From a virus: a stretch of 32,127 nucleotides of DNA. Numbering within the stretch: the stretch's first letter is position 1; every line of letters starts with the position of its first letter. The position numbers and the translations under genes were made by a program. The notes under the pieces are model-generated. The model was not told the origin of the DNA. It did no database searches and saw nothing but the letters and a program-made list of their open reading frames with translations. The stretch is from the IMG/VR virus record IMGVR_UViG_3300030106_002032, positions 1 through 32,127 of that record; one strand, 5' to 3'. Positions 1-32,127 of this stretch are shown here, one piece after another.

Positions 1-15
1 TTCTTGCTCTTGAAC

Positions 16-357
16 CTACCACTTGTCGCCATCAGGCGCTTGCTCCCTCAAGGATGCGCTCAGGAAGTCAGGGCCACCACTCCGAGGCGTGCGGTTCCAC
101 GCGCCGAACTTGTAAGATTTCCCGTCTATCGTGGTCTTGCCGCCAAAGTGAGGGCTTTTTGATCCCGGCTCTATTTCATTCTTGTGAATCAGTCCTGCGG
201 AAATCATTAGCTCAAACTTCTCGCGGCCTTCGTTGTTTTTTGATTTTACAAGAACGCAGTATTTCTTCTCGCCGTCTATCTCCAGATTGCCGCGAGCTAG
301 AACCTCTGATCTGTCTTCCGGCCAGAGCGCCCCCGTCAGGTTGTTGTCATATTCCAT
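16..357 (-). CDS. DUF736-like small protein of the recombination operon
   Basis: This 113-residue protein has no signal peptide or membrane segment. It contains what looks like a doubled short beta-rich unit. The first copy runs from the GALWPEDR stretch near residues 9-16 to IDGEKKY near 27-33. The second has IDGKSYKFGAWNR near residues 77-89, followed by a hydrophobic FLSASLRE stretch. The 'GALxxxDR ... IDGxxYxxxAWxR ... LSxSL' pattern resembles DUF736-type proteins of phages and plasmids, whose role is not firmly known. It is the last gene of a tightly packed minus-strand operon behind the annealing protein, one base after the preceding stop, so a part in recombination or single-strand DNA handling is inferred from context. 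The family match was made by eye and is moderate. Confidence 0.6.
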   Translation of the reverse strand: MEYDNNLTGALWPEDRSEVLARGNLEIDGEKKYCVLVKSKNNEGREKFELMISAGLIHKNEIEPGSKSPHFGGKTTIDGKSYKFGAWNRTPRSGGPDFLSASLREQAPDGDKW

Positions 358-358
358 A

Positions 359-616
359 TCAATCTCCTTTCACAATTCGGTATTTGTATCCGCGAATCCC
401 GTTTGTTAGCGGACCTCGGCGCTCCTTTATCAGAACCTCTCCATCGCTAGGAAGATCAAACCGCCTTCTCCACCGGGGCTTTCTGAAGTCTCGCATTGCG
501 GCAGATATGGAGGTCTCGCTGTAATAGATCCCCTTACTGGATAGCACCTCCCTGATGTCCCAGTAAGTGTTCCATTTCTTCCCCATCGCCTTGAATACAT
601 GCTCTTGAATGTTCAT
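359..616 (-). CDS. Small winged-helix-like DNA-binding protein
   Basis: This basic 85-residue protein is likely a winged helix. Residues 1-45 look like helix-turn-helix (an initial helix, then 'TYWDIREVLSSKGIYYSETSIS' spread over a turn and recognition helix, then AAMRDFRK). A basic patch PRWRRRF and a C-terminal beta-wing GYKYRIV follow. Its ATG overlaps the stop of the ERF gene in an ATGA junction, so the two are probably translationally coupled. DNA binding is inferred from composition and pattern. It could be an operon regulator or an accessory to recombination. I do not recognise a named family. Confidence 0.6.
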   Translation of the reverse strand: MNIQEHVFKAMGKKWNTYWDIREVLSSKGIYYSETSISAAMRDFRKPRWRRRFDLPSDGEVLIKERRGPLTNGIRGYKYRIVKGD

Positions 617-1248
617 TCAGCAGCCTCCTTCTGAAAGAAGTTGTTGATGCTCTGGGCGACTCCCTTGTCCTCTTCGCTAAGAAGGCCGGGGAGCTTTTTG
701 AATTCCTCAATTGAGGCGGTGTAAATGTCTCGGGCCTCCGGGGTTTCTTTTCGTGCCCCGCCCACATGGCGGATGGCGGCTAACAAGAACTCATTCGGAC
801 CATCGCATTCAGCAATTGGGCCGGTGCTGTTTTTTAACGTCCAGCGTTCAGAGGACTCAAAGGCTTCTTGCGCTGCATTTGCGTCATCGTCCCGGTTGGT
901 GCCAATGCCACAGGCCAGCGCCAGCGAGTAACGGCGGGCATAGGTTAGAGCGGCCCCGAATTGCTGCGGGCCGGCCCCGTTTTTGGACATTGCGGCGGGA
1001 ACAAACAGCACCCCTGATGTCAGCACATCGTCATATCCGTGAAAAACGGTTTCAACTGATACCCCGTCAGGAGTTGGGTGGCTCACTTGCTGAAAATATA
1101 TGCCGTTTTTGTTGAGGATTGGTTTGACTGCCGCAACCACGCCCTCATACGTTGCGTATTTTGAGTGGAAGTGCGGATTCGTCGCAGAACCTGCCGCGTG
1201 CTGTATCGCGATTTGACTCTTCAGTAGAGCGTCTATCAATTTATCCAT
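613..1248 (-). CDS. erf: ERF-family single-strand annealing recombinase
   Basis: This protein belongs by pattern to the ERF superfamily, phage annealing proteins that pair complementary single strands and can circularise or repair phage genomes. The diagnostic stretches are present: an N-terminal helix 'LIDALLKSQ', then 'NPHFHSKYATYEGVVAAVKP' and 'GAALTYARRYSLALACGIG' (typical of the ERF core), followed by NRDDDANAA. I chose the ATG at 1248. It forms a TGATG overlap with the upstream nuclease stop and has a GGAG ribosome-binding site about nine bases before it, giving 211 residues. An alternative TTG at 1263 would add five. The C-terminal third (about 135-211) is divergent, as is usual. The neighbouring nuclease makes an exonuclease-annealase pair likely. 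Confidence 0.9.
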   Translation of the reverse strand: MDKLIDALLKSQIAIQHAAGSATNPHFHSKYATYEGVVAAVKPILNKNGIYFQQVSHPTPDGVSVETVFHGYDDVLTSGVLFVPAAMSKNGAGPQQFGAALTYARRYSLALACGIGTNRDDDANAAQEAFESSERWTLKNSTGPIAECDGPNEFLLAAIRHVGGARKETPEARDIYTASIEEFKKLPGLLSEEDKGVAQSINNFFQKEAAE

Positions 1249-2036
1249 CAGTTTATTCTCCAAAGTTTTCGCGCAGCCTCACGCTCAGCGTCTGACCACC
1301 TCCAATCAGATAGGTCAGGCATAAGGACTTGCGCTACATCAGCTATGTCAGGCGAAATCGACAACAACCGCATCATGTTCAACGCTGCTCGTTTCACCAC
1401 CATCAAATGCCGGTTCAAATGAACCGCCTTCTTACTTATCAATTGCTCCTTCGTTTTTGTCACATGAATGTAGTCAAGCTGCACATCATCAATTCCTGTG
1501 GCCGCGCTATAAATGGCCATCTGCCGGAGAGTGAAATCTGGAACTTCTGAGGGCATACGGCTAACCGTCTTCATATCCCGTATTTGGTTTGGGTATGTCA
1601 GGTCGGTGTAGCCAATTATCGGAATAGGTAGCTCTTCAATTTCTAGTTTGACTCGTTGCTGTGCGGCAACCGGGGGGCCTAGCTGGCGGTAATGCGGGAT
1701 AGCTAGATGCATATACGCCTCAAGTGCGTGCTGCTCGGCTTCCGCCTTTCCGTAGTTTACTGGTATGCCATTGTTGACCGCTTCATCTAGGCGATCTCTG
1801 TAAGCCTCTAGGGCAAACTGGATTGTCCTAAGATCAGACAGATCACTAAACAGCATCTTGGTGATGGCTTGGTCTAGCGCGATGCCTCGCCACATGGCCG
1901 GGGAACCGAATTCATCCTGAAACCCGGATACCCTTAGTATCCACTTGGATGGGTTGGCGATGTACTCGTTAATCTGGGAGGCGGATAGGTGGTCTATGCC
2001 GTGCTGCTCAAATGGATCATTCATCACTGTACTCAT
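1248..2036 (-). CDS. PD-(D/E)XK nuclease, RecB/Cas4-like
   Basis: This 262-residue protein carries a RecB-type nuclease signature. 'IGYTDL' supplies Asp145, 'IRDMKT' supplies Asp154 and Lys156, and 'RQMAIYS' supplies the Q-x3-Y helix motif (Gln172, Tyr176). The N-terminal 'LSASQINEY' segment is the usual start of the fold. The position where many relatives have a histidine (G-x3-H) here reads WRGIALDQ, an Asp substitution, so metal coordination may differ. It is the first gene of the minus-strand operon and overlaps the ERF annealase. The likely role is to resect double-stranded ends to expose single strands for annealing. ATG 2036 is preferred over TTG 2039, and ATG 2021 is also possible. 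No strong ribosome-binding site is visible. Confidence 0.82.
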   Translation of the reverse strand: MSTVMNDPFEQHGIDHLSASQINEYIANPSKWILRVSGFQDEFGSPAMWRGIALDQAITKMLFSDLSDLRTIQFALEAYRDRLDEAVNNGIPVNYGKAEAEQHALEAYMHLAIPHYRQLGPPVAAQQRVKLEIEELPIPIIGYTDLTYPNQIRDMKTVSRMPSEVPDFTLRQMAIYSAATGIDDVQLDYIHVTKTKEQLISKKAVHLNRHLMVVKRAALNMMRLLSISPDIADVAQVLMPDLSDWRWSDAEREAARKLWRIN

Positions 2037-2053
2037 CAATTCACGGGGCTATT

Positions 2054-2081
2054 GTTGCACAGTTTGGGCTAGTTTAGCAAC
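2054..2081. promoter_or_regulatory. Possible operator between divergent early genes
   Basis: The short divergent gap holds an inverted repeat, GTTGC at 2054-2058 and GCAAC at 2077-2081. A direct repeat AGTTT (2061-2065 and 2071-2075) lies between the arms. It sits between the nuclease operon and the Cro-like gene, where a repressor operator would be expected. No convincing -10/-35 pair is visible. The assignment is tentative. Confidence 0.25.
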
Positions 2082-2105
2082 GGCAAACCTGATAGAGTGC
2101 TTCCC

Positions 2106-2321
2106 ATGAAGCTATCCACATGGCTAAAGGACCAGCGCTTAACTCACCAAGAGTTTCGTGAGCTATGCATGGTCGCAGGCAGCACCGTCAGTATCCACGC
2201 CATCCACAAGTGGTGTTCCCACGAACGGATGCCCCGCCGGCCAGAGATGCAGACGATACATAAGATCACCGAGGGCGTTGTCACTGCCGATGACTTCTAC
2301 GAGCTAGACCCGCTATACTGA
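2106..2321 (+). CDS. Cro-like helix-turn-helix regulator
   Basis: This 71-residue protein starts MKLSTWLKDQRL. A helix-turn-helix spans about residues 4-45: 'LTHQEFRELC' is the first helix and 'VSIHAIHKWCSHERMPRRPE' the recognition helix and turn. 'MQTIHKITEGVVTADDFY' follows. This is the compact organisation of Cro-type and YdaS-like phage regulators. An upstream in-frame GTG at 2097 would add three residues, and the ATG at 2106 is preferred. The gene faces away from the recombination operon across a gap with a possible operator and is followed by a strong terminator. It probably controls the early promoters on one or both sides. The targets are not known. Confidence 0.75.
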   Translation: MKLSTWLKDQRLTHQEFRELCMVAGSTVSIHAIHKWCSHERMPRRPEMQTIHKITEGVVTADDFYELDPLY

Positions 2322-2342
2322 ACGCGCTTCATTTACACCTTT

Positions 2343-2369
2343 AGCCCCGCTGGTCGGGGCTTCTTTTTC
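2343..2369 (+). terminator. Rho-independent terminator after the Cro-like gene
   Basis: A perfect 7-bp stem, AGCCCCG (2343-2349) and CGGGGCT (2355-2361), has a five-base loop and is followed by the T-rich run TCTTTTTCT. It lies 22 bases after the stop of the regulator gene and separates it from the replication genes. Confidence 0.85.
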
Positions 2370-2413
2370 TCTGGGGGTTGCATGTGTGCCACTAATCACC
2401 CATATTGTGCTAC

Positions 2414-2782
2414 ATGAGTATACGGGCGTTAGGTTGGGCGATGCATAGGGAGTGCCCCACTCCTACCACAAAACTGGTTCTGATCTGTTTGGCAAATTAC
2501 GCCGATGAAGCGGACAGTTGTTACCCCAGTGAGAAGCACCTTGGGAAGCTATGTGGGGTCAGTGACAGGCAGGTAAGGCGATCAATTCGCACCCTCGCCG
2601 ACCTTGGCATGGTTACCGTCCAGAGCCGTACAGGCACCTCTAACCGTTACGTTCTTACCGTGGACGCCCATGTCCACAGGGGGGTGGACACCAGTGTCCG
2701 GGGGGTTAGGACACCCACGTCCGCCAATACTAAAGATATACAAAACAACAATAACCGGAGCATGAATGAACTTGCGGGCTAA
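2414..2782 (+). CDS. Helix-turn-helix replication-type protein
   Basis: This 122-residue protein has a winged helix-turn-helix near the N-terminus. 'PTTKLVLICLANYADE' is the first helix, 'CYPSEKHLGKLCGVSDRQVRRSIRTLADLGMV' covers the helix-turn-helix, and 'TVQSRTGTSNRYVL' the wing. This layout is typical of the DNA-binding domain of phage replication initiator or helicase-loader proteins (HTH_36 type). The rest, from about residue 85, is low-complexity and ends in an Asn-rich linker. ATG 2414 is preferred to TTG 2405. The stop overlaps the next gene (primase-helicase) by 17 bases, so coupled expression and a role in recruiting the helicase to the origin are likely by context. Confidence 0.72.
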   Translation: MSIRALGWAMHRECPTPTTKLVLICLANYADEADSCYPSEKHLGKLCGVSDRQVRRSIRTLADLGMVTVQSRTGTSNRYVLTVDAHVHRGVDTSVRGVRTPTSANTKDIQNNNNRSMNELAG

Positions 2783-4439
2783 ATTGAAAACTGAGTATCA
2801 GATTGATGCATGGGAGTTAGCAGATGGAAACCACAAAATTAAATGCCCTGAGTGCCAGCCGCCTCATAACAGCCGAGACAGGCCGCTATCGGTAACGATC
2901 AACCCGGATAGCATTGTGTTCATGTGCCATCACTGCCAGTACGCGGGGGGCGTTAACGAAAAAGACCAGCCGCGAACGCCTATCGTTGAACATAGAACAT
3001 CAAGGCTGGATGGCTTTTTTTCAGGGCGAGGTATTAGCACCAAGACAGTTAAAGATTTTGCGATATACGAAGAGAAGGGCTGGATAGCATTCCCATACAA
3101 CCCCAGTCGCGGCTCTGCTGAGAATGTTAAATATCGGAGCTATAAAAAAGAATTCCGCCAGATTAAGGATGGCAAGAAATCGCTCTATAACTACGGTCAG
3201 GTCAAGAACGCTGAGACAGTGGTGTTTGTTGAGGGCGAGATGGATGTGCTTAGTTGCGCGGAGGTTGGCATCACCAATGTGACAACCTTGCCGGATGGCG
3301 CTCCACCGGAGGCAAAATTCAATCCGGCTGATAAGAGGTTTAACGTCTTAAAGACTCACCGGCTGGATAACGCGAAGAAAATTATTTTGTTTCTGGACGC
3401 AGATGGGGCAGGCAAAAACCTACGCCGAGAGCTACTCCACCGCTACGGCAAGGAAAAATGTTGGTATGTGAATCCCCCGGAGGGATGCAAAGACGCTAAT
3501 GAAGTGCTGATTCAGCATGGTCGTGACAAGCTCCGAGAGATCATTGAGAGGGCGAGACCCTACCCTGTGGATGGGCTGTATCAGGTGGCTCACTACCGCA
3601 CCGATGTGCTTGATCTCTATGACGGCAATTACGCTAAACCTGTGACCATTGGCTACCCGTCTCTGGACCGCATATATAAGGTCATGCTGGGCACGTTCCA
3701 CGTTTGGACTGGCATACCTAACCACGGGAAAAGCACATTCCTAGATCAATGCCTAGTTAATCTGGCGCGGCGGAATGATTGGCGCTTCGCGATGTTCTCT
3801 CCAGAGCATTCCACGAAAATGCACATCAGGCGGCTGGCTCAGATTGTTGCGGGCAAGCCATTTGATGCCGGCTTTAATGGCCGCATGACGAAAGACGAAC
3901 TCAAGGCGGCGATGGACTGGGTGCAGGAACATTTCTATTTTGTAGAGACTCGGGAGCATACCCCCAACATTACGAAGATTCTTGAGATTGGGCGATGGGC
4001 AGTTGAGAAGTTTGGGTGTCAGGGGATCGTTATAGACCCATACAACGAGGTGGATGCTAGCCGCCGGGGTAGCTACAGGGAAGATGAGCATATTCGGGAT
4101 TTTATTAGCTCATGCAAGCGCTTCGCTCGGCTCCATGACATCACATTTTGGATAGTTGCCCACCCGACCAAGCTCCAGAAAGACAACGATGGGAAGACGC
4201 CGCCACCTACTGCGTATGACATAGCTGGGGCGGCTCACTGGCATAACCAATCAGATGCGGTAGTTACGGTGCATCGGGATTTTGACAATGACACGATCAG
4301 CGTCATAACTCGGAAGATTCGGGAGCAGGGGCTATATGGGCAAATCGGAGAGGTGAAGTTTGCGTATGACCATGCGTCTCGGTTGTTTGTTGAGCCACCA
4401 GACCGGCAAGAGTTAAGGAGCGTATATCACAATGACTGA
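2766..4439 (+). CDS. Bifunctional DNA primase-helicase, T7 gp4-like
   Basis: This 557-residue protein has the three modules of a T7 gp4-type primase-helicase. An N-terminal zinc ribbon has Cys27/Cys30 (CPEC) and Cys54/Cys57 (CHHC). A Toprim domain has 'FVEGEMD' with Glu156 and 'FLDADGAG' with Asp211 and Asp213. A RecA/DnaB-like ATPase has a Walker A motif GIPNHGKST at 316-324 and a Walker B strand 'GIVIDPYNE' with Asp424. It should lay primers and unwind DNA at the phage fork. A GGAG-like ribosome-binding site precedes the start. It overlaps the upstream helix-turn-helix gene and the downstream coiled-coil gene, forming one replication operon. No DNA polymerase is visible in the window, so the phage either uses the host's or encodes one elsewhere. 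Confidence 0.92.
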   Translation: MNLRAKLKTEYQIDAWELADGNHKIKCPECQPPHNSRDRPLSVTINPDSIVFMCHHCQYAGGVNEKDQPRTPIVEHRTSRLDGFFSGRGISTKTVKDFAIYEEKGWIAFPYNPSRGSAENVKYRSYKKEFRQIKDGKKSLYNYGQVKNAETVVFVEGEMDVLSCAEVGITNVTTLPDGAPPEAKFNPADKRFNVLKTHRLDNAKKIILFLDADGAGKNLRRELLHRYGKEKCWYVNPPEGCKDANEVLIQHGRDKLREIIERARPYPVDGLYQVAHYRTDVLDLYDGNYAKPVTIGYPSLDRIYKVMLGTFHVWTGIPNHGKSTFLDQCLVNLARRNDWRFAMFSPEHSTKMHIRRLAQIVAGKPFDAGFNGRMTKDELKAAMDWVQEHFYFVETREHTPNITKILEIGRWAVEKFGCQGIVIDPYNEVDASRRGSYREDEHIRDFISSCKRFARLHDITFWIVAHPTKLQKDNDGKTPPPTAYDIAGAAHWHNQSDAVVTVHRDFDNDTISVITRKIREQGLYGQIGEVKFAYDHASRLFVEPPDRQELRSVYHND

Positions 4440-4830
4440 AATAGATGAGATGACCTATCGGGATGTGCAAATCCCGAGAAACACAGATTCGCTAGGCGCA
4501 GCCCTGTCAGGGTGGGAAGAGCGCATATCCGAATGGAAGAATGCAGAGGACGCGCACGCGGAAGCAGAGGCAACCTTCAAGGCGTATGAGGCTTCAATGA
4601 AAGCGTTCCTGATGCGGTCTCAGAAGATGAGCGCGACGGCGGCGGAAACCTACATGCGAGAGAACAAGGACTTCCAAGTGCCCGGTCAGCGCGGCGATTG
4701 GGAGGAGCGGTTCCTTATGGTCTCAAAGGCCAAAATAGAAGCGGAAGAAAAGAAGCGGCGGCTCAGATTGGCCGAGGCCCGATGGGAAACGGAACGGAGC
4801 AGGGAGGCCAGTTTGCGGCAGGTTAGATAG
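4432..4830 (+). CDS. Coiled-coil hypothetical protein
   Basis: This 132-residue charged protein is predicted by eye to be mainly helical. Residues 25-65 and 90-132 are rich in Ala, Glu, Lys and Arg with heptad-like spacing ('AEAEATFKAYEAS', 'KAKIEAEEKKRRLRLAEARWE'). There is no membrane segment. It overlaps the primase-helicase stop by eight bases and is the last gene before a large terminator, so it belongs to the replication operon. The function is unrecognised. A replication accessory or structural adaptor would fit. Confidence 0.6.
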   Translation: MTEIDEMTYRDVQIPRNTDSLGAALSGWEERISEWKNAEDAHAEAEATFKAYEASMKAFLMRSQKMSATAAETYMRENKDFQVPGQRGDWEERFLMVSKAKIEAEEKKRRLRLAEARWETERSREASLRQVR

Positions 4831-4841
4831 GCGGCGCAGTT

Positions 4842-4920
4842 GAGGCGATTGCGTGTAATGGTGCATCGGGGGGAAGGATAGCCCCCTTTTGTGGGGCACG
4901 CTATCATCGCCTCTTTTTCT
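4842..4920 (+). terminator. Long nested intrinsic terminator of the replication operon
   Basis: The outer arms GAGGCGAT (4842-4849) and ATCGCCTC (4906-4913) pair perfectly, extended inward by GCGTG (4851-4855) with CACGC (4897-4901). Inside is a second hairpin with a G run (4868-4873) and CCCCC (4882-4886). The outer 3' arm runs straight into TTTTTCT (4914-4920). It begins 12 bases after the stop of the last replication gene, between convergent operons. The geometry indicates termination of plus-strand transcripts. Confidence 0.75.
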
Positions 4921-4979
4921 CGGGCACCCATTCGGGTTGGGCTGACGCTGCGCCTCGCCTGCCCTGTCGGTCCCCGACT

Positions 4980-5459
4980 TCATTTTACTACGGCGAGATG
5001 GTTACGCTGAACCGTTTCATTCAGGTAAGCCTCGTCTAGCGCATCTATTAGCGGCGTGGTGTCAAGATCGAAATCTTCAAAGCCTTCCGCAATACTGTCG
5101 AAGTAGCCAAGATTCGGGGGGGATATGCGTAACGCATTCTCCCTGACTCTGGAACCCTCGCCCATAGTGTAGACAAGCACCTCTCCCACTCTGGGTAGGT
5201 CCAGCATCTGTTTGCCGTACAGGTGCGGGTAGCCCTCATATCGATCTAGTTTCTCCTCGTCTTGTTTGCTAATGCGCCATAGGCCCAGCGGTACAGTGAA
5301 GCCTTTGGCCGGCTCGATGTCTGCCACGTCGCGGAAGACTAGCTTCATGTCGGGCACCTCTATGCTGCCAAACGGGGTTGCGTCTGGGCAGCGTTGGGCC
5401 ATGTGTCTCCGGTTTAGGTTGGAGCCATAAGCCCCGTAAAAGTATGGTCTTCTGTTCAT
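4980..5459 (-). CDS. Gamma-glutamylcyclotransferase-like (AIG2/GGCT) protein
   Basis: The start at 5459 gives 159 residues and makes an ATGA overlap with the upstream amidoligase, with AGGAG about nine bases before it. A longer frame to 5525 would run through the amidoligase gene and is unlikely. The fold signature is clear: 'FYGAYGSNL' at residues 7-15 forms the substrate loop, and 'KLDRYEGYPHLY' holds the expected catalytic Glu75. GGCT-fold enzymes release the gamma-glutamyl group as 5-oxoproline or cleave related amide bonds. Pairing with an amidoligase is a known comparative-genomics theme in which the ligase makes an amide linkage and the cyclotransferase-type enzyme removes or edits it. 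The substrate here is unknown. Confidence 0.85.
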   Translation of the reverse strand: MNRRPYFYGAYGSNLNRRHMAQRCPDATPFGSIEVPDMKLVFRDVADIEPAKGFTVPLGLWRISKQDEEKLDRYEGYPHLYGKQMLDLPRVGEVLVYTMGEGSRVRENALRISPPNLGYFDSIAEGFEDFDLDTTPLIDALDEAYLNETVQRNHLAVVK

Positions 5460-6496
5460 GCTGCAAGCTCCTCTTCTCGCTGTGCCATGTATTCGGCTAC
5501 TTCTGGGGTTACTCCAGAAAGCCAACCTGTATCTGCGTCTTGGCCTGCCAGTGCAATCGCTCGGCTAAGTGCGCGAGTGCCTTGGCGGTTTGTAACAGTG
5601 CGACCCTCTGGGGTTCGTTCAGCCATGCTGCGAAGCCAAATGCCAAGGCCGCGAGCATTCACTGTGCCCCGCTTTCCATGCACCCCTTGATCTTCATAGA
5701 ATTGGTCGAGTTGAGCTATTGTCACTTGAAGAGGGGTTATTAGTGCGTGGGTTATCTCCCAGCGGTCGGTGAAGCGTACATGGCGCATCTGTCCTCCTGC
5801 GCGTTCAACCAAGGCGCGCACATGGGAGTACCACCGTGTTTTTGAGAACTGCGGTGCGGCGGCTCCGGTGGAGATGCTGCGCTCTACAAACTGCATAAGA
5901 AAGGCCAACCAGTTAGCGATTTTGCGGAATTCGGTGGTTCCGCCGTGCTGGCGAAACTCGATAGAGCCTCGACCCCCGAGCCCCATGTTCTGGACATTTA
6001 CTTTCTCGTACCGGCGGGCGTGGGACAGGTCGGCAAGGTTGGCGAGTGCGCCAAGTCGGCAGTTACCTGCCCACTGAGATTCCCCTCGGCGGCTTCTAGG
6101 CATTACTCGGTCAATCTGAGCTTGGTACGTGGCGTAACGGTCGTAGACTTTAATGACCTGTTCGGTTGTCAGGTCTCGGCCATCTAAGTGAACGTGGAGG
6201 CCGCAGCTACGGTTAACTGCAACGTCTAGCTCGTTAAGGACGCGGCAAACTTTGCGGAGAGCTTCTAAGCCTTCCTGACCGCGAAGGATTGGGCTAACAA
6301 GCTCGCCGGGGTTCCGGCCACGAAGGCTTGCGTCTGAGACAATCTTCCAATGGTTGCGGGTGGTGTGGTTGTAGCGTTCTGTACGAGCGGGCACGCCTGC
6401 TTCGCAAAGTTTCCGCGCCAATTCCATATGTGTTGCGCCGCTAGCAAATTCAATCTCAATCCCAAAAGCGCGGTCTGTAATGGTGGGTGTTGTCAT
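5456..6496 (-). CDS. Putative amidoligase (COOH-NH2 ligase, glutamine-synthetase-like fold)
   Basis: This 346-residue protein matches the putative amidoligase family. The N-terminal 'FGIEIEF' (Glu14, Glu16) provides metal ligands, 'WKIVSDASL' follows at 50-58, 'GELVSPIL' at 64-71, 'CGLHVHLD' with His101/His103 at 98-105, and 'SIEFRQHGGT' with Glu180, Arg182 and His184 at 178-187. These enzymes use ATP to join a carboxylate to an amine, often building short peptides or amide-linked tags. The C-terminal 100 residues look helical and are less conserved. It heads a two-gene minus-strand operon with the GGCT-like protein, driven by a probable promoter at 6534-6561. A GGA-type ribosome-binding site is weakly visible. 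The biological target is unknown and could be a peptide, a cell-wall component or a protein. Confidence 0.85.
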   Translation of the reverse strand: MTTPTITDRAFGIEIEFASGATHMELARKLCEAGVPARTERYNHTTRNHWKIVSDASLRGRNPGELVSPILRGQEGLEALRKVCRVLNELDVAVNRSCGLHVHLDGRDLTTEQVIKVYDRYATYQAQIDRVMPRSRRGESQWAGNCRLGALANLADLSHARRYEKVNVQNMGLGGRGSIEFRQHGGTTEFRKIANWLAFLMQFVERSISTGAAAPQFSKTRWYSHVRALVERAGGQMRHVRFTDRWEITHALITPLQVTIAQLDQFYEDQGVHGKRGTVNARGLGIWLRSMAERTPEGRTVTNRQGTRALSRAIALAGQDADTGWLSGVTPEVAEYMAQREEELAA

Positions 6497-6529
6497 TTTA
6501 TTTTCCAGTCAATTTGTTTGCCCAACAAT

Positions 6530-6538
6530 TGCTATAAT
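6530..6538 (+). promoter_or_regulatory. Extended -10 promoter for the right-arm genes
   Basis: TGCTATAAT is a perfect extended -10 element (TG-N-TATAAT). No strong -35 is present at 17 bases, consistent with an extended -10 promoter. It points to the ParB-like gene about 100 bases downstream. Confidence 0.6.
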
Positions 6539-6561
6539 AAGGACTTCCGAGAGGATTGCAA
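6534..6561 (-). promoter_or_regulatory. Divergent promoter for the amidoligase operon
   Basis: On the minus strand, TTGCAA (6556-6561) and TATTAT (6534-6539) are separated by 16 bases, a reasonable -35/-10 pair. The -10 overlaps the plus-strand TATAAT, so the two promoters would compete for polymerase. Confidence 0.45.
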
Positions 6562-6610
6562 GCCTTTTTCGCACAAATAGTGAAAAAAGTGATAAATTAC
6601 GGGGCACGAG

Positions 6611-6626
6611 TGTTTCACATGGAACA
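6611..6626. promoter_or_regulatory. parS-like palindrome upstream of a ParB-like gene
   Basis: The 16-base sequence TGTTTCACATGGAACA matches the broadly conserved chromosomal parS consensus TGTTNCACGTGNAACA at all but one position (central G to A). It ends where the AGGAG ribosome-binding site (6626-6630) of the ParB-like gene begins, so a bound protein could block translation or transcription of that gene. It may be a site for the host ParB or for one of the phage's own ParB-like proteins. Confidence 0.5.
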
Positions 6627-6638
6627 GGAGCGTTTTGA

Positions 6639-7220
6639 ATGTCGGTAACGATGCCGAATGAAATTGTGATGAGGTCGCCGTCAGCCTTGATTCCGTATGA
6701 TAGAAATCCAAAGACTCACCCGGCTGATCAGATTGAGCAGTTGAAGGCATCCATGCGTGAGTGGGGATGGACTATTCCGATATTGATAGATGAGGCGGGC
6801 GGGGTGATTGCCGGACACGGGCGACTGTATGCGGCATCAGAGATGGGCTTGGAAGAGGTGCCTTGCATTGTCGCCAGCGACTGGCCCGAAGATAAGAAGC
6901 GGGCCTACGTCATAGCTGATAACAGGCTGGCGGAAAATGGGGCGTGGGATGACGGCCTCTTCTTTTCAGAGCTAAGAGGTCTTAGTGATGAGGGGTTTGA
7001 TTTGGCTTTAGTGGGAATGGATCAGAATTTTAGCTTTGATGATTTTGAGCCAAACCTTGAGCCTGTGACCAGCTTTTCTGATGTTACAGACAAAGATATG
7101 GAGAGCGCCTCAAACAAGATAGACAATCAAATTCAAGGCATACAGACCGATTCATCTTTATCAGGGGTTGAGGTCATGTGTCCTTACTGCGCGGAAACAT
7201 TTACGTTTAGCGGAACATAA
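6639..7220 (+). CDS. ParB/sulfiredoxin-fold (ParB-like nuclease domain) protein with C-terminal CxxC
   Basis: Residues 10-100 form a ParB N-terminal-type domain: 'SALIPYDRNPKTHP' at 15-28, the nucleotide-binding loop 'GVIAGHGRLYAA' at 55-66, then 'VPCIVASDW' and 'YVIADNRLAENGAW'. This variant resembles the ParB domain found fused to or next to phage DNA methyltransferases, but no methyltransferase is attached or adjacent. The tail, from about 120 on, is acidic and ends in a zinc-knuckle-like Cys181-x-x-Cys184. There is no obvious ParB helix-turn-helix, so it may not bind parS itself. ParB-fold domains bind CTP or ATP and may act as NTPases or kinases. It is the first gene of the five-gene cassette, with AGGAG eight bases before its ATG. 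Confidence 0.85.
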   Translation: MSVTMPNEIVMRSPSALIPYDRNPKTHPADQIEQLKASMREWGWTIPILIDEAGGVIAGHGRLYAASEMGLEEVPCIVASDWPEDKKRAYVIADNRLAENGAWDDGLFFSELRGLSDEGFDLALVGMDQNFSFDDFEPNLEPVTSFSDVTDKDMESASNKIDNQIQGIQTDSSLSGVEVMCPYCAETFTFSGT

Positions 7221-7783
7221 TGAAGTATATCGTTCGTACCTGTGAAGGCAGAGAAGACTACGCGGCGTATCTAAAAAAGCATATCCCTGATTTGATTGAG
7301 TGCAGGGACTATGAGAGAGACCCGATGGGTAACTTTGTCAAGGCGCTAAAGGCAGCGGGGGATGATTCCTGTGTCCACCTTGAAGATGATGCGATTCTGA
7401 CAAAGGATTTCATTAACAAGGCCGGGATGGTTATTTCAACCCGTCCGGGTATGGTCATTCAATTTTTTTCAATGCGTAAGGCAGATATTGAGATTGGCTC
7501 AAGGGTAGAGCGTGGTGCCTCTTTTATGGCTACCGTTTGCTTTTACATGCCAAAGAAAATGAGCAAAGGGTTACTGGCGTATTTTCCGTCATGGGAGCGC
7601 CGGGAACAGCATCCCACAGGATTTGATCTTACTGTTGCGGATTACCTAAAGAAGACCAGACAAAAGTATTATATTCATTGCCCAAATCTAGTAGATCATC
7701 GTGTGGGCAAGTCTGAGATAGATAGCCGCCGGTCCACGAAAAGAGTAAGCGTTACATTCCAAGACCCGATAGATTTTGAATAA
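7220..7783 (+). CDS. Glycosyltransferase-like protein (GT25-like pattern)
   Basis: This 187-residue protein has features of a small GT-A-fold glycosyltransferase. A beta-alpha start 'KYIVRTCEGREDYAAYL' is followed by a DxD-like acidic motif in 'CVHLEDDAILTKDF' (Glu55-Asp56-Asp57) for the metal-bound nucleotide sugar. A second acidic site lies in 'GFDLTVADYL' (Asp136). A C-terminal 'CPNLVDHRVGKSEIDS' recalls the terminal segment of family 25 lipopolysaccharide transferases. It would transfer a sugar from a nucleotide sugar to an unknown acceptor: DNA, protein or surface glycan. It overlaps the ParB-like stop by one base and is followed by the cupin-like gene five bases after its stop. Small size and context allow a DNA-glycosylating role, but this is inference. 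Confidence 0.65.
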   Translation: MKYIVRTCEGREDYAAYLKKHIPDLIECRDYERDPMGNFVKALKAAGDDSCVHLEDDAILTKDFINKAGMVISTRPGMVIQFFSMRKADIEIGSRVERGASFMATVCFYMPKKMSKGLLAYFPSWERREQHPTGFDLTVADYLKKTRQKYYIHCPNLVDHRVGKSEIDSRRSTKRVSVTFQDPIDFE

Positions 7784-7788
7784 ATTTG

Positions 7789-8319
7789 ATGAATGTTGGC
7801 TGGAGCTATGAGTTATCCGATGACCAACGGCCCAATCCTGTGGTCCATGTTCAGCAGGTAGCGCTTCCAGAGGGGATTTTTTTCCCAACTGAGCAGTCTT
7901 TGCTTAAAGTGTTTAAGACCAATGGGTTTAAGCCGAAGGCGGGGAGGCTAAAGGCTTGGGGGCGGTCTAGGGGCGATGACGGCAAAATAAAATATAAAGA
8001 TGATCCTCACTGGATAGCAGTCAGGAATGGCACGCCTCTGCACCTTGATCCCCCTTATCCAAGGTATAGCCACCACTTAAAGGTCCGTGTTGATAATGCC
8101 TTTTTCGTCAGAGGAATTGATCAAGTGGAGCTTCCTTTGAGGAGGGGCACATTTTATGTGCTAGATACTCACAGCCCGCATCAAGTTATTAACAAGGGGA
8201 TGGTAGACGGATGGAACGTGGCGGTCTCTATTGATAGCAATTCTGTATGGGATTCAGGCAAGGCGATTAGCTGCTGCTTGGAGTTTGCGTTGAGCAATTC
8301 TTTTTACGAGGCGGCATGA
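7789..8319 (+). CDS. Double-stranded beta-helix (cupin / 2OG-Fe(II) dioxygenase-like) protein
   Basis: The ATG at 7789 gives 176 residues; a TTG at 7786 would add one. The second half has the layout of a double-stranded beta-helix oxygenase: an H-x-D iron-site motif in 'GTPLHLDPP' (His85, Asp87), strands 'HHLKVRVDN' and 'RGTFYVLDT', then a distal histidine in 'HSPHQVINKG' (His131, alternatively His128). In 2-oxoglutarate dioxygenases an Arg or Lys about ten residues after the distal His holds the cosubstrate. Here that region reads DGWNVAVSID, so the anchor is missing or comes from elsewhere (Lys136 is close). It may therefore be a hydroxylase with an altered cosubstrate site or a non-2OG cupin. 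It overlaps the IbrA-like start in an ATGA junction. Confidence 0.6.
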   Translation: MNVGWSYELSDDQRPNPVVHVQQVALPEGIFFPTEQSLLKVFKTNGFKPKAGRLKAWGRSRGDDGKIKYKDDPHWIAVRNGTPLHLDPPYPRYSHHLKVRVDNAFFVRGIDQVELPLRRGTFYVLDTHSPHQVINKGMVDGWNVAVSIDSNSVWDSGKAISCCLEFALSNSFYEAA

Positions 8320-9488
8320 AGATATTTCTAAAGGAGAATGTCTGGGATGCAGCTATAGCTAGGTTTCATCGGATTTTCGATGAGTTTGAAAATGTGGTGA
8401 TCAGTACCAGCGGGGGAAAGGATAGCGTTGTCATTATGCAGCTTGCCCTTATGGTTGCTAAGGATCGAGGCAAGCTACCGCTGAAAATGATGTTTTTGGA
8501 TCAGGAAGCAGAATATCGCATGACTATTGAGTACATGCGAAAGGCAATGTCAGATTCTCGTGTAGAACCATTGTGGATTCAGTGCCCAATTCGCCTATTC
8601 AATGCTACTTCTATGGAGCAGCCTTGGCTTAATTGCTGGGAAGAAGGCGGGGAATGGATGCGGCCCAAAGAGCAAATCGGCATCAAGGATAACGTGTTTG
8701 GCACGGATAGGTTTCACGATATTTTCCAAAAGATACTGGACTATTATTTTCCAGATAAGCCTGCCTGTTACGTTGCGGGGGTCAGGGCAGAGGAAAGCCC
8801 GACAAGGCTGGCAGGATTAACCTCTCAGCCTACTTATAAGGATATAACTTGGGGCAAGAAGCTAAACGTAAAAAAAGGCCACTTCACCTTCTACCCAATT
8901 TGGGATTGGAATCTAAGTGATGTATGGAAAGCCATCCATACTAATAAGTGGGACTACTGTGAAATCTATGACCACTTGTATAGGTACGGTATAGCCCCTA
9001 GAAACATGAGGGTTTCAAACCTGCATCACGAGACTGCGGTTCACAGCCTGTTCTTCTTGCACGAAATAGAGCCTGATACTTGGAATGCTCTAACCAAGCG
9101 GCTTGACGGGATAAATCAAGCGAAACATATGGAAAAACATGAAATGTTTGCGGTTCAGGATCTGCCTTTCATGTTCTCCTCTTGGGTGGAATATCGCGAT
9201 TATTTAACAGACCACTTGATTACCATCCCCGAAAATAGGGACAAGTTTCATAGAAAGTGGACGGCAATGGACAAAGTTTATAGTCAAATGAAGAAGCCGG
9301 AAGACCTGATAAAAAAGCAAATAGCCTCGGTATTGGTGAATGATTGGGAGTTTGTAAAGCTTGCCGGCTGGTTGAACAGTAGTCCGCTGATGATTACTTA
9401 TAGAGATTGGTTCAAGGGCAACCTAGGCAATAGGGTCAGGAAGGCAAGCAATATGATCTACATACCGGATGAGGTGACTAATGGGTGA
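8316..9488 (+). CDS. ibrA: IbrA-like PAPS-reductase-family (PP-loop, DUF3440) protein
   Basis: This 390-residue protein starts with an ATP-pyrophosphatase PP-loop: 'VVISTSGGKDSVVI', Ser32-Gly-Gly-Lys-Asp-Ser37. 'PLKMMFLDQEAEY' is the following strand, and 'CYVAGVRAEESPTRLAGL' the region that corresponds to the adenylyl-binding part of PAPS reductases. 'GKKLNVKKGHFTFYPIWDWNLSDVWKAI' and the C-terminal half match the IbrA/DUF3440 style. PP-loop enzymes activate a substrate by adenylation, often for sulfur transfer. IbrA and IbrB were described as a pair in Escherichia coli prophages as activators of immunoglobulin-binding (eib) genes, with unknown biochemistry. The next gene is an IbrB homologue with an eight-base overlap, so the classic pair is intact here inside a lytic-type gene block. 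Confidence 0.88.
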   Translation: MKIFLKENVWDAAIARFHRIFDEFENVVISTSGGKDSVVIMQLALMVAKDRGKLPLKMMFLDQEAEYRMTIEYMRKAMSDSRVEPLWIQCPIRLFNATSMEQPWLNCWEEGGEWMRPKEQIGIKDNVFGTDRFHDIFQKILDYYFPDKPACYVAGVRAEESPTRLAGLTSQPTYKDITWGKKLNVKKGHFTFYPIWDWNLSDVWKAIHTNKWDYCEIYDHLYRYGIAPRNMRVSNLHHETAVHSLFFLHEIEPDTWNALTKRLDGINQAKHMEKHEMFAVQDLPFMFSSWVEYRDYLTDHLITIPENRDKFHRKWTAMDKVYSQMKKPEDLIKKQIASVLVNDWEFVKLAGWLNSSPLMITYRDWFKGNLGNRVRKASNMIYIPDEVTNG

Positions 9489-10038
9489 CTTGAAAGAGCA
9501 TCCTGTTAGCCATGTTCAGTGGGTTGACGTAGATATGGTTCAGCCTAATGACTACAACCCTAACAATGTGGCGGGAGCGGAAATGGGTCTGCTCTATACC
9601 TCGATAAAGCATGACGGATATACGCAGCCCATAGTGACCATACGGGATGACGAGAAAGGCAAGTACGTCATAGTGGATGGGTTTCACAGGTACTTCATCT
9701 GCAAGAACAACAAAGACATAAGTGACTCAACCGGGGGCAAGGTTCCGATAGTGGTCATAAATAAAGACATCAATGAGCGCATGGCGTCCACAGTCAGGCA
9801 CAACCGGGCAAGGGGAAAGCATTCAGTCACCGGCATGTCTAATATGGTGTTCAACATGCTAGACAATGGCTGGAGTGACTCAGAGGTATGTAATCATCTA
9901 GGCATGGAGCCGGATGAACTGCTAAGGCTCAAACATATAACGGGCTTCTCTAAGCTATTCGCTGATGCGGAGTACAGTAAGGCATGGGTGACTAAGCGGC
10001 AGATCAAACTAAAAAAAGAGTACGCTGATAGCAATTAG
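9481..10038 (+). CDS. ibrB: IbrB-like ParB-domain protein
   Basis: This 185-residue protein has a ParB/sulfiredoxin-fold domain: 'VDMVQPNDYNPN' at 17-28, 'IVDGFHRYFIC' at 64-74 with the GFHR loop at 67-70, and the IbrB-characteristic 'STVRHNRARGKHS' at 103-115. A helix-turn-helix-like segment follows ('MLDNGWSDSEVCNHLGMEPDELLRLKHITGF', about 126-156). So unlike the first ParB-like protein this one may bind nucleic acid. It overlaps the IbrA-like gene by eight bases, and the next gene is the small terminase. Known IbrA/IbrB work implicates gene activation in the host. A DNA- or RNA-modifying complex is another possibility. The family assignment is strong, the function open. Confidence 0.88.
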   Translation: MGDLKEHPVSHVQWVDVDMVQPNDYNPNNVAGAEMGLLYTSIKHDGYTQPIVTIRDDEKGKYVIVDGFHRYFICKNNKDISDSTGGKVPIVVINKDINERMASTVRHNRARGKHSVTGMSNMVFNMLDNGWSDSEVCNHLGMEPDELLRLKHITGFSKLFADAEYSKAWVTKRQIKLKKEYADSN

Positions 10039-10070
10039 AGACAAATTGTGTCATCGAAAAGGTTATTTCT

Positions 10071-10622
10071 ATGATTAGCGACGCAATCAAGCAACAGATT
10101 AGGGATGAGTTTGTCCACGGGCATATGGATGAGCAGGGGGTGCGTCAGTTCCCTACCCTGTCGGCCTTGGCGATTAAGCATGACGTAAGTCAGCGGACGC
10201 TATACCGCTACAACGAGTCTGAGGACTGGCAGCGGCAGAAAAACGAGTATCAGACAGAGCTAACCCAGCGTCTGGATGACGAGCGTCTGGAGCAGTTAGT
10301 TGAGCAAGGCAAAACGCTAGACACTAATGCCCTACAGATTGCCAATTTCATGCTCGGGCGGGTCGGAAGACGGCTTCAAACCGCCGCGCAGATGGAAAGA
10401 GACAGTGACGGGCTGATGGTAATAAGTGCCCGAGAGTTGCATGAGTTATCCCAAGTTACGGCAAACGCCCAAAAGGTCGGCAAGTTAGCGCTAGGTCAGG
10501 CGCAGGAAATATCTAAGGTGTCCGCAGATGTCAGCAATCCCGAAGCCTTCTCAGCAGTTATGGAGCAACTTGACCAGCTTGCGGAATCAAGGGCATCAGA
10601 AAACCGCACAGACGTACACTGA
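10071..10622 (+). CDS. terS: Terminase small subunit (probable)
   Basis: This 183-residue protein has an N-terminal helix-turn-helix: 'TLSALAIKHDVSQRTLYRYNESEDWQRQKNEY' at about 29-60, with the Trp of a typical small-terminase DNA-recognition domain. A long helical oligomerisation region follows (65-160). It lies directly before and overlaps the large terminase by 95 bases, the usual place for the packaging-site recognition subunit. Sequence similarity in this family is low, so the call rests on the helix-turn-helix and position. The 32-base gap upstream follows the IbrB-like stop. Confidence 0.8.
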   Translation: MISDAIKQQIRDEFVHGHMDEQGVRQFPTLSALAIKHDVSQRTLYRYNESEDWQRQKNEYQTELTQRLDDERLEQLVEQGKTLDTNALQIANFMLGRVGRRLQTAAQMERDSDGLMVISARELHELSQVTANAQKVGKLALGQAQEISKVSADVSNPEAFSAVMEQLDQLAESRASENRTDVH

Positions 10623-11826
10623 GTGGCTGGCAAAGGCCCGTGATACTCAAATAACCCCGCCGGGGGATTGGCATATATGGCTAATTCTTGCCGGCAGGGG
10701 CTGGGGCAAAACCCAGACGGGCAGTATGGATGCGCTTATCTATGCCTTGAGAAACCCTGATTCCCGCGTGGCGGTTGTTACCCCTACATTTGGCGATTTG
10801 CGCCGAGTGGCGTTTGAGGGGGTGTCTGGGATACTGAAACAGCTAAGCCCCGAATGCTTGCTCCGAGGGCGTGGGCATGGGTACAACTCGTCGGCCAGTG
10901 AGATACGGCTTTATAATGGTTCTATCATTATGGGCTTCTCAGCGACGGAGCCAGACAGGCTAAGGGGTCCGCAGTTTCACCGCGCATGGTGCGATGAGCT
11001 AGCGGCTTGGAGATACCCCGAGGCTTTTGATCAGCTTATGTTTGCCCTTCGCTTGGGGGACAACCCCAGATGTGTAATCACTACCACGCCCAAACCGACG
11101 CCCTTGGTTCGCGGCCTCCTTGAGCGGAATGATGTGTTTGTAACAAAGGGGAACACGTTTGAAAACGAGGACAACCTAGCCCCGACCACCTTGGCGATGC
11201 TTAGAGAAAGATATGAAGGCACTGCATTAGGGCGGCAGGAACTATATGCCGAGGTTTTGGATAACATGGAAGGTGCCCTGTGGAACAGGGACATGATTGA
11301 AAAAGGCAGGGTAGGGAAAGAGCAAGTTCCTGATATGTCTAGGATTGTGGTCGCGGTTGATCCGGCGGTTACCTCCGGGGATGACTCAGATGAAACCGGG
11401 ATTGTGGTGGTTGGTCGCACGAATCAAGAGTTTTACGTGCTGGACGATATTAGCGGGAAATACTCCCCGGATGAGTGGGGGCGCTTGGCGGTTCGGTCCT
11501 TTTATAACTGGAACGCAGATCAAATCATTGCTGAAGTGAACAACGGCGGGGACTTGGTGGAGCGATTGCTAAGAAGCATAGATAGCAATATTCCGTATCG
11601 TAAGGTTCACGCGAGCCGAGGCAAGATGGTTAGAGCGGAGCCAATATCTGCGCTGTATGAGCAGGAAAAGGTGCGTCATGTGGGAGGGTTTGCAGAATTG
11701 GAACAGCAGATGTGTACCTATGATGGGGTCCGGGTCAAACCTAGTCCCGACAGATTGGATGCATTAGTATGGGGGCTTACCGAATTGAGCCGAAGCAGTG
11801 GCACCGCTAGCTGGAGGATCAACTGA
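10528..11826 (+). CDS. terL: Terminase large subunit
   Basis: This 432-residue packaging motor has an N-terminal ATPase: Walker A 'LAGRGWGKT' at 54-62, Walker B 'AWCDELAAW' with Asp156/Glu157, and the coupling motif TTTP at 185-188. A C-terminal RNase H-like nuclease follows with Asp278 in 'VVAVDPAV', Glu335 in 'IIAEVNNGG' and Asp411 in 'SPDRLDALVWG'. It cuts concatemers and pumps DNA into the prohead. It starts 95 bases inside the small terminase. The start is supported by AAGGTG upstream and by the length of the N-terminal lead-in ('EWLAKARDTQITPPGDWHIWL'), normal for this class. Confidence 0.95.
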   Translation: MSAIPKPSQQLWSNLTSLRNQGHQKTAQTYTEWLAKARDTQITPPGDWHIWLILAGRGWGKTQTGSMDALIYALRNPDSRVAVVTPTFGDLRRVAFEGVSGILKQLSPECLLRGRGHGYNSSASEIRLYNGSIIMGFSATEPDRLRGPQFHRAWCDELAAWRYPEAFDQLMFALRLGDNPRCVITTTPKPTPLVRGLLERNDVFVTKGNTFENEDNLAPTTLAMLRERYEGTALGRQELYAEVLDNMEGALWNRDMIEKGRVGKEQVPDMSRIVVAVDPAVTSGDDSDETGIVVVGRTNQEFYVLDDISGKYSPDEWGRLAVRSFYNWNADQIIAEVNNGGDLVERLLRSIDSNIPYRKVHASRGKMVRAEPISALYEQEKVRHVGGFAELEQQMCTYDGVRVKPSPDRLDALVWGLTELSRSSGTASWRIN

Positions 11827-13560
11827 ATGGCGCTATTTGACTTTCTGCGTCGGTCGCAACCTGCGCCAGAACAATCTAAATCAATGGTTGGCTACTTCAA
11901 TGTAGCTTCAGGGGAAGGCAGGCGTTACAAGTACGGAGACCTTGCAGACGAGGGTTACCTGAAAAACGCAATCGTCTACCGATGTGTCAATGAGGTAGCT
12001 AAAGGCGCGGCAGCGGTCCCGTATCTGATAAAGGCCGGGGAGGAGGTGATAGAGACCCATCCGGCGTGTTCTCTCCTTGATAGGCCCAATCCTCTCCAGT
12101 CAAACAATGAGTTCTTCAATGCTCTGTTCGGCTATCTCTTATTGTCAGGCAATGCGTATATCTTAAACATTGCCGGGGCCGGGGGCGCTCCCCGAGAGCT
12201 TCATCTAATGCGCCCTGACCGAATAAACATCAAGTCAGGCTCTGGCGCTGTGCCTCTGCGGTATGAGTACGTGGTGGATGGCCGGGTGCGGAGTGTTTAT
12301 GAGGTAGATCAGGAAACAGGAGCTAGTGAGCTAAAGCAGATCAAGCTGTGGAATCCATTGGATGATTTCTATGGCCTATCGCCCATGTCGGCGGCGGCTG
12401 TAGAGGTGGATCAGCACAATCTAGCCAGCAAACACAATATAAGCCTGCTCAACAACGGGGCGCGTCCCAGCGGGGCGGTTATATTCAAGCCGAGGGACGA
12501 GGGAGGCTTTACCTCAACGCTGAGTGATTCCCAGCGGCAGCAATTGCTTACTGACCTGAATAATCGCTTTAGCGGGGCACACAATACCGGAAGGCCGATG
12601 CTCCTTGAGGGGGACTTTGATTGGCGCGAGATGGGGCTGTCTCCAAAAGACATGGACTTCATCAACCTCAAGCATATGAGCGCTACGGACATTGCCATGT
12701 GTTTCGGGGTGCCTAGCCAGCTAGTCGGCGTGCCTGATGCACAAACTTACGCCAACGTGGCCGAGGCAAGGCTTGCTCTGTACGAGGAAACAATTATCCC
12801 GTACCTGAGAAAGATTGAGTCAGATATAAATGAATGGCTGATGCCGCTTTTTGATGATCGGCTCTACTTTTGTTACGACATTGACAGAATCCCGGCTTTG
12901 GCAGAACGGCGGCGGCGGACATACGAAAACATCACTCAAGCCGTAGCCAACGGCATCATTAGTAGAAACGAGGCCAGAGAGCAGATCGGCCTTTCCCCCG
13001 TTGAAGGCGGGGATGAACTGTATATTTCAGCCAACCTGTTCCCGTTGGGGTCCGCAGGAGGAGGGGAGGCAGAATCCCCTGTTGATGGGCTTGAGGATTA
13101 CGAAGAGGACGAAAAGGCCGAAGACGTTACCAACTTCCCAAAGGCTGGCGACAATAAAAAAATAAGCCTTAGAAACAGTCAGTTCCCCCAGTTTGACGCT
13201 GACTTTGCTAAGACTATGGCGGACGATGACTCTGCAATAGGCAGGAAGATATGGAGCGCAGGGGGGAACATACGGGGCAATGGGGCATATCGTAACTGGG
13301 TTGCTGCCCGTGAGGGATCAGAAACGCCATCCATTCTGGCATGGATCAGAGAAAGGGAGGCGTGGGCCGCTAGGCACTCAGTAGTAGACGGCAACCAGTT
13401 TGTAGACGGCGAAACATCTCCCACTGTGAGCAGCATTGCCGGGGTGGTTGCATTGATAAAGTGGGGCGTGATTAATCCCAAGCTGGGTGAGAGCGGGATG
13501 AAAGAGGTTGTGCGAGAAGCAAGCGCCAAGCTATCCAAGAATGCAAACGAAGCGGCTTAG
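11827..13560 (+). CDS. HK97-type portal protein with C-terminal extension
   Basis: This 577-residue portal starts one base after the large terminase stop. Residues 1-410 are a standard HK97-family portal: 'AIVYRCVNEVAKGAAAVP', 'HPACSLLDRPNP', 'LSGNAYILNIAG', 'LKQIKLWNP', 'GARPSGAV', 'FGVPSQLVG'. Twelve copies form the DNA channel at the capsid vertex. After an acidic linker (about 420-445) there is an extra domain (about 450-577) with 'SAGGNIRGNGAYRNW' and 'ILAWIREREAWAARH', then 'IAGVVALIKWGV'. I have seen this pattern as a stand-alone or fused domain in other phage head proteins. Its function is unknown. Confidence 0.93.
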   Translation: MALFDFLRRSQPAPEQSKSMVGYFNVASGEGRRYKYGDLADEGYLKNAIVYRCVNEVAKGAAAVPYLIKAGEEVIETHPACSLLDRPNPLQSNNEFFNALFGYLLLSGNAYILNIAGAGGAPRELHLMRPDRINIKSGSGAVPLRYEYVVDGRVRSVYEVDQETGASELKQIKLWNPLDDFYGLSPMSAAAVEVDQHNLASKHNISLLNNGARPSGAVIFKPRDEGGFTSTLSDSQRQQLLTDLNNRFSGAHNTGRPMLLEGDFDWREMGLSPKDMDFINLKHMSATDIAMCFGVPSQLVGVPDAQTYANVAEARLALYEETIIPYLRKIESDINEWLMPLFDDRLYFCYDIDRIPALAERRRRTYENITQAVANGIISRNEAREQIGLSPVEGGDELYISANLFPLGSAGGGEAESPVDGLEDYEEDEKAEDVTNFPKAGDNKKISLRNSQFPQFDADFAKTMADDDSAIGRKIWSAGGNIRGNGAYRNWVAAREGSETPSILAWIREREAWAARHSVVDGNQFVDGETSPTVSSIAGVVALIKWGVINPKLGESGMKEVVREASAKLSKNANEAA

Positions 13561-14365
13561 AAGTTTCCGTCGGGGCAGAATTAGCGCAGCGCGAGAGCGT
13601 CTTAGCTTCATTCGCCTTCAGCAGAATTTAGAGCGGCAGCTTTACCCCAAGCTCATTTCAATGCTTCGCAAATTTGGTCGGCGGCAAGCTGACCTGTTCC
13701 ATGACGCGAACTTTCTTCAGTTTGCGGTGATGGAGCGGGATCTGCTGGCGGATTTCAATCCTGTGATGCGGGCGCATTTCCGCCGGGTGTTTTTGTCTGT
13801 CTTTGATTTTCACAACCAGATAACTGATCTGGCCCAAAAACAAGACGTTTCAATTTTTGGGCGGAACGTGGACCTTGAGCGCATGGTTTCTGACTACTTC
13901 GCTCAGCGAGCCTTTGTGTTCTCTGGTGTGTCAGCCCGCATCTCTCAGCAGATCATCACAGTTATAGCTAGGGGAAGGGATGACAACCTTACGGTCCCGC
14001 AGATTGCCAAGGCAATACAGAGCAGAGTGGACGGGATAGCCCCAGCAAGGGCAGCGCTTATATCTAGGACAGAAACCCACTCAGCGGCCACTAGGGCTAG
14101 CCACCTTTACTATGGCAACGTCAGGGATTCTTTGGGCATGTCCATGTTCAAGACGTGGACGGCGGCGAATGATTTAAGAACGAGAAAAGAGCATCGCGGG
14201 GTCAGCGGGACCACTATCCCGATGGATGAGAAGTTTATTCTGCCAACCCCTAGGATTGGCCCGGTTAAAATTGACCACCCCGGTGATCCATCAGCCCCGG
14301 CTTATCACGTAGTGAACTGCCGATGCGTTGTGATATATTCTGACGAATTGGATCTTGTGGAATAG
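13541..14365 (+). CDS. MuF-like minor head protein (SPP1 gp7 family)
   Basis: Starting at ATG 13541 gives 274 residues, overlapping the portal stop by 20 bases; a GTG at 13508 is less likely. The C-terminal half carries the MuF signature: 'ISRTETHSAATRASHLYYGN' (about 177-196), then 'TWTAANDLRTRKEHR' (about 204-220) and the terminal 'YHVVNCRCVVIY', with two cysteines in the C-R-C core. The N-terminal half is helical and basic. These proteins sit inside the head near the portal and may be ejected with the DNA. No toxin-type C-terminal domain is fused, unlike in some MuF proteins. Confidence 0.88.
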   Translation: MQTKRLRSFRRGRISAARERLSFIRLQQNLERQLYPKLISMLRKFGRRQADLFHDANFLQFAVMERDLLADFNPVMRAHFRRVFLSVFDFHNQITDLAQKQDVSIFGRNVDLERMVSDYFAQRAFVFSGVSARISQQIITVIARGRDDNLTVPQIAKAIQSRVDGIAPARAALISRTETHSAATRASHLYYGNVRDSLGMSMFKTWTAANDLRTRKEHRGVSGTTIPMDEKFILPTPRIGPVKIDHPGDPSAPAYHVVNCRCVVIYSDELDLVE

Positions 14366-14417
14366 TTTATTTTCCACAAAACTATCCCAGTCCCATCAAA
14401 TAACCGAAAGGCTCTTT

Positions 14418-15179
14418 ATGGACGATTCCCTGACGGATGCGCTGGACGCTATGGTTGCGGCCATTGATCTCGGCGCGGAAGAAGTAGAGGCGGATGATTA
14501 CGTTTCTGAGGAAAAGGGCGATACGGAATTCCTAGAGTTCAAGTCTGAAATCTTCGCGGAAGAGGATGACGAGAATTACGGCACCTTTGAGGGCTACGGA
14601 TCAGTCTTTAACAATACCGACCTCGGCAATGACGTAATAAGGCCGGGAGCCTTTGCCTCATCCCTAAAGTCCCGAGGCGTAAAGGGGGTCAAGCTCCTTT
14701 ATCAGCATAAGACCGATATGCCCATCGGGGTGTTTGATGAGATCATCGAGGATGGCAAAGGTCTTCGCGTCAAGGGCAGGCTGGCACTAAAGACCGCCGC
14801 AGGGCGTGATGCATATGAATTATTGAAGATGGGGGCATTGGACGGCTTGTCCATTGGCTTCCGTACTCAGCCAAAAGGTTACGACTATGATAAGCGGACG
14901 AGACGCCGTTCTATCAAGGATGTAGACTTGATGGAAATTTCTTTGGTCACTTTCCCAATGAATCCGCGAGCAACGGTTCATTCGGTAAAGGGTCAGGATA
15001 TTTCTATTAGAGAACTGGAAAAGGGGATGCGTGATGCCTTCGCTCTTTCTCGTTCAGAAGCGAAGATGGCAGCAAGGGCTGTGCATGAGTCTTTCCAGCA
15101 GCGTGATGCTGAAACGGAGGATGACGGCGAGGCCTTGGAGGCGCTATCTTCATTAACTGAAACCCTGAAAACTTTCTGA
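14418..15179 (+). CDS. HK97-family prohead protease
   Basis: ATG 14418, with GAAAGG seven bases upstream, gives 253 residues; the open frame extends to 14355 but that start lacks support. The protease core has 'GTFEGYGSVFNNTDLGNDVI' (55-74), a catalytic His97 in 'LLYQHKTDMPIG' and Ser145 in 'GALDGLSIGF'. It trims the capsid delta domain during maturation and probably itself. An acidic leader of about 40 residues precedes the core, longer than in the smallest relatives, and the acidic tail after 215 could be a self-cleavage site. It sits between MuF and the major capsid gene. Confidence 0.92.
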   Translation: MDDSLTDALDAMVAAIDLGAEEVEADDYVSEEKGDTEFLEFKSEIFAEEDDENYGTFEGYGSVFNNTDLGNDVIRPGAFASSLKSRGVKGVKLLYQHKTDMPIGVFDEIIEDGKGLRVKGRLALKTAAGRDAYELLKMGALDGLSIGFRTQPKGYDYDKRTRRRSIKDVDLMEISLVTFPMNPRATVHSVKGQDISIRELEKGMRDAFALSRSEAKMAARAVHESFQQRDAETEDDGEALEALSSLTETLKTF

Positions 15180-15189
15180 GGACCACTGC

Positions 15190-16407
15190 ATGGACAGTGA
15201 AATCAAGCAAAGCATCCAGCAGATCGGAGAGGCTTTTGAGCAGTTCAAAAGCGCCTACGATGAAAAGCTAGACGCAGTGCAAAAAGGTCAGGACGTTGAT
15301 CCGCTGCTGGAGGAGAAGCTCGCCAAAATTGAGGGCAAGCTGGATTCCTTTGAGCCAATCAATCAACAACTGACCGCGCAAGCGCAGAAGCAGGAAGAGC
15401 TTAAAGAGCAACTGGAGCGTATGGATACTGTCCTACGCCGCCCAGATGCCGGCCTTTCCGTTTCTGAGGTAGACCAAAAAATGGCAGCGTTTGATTCTTT
15501 TTGCCGTAAAGGCATTGAGGGTTTGACGCCGGACGAGAAAAAAGCCCTGACAGTCAGCAATGACTCCACGGGTGGCTATCTCGCCCCGCCTGAGTATGTG
15601 CGCGAGCTTTTGAAGACGGTTACGGAGATTTCTCCAATTCGTTCTATCGCTCGTATCCGCGCCACGGCGCAGCGCAGCATTCAGGTGCCGAAGCGTAGCG
15701 GCCAGTTCTCTGCGGCTTGGGTAGCTGAATCAGGCACCCGCTCTGAGACCACCGGCTACACGGTAGGCATGGAAGAGATTCCAGCGCATGAGCATTACGC
15801 TCTCGTAGACATCTCTGAGCAGGATTTGGAAGACAGCGTGTTCGACCTTGAGGCAGAAATGCAGCAAGAGTTCGCAGAGCAGTTCGCCAAGTCTGAGGGT
15901 ACGGCTTTCGTAAGCGGGTCCGCTGTTGGTCAGCCTGAGGGCATTATGACTAACGGGGACATCTCTTCAGTAAACTCCGGCGATGCCGATGAGATTACTG
16001 CTGACGGCCTTGTAACTCTCGCCCATAGCGTCAAATCAGAGTATGCCGCAAATGGCACGTTCGTTCTTAATCGGACGACACTTGGCAAGGTGCGGAAGCT
16101 CAAAGATACGGCGGGCCAGTATGTGTTTCAGGCTGGCATGATGCTCACCTCTGGGGTTCCAAATTCAATTTTGGGCCGACCCTATGTAGAAGCTACCGAT
16201 ATGCCTTCTGAAGGAACAAACACGTTCCCGGTTGCGTTCGGTGACTTCTCTCGCGGCTACATGATTGTGGACCGCGTGGCGATGGCTGTACTCCGTGATC
16301 CGTTCACACAGGCAACATCTGGCAATGTTCGTTATGTTGCTCGTCGCCGTGTGGGTGGTCAGGTTGTCATCCCCGAGGCGATTGCTAAACTCAAGTGCTC
16401 GACATAA
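15190..16407 (+). CDS. Major capsid protein, HK97 fold
   Basis: This 405-residue precursor has an N-terminal coiled-coil delta (scaffold) domain (about 1-118) and a capsid body from about 120. The body opens with 'SNDSTGGYLAPPEYVREL' and carries 'ISPIRSIARI', 'FSAAWVAES', 'GTAFVSGSAVGQPEGI', 'GTFVLNRTTLGKVRKLKD' and 'FGDFSRGYMIVDRV'. All are standard for HK97 gp5-type capsids. The upstream protease should cut at the delta/body border, near residues 115-125. A strong AGGA element precedes the next gene. Whether it cross-links cannot be told from the sequence. Confidence 0.95.
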   Translation: MDSEIKQSIQQIGEAFEQFKSAYDEKLDAVQKGQDVDPLLEEKLAKIEGKLDSFEPINQQLTAQAQKQEELKEQLERMDTVLRRPDAGLSVSEVDQKMAAFDSFCRKGIEGLTPDEKKALTVSNDSTGGYLAPPEYVRELLKTVTEISPIRSIARIRATAQRSIQVPKRSGQFSAAWVAESGTRSETTGYTVGMEEIPAHEHYALVDISEQDLEDSVFDLEAEMQQEFAEQFAKSEGTAFVSGSAVGQPEGIMTNGDISSVNSGDADEITADGLVTLAHSVKSEYAANGTFVLNRTTLGKVRKLKDTAGQYVFQAGMMLTSGVPNSILGRPYVEATDMPSEGTNTFPVAFGDFSRGYMIVDRVAMAVLRDPFTQATSGNVRYVARRRVGGQVVIPEAIAKLKCST

Positions 16408-16420
16408 GGAGGTCAATTAG

Positions 16421-16888
16421 ATGGCTAGAGACTTATCTAATAACATCAATCCTGCCGTCAGCCTTGCAGCCGCTACTCGTTCCGCTGCCGCAAATGGCAC
16501 GGGAGTAGACCTTCAGGGTTACGAAAGCGCCACCGTCCTTGTGGATGTGGGTGCTGAAGGCGATACCCTCTCGGGTTCGGTTTACTTTGAGGTGTCACTG
16601 GAGGAATCCGATGACAATTCTACGTTTACTGACTGCGCTCAAGCTGACATCGTGGACGGCACCATCGCCGCTGGCGGTATTTTCCTCAAGCTAGACGGGA
16701 CCGATAACGGCAACCCCGACACGGCTGGTGAAATTTACCGCGTTGGCTATGTTGGCGGTGCACGCTACATAAGGGTAGTTCTCGCTAAGACAGGGACGCA
16801 CTCAAACGGCACGCCTCTCGGGGCTATGGTCGTTAGAGGTCATGCGATCCATTCTAGTGACAATGCCTTTACGGCTCACAACGCCTAA
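16421..16888 (+). CDS. Probable head decoration protein
   Basis: This 155-residue protein is rich in Gly, Ala, Ser and Thr and looks all-beta ('ATVLVDVGAEGDTLSGSVYFEVSLEESDDNSTFTD'). It starts 14 bases after the major capsid stop with an AAGGAGG ribosome-binding site. Proteins of this length and pattern often follow the capsid gene in siphophages and resemble discoidin-like or decoration beta-sandwiches. The call rests on position and composition. Confidence 0.65.
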   Translation: MARDLSNNINPAVSLAAATRSAAANGTGVDLQGYESATVLVDVGAEGDTLSGSVYFEVSLEESDDNSTFTDCAQADIVDGTIAAGGIFLKLDGTDNGNPDTAGEIYRVGYVGGARYIRVVLAKTGTHSNGTPLGAMVVRGHAIHSSDNAFTAHNA

Positions 16889-16902
16889 AGCATGAGAGAC
16901 GG

Positions 16903-16916
16903 GGGGCGCAAGCCCC
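16903..16916 (+). terminator. GNRA-capped hairpin after the capsid genes
   Basis: GGGGC (16903-16907), the tetraloop GCAA (16908-16911) and GCCCC (16912-16916) form a very stable hairpin between the decoration gene and the Lys-rich protein gene. No proper T run follows, only TCGTATCTTT. It may be an attenuator or an RNA-stability element trimming message levels after the capsid genes. Confidence 0.45.
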
Positions 16917-16941
16917 TCGTATCTTTCAATAGGGGGTTGAA

Positions 16942-17208
16942 ATGCCTAAGCAGTACAAAGTTATTGTCCCGAAGGCCGGCAAGGCTGGAGAGGCTGCTAA
17001 TGATGTGCGCTTGTATGAGCGTGACTCTATTGTTACCGCATCGGAAGGCTGGCAATCCGAAGAGATGGACAGGTTCGTTGCCAACGGCTGGGCGATGGAG
17101 GTAAAGGTTGACGCGCCGGACGAAGTGGGTGCGCCAGAGCAGATCAAAGCGCCAAAGAAAAAAGCAGCAAGAAAGAAAGCAGCAAGAAAGAAAGCGGCCA
17201 AGTCCTAA
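16942..17208 (+). CDS. Small protein with histone-H1-like Lys/Ala tail
   Basis: This 88-residue protein has an N-terminal half with 'YKVIVPKAGKAGEAAND', then an acidic middle. The C-terminal 20 residues are KAARK repeats (residues 74-88: K-A-A-R-K twice, then K-A-A-K-S). Such tails bind nucleic acid or acidic surfaces by charge. It starts after the hairpin with a GGGGG-type ribosome-binding site. Its place after the capsid gene fits a small head or packaging-associated protein. I do not recognise the family. Confidence 0.65.
   Translation: MPKQYKVIVPKAGKAGEAANDVRLYERDSIVTASEGWQSEEMDRFVANGWAMEVKVDAPDEVGAPEQIKAPKKKAARKKAARKKAAKS
17161..17202 (+). repeat. 15-bp tandem repeat encoding KAARK
   Basis: The unit AAAGCAGCAAGAAAG occurs at 17161-17175 and 17176-17190 with a diverged third copy. 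It lies in the 3' end of the small Lys-rich protein gene and can expand or contract by slippage without changing the frame, so tail length may vary between relatives. Confidence 0.85.
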
Positions 17209-17212
17209 CAGC

Positions 17213-17401
17213 GTGAGCGAATCATCGGACAGGGTGGCATCTGAGCTTGATGCACATGAGCGAGAATGCGCCTTGCGCTACCAGATGATTGAGACGCAGC
17301 TAGAGGATGGCAAGAAGCGGTTCGTCCGCTTAGAAACAATGATCTGGGGGCTTTATGCCCTTATGATTACCTCTACCGTACTATCTCAGGTCTTGAAATG
17401 A
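17213..17401 (+). CDS. Small coiled-coil protein with C-terminal membrane segment
   Basis: The GTG start at 17213 gives 62 residues. A larger frame beginning at 17108 overlaps the Lys-rich tail and is not needed. Residues 1-40 are charged and likely helical ('LDAHERECALRYQMIETQLEDGKKRF'). Residues 41-60 are a hydrophobic helix ('LETMIWGLYALMITSTVLSQ'). This coiled-coil plus membrane-anchor plan matches small phage XhlA-like or holin-accessory proteins. The stop overlaps the next start (ATGA). A lysis role is a guess, and no endolysin is seen nearby. Confidence 0.55.
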   Translation: MSESSDRVASELDAHERECALRYQMIETQLEDGKKRFVRLETMIWGLYALMITSTVLSQVLK

Positions 17402-17733
17402 CGCAGACCGTTTTCCTAGTACAAGGCGATACCGGGCCAAACATAAAGGTCAATCTGACTAGGGCTGACACAGGCTCGGCGGTCAATTGTGCGTCTGGCA
17501 CCTGTACGCTAAAGGTTAGGGCCAGAGGCGCAACTTCAAACAGCTTTACCCTGACAGCAACAGATCAAGGGACCAACCTAGAAAACGGCATACTAATGTT
17601 CGGTGTGGGCAGTAATCTGGGAAGCCTTAGCGCGGGCGAGTATGAAGGCGAGGTGAATGTAGTTTTCGCTGACGGCACTATTGAAACGGTTTACGAGACT
17701 GTGCAGATAGTAGTGAGGGAAGATTTTGCATGA
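17398..17733 (+). CDS. BppU-like beta-sandwich structural protein
   Basis: This 111-residue all-beta protein reads 'TVFLVQGDTGPNIKVNLTRADTGSAVN', then 'ATDQGTNLENGILMFGVG', then 'AGEYEGEVNVVFADGTIETVYE'. The pattern resembles the N-terminal domain of phage BppU/DUF2479 upper-baseplate proteins, which attach receptor-binding fibers. The start overlaps the upstream stop and the end overlaps the next gene, so it is co-translated with the repeat protein downstream. An attachment adaptor is plausible. Confidence 0.62.
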   Translation: MTQTVFLVQGDTGPNIKVNLTRADTGSAVNCASGTCTLKVRARGATSNSFTLTATDQGTNLENGILMFGVGSNLGSLSAGEYEGEVNVVFADGTIETVYETVQIVVREDFA

Positions 17734-18617
17734 GTTCATCTCCTCCGATTGTCCTGTCTATAGACGAGCAGGCGATACGTGCGGAGGCAGTAGACACTGC
17801 CCTAGAGCATTCCTTATCTGACCAAAGGATAAGCGCCTCCGTAGCGGATACCGGCGCAGTTGCAGAGTTTGTTTCTCAGGCTATATCCGCCGTCTACGAG
17901 ACGGGCCTTTTCTTTATTTTCAAAGAGTTGGACGACCAAATTGTATCCTTGTCGGATTCAATGGTTCGGGCTTTTACAACCACAAAGGCTGATGCGATTG
18001 TTTCAGCAGAATCCCACGCTATCACGCTAACAAGGCCGGCGGCGGACTCATCTGCCTTTACTGACGCAGACACCTTGCTCGTTGGTAAGGTTTTATCAGA
18101 ATCCCCAGCATTCTCAGAGTCCTCTACTTTTTCTTACACGAAGCCGCTATCTGATAGCCCATCTTTAGCTGATTCTTTTTCTTCCACTTTTACAAAGCCA
18201 GCAGCCAACGCCTCCGCTTTTACAGATGCGGATGTTCTGACCTTTGGCAAGGTATCTAGTAATTCCTCGGCACTTACTGACTCAGATACGCTTGCCTTTA
18301 CTAAACCGGCCAGTGAATCCCTCGCGCTTTCGGAGAGCAGTGCCTTTGTAGTGACCAAGGCGCTCGCTGATTCTGTGGTATCCACGGATGACGCTGACGG
18401 AGAGGCTTCGGTCTTAGACGATCAAGAGATGAGCTTCTTTAAGGCCACCTCAAATAGTGCTGCAATTGGGGATAGTGATACACTGTCCTTCACTAAATTA
18501 GCCACAGACAGCGCGGCATTCACGGATTCTGGGTCTGTTATAAGTCAGGGGTATGTTGATACGCATACCTACTTCTTAGAAGATTACGTGGGCCTGTCGG
18601 CATCGTTCACAGCATAG
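17730..18617 (+). CDS. Ser/Asp/Thr-rich repeat surface protein
   Basis: This 295-residue protein is dominated, from about residue 95 to 275, by imperfect repeats of roughly 18-22 residues with the core 'A-F-T-D-(A/S)-D-T-L-x-F-x-K'. Examples are 'SSAFTDADTLLVGKV', 'SALTDSDTLAFTKPAS' and 'SAAIGDSDTLSFTKL'. It ends in an aromatic motif 'YFLEDYVGLSASF'. The acidic extended repeats suggest a fibrous shaft or flexible surface spike, with the C-terminal motif acting as a cap or docking site. It is flanked by the BppU-like and fiber-associated genes. Confidence 0.65.
   Translation: MSSSPPIVLSIDEQAIRAEAVDTALEHSLSDQRISASVADTGAVAEFVSQAISAVYETGLFFIFKELDDQIVSLSDSMVRAFTTTKADAIVSAESHAITLTRPAADSSAFTDADTLLVGKVLSESPAFSESSTFSYTKPLSDSPSLADSFSSTFTKPAANASAFTDADVLTFGKVSSNSSALTDSDTLAFTKPASESLALSESSAFVVTKALADSVVSTDDADGEASVLDDQEMSFFKATSNSAAIGDSDTLSFTKLATDSAAFTDSGSVISQGYVDTHTYFLEDYVGLSASFTA
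18020..18530 (+). repeat. Degenerate in-frame repeats of the surface protein
   Basis: Imperfect units of about 60 bases encode the 'TDSDTLxFTKPxS'-like motif. They are diverged in DNA but clear in protein, which indicates old duplications kept by selection on the protein. Confidence 0.6.
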
Positions 18618-18627
18618 AGACGAGAGC

Positions 18628-19080
18628 ATGGAAGAATCAGCACTTATCATCCGGGGCGACGTTGGCATTGTGCTATATGACGCCCTAGGCGAAGTCAAAG
18701 ACGAGAGGAGCATTCACAACCTCGTAACTACGGCGGGTCGAGGGTTCATTATTGACCGCATGCTTGGCACAAGCGCGGGGGTTATGTCCCATATGGAAGT
18801 CGGGACAGGAACTACTAATCCGGCGGCTGGCGATACTGCGCTAGAGTCTGCGGTCAGTAGCTCAAGGACCGCGTTGGCGTCCTCTACCGATAATGGCACG
18901 ACCGTAACCTATGTCTGCAACTTTGGCGCTGGGACAGGCACAGGAGCGCTGACAGAGGCCGGAATCCTCAATGCTTCAAGTGGCGGAACTTTGTTGTGTC
19001 GGACTGAGTTTTCAGTGGTCAATAAGGCCGCAGATGACACAATGTCTATCACTTGGACAATTAGCATCACGGCTAGCTAA
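18628..19080 (+). CDS. Fiber-associated structural protein (hypothetical)
   Basis: This 150-residue protein reads 'NLVTTAGRGFIIDRMLG', 'MSHMEVGTGTTNPAAGDTAL', 'TYVCNFGAGTGTGALTEAGI' and 'TMSITWTISI'. The last part is a beta-rich end typical of small phage tail or fiber-decoration proteins. It lies directly before the large fiber gene, two bases apart, and is probably co-assembled with it. The exact role is not known. Confidence 0.6.
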   Translation: MEESALIIRGDVGIVLYDALGEVKDERSIHNLVTTAGRGFIIDRMLGTSAGVMSHMEVGTGTTNPAAGDTALESAVSSSRTALASSTDNGTTVTYVCNFGAGTGTGALTEAGILNASSGGTLLCRTEFSVVNKAADDTMSITWTISITAS

Positions 19081-19082
19081 CT

Positions 19083-22000
19083 ATGGCGACAATCGTAACC
19101 CGTTCGGGCAAAGGCTCGCCGCTAACCAATACTGAAGTTGACGCTAACTTCACAAACCTGAACAGCGATAAGTTAGAGCTTTCAGGCGGCACCATGACGG
19201 GCAACCTCGTGGTCCCAAATTTAAGCATCACGAGTACAAATTGGTTCGGGTTTGGAGATTACGGCGAAAGAATCAGCGGCTCTAACGCTGCCAGTAAGCT
19301 TTTCTTTTATACAGATGCGACGCTTGCGCTGACGCTGGAAGATACTCAGGACGCCACGTTCGCTGGAAAAATAACGGCCACAGCGGCGGGGACGAACAGC
19401 AGTCTATACGCTCTGGATTTGAGTCGATCAGGGAGTGGGAGCAGTCCTGACATATGGGCGGATAGCAATAATTTGGTTCTAGGCACAAGTGCCTCTACTG
19501 CTGTTTTAACTCTTTTGAACAGCAATGCTACGTTCGCGGGTGATGTCAGTATTCCGGTAGGAAACAAGCTGTACTTGGGTGGCGGCAGTCACACGTACAT
19601 CTCTGAAGACATTGATGACAGAGTTAGATTCTTTGCCGGAGGCACGGAATTTCTCCGGTTTACCGAAGATTCCAGCGACATAACAAATCTATACACGGAT
19701 ATGAATATTGCTGGCGGTCTCGAAATCGCTCACAGCAGCGACAACGGATTCAAAGTCACTGCAAATGATACGGTTGCTAATACCCCATTTGCAGCAATGC
19801 GCCTTGACTACAATGCGAGTGGTTCCGACACTCTTACAACTGACCGGGCGCATATCGGGCTTGAGATTGACGTAGATTCTAGCGCGTCTGGCGGAGATAC
19901 AAGTAACGAGCATCGGTTGTATGGCGTGTGGACCCACACAAAAGCTACTGGTGATTCAGACCTAGTTTATGGCGGCTATTTCCAAGGTGAAGCAGAGCAG
20001 ACGGCAGGAACAATCACCAGCGTTTTCGGTGTATATGGACGCGCCGATAGTGATCCTGCTGCCGGTACGGTTTCTAGTGCTTATGGCGTGTATGGCTACG
20101 CTCCTATCCAGAATGCTTCCGGTACAGGCGTAACAAATGCGTTCGGGGTATACGGAAAAACCCTACTTCAACAGGCAAACGTAGCAGACGTTGCTCAGCT
20201 AATTGGTGGCTACTTTGAAGTTGAGCTATCTGATCCTCTATCCGGATCAGTTGAAATCAACACGATTTATGCTGTTCGTGCCGAGATCGACAACAACGAC
20301 GAGGACACCGTACACCTCGACATTGATAACACTGAAAGCTATCTCTATTACGGCAACTACGCGGGAACGCAGCCGGGTAATGCCTACGGCGTATACATTG
20401 TTGATGATGTTCCTAGCTACTTTGGGGGAAGCGTAGGTCTAGGCACTTCCGGGCCGACCGAAACGCTTACGGTTGATGGCGATACTAACGTCACGGGTCA
20501 AATGTACATCGGACCTAACAACGCTGATCGCAGACCGTTTGCCAAGAAAAGCAACTGGGGTTATTCATCTTCCTACAAGGCTATCATTTTAGGATCTACC
20601 TCTACCGCACCGGGTACTGAGGTCGAGGGAGCCACTACGATTTCGTTTGGCTACGATCCGTCTACCAATTCTGACGGCTCTTTCAGTGGCGACGGACGAG
20701 AAATCCTTTTTCGGAACGGGCAGACGTTTGTCACCCCTAACAGTGCAAACGATGATTTTAATCAATATCACCTAGTGCTGAAGGACGGCAACGTAGGGAT
20801 AGGCGCAGCGTCACCGTCCAGCCTGCTGCATTTATCGGCAGCGGCAAGTCCTACGCTGCGAATTGTAGATACGACTAATGACTGTACGCTGTTGGCTTAT
20901 GCACAGGACAGCGAAGCAATCGTAGGAACGTACAGCAACCACAATTTAGGGCTGTTCACTAATAGTACCCGCGCAGTAACAATTGATACGTCGCAGAACG
21001 CCACGTTTGCTGGTGCCGCAACTGCTACAGCCTTAACGATTAGTGCTTCCGCTGGAAAGCTCGCTTTCGCCAATGACGCAGCTAATTACTATATCCATCA
21101 GAAAGACACCACTGATGGCATTTTGCTATCCGGTTATTACGGCGTCAGCCTAGGGCATCAGGGTGCTAAGAAATTGCAAGTTGACTCCGCGGGTGTCGAC
21201 ATCACTGGTGACGCCACGGTTTCCGGCGATGTTACTTTTGACTCTGGCAAGAAAATCGGCTTAGAACTTGTCGGTGAAGCAGAAGCCACAGTTGGTCCGG
21301 GCTGGATGACCGTTGCTGCGTATACCAGTGGGCGTCAGCACGGAGAAATCATCGTTACGGACGCCGATAGCGGAGATCATGGGTTCATCCGTATTGACTG
21401 GCTCCACTCCTACGCCGACTCAAATTTCACCGTATTAAATACGGGAGGTCACTCCAACCGCATCACGGGTTGCCGAGTTCTGTATCAAACATCAAATATT
21501 ACCTACGGAACTTACGTTCTTCAGGTGTACGTGACCGTGGAGTCCACTTACGAGGTAAGTGTTTACCACCACCACGGCACAACTGATTACGGTCAGTTCA
21601 CGGTTCAAACCCCGGTCATTGCGGACACAATCACCGGGTACGCCGTGCATGGAAATCAGATTGAGGGGCTGGATAGCTATAGCTTTGCGAGCGAAGAAGG
21701 GATTCAGGCCGGAGGGTCATGCCTGATCAACGGGAGAATGTCCCTTAAAGAAGGAGGAGAGCCGTATGCATACGGTACTCTGCTGTTAGAGGCCAATTCA
21801 TCTAGTCGTCAAATCCGCATATCGCCCCCATCAGACTCAGCGAATGGGTACATTGACTACCGAGGCGGAAACCTCCTATTCAAGGACGACGGCTCCGAGA
21901 CGATGCGGTTTGCCGGTGGGGGCAACATAGTAATAGGACACAGCACAGTTGAATCGTCCATTTGGTCAATTACCCCAAGGCTTCAGATAGAAGGGAACAA

Positions 22001-24167
22001 CGCCAGCACTTCGTCCATGTCTATTGTCAGAAACAGCGAAAATGCCAGCGGTCCTTATTTAGTACTTTCTAAAACCAGAGGCGGGGTAACAGGCACGGAG
22101 GTCATTGTTCAGGATGATGACAACCTTGGAAGCATTCGCTGGTCCGGCGCTGATGGGACAGATAGAGCGTCGCAAGCCGCTGCAATTGATTGCCTTGTAG
22201 ACGGCGCCCCCGGTACTGGCGATATGCCAGCGCGTCTAGTGTTTAGCACGACACAAGATGGCAATGAAGACCCAACTGTCGCGCTGACGCTGAACAGTTC
22301 TCAGGAAGCCACTTTTGCCAGCAAGGTTTTCGTTGGAACAAGCGAACAAATCGAGATCCAGCCTGCCGATGGTTCTGGCAATACAGCAATTCAGATTGAA
22401 GCGCTAACTGGAAAATCTGCGTACATAGATTTAGGGGGAGCTGACTCTGGGGACTACGCTGCTCGGATCATTACCGATCAGACGAACTCAACAATCCACA
22501 GCACCGGAGTGCTTCTCCTTGCGCCTGCGTCAAGCTCCGTCGATCTTCAGTATGCCAACGCGACCAAGCTTCAGACTAGCTTAAAGGGCATCACTGTTAC
22601 CGGAAGAGCAGAAGGGTTCCATCATCCCATCAATACTGATCGCAACTTCGCAATTGGTGATGGGACGGGGGATAACTTTGCGGCTGGTGCATATCGCAAT
22701 ATGCTCATCGGCTACCACGCGGGTCAAAATATTACGACTGGAGACCAAAATACCTTCATAGGCTACGACGCTGGGATCAATGCAAAAACGTCTAGTCTAT
22801 CAACGGCAGTAGGCTATCAAGCAGGAGCAGGGGTAAGTACAGGAACCGATGGAGCGGCGGCTGAGCCGTCTAGTGGAATCACTGCGGTTGGGTATAGGGC
22901 TGGGTATCAAAGTGAAGATGAAGCCGCGAACGGAACATATATAGGTAGAGAAGCTGGACACGGCATCACGACTGGTTATCAGAATACAGCCGTTGGGGCA
23001 TACGCACTTCACGATATTGCGGGAGCGCATCGAAACGCGGCTTTTGGATATATAGCAGGACAAAAATTAGACGGAAATGCGGGGTACAACACCCTTTTAG
23101 GCGGCTATGTAATGAGTACCGCCACGGAATCATCTAACTGTGTGGCTGTAGGCTACCTCGCATTAAGGGGACACACCACAAGTACCCCCGGTACGGGAGA
23201 TAATAACGTCGCCATCGGCCAGCAGGCGATGTACTACTACACGACAGGCCAGCATAACGTATCCGTTGGACATCACTCTGGGTTCAACCTGACCACCGGA
23301 AGTCATAACGTCTTCATGGGCTATTACGCTGGCAACGACATGCTGCGAGCGAGCAATAACATAGCCATTGGCTCAGTCGCACTAGATGAAGCTCAGTATG
23401 ACCATTCTAATGTCGCCGTTGGTTATGGCACTTTAACCCATCAGCGGGTTTACGCAGATCATGCCTCTCAGGATCACACCTATAACGTAGCCGTTGGACA
23501 TGAAGCTGGGTACGAACTAACCACTGGCGTCTATAACACGTTTCTTGGGGCTAAATCTGGGAACCATATTGAGGGAGGTACTAATAATACCCTCTTAGGG
23601 TGGGGCGCTGGGAATGACTTAACGAGCGGTGATTACAATATCTGCATTGGTCGCAGCACTATCGGGGGAGCTGCTGACAGTCATTATCGCTTCACAATTG
23701 GATACAACATCAGTTGTAGCGAAGATAGTCAGGTAACGATTGGTAGAGACGGCGCAGTTATCCGCAATGAGTTTGATACTGACGCGGCTTGGACTCAATC
23801 ATCTGATGTCAGGAAAAAAAGAAACATTCAGACCGACACTCTGGGCTTAGATTTTATAAATGAACTGCGCCCGGTAACCTTCCAGTGGAAGCCCTCCAAT
23901 GAGCATCCTAAGTCTTTAGAGTCTTACTCTGAAACAAACACCATGAATCTTGATGCGACGATACATGGATTGATAGCTCAAGAAGTCAAAGAGGCTATGG
24001 ATAAGGTGGGCGCTCCCACAACCTTTTCTGGGTGGAAAGAAGACCCAGATGGTAGCCAATCCATAAGCCGAGAAATGATGGTTACTCCTTTAATAAACGC
24101 AGTGAAGGAACTGTCAAGTTTAGTAAAGACTTTGCAGGCGGAAGTTGAGGAGCTGAAGAAAAAATGA
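19083..24167 (+). CDS. Giant fiber with YadA-like head repeats and S74 self-cleaving chaperone
   Basis: This 1694-residue fiber opens with the common phage-fiber start 'LTNTEVDANFTNLNSDKLELSGGTMTGNL'. A long beta-structured shaft follows, with 'FGVYG' repeats near residues 318-360. Residues about 1205-1535 are a YadA-head-like region of short repeats ('NTFIGYDAG', 'NVAVGYGTL', 'NVAIGQQAM'). The last about 120 residues are a Peptidase_S74 chaperone domain starting 'SSDVRKKRNI' (Ser1573-Ser1574-Asp1575), with 'GLIAQEVKEAMDKV' further on. In the endosialidase family this domain helps trimerisation and then cuts itself off just before a serine in such an S-D-x-R-x-K motif. It overlaps the next gene by four bases. 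It probably forms a trimeric host-binding fiber, but its site on the virion is uncertain (see findings). Confidence 0.9.
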   Translation: MATIVTRSGKGSPLTNTEVDANFTNLNSDKLELSGGTMTGNLVVPNLSITSTNWFGFGDYGERISGSNAASKLFFYTDATLALTLEDTQDATFAGKITATAAGTNSSLYALDLSRSGSGSSPDIWADSNNLVLGTSASTAVLTLLNSNATFAGDVSIPVGNKLYLGGGSHTYISEDIDDRVRFFAGGTEFLRFTEDSSDITNLYTDMNIAGGLEIAHSSDNGFKVTANDTVANTPFAAMRLDYNASGSDTLTTDRAHIGLEIDVDSSASGGDTSNEHRLYGVWTHTKATGDSDLVYGGYFQGEAEQTAGTITSVFGVYGRADSDPAAGTVSSAYGVYGYAPIQNASGTGVTNAFGVYGKTLLQQANVADVAQLIGGYFEVELSDPLSGSVEINTIYAVRAEIDNNDEDTVHLDIDNTESYLYYGNYAGTQPGNAYGVYIVDDVPSYFGGSVGLGTSGPTETLTVDGDTNVTGQMYIGPNNADRRPFAKKSNWGYSSSYKAIILGSTSTAPGTEVEGATTISFGYDPSTNSDGSFSGDGREILFRNGQTFVTPNSANDDFNQYHLVLKDGNVGIGAASPSSLLHLSAAASPTLRIVDTTNDCTLLAYAQDSEAIVGTYSNHNLGLFTNSTRAVTIDTSQNATFAGAATATALTISASAGKLAFANDAANYYIHQKDTTDGILLSGYYGVSLGHQGAKKLQVDSAGVDITGDATVSGDVTFDSGKKIGLELVGEAEATVGPGWMTVAAYTSGRQHGEIIVTDADSGDHGFIRIDWLHSYADSNFTVLNTGGHSNRITGCRVLYQTSNITYGTYVLQVYVTVESTYEVSVYHHHGTTDYGQFTVQTPVIADTITGYAVHGNQIEGLDSYSFASEEGIQAGGSCLINGRMSLKEGGEPYAYGTLLLEANSSSRQIRISPPSDSANGYIDYRGGNLLFKDDGSETMRFAGGGNIVIGHSTVESSIWSITPRLQIEGNNASTSSMSIVRNSENASGPYLVLSKTRGGVTGTEVIVQDDDNLGSIRWSGADGTDRASQAAAIDCLVDGAPGTGDMPARLVFSTTQDGNEDPTVALTLNSSQEATFASKVFVGTSEQIEIQPADGSGNTAIQIEALTGKSAYIDLGGADSGDYAARIITDQTNSTIHSTGVLLLAPASSSVDLQYANATKLQTSLKGITVTGRAEGFHHPINTDRNFAIGDGTGDNFAAGAYRNMLIGYHAGQNITTGDQNTFIGYDAGINAKTSSLSTAVGYQAGAGVSTGTDGAAAEPSSGITAVGYRAGYQSEDEAANGTYIGREAGHGITTGYQNTAVGAYALHDIAGAHRNAAFGYIAGQKLDGNAGYNTLLGGYVMSTATESSNCVAVGYLALRGHTTSTPGTGDNNVAIGQQAMYYYTTGQHNVSVGHHSGFNLTTGSHNVFMGYYAGNDMLRASNNIAIGSVALDEAQYDHSNVAVGYGTLTHQRVYADHASQDHTYNVAVGHEAGYELTTGVYNTFLGAKSGNHIEGGTNNTLLGWGAGNDLTSGDYNICIGRSTIGGAADSHYRFTIGYNISCSEDSQVTIGRDGAVIRNEFDTDAAWTQSSDVRKKRNIQTDTLGLDFINELRPVTFQWKPSNEHPKSLESYSETNTMNLDATIHGLIAQEVKEAMDKVGAPTTFSGWKEDPDGSQSISREMMVTPLINAVKELSSLVKTLQAEVEELKKK

Positions 24168-24514
24168 GCGAAGTAACCAATTTGGATGTTAGGTTTTTGG
24201 ACGCAGTATCTGCCGGGGTGACGACAGATGTTGCGGAAAGAGTTCACCACCTAGCCGGTAATGGAGAATGGCAGGAAGATCAAGAGATTGAGGCGCAAGT
24301 ATCAAAAGAGGAAGGAATCACTCGCGCTCAGTTAAAGATATTGCGTAACTGGCAGCTTCCTATGGAAGTAGAAGAGCGCAAAGAACTTCTCACCAATACG
24401 ATTAATAGAGTCAATCGCATTATTTCAGCAGGCAAGTCAGGCTGGACGAGCGAGCAGATAACCTCAGTAAACGCAATCGTTGCTAAGTCTCAGGCTTACT
24501 CGGATAGTTTGTAG
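24164..24514 (+). CDS. Hypothetical fiber-linked protein
   Basis: This 116-residue acidic, mostly helical protein ('DQEIEAQVSKEEGITRAQLKILRNW', 'EERKELLTNTINRVNRII') starts within the stop of the fiber gene (ATGA), so it is translated with it. It has no membrane segment or recognisable motif. A fiber-assembly chaperone or minor structural part is suggested only by position. Confidence 0.55.
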   Translation: MSEVTNLDVRFLDAVSAGVTTDVAERVHHLAGNGEWQEDQEIEAQVSKEEGITRAQLKILRNWQLPMEVEERKELLTNTINRVNRIISAGKSGWTSEQITSVNAIVAKSQAYSDSL

Positions 24515-24525
24515 GAAGGAATAAC

Positions 24526-24846
24526 ATGAGTGTGATTAGCTGGAACATTGAAAGCCTTGAATACACAAACGACGCGGATCAGGTGGTTACGCGAGCGCAT
24601 TGGCGATGTTCTGTCTCAGAAGAGGTTGGCGAAACGCTCTACACCGCAGCCGATAGCCGTGCCGTTTTTCTTGACGAGATAAAAGCTGATGCGTCTGGGT
24701 TTATCGCTTACAGCGATTTGACTGAAGCAAAATGTTTAGATTGGATCTGGGCGAAAACCGATAAGGCGAAAGTTGAAACGGCCCTTAAAGAAGATATTGC
24801 GAAGCAGCGCAACCCTCCACTGAAATCTGGTAGGCCGTGGTCGTAG
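24526..24846 (+). CDS. DUF7936-like phage protein
   Basis: This 106-residue protein begins 'MSVISWNIESLEYTN' and has 'TRAHWRCSVSEE', 'SGFIAYSDLTEAKCLDWIWAKT' and a C-terminal 'RNPPLKSGRPWS'. This plan is typical of the small DUF7936-type proteins that accompany fibers in many marine and T7-like phages. The role is unknown. A GGAAGGA ribosome-binding site precedes the ATG. It closes the fiber block, and a 73-base gap with an imperfect hairpin follows. Confidence 0.65.
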   Translation: MSVISWNIESLEYTNDADQVVTRAHWRCSVSEEVGETLYTAADSRAVFLDEIKADASGFIAYSDLTEAKCLDWIWAKTDKAKVETALKEDIAKQRNPPLKSGRPWS

Positions 24847-24851
24847 ATAAT

Positions 24852-24883
24852 CCCGATAAGGGTTAAAAATGCCCCTCATCGGG
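24852..24883. other. Imperfect hairpin between fiber and neck modules
   Basis: CCCGAT (24852-24857) pairs with ATCGGG (24878-24883), and AGGG with CCCT inside. No T run follows closely (TGATAGAATGTTGATTTTT). It may be a weak terminator, a processing site or a regulator site at the border of the fiber block. This is read by eye only. Confidence 0.35.
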
Positions 24884-24919
24884 TGATAGAATGTTGATTT
24901 TTGGGAGCAGGTAACGGTT

Positions 24920-25237
24920 ATGGCGGACATAGAGTCAATTGCGAAGGTTGGTGAGGATGTAGAGATTGAGCTGGAAAAAGGTGAGGCCAAGGCTGATCCG
25001 GTCTTTGTTTTTGAAGACAAAGATGAAGGTGTACGAAAGACTTACAAATTGTCAGCGTTGAGTTTGAAAGCAAGATTGAGCATCATGCGTATCAATGAGC
25101 TAGAAGAGCGTCGCATGAGGATTGAGCTAGACCTTGAGGATGCCGTGGCGGCGGTAAACAATAGGCGCGGCTCATTAAAGCAAGCGCTGCCATCTGACAG
25201 TGACGCAGTGATAGAGCCGCTAGACCCGAGGCATTAG
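24920..25237 (+). CDS. Hypothetical protein before the connector
   Basis: This 105-residue acidic protein has beta-like 'VGEDVEIELEKGEAKADPVFVFED' and helical 'ALSLKARLSIMRINELEERRMRIELDLEDAVAAV' parts. A GGAGCAGG-type ribosome-binding site precedes it, and its stop touches the start of the connector gene. No family was recognised. It lies where small neck or head proteins sit in this phage type. Confidence 0.55.
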   Translation: MADIESIAKVGEDVEIELEKGEAKADPVFVFEDKDEGVRKTYKLSALSLKARLSIMRINELEERRMRIELDLEDAVAAVNNRRGSLKQALPSDSDAVIEPLDPRH

Positions 25238-25903
25238 ATGGCCGGTTTATCTGTACAGACGGCTCCAACGGTTGAGCCATTATCCCCGAGGGAGGTAAAG
25301 GATTACCTACGCCTACCCGTAGATGATGACTTATCAACTATTAATATCTTGCAGAAAGCAGCGCGAGAGTACGCCGAGAATTTTCTCGGTAGGGCGCTGC
25401 TGACGCAGACGTTGGACCTGTACGTTGATGTGGCGGACCCAGACGGCAACCCTTTACGTGAAGGGCTAACCACCGGGCCTTACATATCGACTCTGTACAA
25501 TTACATCACCCTGCCAAAGCCGCCGGTTCAGTCCGTGACCAGCGTTATCACGTACAACGATAGCGACACGGCCACAACCTTCGCGGCAAGCAAGTATTAC
25601 GTGGACACGGCAAGAGAGCCATCCCGAATAACGCTGAGAACAGGTGAAACATTCCCTACGGCGCTTAGGGTGGCGAATGCTATTAGGGTCACGTATGTAG
25701 CGGGTTATGCGAACCCGGCATCAGTGCCAGAGCCTATCAAGCTGGGCTTACTTCAGCACATTGCTTATCTGTACGAGCATCGCGGCGACATGTATGAGGC
25801 AGGGGGCTTCCCTCCCGCCGTCAAAAGCCTTTACAGCCCATATGTAATTCATAGCGGGCTTGGCGGGCAGACGTTGCTGGAACGCGGTAGAGCGGTCCTC
25901 TAG
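25238..25903 (+). CDS. Head-tail connector protein, HK97 gp6-like
   Basis: This 221-residue protein shows 'LSPREVKDYLRLPVDDDLSTINILQKAAREYAENFLGRALLTQTLDLYVD' at the N-terminus, the classic gp6-like connector start. 'VRVTYVAGY'-type strands ('AIRVTYVAGYAN') and a final helix 'IKLGLLQHIAYLYEHRGD' follow. It forms the ring below the portal. The TAGATG junction couples it to the previous gene. Head closure, gp10-like and tail terminator genes follow in order. Confidence 0.9.
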   Translation: MAGLSVQTAPTVEPLSPREVKDYLRLPVDDDLSTINILQKAAREYAENFLGRALLTQTLDLYVDVADPDGNPLREGLTTGPYISTLYNYITLPKPPVQSVTSVITYNDSDTATTFAASKYYVDTAREPSRITLRTGETFPTALRVANAIRVTYVAGYANPASVPEPIKLGLLQHIAYLYEHRGDMYEAGGFPPAVKSLYSPYVIHSGLGGQTLLERGRAVL

Positions 25904-25912
25904 GGGCTTGTC

Positions 25913-26236
25913 ATGCGTATAGGGTCCATGCGCCACGAAATAGAAGTGCAGGCCATGACGCTAACCACAGATGCGGGTGGTGGGGCCGGCCAGAGTTTCG
26001 CGACTACCAGAAAGATGTATGCGGACATCCGCCCCACTAGGGGGTCAGAGGCTGTTCGGCAGGGCAAGCTCCAGACAGAAATAGGGCATCAGATCACGGT
26101 CAGGTATCACAGCTTCATAACCAACCGGCACAAGGTTCTGTTTGACGGGCGCAGCTTCAATATAAACTACATCGAGAATGTAGATGAGCGGGACCGCTTC
26201 ATGATCCTCCACTGCGAGGAGAATGTGGCCGTATGA
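25913..26236 (+). CDS. Head closure protein, SPP1 gp16-like
   Basis: This 107-residue beta-barrel protein reads 'RIGSMRHEIEVQ', 'GGAGQSFATTRKMYADIRPTRGSEAVRQGK', 'QITVRYHS' and 'KVLFDGRSFNINYIENVDERDRFMIL'. This is the pattern of phage head-tail joining/closure proteins (gp16/gpFII-like), which plug the connector after packaging. A second ATG at 25928 is possible. Its stop overlaps the next start in an ATGA junction. Confidence 0.88.
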   Translation: MRIGSMRHEIEVQAMTLTTDAGGGAGQSFATTRKMYADIRPTRGSEAVRQGKLQTEIGHQITVRYHSFITNRHKVLFDGRSFNINYIENVDERDRFMILHCEENVAV

Positions 26237-26679
26237 GCAAGGATAAGGGAAAGGTTAAGGGAGGAGAAAAGCTTCACAAGCGCTTTGAGAAGATAAAGCG
26301 AGACGCCCTGAAGGAGCTTAAATTTAGTATTGGCAGATCAGTTCTGTTGGTTCAAAGCACCGCAGTCCAAAGCATTCAAGCCGGCGGCATGGGCGAAGTG
26401 GTAGTGCGATATAACCCCACGCGGACTCACTCGGCATCTGCCCCCGGCGATCCTCCTGCTACCGACACGGGGCACCTAGTTGCGAATATATCGACTAGGG
26501 TCAAGGTGGATGGGGATGACGTGGTTGGGGAGGTCATATCTTCAGCGGCCTATAGTAAGGCGCTAGAGTATGGGTACGCGCCTAACAACCTAGAGCCTCG
26601 TCCGTTTATGCGCCCTGCGCTGATGGAGAACAAGCAAAAAATTGAAAGCATCATAAGATCAGGGGACTTCGTTAGATGA
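26233..26679 (+). CDS. HK97 gp10-like neck/tail completion protein
   Basis: This 148-residue protein has a basic helical start ('KLHKRFEKIKRDALKELK'), then 'HSASAPGDPPATDTGHLVANI' and 'YSKALEYGYAPNNLEPRPFMRPAL'. This is the characteristic gp10-like signature (A-P-G-x-P-P-x-x-D-T-G, E-x-G ... R-P-F-x-x-P). It acts at the head-tail junction. It overlaps its neighbours at both ends. Confidence 0.88.
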   Translation: MSKDKGKVKGGEKLHKRFEKIKRDALKELKFSIGRSVLLVQSTAVQSIQAGGMGEVVVRYNPTRTHSASAPGDPPATDTGHLVANISTRVKVDGDDVVGEVISSAAYSKALEYGYAPNNLEPRPFMRPALMENKQKIESIIRSGDFVR

Positions 26680-27083
26680 GCCTCGGGAATTTTGCTTTAC
26701 AGTCAAGAATCTACTCAACCCTCAACGGCGACAGTAACCTGACCAGTACGTTAGGGGCCGGGGTCTTTGATGAGGTTCCACAGAATCAAGCTTATCCGTT
26801 TGTAAAGATTGGAGAGTTTTCTTCAGTTGATTACGGGACCAAGGATGTAGACGGCAATGAGGCTACGGTTCAGATAGACATTTACTCCCGGTATCGCGGG
26901 TCTAAACAGGTCCACGATATAATGGACAGGATTCACACCCTCTTACATAATGCATCACTGACGGTGAGCGGGTATAACCTTATAAATATCCGGTTTGAGT
27001 TCTCTGATATAGTCAGAGACGCGGATGGTATAACGCGGCAAGGCGTGATGCGTTTTAGGGCCGCGATACTAGGCACAAGCTAG
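26676..27083 (+). CDS. Tail terminator / completion protein (DUF3168)
   Basis: This 135-residue protein matches the DUF3168 pattern: 'LQSRIYSTLNGDSNLTSTLGAGVFDEVPQNQAYPFVKIGE', 'ATVQIDIYSRYRGSKQVHDIMDRIHTLLHN', and a C-terminal 'QGVMRFRAAI'. These proteins cap the tail tube and join it to the head. It sits between gp10-like and tail tube genes, as expected. Confidence 0.88.
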   Translation: MSLGNFALQSRIYSTLNGDSNLTSTLGAGVFDEVPQNQAYPFVKIGEFSSVDYGTKDVDGNEATVQIDIYSRYRGSKQVHDIMDRIHTLLHNASLTVSGYNLINIRFEFSDIVRDADGITRQGVMRFRAAILGTS

Positions 27084-27097
27084 GGAGAGAGATCCAC

Positions 27098-27505
27098 ATG
27101 GCAGCACAAAAAGGAGCAGCGATGCTGCTCAAAATCAACACGACGGGTTCTACCTATGTGACGGTTGCTGGATTGCGTTCTACTTCCATAACCCTCAACG
27201 ATGAAGCTGTAGATGTCACCCATAAGGGTTCCGCGGGGAATAGAACTTTGTTGGCAGACGGCGGCATTCATTCAATGTCGATGTCGGGTTCAGGCGTCTT
27301 CACGGACGACGCAGTAGAAGAAACGCTGAGAGCAGCAATGAATGCTACAGCTTTCAAGAGCTTCCAGATATTGATTCCTGACTTTGCAACATATACGGGT
27401 ACGTTTATGGTTACCTCTTTAGAGTACTCGGGAGAGTATAATGGAGAGGTCACATACTCTGTGTCTTTGGAAAGCTCTGGCGCGATAACATACGCATCAG
27501 TCTGA
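27098..27505 (+). CDS. Major tail tube protein, TP901-1-like
   Basis: This 135-residue tube protein has 'AAQKGAAMLLKINTTGSTYVTVAGLRSTSITLNDEAVDVTHK' and 'SMSGSGVFTDDAVEETLRAAM', then 'SFQILIPDFATYTGTFMVTSLEYSGEYNGEVTYSVSLESSG'. That is the normal beta-barrel subunit with a C-terminal strand. A GGGAGAGAG ribosome-binding site fits its high expression. It stacks in hexamer rings around the tape measure. Confidence 0.9.
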   Translation: MAAQKGAAMLLKINTTGSTYVTVAGLRSTSITLNDEAVDVTHKGSAGNRTLLADGGIHSMSMSGSGVFTDDAVEETLRAAMNATAFKSFQILIPDFATYTGTFMVTSLEYSGEYNGEVTYSVSLESSGAITYASV

Positions 27506-27513
27506 GTTAGCTT

Positions 27514-27753
27514 GTGGCTTGGAAGCAGATAACAGTTAAGCTCGGGTCAAAGGAGTATGAGGCGTTCTCTCGCGCCCATGAAATCCAAGTGCATGGACAG
27601 CAGGGCAAGCTCAAGCCCGCCAAGTCCATCTCCGTAGAGGGCGAAAACTACCCCATTCTGGGGTGGGAAGAGGATGACCGTGATGATATTATTACAGTCA
27701 CCTTAAAGCCTGACGCTGGAGATAATGGAGATGCCGAATCTACTGAGGGGTGA
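27514..27753 (+). CDS. Small hypothetical protein of the tail operon
   Basis: This 79-residue protein starts at GTG (GTGGCTTGG). It looks beta-rich ('QITVKLGSKEYEAFSRAH', 'SISVEGENYPILGWEEDDRDDIITVTL') with an acidic tail. It lies between tail tube and chaperone genes and overlaps the latter by 29 bases. The function is not recognised. A minor tail or chaperone-linked role fits. Confidence 0.55.
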   Translation: MAWKQITVKLGSKEYEAFSRAHEIQVHGQQGKLKPAKSISVEGENYPILGWEEDDRDDIITVTLKPDAGDNGDAESTEG

Positions 27754-28069
27754 AACCGAAATCACCCTCGGCAGTGACACCTACACTTGCCGCCTTACCC
27801 TAGACGCTCTTATGAAGATAGAGGCCGCTACGGGGATTGGCATCATCAAGATGGCGACCCTGATGGGCGAGGGCGACATAAGCCTTAGCCACATCGTGAC
27901 CATATTGCATCTAGCTTTGCGGGGCGGGGGCAATGATGTCAACCAAAAAGACACCACCAACCTAATAGAATCATCTGGTATTGTTTCGGCCACCGCCGCA
28001 GTGGCGGAACTGTTAACTAGCACTCTTACGGACTCATCGGAAGATACCGAAAAAAAGCCGGAAGAGTAG
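27725..28069 (+). CDS. Tail assembly chaperone, upstream (G-like, GTA gp10-type) part
   Basis: This 114-residue protein matches the GTA-gp10-type tail chaperone pattern: 'GSDTYTCRLTLDALMKIEAATGIGIIKMATLMGEGDISLSHIVTILHLALRGGG' and an acidic, Thr/Ser-rich tail. It binds the tape measure while the tail is assembled. Near its 3' end lies the slippery heptamer A AAA AAG (28051-28057) in the correct frame. A -1 shift there would fuse 111 residues of this protein to the downstream chaperone domain (73 more, total 184). TGGAG precedes the ATG at 27725. Confidence 0.82.
   Translation: MEMPNLLRGETEITLGSDTYTCRLTLDALMKIEAATGIGIIKMATLMGEGDISLSHIVTILHLALRGGGNDVNQKDTTNLIESSGIVSATAAVAELLTSTLTDSSEDTEKKPEE
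28051..28057 (+). other. Programmed -1 frameshift slippery site A AAA AAG
   Basis: The zero-frame codons GAA-AAA-AAG give the canonical heptamer A AAA AAG, the sequence used in dnaX. The -1 frame is open from here without stops through 28278 and contains the second chaperone domain, while the zero frame ends at TAG (28067-28069), 12 bases later. The short GC-rich repeat GCCGGACGGC downstream (28077-28086) could add a stimulatory structure. Confidence 0.8.
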
Positions 28070-28074
28070 GGGAG

Positions 28075-28278
28075 TTGCCGGACGGCCTGCCTTTTGCGAG
28101 GTGGATGGAAATTTGCCTCGGCATGGTTGGTGTCAGCCCATCGGAATTCTGGGATTCTTCTCCTCAAGAGATATACTTGACCGTGAGTGGGTTTATTGAA
28201 TTCAACTCAAGCGGTGACAACTCAGCCCCTCTTGAAAGGGGCGAGCTTGAGGAACTTATGGAGTTATATCCAGACTGA
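28075..28278 (+). CDS. Tail assembly chaperone, downstream (T-like, GTA gp10.1-type) part
   Basis: The -1 frame encodes 'PFARWMEICLGMVGVSPSEFWDSSPQEIYLTVSGF', the W/LG-x-x-P-x-x-FW pattern of the small Phage_TAC_6/DUF2376 chaperone. As a separate gene it would need a TTG start at 28075 with the Shine-Dalgarno-like AGGGGAG immediately adjacent (too close). It is therefore more likely made as a -1 frameshift fusion, with the extension starting at 28057. Its stop overlaps the tape measure start (TGATG). Confidence 0.82.
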   Translation: MPDGLPFARWMEICLGMVGVSPSEFWDSSPQEIYLTVSGFIEFNSSGDNSAPLERGELEELMELYPD

Positions 28279-30089
28279 TGGCTACCGTTGACGAGCTAAT
28301 TGTTGAGATAAGGGCCGAGACTAAAGAGTTAAGGCAAGGGCTTGATGACGTTAATCGTCAACTGAAAGGTGCCACAGGAGCCGCCAACAAGTCCCTGATC
28401 TCCTTTAGCAATCTGGCAAAGGTGTTCGCCGCTGTAGGTGTTGCCGCTGCCGGGGCCAACATGGTCAAAACGATCCGCGAGTTTGAGGATCTTGGGGCCA
28501 TTCTCAAGGCGGTTACTGGAAGCGCCAAGGCGGCTGGCGTTTCAATGGAGGTCATTGAGCGCTTTACTGCGGGAACTACCTTCCAACTTAATGATGTGAC
28601 TCAGGCATTTACTACCTTGGTGAATGCTGGGATTACGCCCACCACTGATGTCTTGACGGATTTCGGTAATGTTTCTGCCGCTTTTGGTAAAGACATCACC
28701 ACTATGGCGCAGGCCGCATTCAATGCGACCACTGGCGAGATGGAGATGCTGAAGCAGTTTGGCATCATCGCAAAGGTTGAAGGCGACAAGCTGGCTGTAA
28801 CCTTCGACAACACAACCACGAAGATAGACCGAAACTCTACAGCCATCGTTGATTTCATCCGCAAGGTTGGGCGGGAGAAGTTCCCCACGGCCCTAGAGGA
28901 TAGCGCCAACACCCTTTCAGGGAAAATATCTAACCTGCAAGACGCTACGGCCATGTTCTACAAGGAGATAGGCGAGGCGGGGTTGCGCCAAGCTCTGACT
29001 GACTTCGCCGGGACTTTCTTGGATATGTCACAGAATTCAGCTAACACGGCGCAAGTAATCGGCAGGACGCTGACTGTTGCCGTTCGCGGGCTCAACCGGG
29101 TTGTGATTCTTATCAATGAGAATTTGCGTGAGCTTCTGGGTGCCATTGTGCTTCTTGCCTCTGTGGCGACCATTTCAGCCATTTCTAAGCTGGGGATGGC
29201 ATTCGTCACTCTTGCGAGGTCTGTTGGGATAGCTAGAGCCGCGATGGTTTTGCTCAACGCCAGCATGAAAAAAAGCGTTTTCGTGGGTGGTGCGCTTATA
29301 ATTGCGTACTTTACGGGGGGGCTAGAAAAGCTCGGGGAGATGGCAGAAAAGGCCGCTGATGTAGTGGGGGATCTGCTTGGTGATGTGTTTGGTGATGGGA
29401 CAGAGGGAACGGATGAACTTACTCAGTCTATTGAGGAGTTAAATGCAGAACTAGAAACCCTAGTAGGCGGAAGTGAAAAGGTTCCCGATCTTGCCAAAGG
29501 CACTCAAACGGTCGCTGAATCATGGGAGGCGATGAGAGATTCTATAAGCTCAACCACTCAAGCCTTTACTTTTGATTTGGTTAACGCGCTGATGGAAAGC
29601 GGTGATGCATTAGAGGCGTTTAGAAGCCTATCGCAGAATATAGTATCCCAGATAATCGGCACCTTCCTTCAGATGGCTATAGTCAACCGAATACTCAATC
29701 ATGTGTTTGGTGGGTTTGCGGGATGGAATGATTTGGCGACGATTGGTGGTGGGGGAGGCGGTGGCGGGGGAGGCGGCGGGACTGTTGCCATAAATCCGTC
29801 CATGGGAACCCCGGATGGCATTCTGAATTCGGGGAATTATATAACTGGGAAATTGGCGAAAGTACCTGCCCCAGAGTCATTTATTAGTCCCCAAGTGGCC
29901 CCTAAAATAAAGTCTAGAGAGGCTCCTGTAGTAATCAATCAGAGCGTTAACTTCTCCACTGGTGTGGTGCCTACGGTAAGGGCGGAAGTGACAAGAATGC
30001 TTCCTCAAATATCAGAGGTGACAAAAGCCTCTGTTCTGGAGGCGGCATCAAGAGGGGGTTCATTTCAAAGGGGGCTAGTAGGTGGCTAA
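28278..30089 (+). CDS. Tail tape measure protein
   Basis: This 603-residue protein has the features of a tape measure. An N-terminal coiled coil ('ELIVEIRAETKELRQGLDDVNRQL') is followed by a phage-tape conserved region ('FEDLGAILKAVTGSAKAAGVSMEVIERFTAGTTFQLNDVTQAF'). Two hydrophobic segments lie near 285-315 and 333-350, and there is a C-terminal globular part. A run of about 12 glycines lies near 490-501. Using about 1.5 Angstrom per residue, the tail would be about 90 nm. It follows the chaperones directly, as in most siphophages. Confidence 0.92.
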   Translation: MATVDELIVEIRAETKELRQGLDDVNRQLKGATGAANKSLISFSNLAKVFAAVGVAAAGANMVKTIREFEDLGAILKAVTGSAKAAGVSMEVIERFTAGTTFQLNDVTQAFTTLVNAGITPTTDVLTDFGNVSAAFGKDITTMAQAAFNATTGEMEMLKQFGIIAKVEGDKLAVTFDNTTTKIDRNSTAIVDFIRKVGREKFPTALEDSANTLSGKISNLQDATAMFYKEIGEAGLRQALTDFAGTFLDMSQNSANTAQVIGRTLTVAVRGLNRVVILINENLRELLGAIVLLASVATISAISKLGMAFVTLARSVGIARAAMVLLNASMKKSVFVGGALIIAYFTGGLEKLGEMAEKAADVVGDLLGDVFGDGTEGTDELTQSIEELNAELETLVGGSEKVPDLAKGTQTVAESWEAMRDSISSTTQAFTFDLVNALMESGDALEAFRSLSQNIVSQIIGTFLQMAIVNRILNHVFGGFAGWNDLATIGGGGGGGGGGGGTVAINPSMGTPDGILNSGNYITGKLAKVPAPESFISPQVAPKIKSREAPVVINQSVNFSTGVVPTVRAEVTRMLPQISEVTKASVLEAASRGGSFQRGLVGG

Positions 30090-30978
30090 AGCAATAGCTA
30101 TTCCGACGACGCCGGGGTTTGTTCGCTCTTCTATGCGGTTAATCAATACCGTATCCGCTACCACATCTCCGTTCAGCGGCAAGACGCGGACACAGCAATT
30201 TGATTATGTTGCGTGGCAGATGGATCTGGCGCTTCCTCCTATGAAGCAAGCACAGGCCGCAGCGTGGCAATCTTTCTTTCTAAAGCTAAACGGCCCTGAG
30301 AATTATTTTTTTCTAGCGGACCCAGATAGAGCGGCCCCCTTGGGCACGTACAATGGAAACTATCTGCTCTCTGACGTAAACACCGCAAGATACCCATATG
30401 ACGTAGATGTCACGCTGAGCTTTGATGGCTCCAACAACAAAATAACGGCCAACGAAAATAGGTTTACTAACGCAGAAGTTGGCGATTTCTTTTTCGTGAC
30501 CGGGGCGGTTAATGACGCGAACAATGGGACTCACAAAATCTTGTCAAAAGATGGGAACGCGGCGGCAGTGGTTGATTCCAACCTAGTGACTGAATCAAAT
30601 ACAGCAAATTGCAAGACCTTAACAAATCAAAAGGGGTCAACTGGCCTGACTTTGATTGGTGAGGAAAACAAGAGCGGGACAATAAAGACCGGAGATTGGT
30701 TGTCTATACGCAATACCGGAGGCGTGGAACAGTTAGTGATGGCGACCGAGGACGCGACCGTTACAACGCAAACGGATAACTATGATCATTATTCTGTGGC
30801 TATACAGCCAAGACTTCGGAGTACTTTGGCTAATAACGGCAGCGTTGGGTTTAGGAATGACGGAGATCGCACGGATGAGTACAACGTGGGGCAGTGGCGT
30901 CTCACTAGCGAGGTAACTTGGGATACGGACAGGCTTGGCCTGTACTCTCTGGCGTTTACTTGTCAGGAGTTCACGTAG
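30082..30978 (+). CDS. Distal-tail-type protein
   Basis: This 298-residue protein starts at GTG (30082) with AAAGGGGG upstream, overlapping the tape measure end. It reads 'SPFSGKTRTQQFDYVAWQMDLALPPMKQAQAAAWQSFFLKLNGPENYFFLADP' at the N-terminus. A beta-rich inserted region (about 105-215) comes next, then 'YSVAIQPRLRSTLANNGSVGF' and 'GQWRLTSEVTWDTDRLGLYSLAFTCQEF'. This two-part plan is common for the tail protein just after the tape measure in GTA-like tails and probably forms the distal tail ring. Confidence 0.75.
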   Translation: MAKAIAIPTTPGFVRSSMRLINTVSATTSPFSGKTRTQQFDYVAWQMDLALPPMKQAQAAAWQSFFLKLNGPENYFFLADPDRAAPLGTYNGNYLLSDVNTARYPYDVDVTLSFDGSNNKITANENRFTNAEVGDFFFVTGAVNDANNGTHKILSKDGNAAAVVDSNLVTESNTANCKTLTNQKGSTGLTLIGEENKSGTIKTGDWLSIRNTGGVEQLVMATEDATVTTQTDNYDHYSVAIQPRLRSTLANNGSVGFRNDGDRTDEYNVGQWRLTSEVTWDTDRLGLYSLAFTCQEFT

Positions 30979-31635
30979 ATGGCAACCCGGCTAGATTCTG
31001 ACAGTGGGATTCAGAACAAAACAGTAGCCGAGACCAGACTTGACGCTGACCAGCACAATTATCTGTTCTTCGCTATCAAGGCAGAGTTTGACACTGACAC
31101 CTTGCGCTTCAGCACCTTGGCGGGTGACTGCACTATAGGTGGAGAAAGCTACCTAGGGGCGGGCCAGCTTATTAACGTCTCAGACATAAGAGACAGTGCA
31201 GAACTAAAAAGCGAAGGAATGGTTGTTACCCTTACGGGGCTGGATTCTTCTATCCTAAGCATGGGCTTGACTGAGCATTATCAAAACAGACCCATCACGA
31301 TGCTCACTTGTTTTGCAGACGGCGGCGGGGATTCAGTAGGCGCGGCAATGACCAGCTTCAAGGGCCGAATGATGGCGATGGCCTTGAATGAAGACCCCAC
31401 AGGGGTAAGCACCATCACCATTTCGTGCGAAAACAGACTTGTTGACCTGAGACGCCCCAGCAACTTGCGATATACAAAGGAATCGCAGAAGTACATTGAT
31501 GACAATGACATAGGGTTCAATCAGGTAACTAGCTTGCAGGATATGGTGATTACTTGGGGCAGGCTACGCGCCCTGATAACTAATCTGCAAACGTCTATAG
31601 ATGGCGACGTATCGAGCTTTGCGGGCGGGCCTTAA
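30979..31635 (+). CDS. DUF2163-like tail-tip protein
   Basis: This 218-residue protein has 'HNYLFFAIKAEFDTDTLRFSTLAGDCTIGGESYLGAGQLINVSDIRDSAELKSEGMVVTLTGLDSSIL', then 'ALNEDPTGVSTITISCENRLVDLRRPSNLRYTKESQKYI' and 'FNQVTSLQDMVITWG'. This matches the phage DUF2163/GTA gp13-type hub protein. It starts immediately after the distal-tail gene and is followed by a DUF6950-like gene, the usual order. Confidence 0.82.
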   Translation: MATRLDSDSGIQNKTVAETRLDADQHNYLFFAIKAEFDTDTLRFSTLAGDCTIGGESYLGAGQLINVSDIRDSAELKSEGMVVTLTGLDSSILSMGLTEHYQNRPITMLTCFADGGGDSVGAAMTSFKGRMMAMALNEDPTGVSTITISCENRLVDLRRPSNLRYTKESQKYIDDNDIGFNQVTSLQDMVITWGRLRALITNLQTSIDGDVSSFAGGP

Positions 31636-32065
31636 ATTGGTTCACAAGCTCCCGCATTGGCAGGATCGCCTCCACGCTTTCTTTTCTGAGAACAAAGACC
31701 GGGATTTTGTCTGGGGTGAGTGGGACTGCGTAGTTATGGCAAGCATGGCCGTGGAAGCCATGACCGGGCATGACATATTAAAGTCTCAGGGCTTGAGTTG
31801 GACTAGTGAGTTAAGCGCATACAAGGCCATCAAGCAGTATGGTGAAAACCTAGAAGGGGCGGCGGCTAAGGCTTTGGCTTTAGAAGGGTTCAAAGAAATA
31901 CCTGTCTCATATGTTACGGCTGGCGATGTGGTTTTGTTCTTGCCTCAGAATGAGCTAATTACCGGAGTGGGTGATGGGGCTAGGATTCTCAGCCCTGCCC
32001 TAGACGGTTATAGTTTCAACATGCCTAGCACTGTCCGAAGGGCGTGGAGAATTCCTGATGGCTGA
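31601..32065 (+). CDS. DUF6950-like tail-tip protein
   Basis: This 154-residue protein shows 'HWQDRLHAFFSENKDRDFVWGEWDCVVMASMAVEAMTGHDI' (with a conserved-type W-G-x-x-D-C), then 'ALEGFKEIPVSYVTAGDVVLF' and 'GDGARILSP'. It resembles the DUF6950 or NlpC/P60-like tail-tip proteins placed before the tail-fiber/host-specificity gene. The full catalytic triad is not clear, so enzymatic activity is unproven. It overlaps the previous gene by 35 bases. Confidence 0.75.
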   Translation: MATYRALRAGLKLVHKLPHWQDRLHAFFSENKDRDFVWGEWDCVVMASMAVEAMTGHDILKSQGLSWTSELSAYKAIKQYGENLEGAAAKALALEGFKEIPVSYVTAGDVVLFLPQNELITGVGDGARILSPALDGYSFNMPSTVRRAWRIPDG

Positions 32066-32127
32066 AGGTATAAAGAACGTAATCAAGGCCGTTGCAATTA
32101 CTGCCGTGGTAATCGTTACGGCGGGGG
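32058..32127 (+). CDS. Start of a further tail gene (cut by the window edge)
   Basis: An ATG at 32058 overlaps the stop of the DUF6950-like gene and begins an open frame of at least 23 residues that runs off the window. It has a short basic part ('AEGIKNVIK') and then a hydrophobic run ('AVAITAVVIVTAG'). A tail-tip or host-specificity protein is expected by position, and only its N-terminus is visible. Confidence 0.55.
   Translation, partial: MAEGIKNVIKAVAITAVVIVTAG

Follow-up and report, generated by a model that had tools for sequence, protein, structure and literature searches.

The window analysed here is a stretch of 32,127 nucleotides (positions 1 to 32,127 of the viral record IMGVR_UViG_3300030106_002032), and it carries five plus-strand genes spanning 6639–10038, termed ParB1, GT, DSBH, IbrA and IbrB, which end 32 bp short of the terminase small-subunit gene (Table 1). 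All five open reading frames were found tightly packed, either overlapping or with gaps of 5 bp or less, as a previous sequence-only reading had described, and the motifs that it had named (GHGR, EDD, HxD, SGGKDS and GFHR) were all located. ParB1 and GT share a single base (TAATG), IbrA overlaps the third gene by four bases and IbrB overlaps IbrA by eight, while the third gene probably starts at the ATG at 7789, a position assigned by homology that lies 5 bp past the GT stop codon. None of these is a chance open reading frame, because related genes for each of them are found elsewhere in identical order. Since a promoter and terminator scan returned sites no more numerous than in shuffled sequences, the close packing of the genes is the basis for calling them an operon. 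The GC contents of GT (0.450) and IbrA (0.443) are both lower than that of TerL (0.533), with the oxygenase-like gene, ParB1 and IbrB being intermediate, which hints at separate acquisition without proving it. The window encodes no recognisable enzyme for the synthesis of a modified dNTP, a point against the DNA-hypermodification reading set out below.

Table 1. Coordinates of the cassette, its motifs and the neighbouring genes in the window
Feature	Position	Strand	Description or basis
Gamma-glutamyl cyclotransferase-like protein, amidoligase partner	4980..5525	-	PF06094 1.7e-5; phrog_2520 5.6e-22
Amidoligase_2	5456..6496	-	PF12224 4.7e-32
ParB1	6639..7220	+	ParB/Srx-fold protein, of the type that phage DNA methyltransferases carry as a fused ParB domain
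GHGR loop of ParB1	6813..6824	+	Sequence
CPYC in conserved C-terminal tail of ParB1 (V-x-CPxCAExF)	7179..7190	+	Invariant in 14 aligned ParB1
GT	7220..7783	+	Putative GT-A-like glycosyltransferase (phrog_854)
EDD of GT, putative metal/sugar-nucleotide motif	7382..7390	+	Alignment with relatives
DSBH	7786..8319	+	Double-stranded beta-helix, Fe(II)-oxygenase-like
HxD (H86, D88) of putative DSBH metal triad	8041..8049	+	Invariant in 49 sequences
H132, third residue of putative DSBH metal triad	8179..8181	+	Invariant in 49 sequences
IbrA	8316..9488	+	Enzyme of the PP-loop (N-type ATP pyrophosphatase) group; DUF3440 in its C-terminal part
PP-loop SGGKDS of IbrA	8409..8426	+	Sequence
IbrB	9481..10038	+	Second ParB/Srx-fold protein
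GFHR loop of IbrB	9679..9690	+	Sequence
TerS, terminase small subunit	10071..10622	+	By position; no family match; recurrent in relatives
TerL, terminase large subunit	10528..11826	+	phrog_979 3.4e-52; PF03237/PF17289

Proteins encoded by the cassette

ParB1 matched phrog_620 (8e-46), the ParB-DNA methyltransferase family phrog_498 (3e-45) and a PADLOC type II methyltransferase model (2e-33), and it shares 44.7% identity over 158 aa with a phage adenine-specific DNA methyltransferase. Judged by these comparisons, its nearest kin is the ParB domain found in phage proteins that fuse ParB to a DNA methyltransferase. A CPxC motif was present within the last 40 residues of 186 of the 203 ParB1 open reading frames. 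IbrB matched phrog_2159 (1.6e-71), and the G-x-HR of its loop is kept in 162/163 relatives. Both proteins scored far under the cut-off of the partition (ParB) model, and no ParA was recognised among the families scanned or in the conserved cassette order.

IbrA matched phrog_2302 (1.8e-79) and PF01507 (3.7e-15), and the S[GS]GKDS signature is present in all 203 IbrA open reading frames. Together with IbrB it forms an adjacent, co-oriented pair of PP-loop (PAPS_reduct plus DUF3440) and ParB-fold genes, in which the intergenic gap is zero or negative in 104 of 108 relatives. In cultured phages, IbrA is usually annotated as a PAPS reductase. Its assignment as a CysH-type PAPS reductase was rejected, since the catalytic-cysteine motif EC[GA]xH occurs in 0/203 IbrA; against the CysH model TIGR00434 the score was 21 bits (cut-off 165), and the PAPS-reductase models were likewise far below their cut-offs. 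The match of IbrA to DndC was weak (2e-6; 19.8 bits versus a cut-off of 290).

GT matched the 'glucosyltransferase' family phrog_854 (8e-9), and its DxD-like acidic motif E55-D56-D57 is invariant across 10 aligned relatives; a GT profile gave no match by sequence to solved structures. The third gene matched no named family, and a single-sequence scan with it found zero viral relatives, and zero among cultured phages, while an alignment-based scan recovered 51 loci. AlphaFold2 gave no usable model from 6 similar sequences (pLDDT 45) but a good one from 49 sequences in which the gene is conserved (pLDDT 96.4). This second model folds as a double-stranded beta-helix similar to those of Fe(II)/2-oxoglutarate oxygenases, including AspH, proline 3-hydroxylase (Z 8.4) and a nucleoside-antibiotic hydroxylase (Z 8.0), and thus supports the previous guess of an oxygenase or cupin. 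Cupins were also among the structural matches, so the fold by itself does not tell an oxygenase from a cupin. There is no conserved Arg/Lys about 10 residues past H132, the usual place of the 2-oxoglutarate-binding basic residue. R93 is nearly invariant among the 49 sequences.

Recurrence and modularity across viruses

The sequence-only reading had proposed that the five genes may act on one substrate, and it had named non-recurrence of their order as one finding that would speak against this; the exact order turned up in a further 12 non-redundant contigs of viral origin. A survey widened to 126 non-redundant IbrA loci demonstrated a core of ParB1, IbrA, IbrB and usually KYW, an 89-aa family named in this analysis, arranged around a variable slot. 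This slot usually holds two decorators drawn from 12 families, which include glycosyltransferases, the oxygenase, N6/N4-type and other methyltransferases, acetyltransferases, an AdoMet decarboxylase and an epimerase. Among the 50 loci with full flanks, IbrB and ParB1 were each present in 48, at least one decorator in 48 and exactly two in 35, and TerL lay within 4.5 kb in 41. In scans not seeded with IbrA, 40/41 of the oxygenase loci had this gene within 3.5 kb, as did 58/60 of the viral loci with KYW. The cassette stands immediately upstream of three terminase families (33 TerL of the window type, 13 of the phrog_2 type and 8 of the phrog_38 type). A recurring unit beside the terminase is thus borne out by the 12 contigs, the oxygenase loci and in-frame fusions, and the cassette is wider than five genes.

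At least 61 changes of decorator combination were counted on a tree of 89 IbrA. The in-frame fusions comprise GTc-IbrA, GT-MT1, KYW-MTd (about 20 open reading frames), KYW-AdoMet decarboxylase and KYW-GNAT. MT1, which alternates with the oxygenase in the slot, is an N6/N4-type methylase with DPPW in 45/47 sequences and a weak match to the methylase part of phrog_498 (1.7e-6), while one KYW-methyltransferase fusion weakly matched the phage 'tRNA methyltransferase' family phrog_4752 (4e-7). The pairing of oxygenase with glycosyltransferase, which had been suggested previously, was upheld by an odds ratio of 36 (p=4e-9) and independent contrasts of 6:0, and it is one of many interchangeable decorator pairs. 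KYW had no match in Pfam, PHROG or PDB and no convincing match in the window, where the best hit (E 0.006) spanned just 16 residues and fell within a different gene, on the minus strand.

Among cultured phages, Microbacterium phage Hendrix has all core parts; in Athena and Wheelbite the core is accompanied by few recognisable decorators or none. Searches of cultured phages by tblastn recovered no KYW, DSBH or MT1, and KYW was detected in Hendrix and Dewdrop solely by profile. As a further observation, the amidoligase gene is a frequent neighbour of the cassette, with which it is possibly associated.

Proposed function and rival explanations

Gene content and recurrence place side by side enzymes with the predicted capacity to activate a base and to derivatise it. 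The favoured explanation, held with modest confidence, is a modular late DNA-hypermodification cassette, in which the target would be adenylated by IbrA and finished by the decorators. The cassette would be expressed together with the packaging genes, and the ParB-fold proteins would bind DNA and nucleotide, directing the chemistry to replicated phage DNA. By analogy with PP-loop ligases and tRNA-base enzymes, the PP-loop of IbrA would adenylate a carbonyl or carboxyl of the target base, so that a substituent could be attached. In this phage, the oxygenase-like protein may provide a hydroxyl on which the glycosyltransferase would then place a sugar, whereas in other phages methyl, acetyl or aminopropyl chemistry would be the alternative decoration, and the DNA would enter the capsid already protected against host nucleases. 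More tentatively, IbrA, IbrB, ParB1 and KYW may form the common engine of a new phage DNA base-modification chemistry, in which the base is adenylated and derivatised before exchangeable decorator pairs act on it, and which spans unrelated terminase types while being hidden in databases under 'PAPS reductase' metabolic genes.

The link to DNA is drawn because ParB1 is nearest to ParB-DNA methyltransferases and MT1 keeps DPPW, and these same two features weigh against the reading that the cassette modifies virion proteins by capsid or tail glycosylation, methylation or acetylation, with the ParB-fold proteins serving as enzymes that use nucleotides and not as binders of DNA. This reading is considered unlikely, even though the cassette lies in a late operon next to structural genes and a comparable gene set in cluster O mycobacteriophages has been put forward as acting on the capsid (PMC4351075); a further point against it is that no IbrAB is reported with the cluster O glycosyltransferases in the passages covered. 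Decorators of the GT, GNAT and O-methyltransferase-like kinds are compatible with it, and because their substrates could be proteins or small molecules they count against the DNA reading. Also weighing against the DNA reading are the IbrAB pairs lacking decorators on an E. coli plasmid and lacking recognised ones in Flavobacterium phages, the scarcity of recognisable decorators in Athena and Wheelbite, the 2-oxoglutarate-binding basic residue not seen at its usual position in the third gene, and the GT profile that matches no solved structure. Marginally less likely still is an action on RNA or the nucleotide pool (tRNA, dNTP or cofactor) of the infected cell instead of polymeric DNA. It would fit the tRNA or nucleotides that are common substrates of PP-loop enzymes, the weak phrog_4752 match of the KYW fusion, and the AdoMet decarboxylase and epimerase, which are small-molecule enzymes; however, the cassette adjoins the terminase across several terminase families and ParB1 is akin to DNA methylases.

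The sequence-only reading described IbrA and IbrB as activators of eib genes, and it had offered two independent morons as an alternative, with IbrAB as a prophage-gene regulator and ParB/GT/oxygenase as an unrelated unit. Although IbrAB occurs by itself on an E. coli plasmid, and without any recognised decorator alongside in Flavobacterium phages, this division is quite improbable, because in-frame fusions such as GTc-IbrA join decorators to core parts; it is also contradicted by the recurrence of the exact order, the presence of IbrA at nearly all oxygenase loci, the near-constant ParB1 and decorators at full-flank loci and the PP-loop kept in every IbrA. Synthesis of DNA phosphorothioates, as in Dnd/Ssp systems, is very improbable: the weak DndC match and the occurrence of the ParB-superfamily protein DndB in Dnd systems (PMC12839542) would favour it, but DndD, DndE and cysteine desulfurase are absent among labelled or clustered cassette genes, and phosphorothioation has no use for glycosyl, methyl or acetyl decorators. 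Least credible of all is that IbrA is a metabolic PAPS reductase, an auxiliary sulfur-metabolism gene with unrelated neighbours, since the PF01507 match and the customary annotation are opposed by the sub-threshold model scores, the missing cysteine motif and the almost constant partnership with IbrB.

Relation to known systems

In the CmoA/CmoX/CmoY system of Synechococcus phage S-B43, the 5-carboxymethylcytosine of phage DNA is hypermodified by an amide ligase of the PP-loop type, and ParBc proteins (PF02195) occur on many contigs (PMC12783734); this serves as a precedent for the favoured reading. A phage ATP PP-loop-type enzyme that elaborates a base, and ParB-fold proteins, would thus be shared with the present cassette. 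However, that ligase is asparagine synthetase-like, whereas IbrA is PAPS-reductase-like; its handle is supplied by a Cx-SAM synthase together with a C5 cytosine carboxymethyltransferase (PMC12783734), neither of which was seen here, and the decorators of IbrA cassettes vary between phages. The phage ParB-DNA methyltransferase fusions of phrog_498 ('DNA modification methylase') carry an N-terminal ParB domain strongly matched by ParB1 and a methylase domain weakly matched by MT1 of the window's relatives. In contrast to them, ParB1 is here encoded on its own and bears a CPxC tail, and the methylase slot is occupied in the window by GT and the oxygenase-like protein. The IbrA/IbrB of enterobacterial prophages and plasmids are likewise adjacent, co-oriented PP-loop and ParB-fold proteins (phrog_2302 and phrog_2159), but the E. 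coli plasmid pair lacks ParB1, KYW and decorators. In cluster O mycobacteriophages (Corndog), an O-methyltransferase and three glycosyltransferase genes lie between portal and protease (PMC4351075); these resemble the cassette in being glycosyl- and methyltransferases in the structural region, proposed as virion modifiers, and differ in that they follow the portal, whereas the cassette precedes the terminase, and in that no IbrAB/ParB core is reported with them in the passages covered.

If the hypermodification reading is true, IbrA/IbrB, mainly a named pair of unexplained chemistry, would gain a testable biochemical role in phages, phage 'PAPS reductase' (cysH-like) metabolic genes would be reclassified as parts of a modification machine, and a mix-and-match route would be added to DNA hypermodification, a main phage escape from restriction and CRISPR. 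No description of the cassette was found in a search that covered chiefly the open literature. IbrA/IbrB are mentioned there for glacial and Flavobacterium phages.

Gene content and recurrence of the cassette

The sequence-only reading had described five packed genes lying directly before the terminase, encoding a ParB-like protein (ParB1), a glycosyltransferase-like protein (GT), a dioxygenase/cupin-like third protein (DSBH), the PP-loop enzyme IbrA and the ParB-fold protein IbrB. All five were found on the + strand, where neighbouring genes either overlap or lie no more than 5 bases apart, 32 bases separate the cassette from the small terminase gene, and every motif named was located in the window, an IMG/VR virus record of 32,127 bases that may be a fragment. 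Family matches were obtained for ParB1 (phrog_620 and phrog_498), GT (phrog_854, glycosyltransferase), IbrA (phrog_2302) and IbrB (phrog_2159), the third gene being the only one of the cassette left without a family match.

IMG/VR was scanned with single proteins and then with alignments of KYW (a family of 89-aa proteins), the third gene and IbrA, yielding about 210 loci from viruses (some contigs contributed several overlapping stretches), which collapsed to 126 at 90% IbrA identity. Locus ORFs were labelled by profile HMMs built in two rounds, and gene orders were then read off, the usual one being ParB1 - KYW - variable genes - IbrA - IbrB - (sometimes ParB1) - TerS - TerL. Among the 50 non-redundant loci with enough flank on both sides, IbrB, ParB1 on one side and at least one decorator (an exchangeable enzyme of the variable slot) were each found in 48, exactly two decorators in 35, TerL within 4.5 kb in 41, and KYW in 33, a frequency that is biased, like that of the third gene, because loci were partly collected with these two queries. 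Adjacency is free of this bias: IbrA lay within 3.5 kb of the third gene in 40 of its 41 non-redundant loci and of KYW in 58 of 60 viral KYW loci. The five-gene order itself, with or without KYW, was seen in 13 non-redundant loci, one of which is the window. The cassette is therefore real and exceeds the five genes originally noticed, being modular, with a fixed core (ParB1, IbrA, IbrB and usually KYW) and exchangeable decorators.

Among cultured phages, terminase is preceded by ParB1, IbrA and IbrB in mycobacteriophage Athena and Arthrobacter phage Wheelbite, and in Microbacterium phage Hendrix the parts are divided between the two genome ends, with IbrA, GT, GTb, an acetyltransferase and a KYW-MTd fusion on one side and TerL, IbrB and two ParB1 genes on the other. 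The IbrA-IbrB pair is present without a decorator on an E. coli plasmid and can thus have its own function. The haloarchaeal plasmid (see table) indicates that an IbrA-like layout exists in archaea too.

Coordinates of features in the window and in survey loci (L-numbers)
Feature	Location	Description
KYW	L002:935-1195 and relatives (A2)	87-101 aa; FAKTMPxIPHxY...KYWTMG...INR
AdoMet decarboxylase-like genes in decorator slot	L163:1914-2282; also L148, L149, L199, L202, L212	
ParB1 C-terminal tail	window 7179-7190 and relatives	strongly conserved, with CPxC (V-x-CPxCAExF)
Genes adjoining cassette	window 4980-6496, - strand	gamma-glutamyl cyclotransferase-like gene and Amidoligase_2 gene
Long ORF	window 19083-24167	1694 aa, repeated segments
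Plasmid of haloarchaeon Actinarchaeum halophilum	L258, 1925-6065	ParB-domain gene between two PAPS-reductase-family genes

Exchange and fusion of decorators

The variable slot holds three glycosyltransferase-like families, DSBH, the N6/N4-type methyltransferase MT1 (DPPW in 45/47), MT2 (EPP[WYF] in 15/26), two other methyltransferases, two acetyltransferase families and an AdoMet decarboxylase (PF02675, 8e-12), the latter hinting at aminopropyl chemistry; a sugar epimerase was seen once among the non-redundant loci, between GT and DSBH. GT accompanied DSBH in 22 of its 24 loci, an odds ratio of 36 (p=4e-9, shared ancestry inflating such p values), and DSBH never co-occurred with MT1, MT2 or GNATb in the labelled loci. 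On a quick IbrA tree of 89 rows, built without a mixture model, independent DSBH-GT contrasts were 6:0 (median p 0.03), and at least 61 changes of decorator combination were counted, indicating that decorators were often swapped around a stable core.

KYW, which had no match in Pfam, PHROG or PDB, is in many cases joined to a class I methyltransferase. Bacterial genomes have it too, without IbrA, among them Rhodothermales MAGs in which it is part of a methyltransferase fusion (L235, L237), and IbrA lay within 3.5 kb in only 2 of 33 KYW loci of cellular genomes. In-frame fusions join KYW to MTd (about 20 ORFs), to AdoMet decarboxylase (L151, L154, L155) and to GNAT (L033), GT to MT1 (L038) and GTc to IbrA (L212), which argues that core and decorators belong to one pathway.

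Predicted activities of IbrA and the third gene

S[GS]GKDS is kept in all 203 confident IbrA ORFs. A metabolic PAPS reductase was rejected, since the CysH cysteine motif occurred in 0/203 of these ORFs and CysH models scored far under their cut-offs against the window IbrA. Because PP-loop enzymes adenylate carbonyl or carboxyl groups and so activate them, IbrA would be the activating enzyme of the cassette.

The confident AlphaFold2 model of DSBH (49 sequences; pLDDT 96.4, pTM 0.91) is a double-stranded beta-helix. Its closest solved structures were Fe(II)/2-oxoglutarate oxygenases, with cupins and sugar isomerases only slightly behind; AspH gave a Foldseek E of 2.4e-4, and proline 3-hydroxylase and a nucleoside-antibiotic hydroxylase gave Z 8.4 and 8.0, values around 8 pointing to a shared arrangement and not to a specific function. 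H86, D88 and H132, invariant in 49/49 sequences, form the putative metal triad. No basic residue for 2-oxoglutarate binding was found at the usual place in DSBH, so 2-oxoglutarate is only a possible cosubstrate.

Proposed substrate of the cassette, and neighbouring genes

The nearest relative of ParB1 is the ParB domain found in adenine-specific DNA methyltransferases of phages (158 residues aligned at 44.7% identity; 2e-33 against a PADLOC type II methyltransferase), and MT1 shows a weak match (1.7e-6) to the methylase portion of phrog_498, the family of ParB-DNA methyltransferases that ParB1 also matches. Three TerL families were found downstream of the cassette. Experiments on phage S-B43 showed that a PP-loop-type ligase hypermodifies DNA cytosine, and ParBc proteins are present on many of the contigs concerned (PMC12783734); the window cassette likewise combines PP-loop IbrA with ParB-fold proteins. 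These similarities, the position before three TerL families and the S-B43 analogy would favour DNA as the substrate over the main rival, modification of a protein, which has been proposed for cluster O mycobacteriophages (PMC4351075). DNA hypermodification is the best reading of the cassette, at slightly better than even chances, and we infer its product, target base and order of steps. The CPxC tail of ParB1 may form one half of a site for zinc or sulfur.

Elsewhere in the window, the long ORF, whose residues 1-539 had no Pfam match, probably encodes a tail or fibre protein. An amidoligase gene shared the fetched stretch in 24 of the 126 non-redundant IbrA loci, its side and orientation varying, and was accompanied by the cyclotransferase in 21 of these 24, an association that may reflect a functional link or merely common phage ancestry.

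Follow-up and report, generated by a model that had tools for sequence, protein, structure and literature searches.

Does this virus translate the second domain of its tail assembly chaperone as a separate protein, or is that domain joined to the first by programmed −1 ribosomal frameshifting? The DNA analyzed here, which we call the window, spans the 32,127 bases of an IMG/VR virus record, and in it a putative chaperone pair is flanked by the major tail protein gene on its 5′ side and the tape measure gene on its 3′ side. In tail assembly chaperones of the G/GT kind the fusion is made at a few percent, and both products are absent from the virion. Frameshifting tail chaperones in general are already widely described; Xu, Hendrix and Duda reportedly dealt in 2004 with tail assembly chaperones that frameshift, lambda gpG/gpGT among them. 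The features that bear on the question are as follows.

27098 to 27505, plus strand: major tail (tube) protein, PF06199 Phage_tail_2 (Pfam E 1.3e-38, 132.5 bits against a cut-off of 23.8)
27514 to 27753, plus strand: small ORF of 79 aa with a GTG start, between the tail tube and chaperone genes, without a Pfam match
27718 to 27721, plus strand: GGAG, an inferred ribosome-binding-like site, 9 bases before ATG 27731 and 3 before ATG 27725
27725 to 28069, plus strand: chaperone ORF in frame 0, PF11836 Phage_TAC_11 (GTA-gp10; Pfam E 6.7e-16, 58.6 bits against a cut-off of 27.8)
28038 to 28043, plus strand: CGGAAG, a degenerate counterpart of the Shine-Dalgarno-like stretch of relatives, weak here and enriched at the family level
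28051 to 28057, plus strand: slippery heptamer A AAA AAG in the X XXY YYZ register, in the frame of ORF 27725-28069
28057 to 28278, plus strand: −1 frame part of 73 residues, the C-terminal half of the predicted fusion, PF09550 Phage_TAC_6 (E 2.1e-8)
28067 to 28069, plus strand: frame-0 stop TAG, separated from the heptamer by 9 bases
28075 to 28077, plus strand: TTG, the only possible start (ATG, GTG or TTG) of the −1 part before its core, with AGGGGAG abutting it without a spacer
28278 to 30089, plus strand: tape measure protein, named from its position, with PF20155 TMP_3 (E 1.1e-7, 32.3 bits) under the cut-off of 41

The 3′ end of ORF 27725-28069 reads GAA AAA AAG CCG GAA GAG TAG, and the heptamer is therefore read in the right frame, as originally predicted from the bare sequence. 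The −1 frame starting at 28057 reads AGRVGELPDGLPFARW... and ends at TGA 28276-28278, which shares one base with the ATG of the tape measure ORF. That this frame stays open to 28278 and encodes a second chaperone domain was also correctly foreseen (PF09550 at 34.9 bits against a cut-off of 23.4), as was the assignment of both domains to the GTA gp10/gp10.1 type, with PF11836 and PF09550 each over the curated Pfam cut-off. The heptamer alone is weak evidence, since the window contains 12 copies of AAAAAAG where 5.8 are expected.

Under programmed frameshifting, most ribosomes would end at TAG 28067 and yield a short protein of about 112 to 114 residues, while in a minority the tRNA-Lys on AAA AAG would slip back one base, the −1 frame would be read to 28278, and a minor fusion of about 182 to 184 residues would result. 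By analogy with lambda gpG/gpGT, the N-terminal domain shared by both products would coat the tape measure protein, and recruitment of tail tube subunits would fall to the fusion's C-terminal domain. The heptamer, the frames, the domain families, the gene order and their conservation are seen directly, whereas the slip itself, its rate and this division of labor are inferred. In lambda, according to PMC5009743, ribosomes slip by −1 at low frequency close to where the first gene ends, giving a short major and a long minor product. The window has in common with that account the position between tail tube and tape measure, the layout of the −1 slip, and a predicted short and long product; unlike lambda, its domains are PF11836 and PF09550, and the likeness is one of layout.

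The two ranges of length reflect two candidate starts. The original prediction gave 114 and 184 residues, and the count from 27725 does agree with it (111 codons plus 73 codons for the product reached via the slip, 184 in all), but the start itself probably lies elsewhere. The N terminus of relatives has the form M(T/A)N..(K/R)GE and aligns with ATG 27731 of the window, and the commonest start, found in 36/58 viral clusters, is an ATG five residues ahead of the (K/R)GE motif. Because both this motif and the spacing of GGAG favor ATG 27731, we regard it as probably the true start, with products of 112 and 182 residues.

Many viral relatives have ORFs similar to the one at 27514-27753 (phmmer; best relative E 1.2e-10), and the tape measure ORF likewise has many relatives in viral contigs. 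Megablast of 22001-32127 and tblastn of either chaperone half against phage records gave no match, tblastn against plasmids gave one weak match, and no relative emerged when viral contigs were scanned with just the short chaperone protein. Neither an Rfam nor a tRNA scan of the window returned a match. A gene transfer agent as a whole consists of domesticated particle genes without phage replication genes. The window departs from that composition, being a virus record with a toprim/DnaB-type ORF at 2766-4439 that we read as a primase-helicase. Elsewhere in the window, the sole Pfam match of a 1,694-residue ORF at 19083-24167 is a C-terminal Peptidase_S74 (endosialidase chaperone) domain, and this ORF sits between capsid and neck genes, not at the end of the tail genes; 8316-9488 and 5456-6496 (minus strand) encode a PAPS-reductase-like protein with DUF3440 and a putative amidoligase.

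Conservation of the arrangement was examined in viral contigs scanned with the tape measure protein (best 80 of 158 loci) and the tail tube protein (best 80 of 386 loci). These 160 loci and the window gave 161 sources, 155 of them with the first part, 152 with both, 3 with the first only and 6 with neither; match positions and locus ends indicate that the 9 sources lacking a complete pair are contig or locus ends. The 152 complete sources represent 104 distinct viral regions, window included, which form 58 clusters at 80% identity. Within this sample (best 80 of 158 and best 80 of 386 loci), the second part lies in the −1 frame in 101/104 regions, every one of which (101/101) has an in-phase slippery heptamer, and the same holds at the cluster level, where the −1 relation is found in 55/58 and the heptamer in 55/55 of these. 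The alignment of relatives proposed as a check on the original prediction thus came out in its favor. Across the 58 clusters, 66 in-phase heptamers occur in 782 overlap codons versus 23 in 5,973 gene-body codons (about 3 expected), and the other two phases of the overlap hold 17 and 10.

The identity of these heptamers bears on two ways in which the A run at 28050-28056 could mislead. Viral regions mostly have AAAAAAG, GGGAAAG, GGGAAAC or AAAAAAA, and the first triplet is GGG in 37 and AAA in 18 of the 55 slip clusters. At least 8 swaps between AAA and GGG are seen on the tree, and the encoded residues change along with them; therefore it is slipperiness that has been kept, not an amino acid. 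Seven consecutive A in the window could let RNA polymerase, rather than the ribosome, slip and produce a mixed mRNA encoding the fusion, but the GGGAAA-type heptamers of 37/55 clusters contain no long single-base run, and we consider this origin of the fusion very improbable. It is nearly inconceivable that one gene has been split by a mistake in base calling or assembly at the A run. The sequence comes from IMG/VR, and single-base runs invite such errors, yet the −1 relation is repeated in 101/104 distinct regions, most of them without an A run. Homopolymer error and polymerase slippage were both rejected because most relatives use GGGAAA heptamers.

Under independent initiation, TTG 28075 would be coupled to termination at the stop upstream of it, and the second domain would be made only as a separate protein. 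This TTG precedes the core in the right frame and follows the purine-rich AGGGGAG, and separate starts do occur in one viral clade and in most pairs of the Paracoccus family; AGGGGAG, however, touches the TTG with zero spacer, and it was rightly anticipated that the second domain's only start of its own would be poorly placed. Judged from its sequence, the second domain has no efficient start in the window; ATG 28105 falls within the domain itself. The relatives point the same way. No ATG, GTG or TTG whatever precedes the second core in 39/55 slip clusters, TTG is the only candidate in 10/55 (window included) and ATG or GTG is available in 6/55, while the nearest relatives, L002 and L004, retain AAAAAAG with only GTG on offer (plus TTG in L004). 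We therefore hold separate translation from the TTG to be improbable, and consider it very probable that A AAA AAG directs a programmed −1 shift of the ribosome, which yields a minor two-domain chaperone fusion beside a major short chaperone.

The pattern that would have spoken against this reading, a heptamer not kept together with an independent start, is found in only 3/58 clusters (L006, L010 and L027), which lack the −1 relation and the heptamer and have an ATG for the second part in 3/3. They form one clade with support of 100/98, nested among slip users under a midpoint root, a placement that is not a proof of change from slip to separate start. A +1 or −2 frameshift in these three was considered and rejected, as all have an ATG near the stop of the first gene and belong to one clade. 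L010 has a short A run.

Sequences flanking the heptamer were examined for possible stimulators of slippage. A Shine-Dalgarno-like stretch lies 5 to 12 bases upstream of the heptamer in 34/55 clusters versus 21.2 ± 3.3 under synonymous codon resampling (300 draws, the largest count being 30), and anti-Shine-Dalgarno pairing energy peaks upstream of the slip (mean −6.67 versus −5.58 ± 0.37 kcal/mol resampled), much of this peak arising because acidic residues are encoded there. The window's own pairing is an unexceptional −3.5 kcal/mol. A strong upstream stimulator in the window was thus rejected, given its weak match and a family signal that comes partly from acidic residues. Downstream RNA structure was unsupported as a stimulator, with a mean z of −0.97 versus −0.70 in control stretches and −1.1 in the window.

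Naming the first domain calls for some care, as the Pfam text for PF11836 reads "Phage tail tube protein, GTA-gp10" and yet the family name is TAC. An AlphaFold2 model of the short protein, built from an alignment of 52 viral and 3 chromosomal sequences (55 in all), has a mean pLDDT of 83. Neither the sequence nor the fold of the short protein had a meaningful match in the PDB. The model matches 8 predicted viral proteins at E 0.001 or better, one being a named tail assembly chaperone with a TM-score of 0.68 by query length; the 190-residue protein of RcapNL is also among the fold matches (E 0.013). The model thus resembles predicted phage tail assembly chaperones, and we read the PF11836 part as a chaperone because of its position, these fold matches and the recoding.

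The same two Pfam families, in identical order, make up the alphaproteobacterial GTA gp10/gp10.1-type pair, whose name goes back to gene transfer agents. Chromosomal pairs were compared with the window. When bacterial genomes were scanned with the tail tube alignment, 11 loci came up, every one titled as Alphaproteobacteria or as a genus or family of that class, and PF09550 searches covered the class of Paracoccus genome G003 (385 genomes sampled, 45 with a match) and its family (61 sampled, 44 with a match). There remained 92 pairs after duplicates, 5 loci without a usable pair, and L220 and L241, whose implausible geometry also kept them out of the tree, had been dropped. Slip sites were counted with Y as A or T only, which left out the AAACCCT sites at L189, L198, L278 and L279; these lie in slip phase by the stop of the first gene, at loci with no A/T-type heptamer, and are possibly a further slip site.

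By this count, pairs from the tail tube scan divide into 6 slip and 4 start, and those from the class sample into 18 slip, 17 start and 5 neither. Paracoccus-family pairs, unlike the window, have a separate start in 41/42 and a slip site in 1/42, whereas other alphaproteobacteria are mixed. The label "GTA type" should therefore be used with caution, since in the Paracoccus family sampled the two genes of such a pair almost always start separately. Overall, 19 of the 92 pairs have the slip site only, 6 both, 62 the start only and 5 neither, and the heptamer is in phase in 25 of the 73 pairs with the −1 relation versus 0 and 1 in the remaining two phases. The second part has a start codon in 6/25 slip pairs versus 62/67 others (Fisher p 2e-10, a value that looks somewhat better than it should, as related genomes are counted as if independent and many start users come from the family sample), which suggests that slip site and start codon tend to exclude each other in chromosomal pairs. 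CCCTTTY recurs in the alphaproteobacteria, where it coincides with the PF of the PFPW-like motif that opens the second domain. In four Zavarzinia loci (L167, L169, L170 and L171), slip site and overlapping start coexist, CCCTTTG or CCCTTTA directly preceding TGA to give GTGA or ATGA.

Judged by the neighboring PF09931 and GTA_TIM, the chromosomal pairs belong to GTA-type tail clusters. Among the slip genomes checked, PF09931 lies within about 2 kb of the pair in 8/11, and GTA_TIM shares the contig at a distance of up to about 8 kb in 7/11; both are on the same contig in 3/3 start genomes checked. The slip or start state changes 8 times on a tree of 150 pairs, a rough count because that tree is quick and has long branches.

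Named phages add a third arrangement. Eleven records were found by tail tube similarity and 8 examined. In 5 of the 8 the −1 relation comes with an in-phase heptamer, in 2 it comes with TTG only and no A/T-type heptamer, and in one, Rhodobacter phage RcapNL, the ORF is continuous. RcapNL gp16 (L277:2229-2801) has both domains after the tail tube gene as in the window, the second recognized by our own HMM (E 7e-7) and not by Pfam; unlike the window, it is one uninterrupted 190-residue ORF in which a slip is not needed. Oceanospirillum phage vB_OliS_GJ44 and Desulfofustis phage LS06-2018-MD02 have the window's domain pair by our own HMMs, in the −1 relation, with in-phase AAAAAAG or GGGAAAC like the window, and their records give two separate genes with no annotated frameshift. 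Indeed, all named-phage records with two frames list separate CDS and none annotates a frameshift, and the fusion protein is missing from 5/8 records because slip pairs are annotated as two separate genes.

Among published descriptions, Caulobacter phage phiCbK has gp93/gp94 (JX100813) with an annotated programmed −1 frameshift at AAAAAAC (PMC3556154). It shares with the window a −1 slip site before the tape measure gene; in phiCbK the C-terminal part is PF23812 Phage_TAC_18 and the N-terminal part has no significant match. The portion of PMC8601537 consulted implies signs of tail chaperone frameshifting in most of the R. capsulatus phages it covers and names no families there, and in the RcGTA structure paper (PMC7296036) the words "chaperone" and "gp10" are absent from the main text. 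Within the open-access literature, where absence is weak evidence, we found no description of a frameshift in the GTA gp10/gp10.1-type pair and no report of switching between slip and start in GTA-type pairs.

For the window itself this changes little: it is a well-supported predicted −1 frameshift of an already known kind, one more among many in tail chaperones. Annotation gains more, as the predicted fusion proteins are absent from 5 of the 8 phage records examined. The less ordinary part is the switching among slip site, separate start and continuous ORF, which merits a specialist's second look. We lean, by a narrow balance, toward recoding of the GTA-type pair being switchable, with the −1 fusion common outside the Paracoccus family and exchanged several times for a second start and once for a continuous ORF. 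If this is true, some lineages would build tails without needing the covalent fusion, and programmed frameshifting would be in use in GTA clusters too, often at CCCTTTY. That one pair occurs in slip, start and continuous-ORF form offers a natural test of whether the chaperone halves must be joined.
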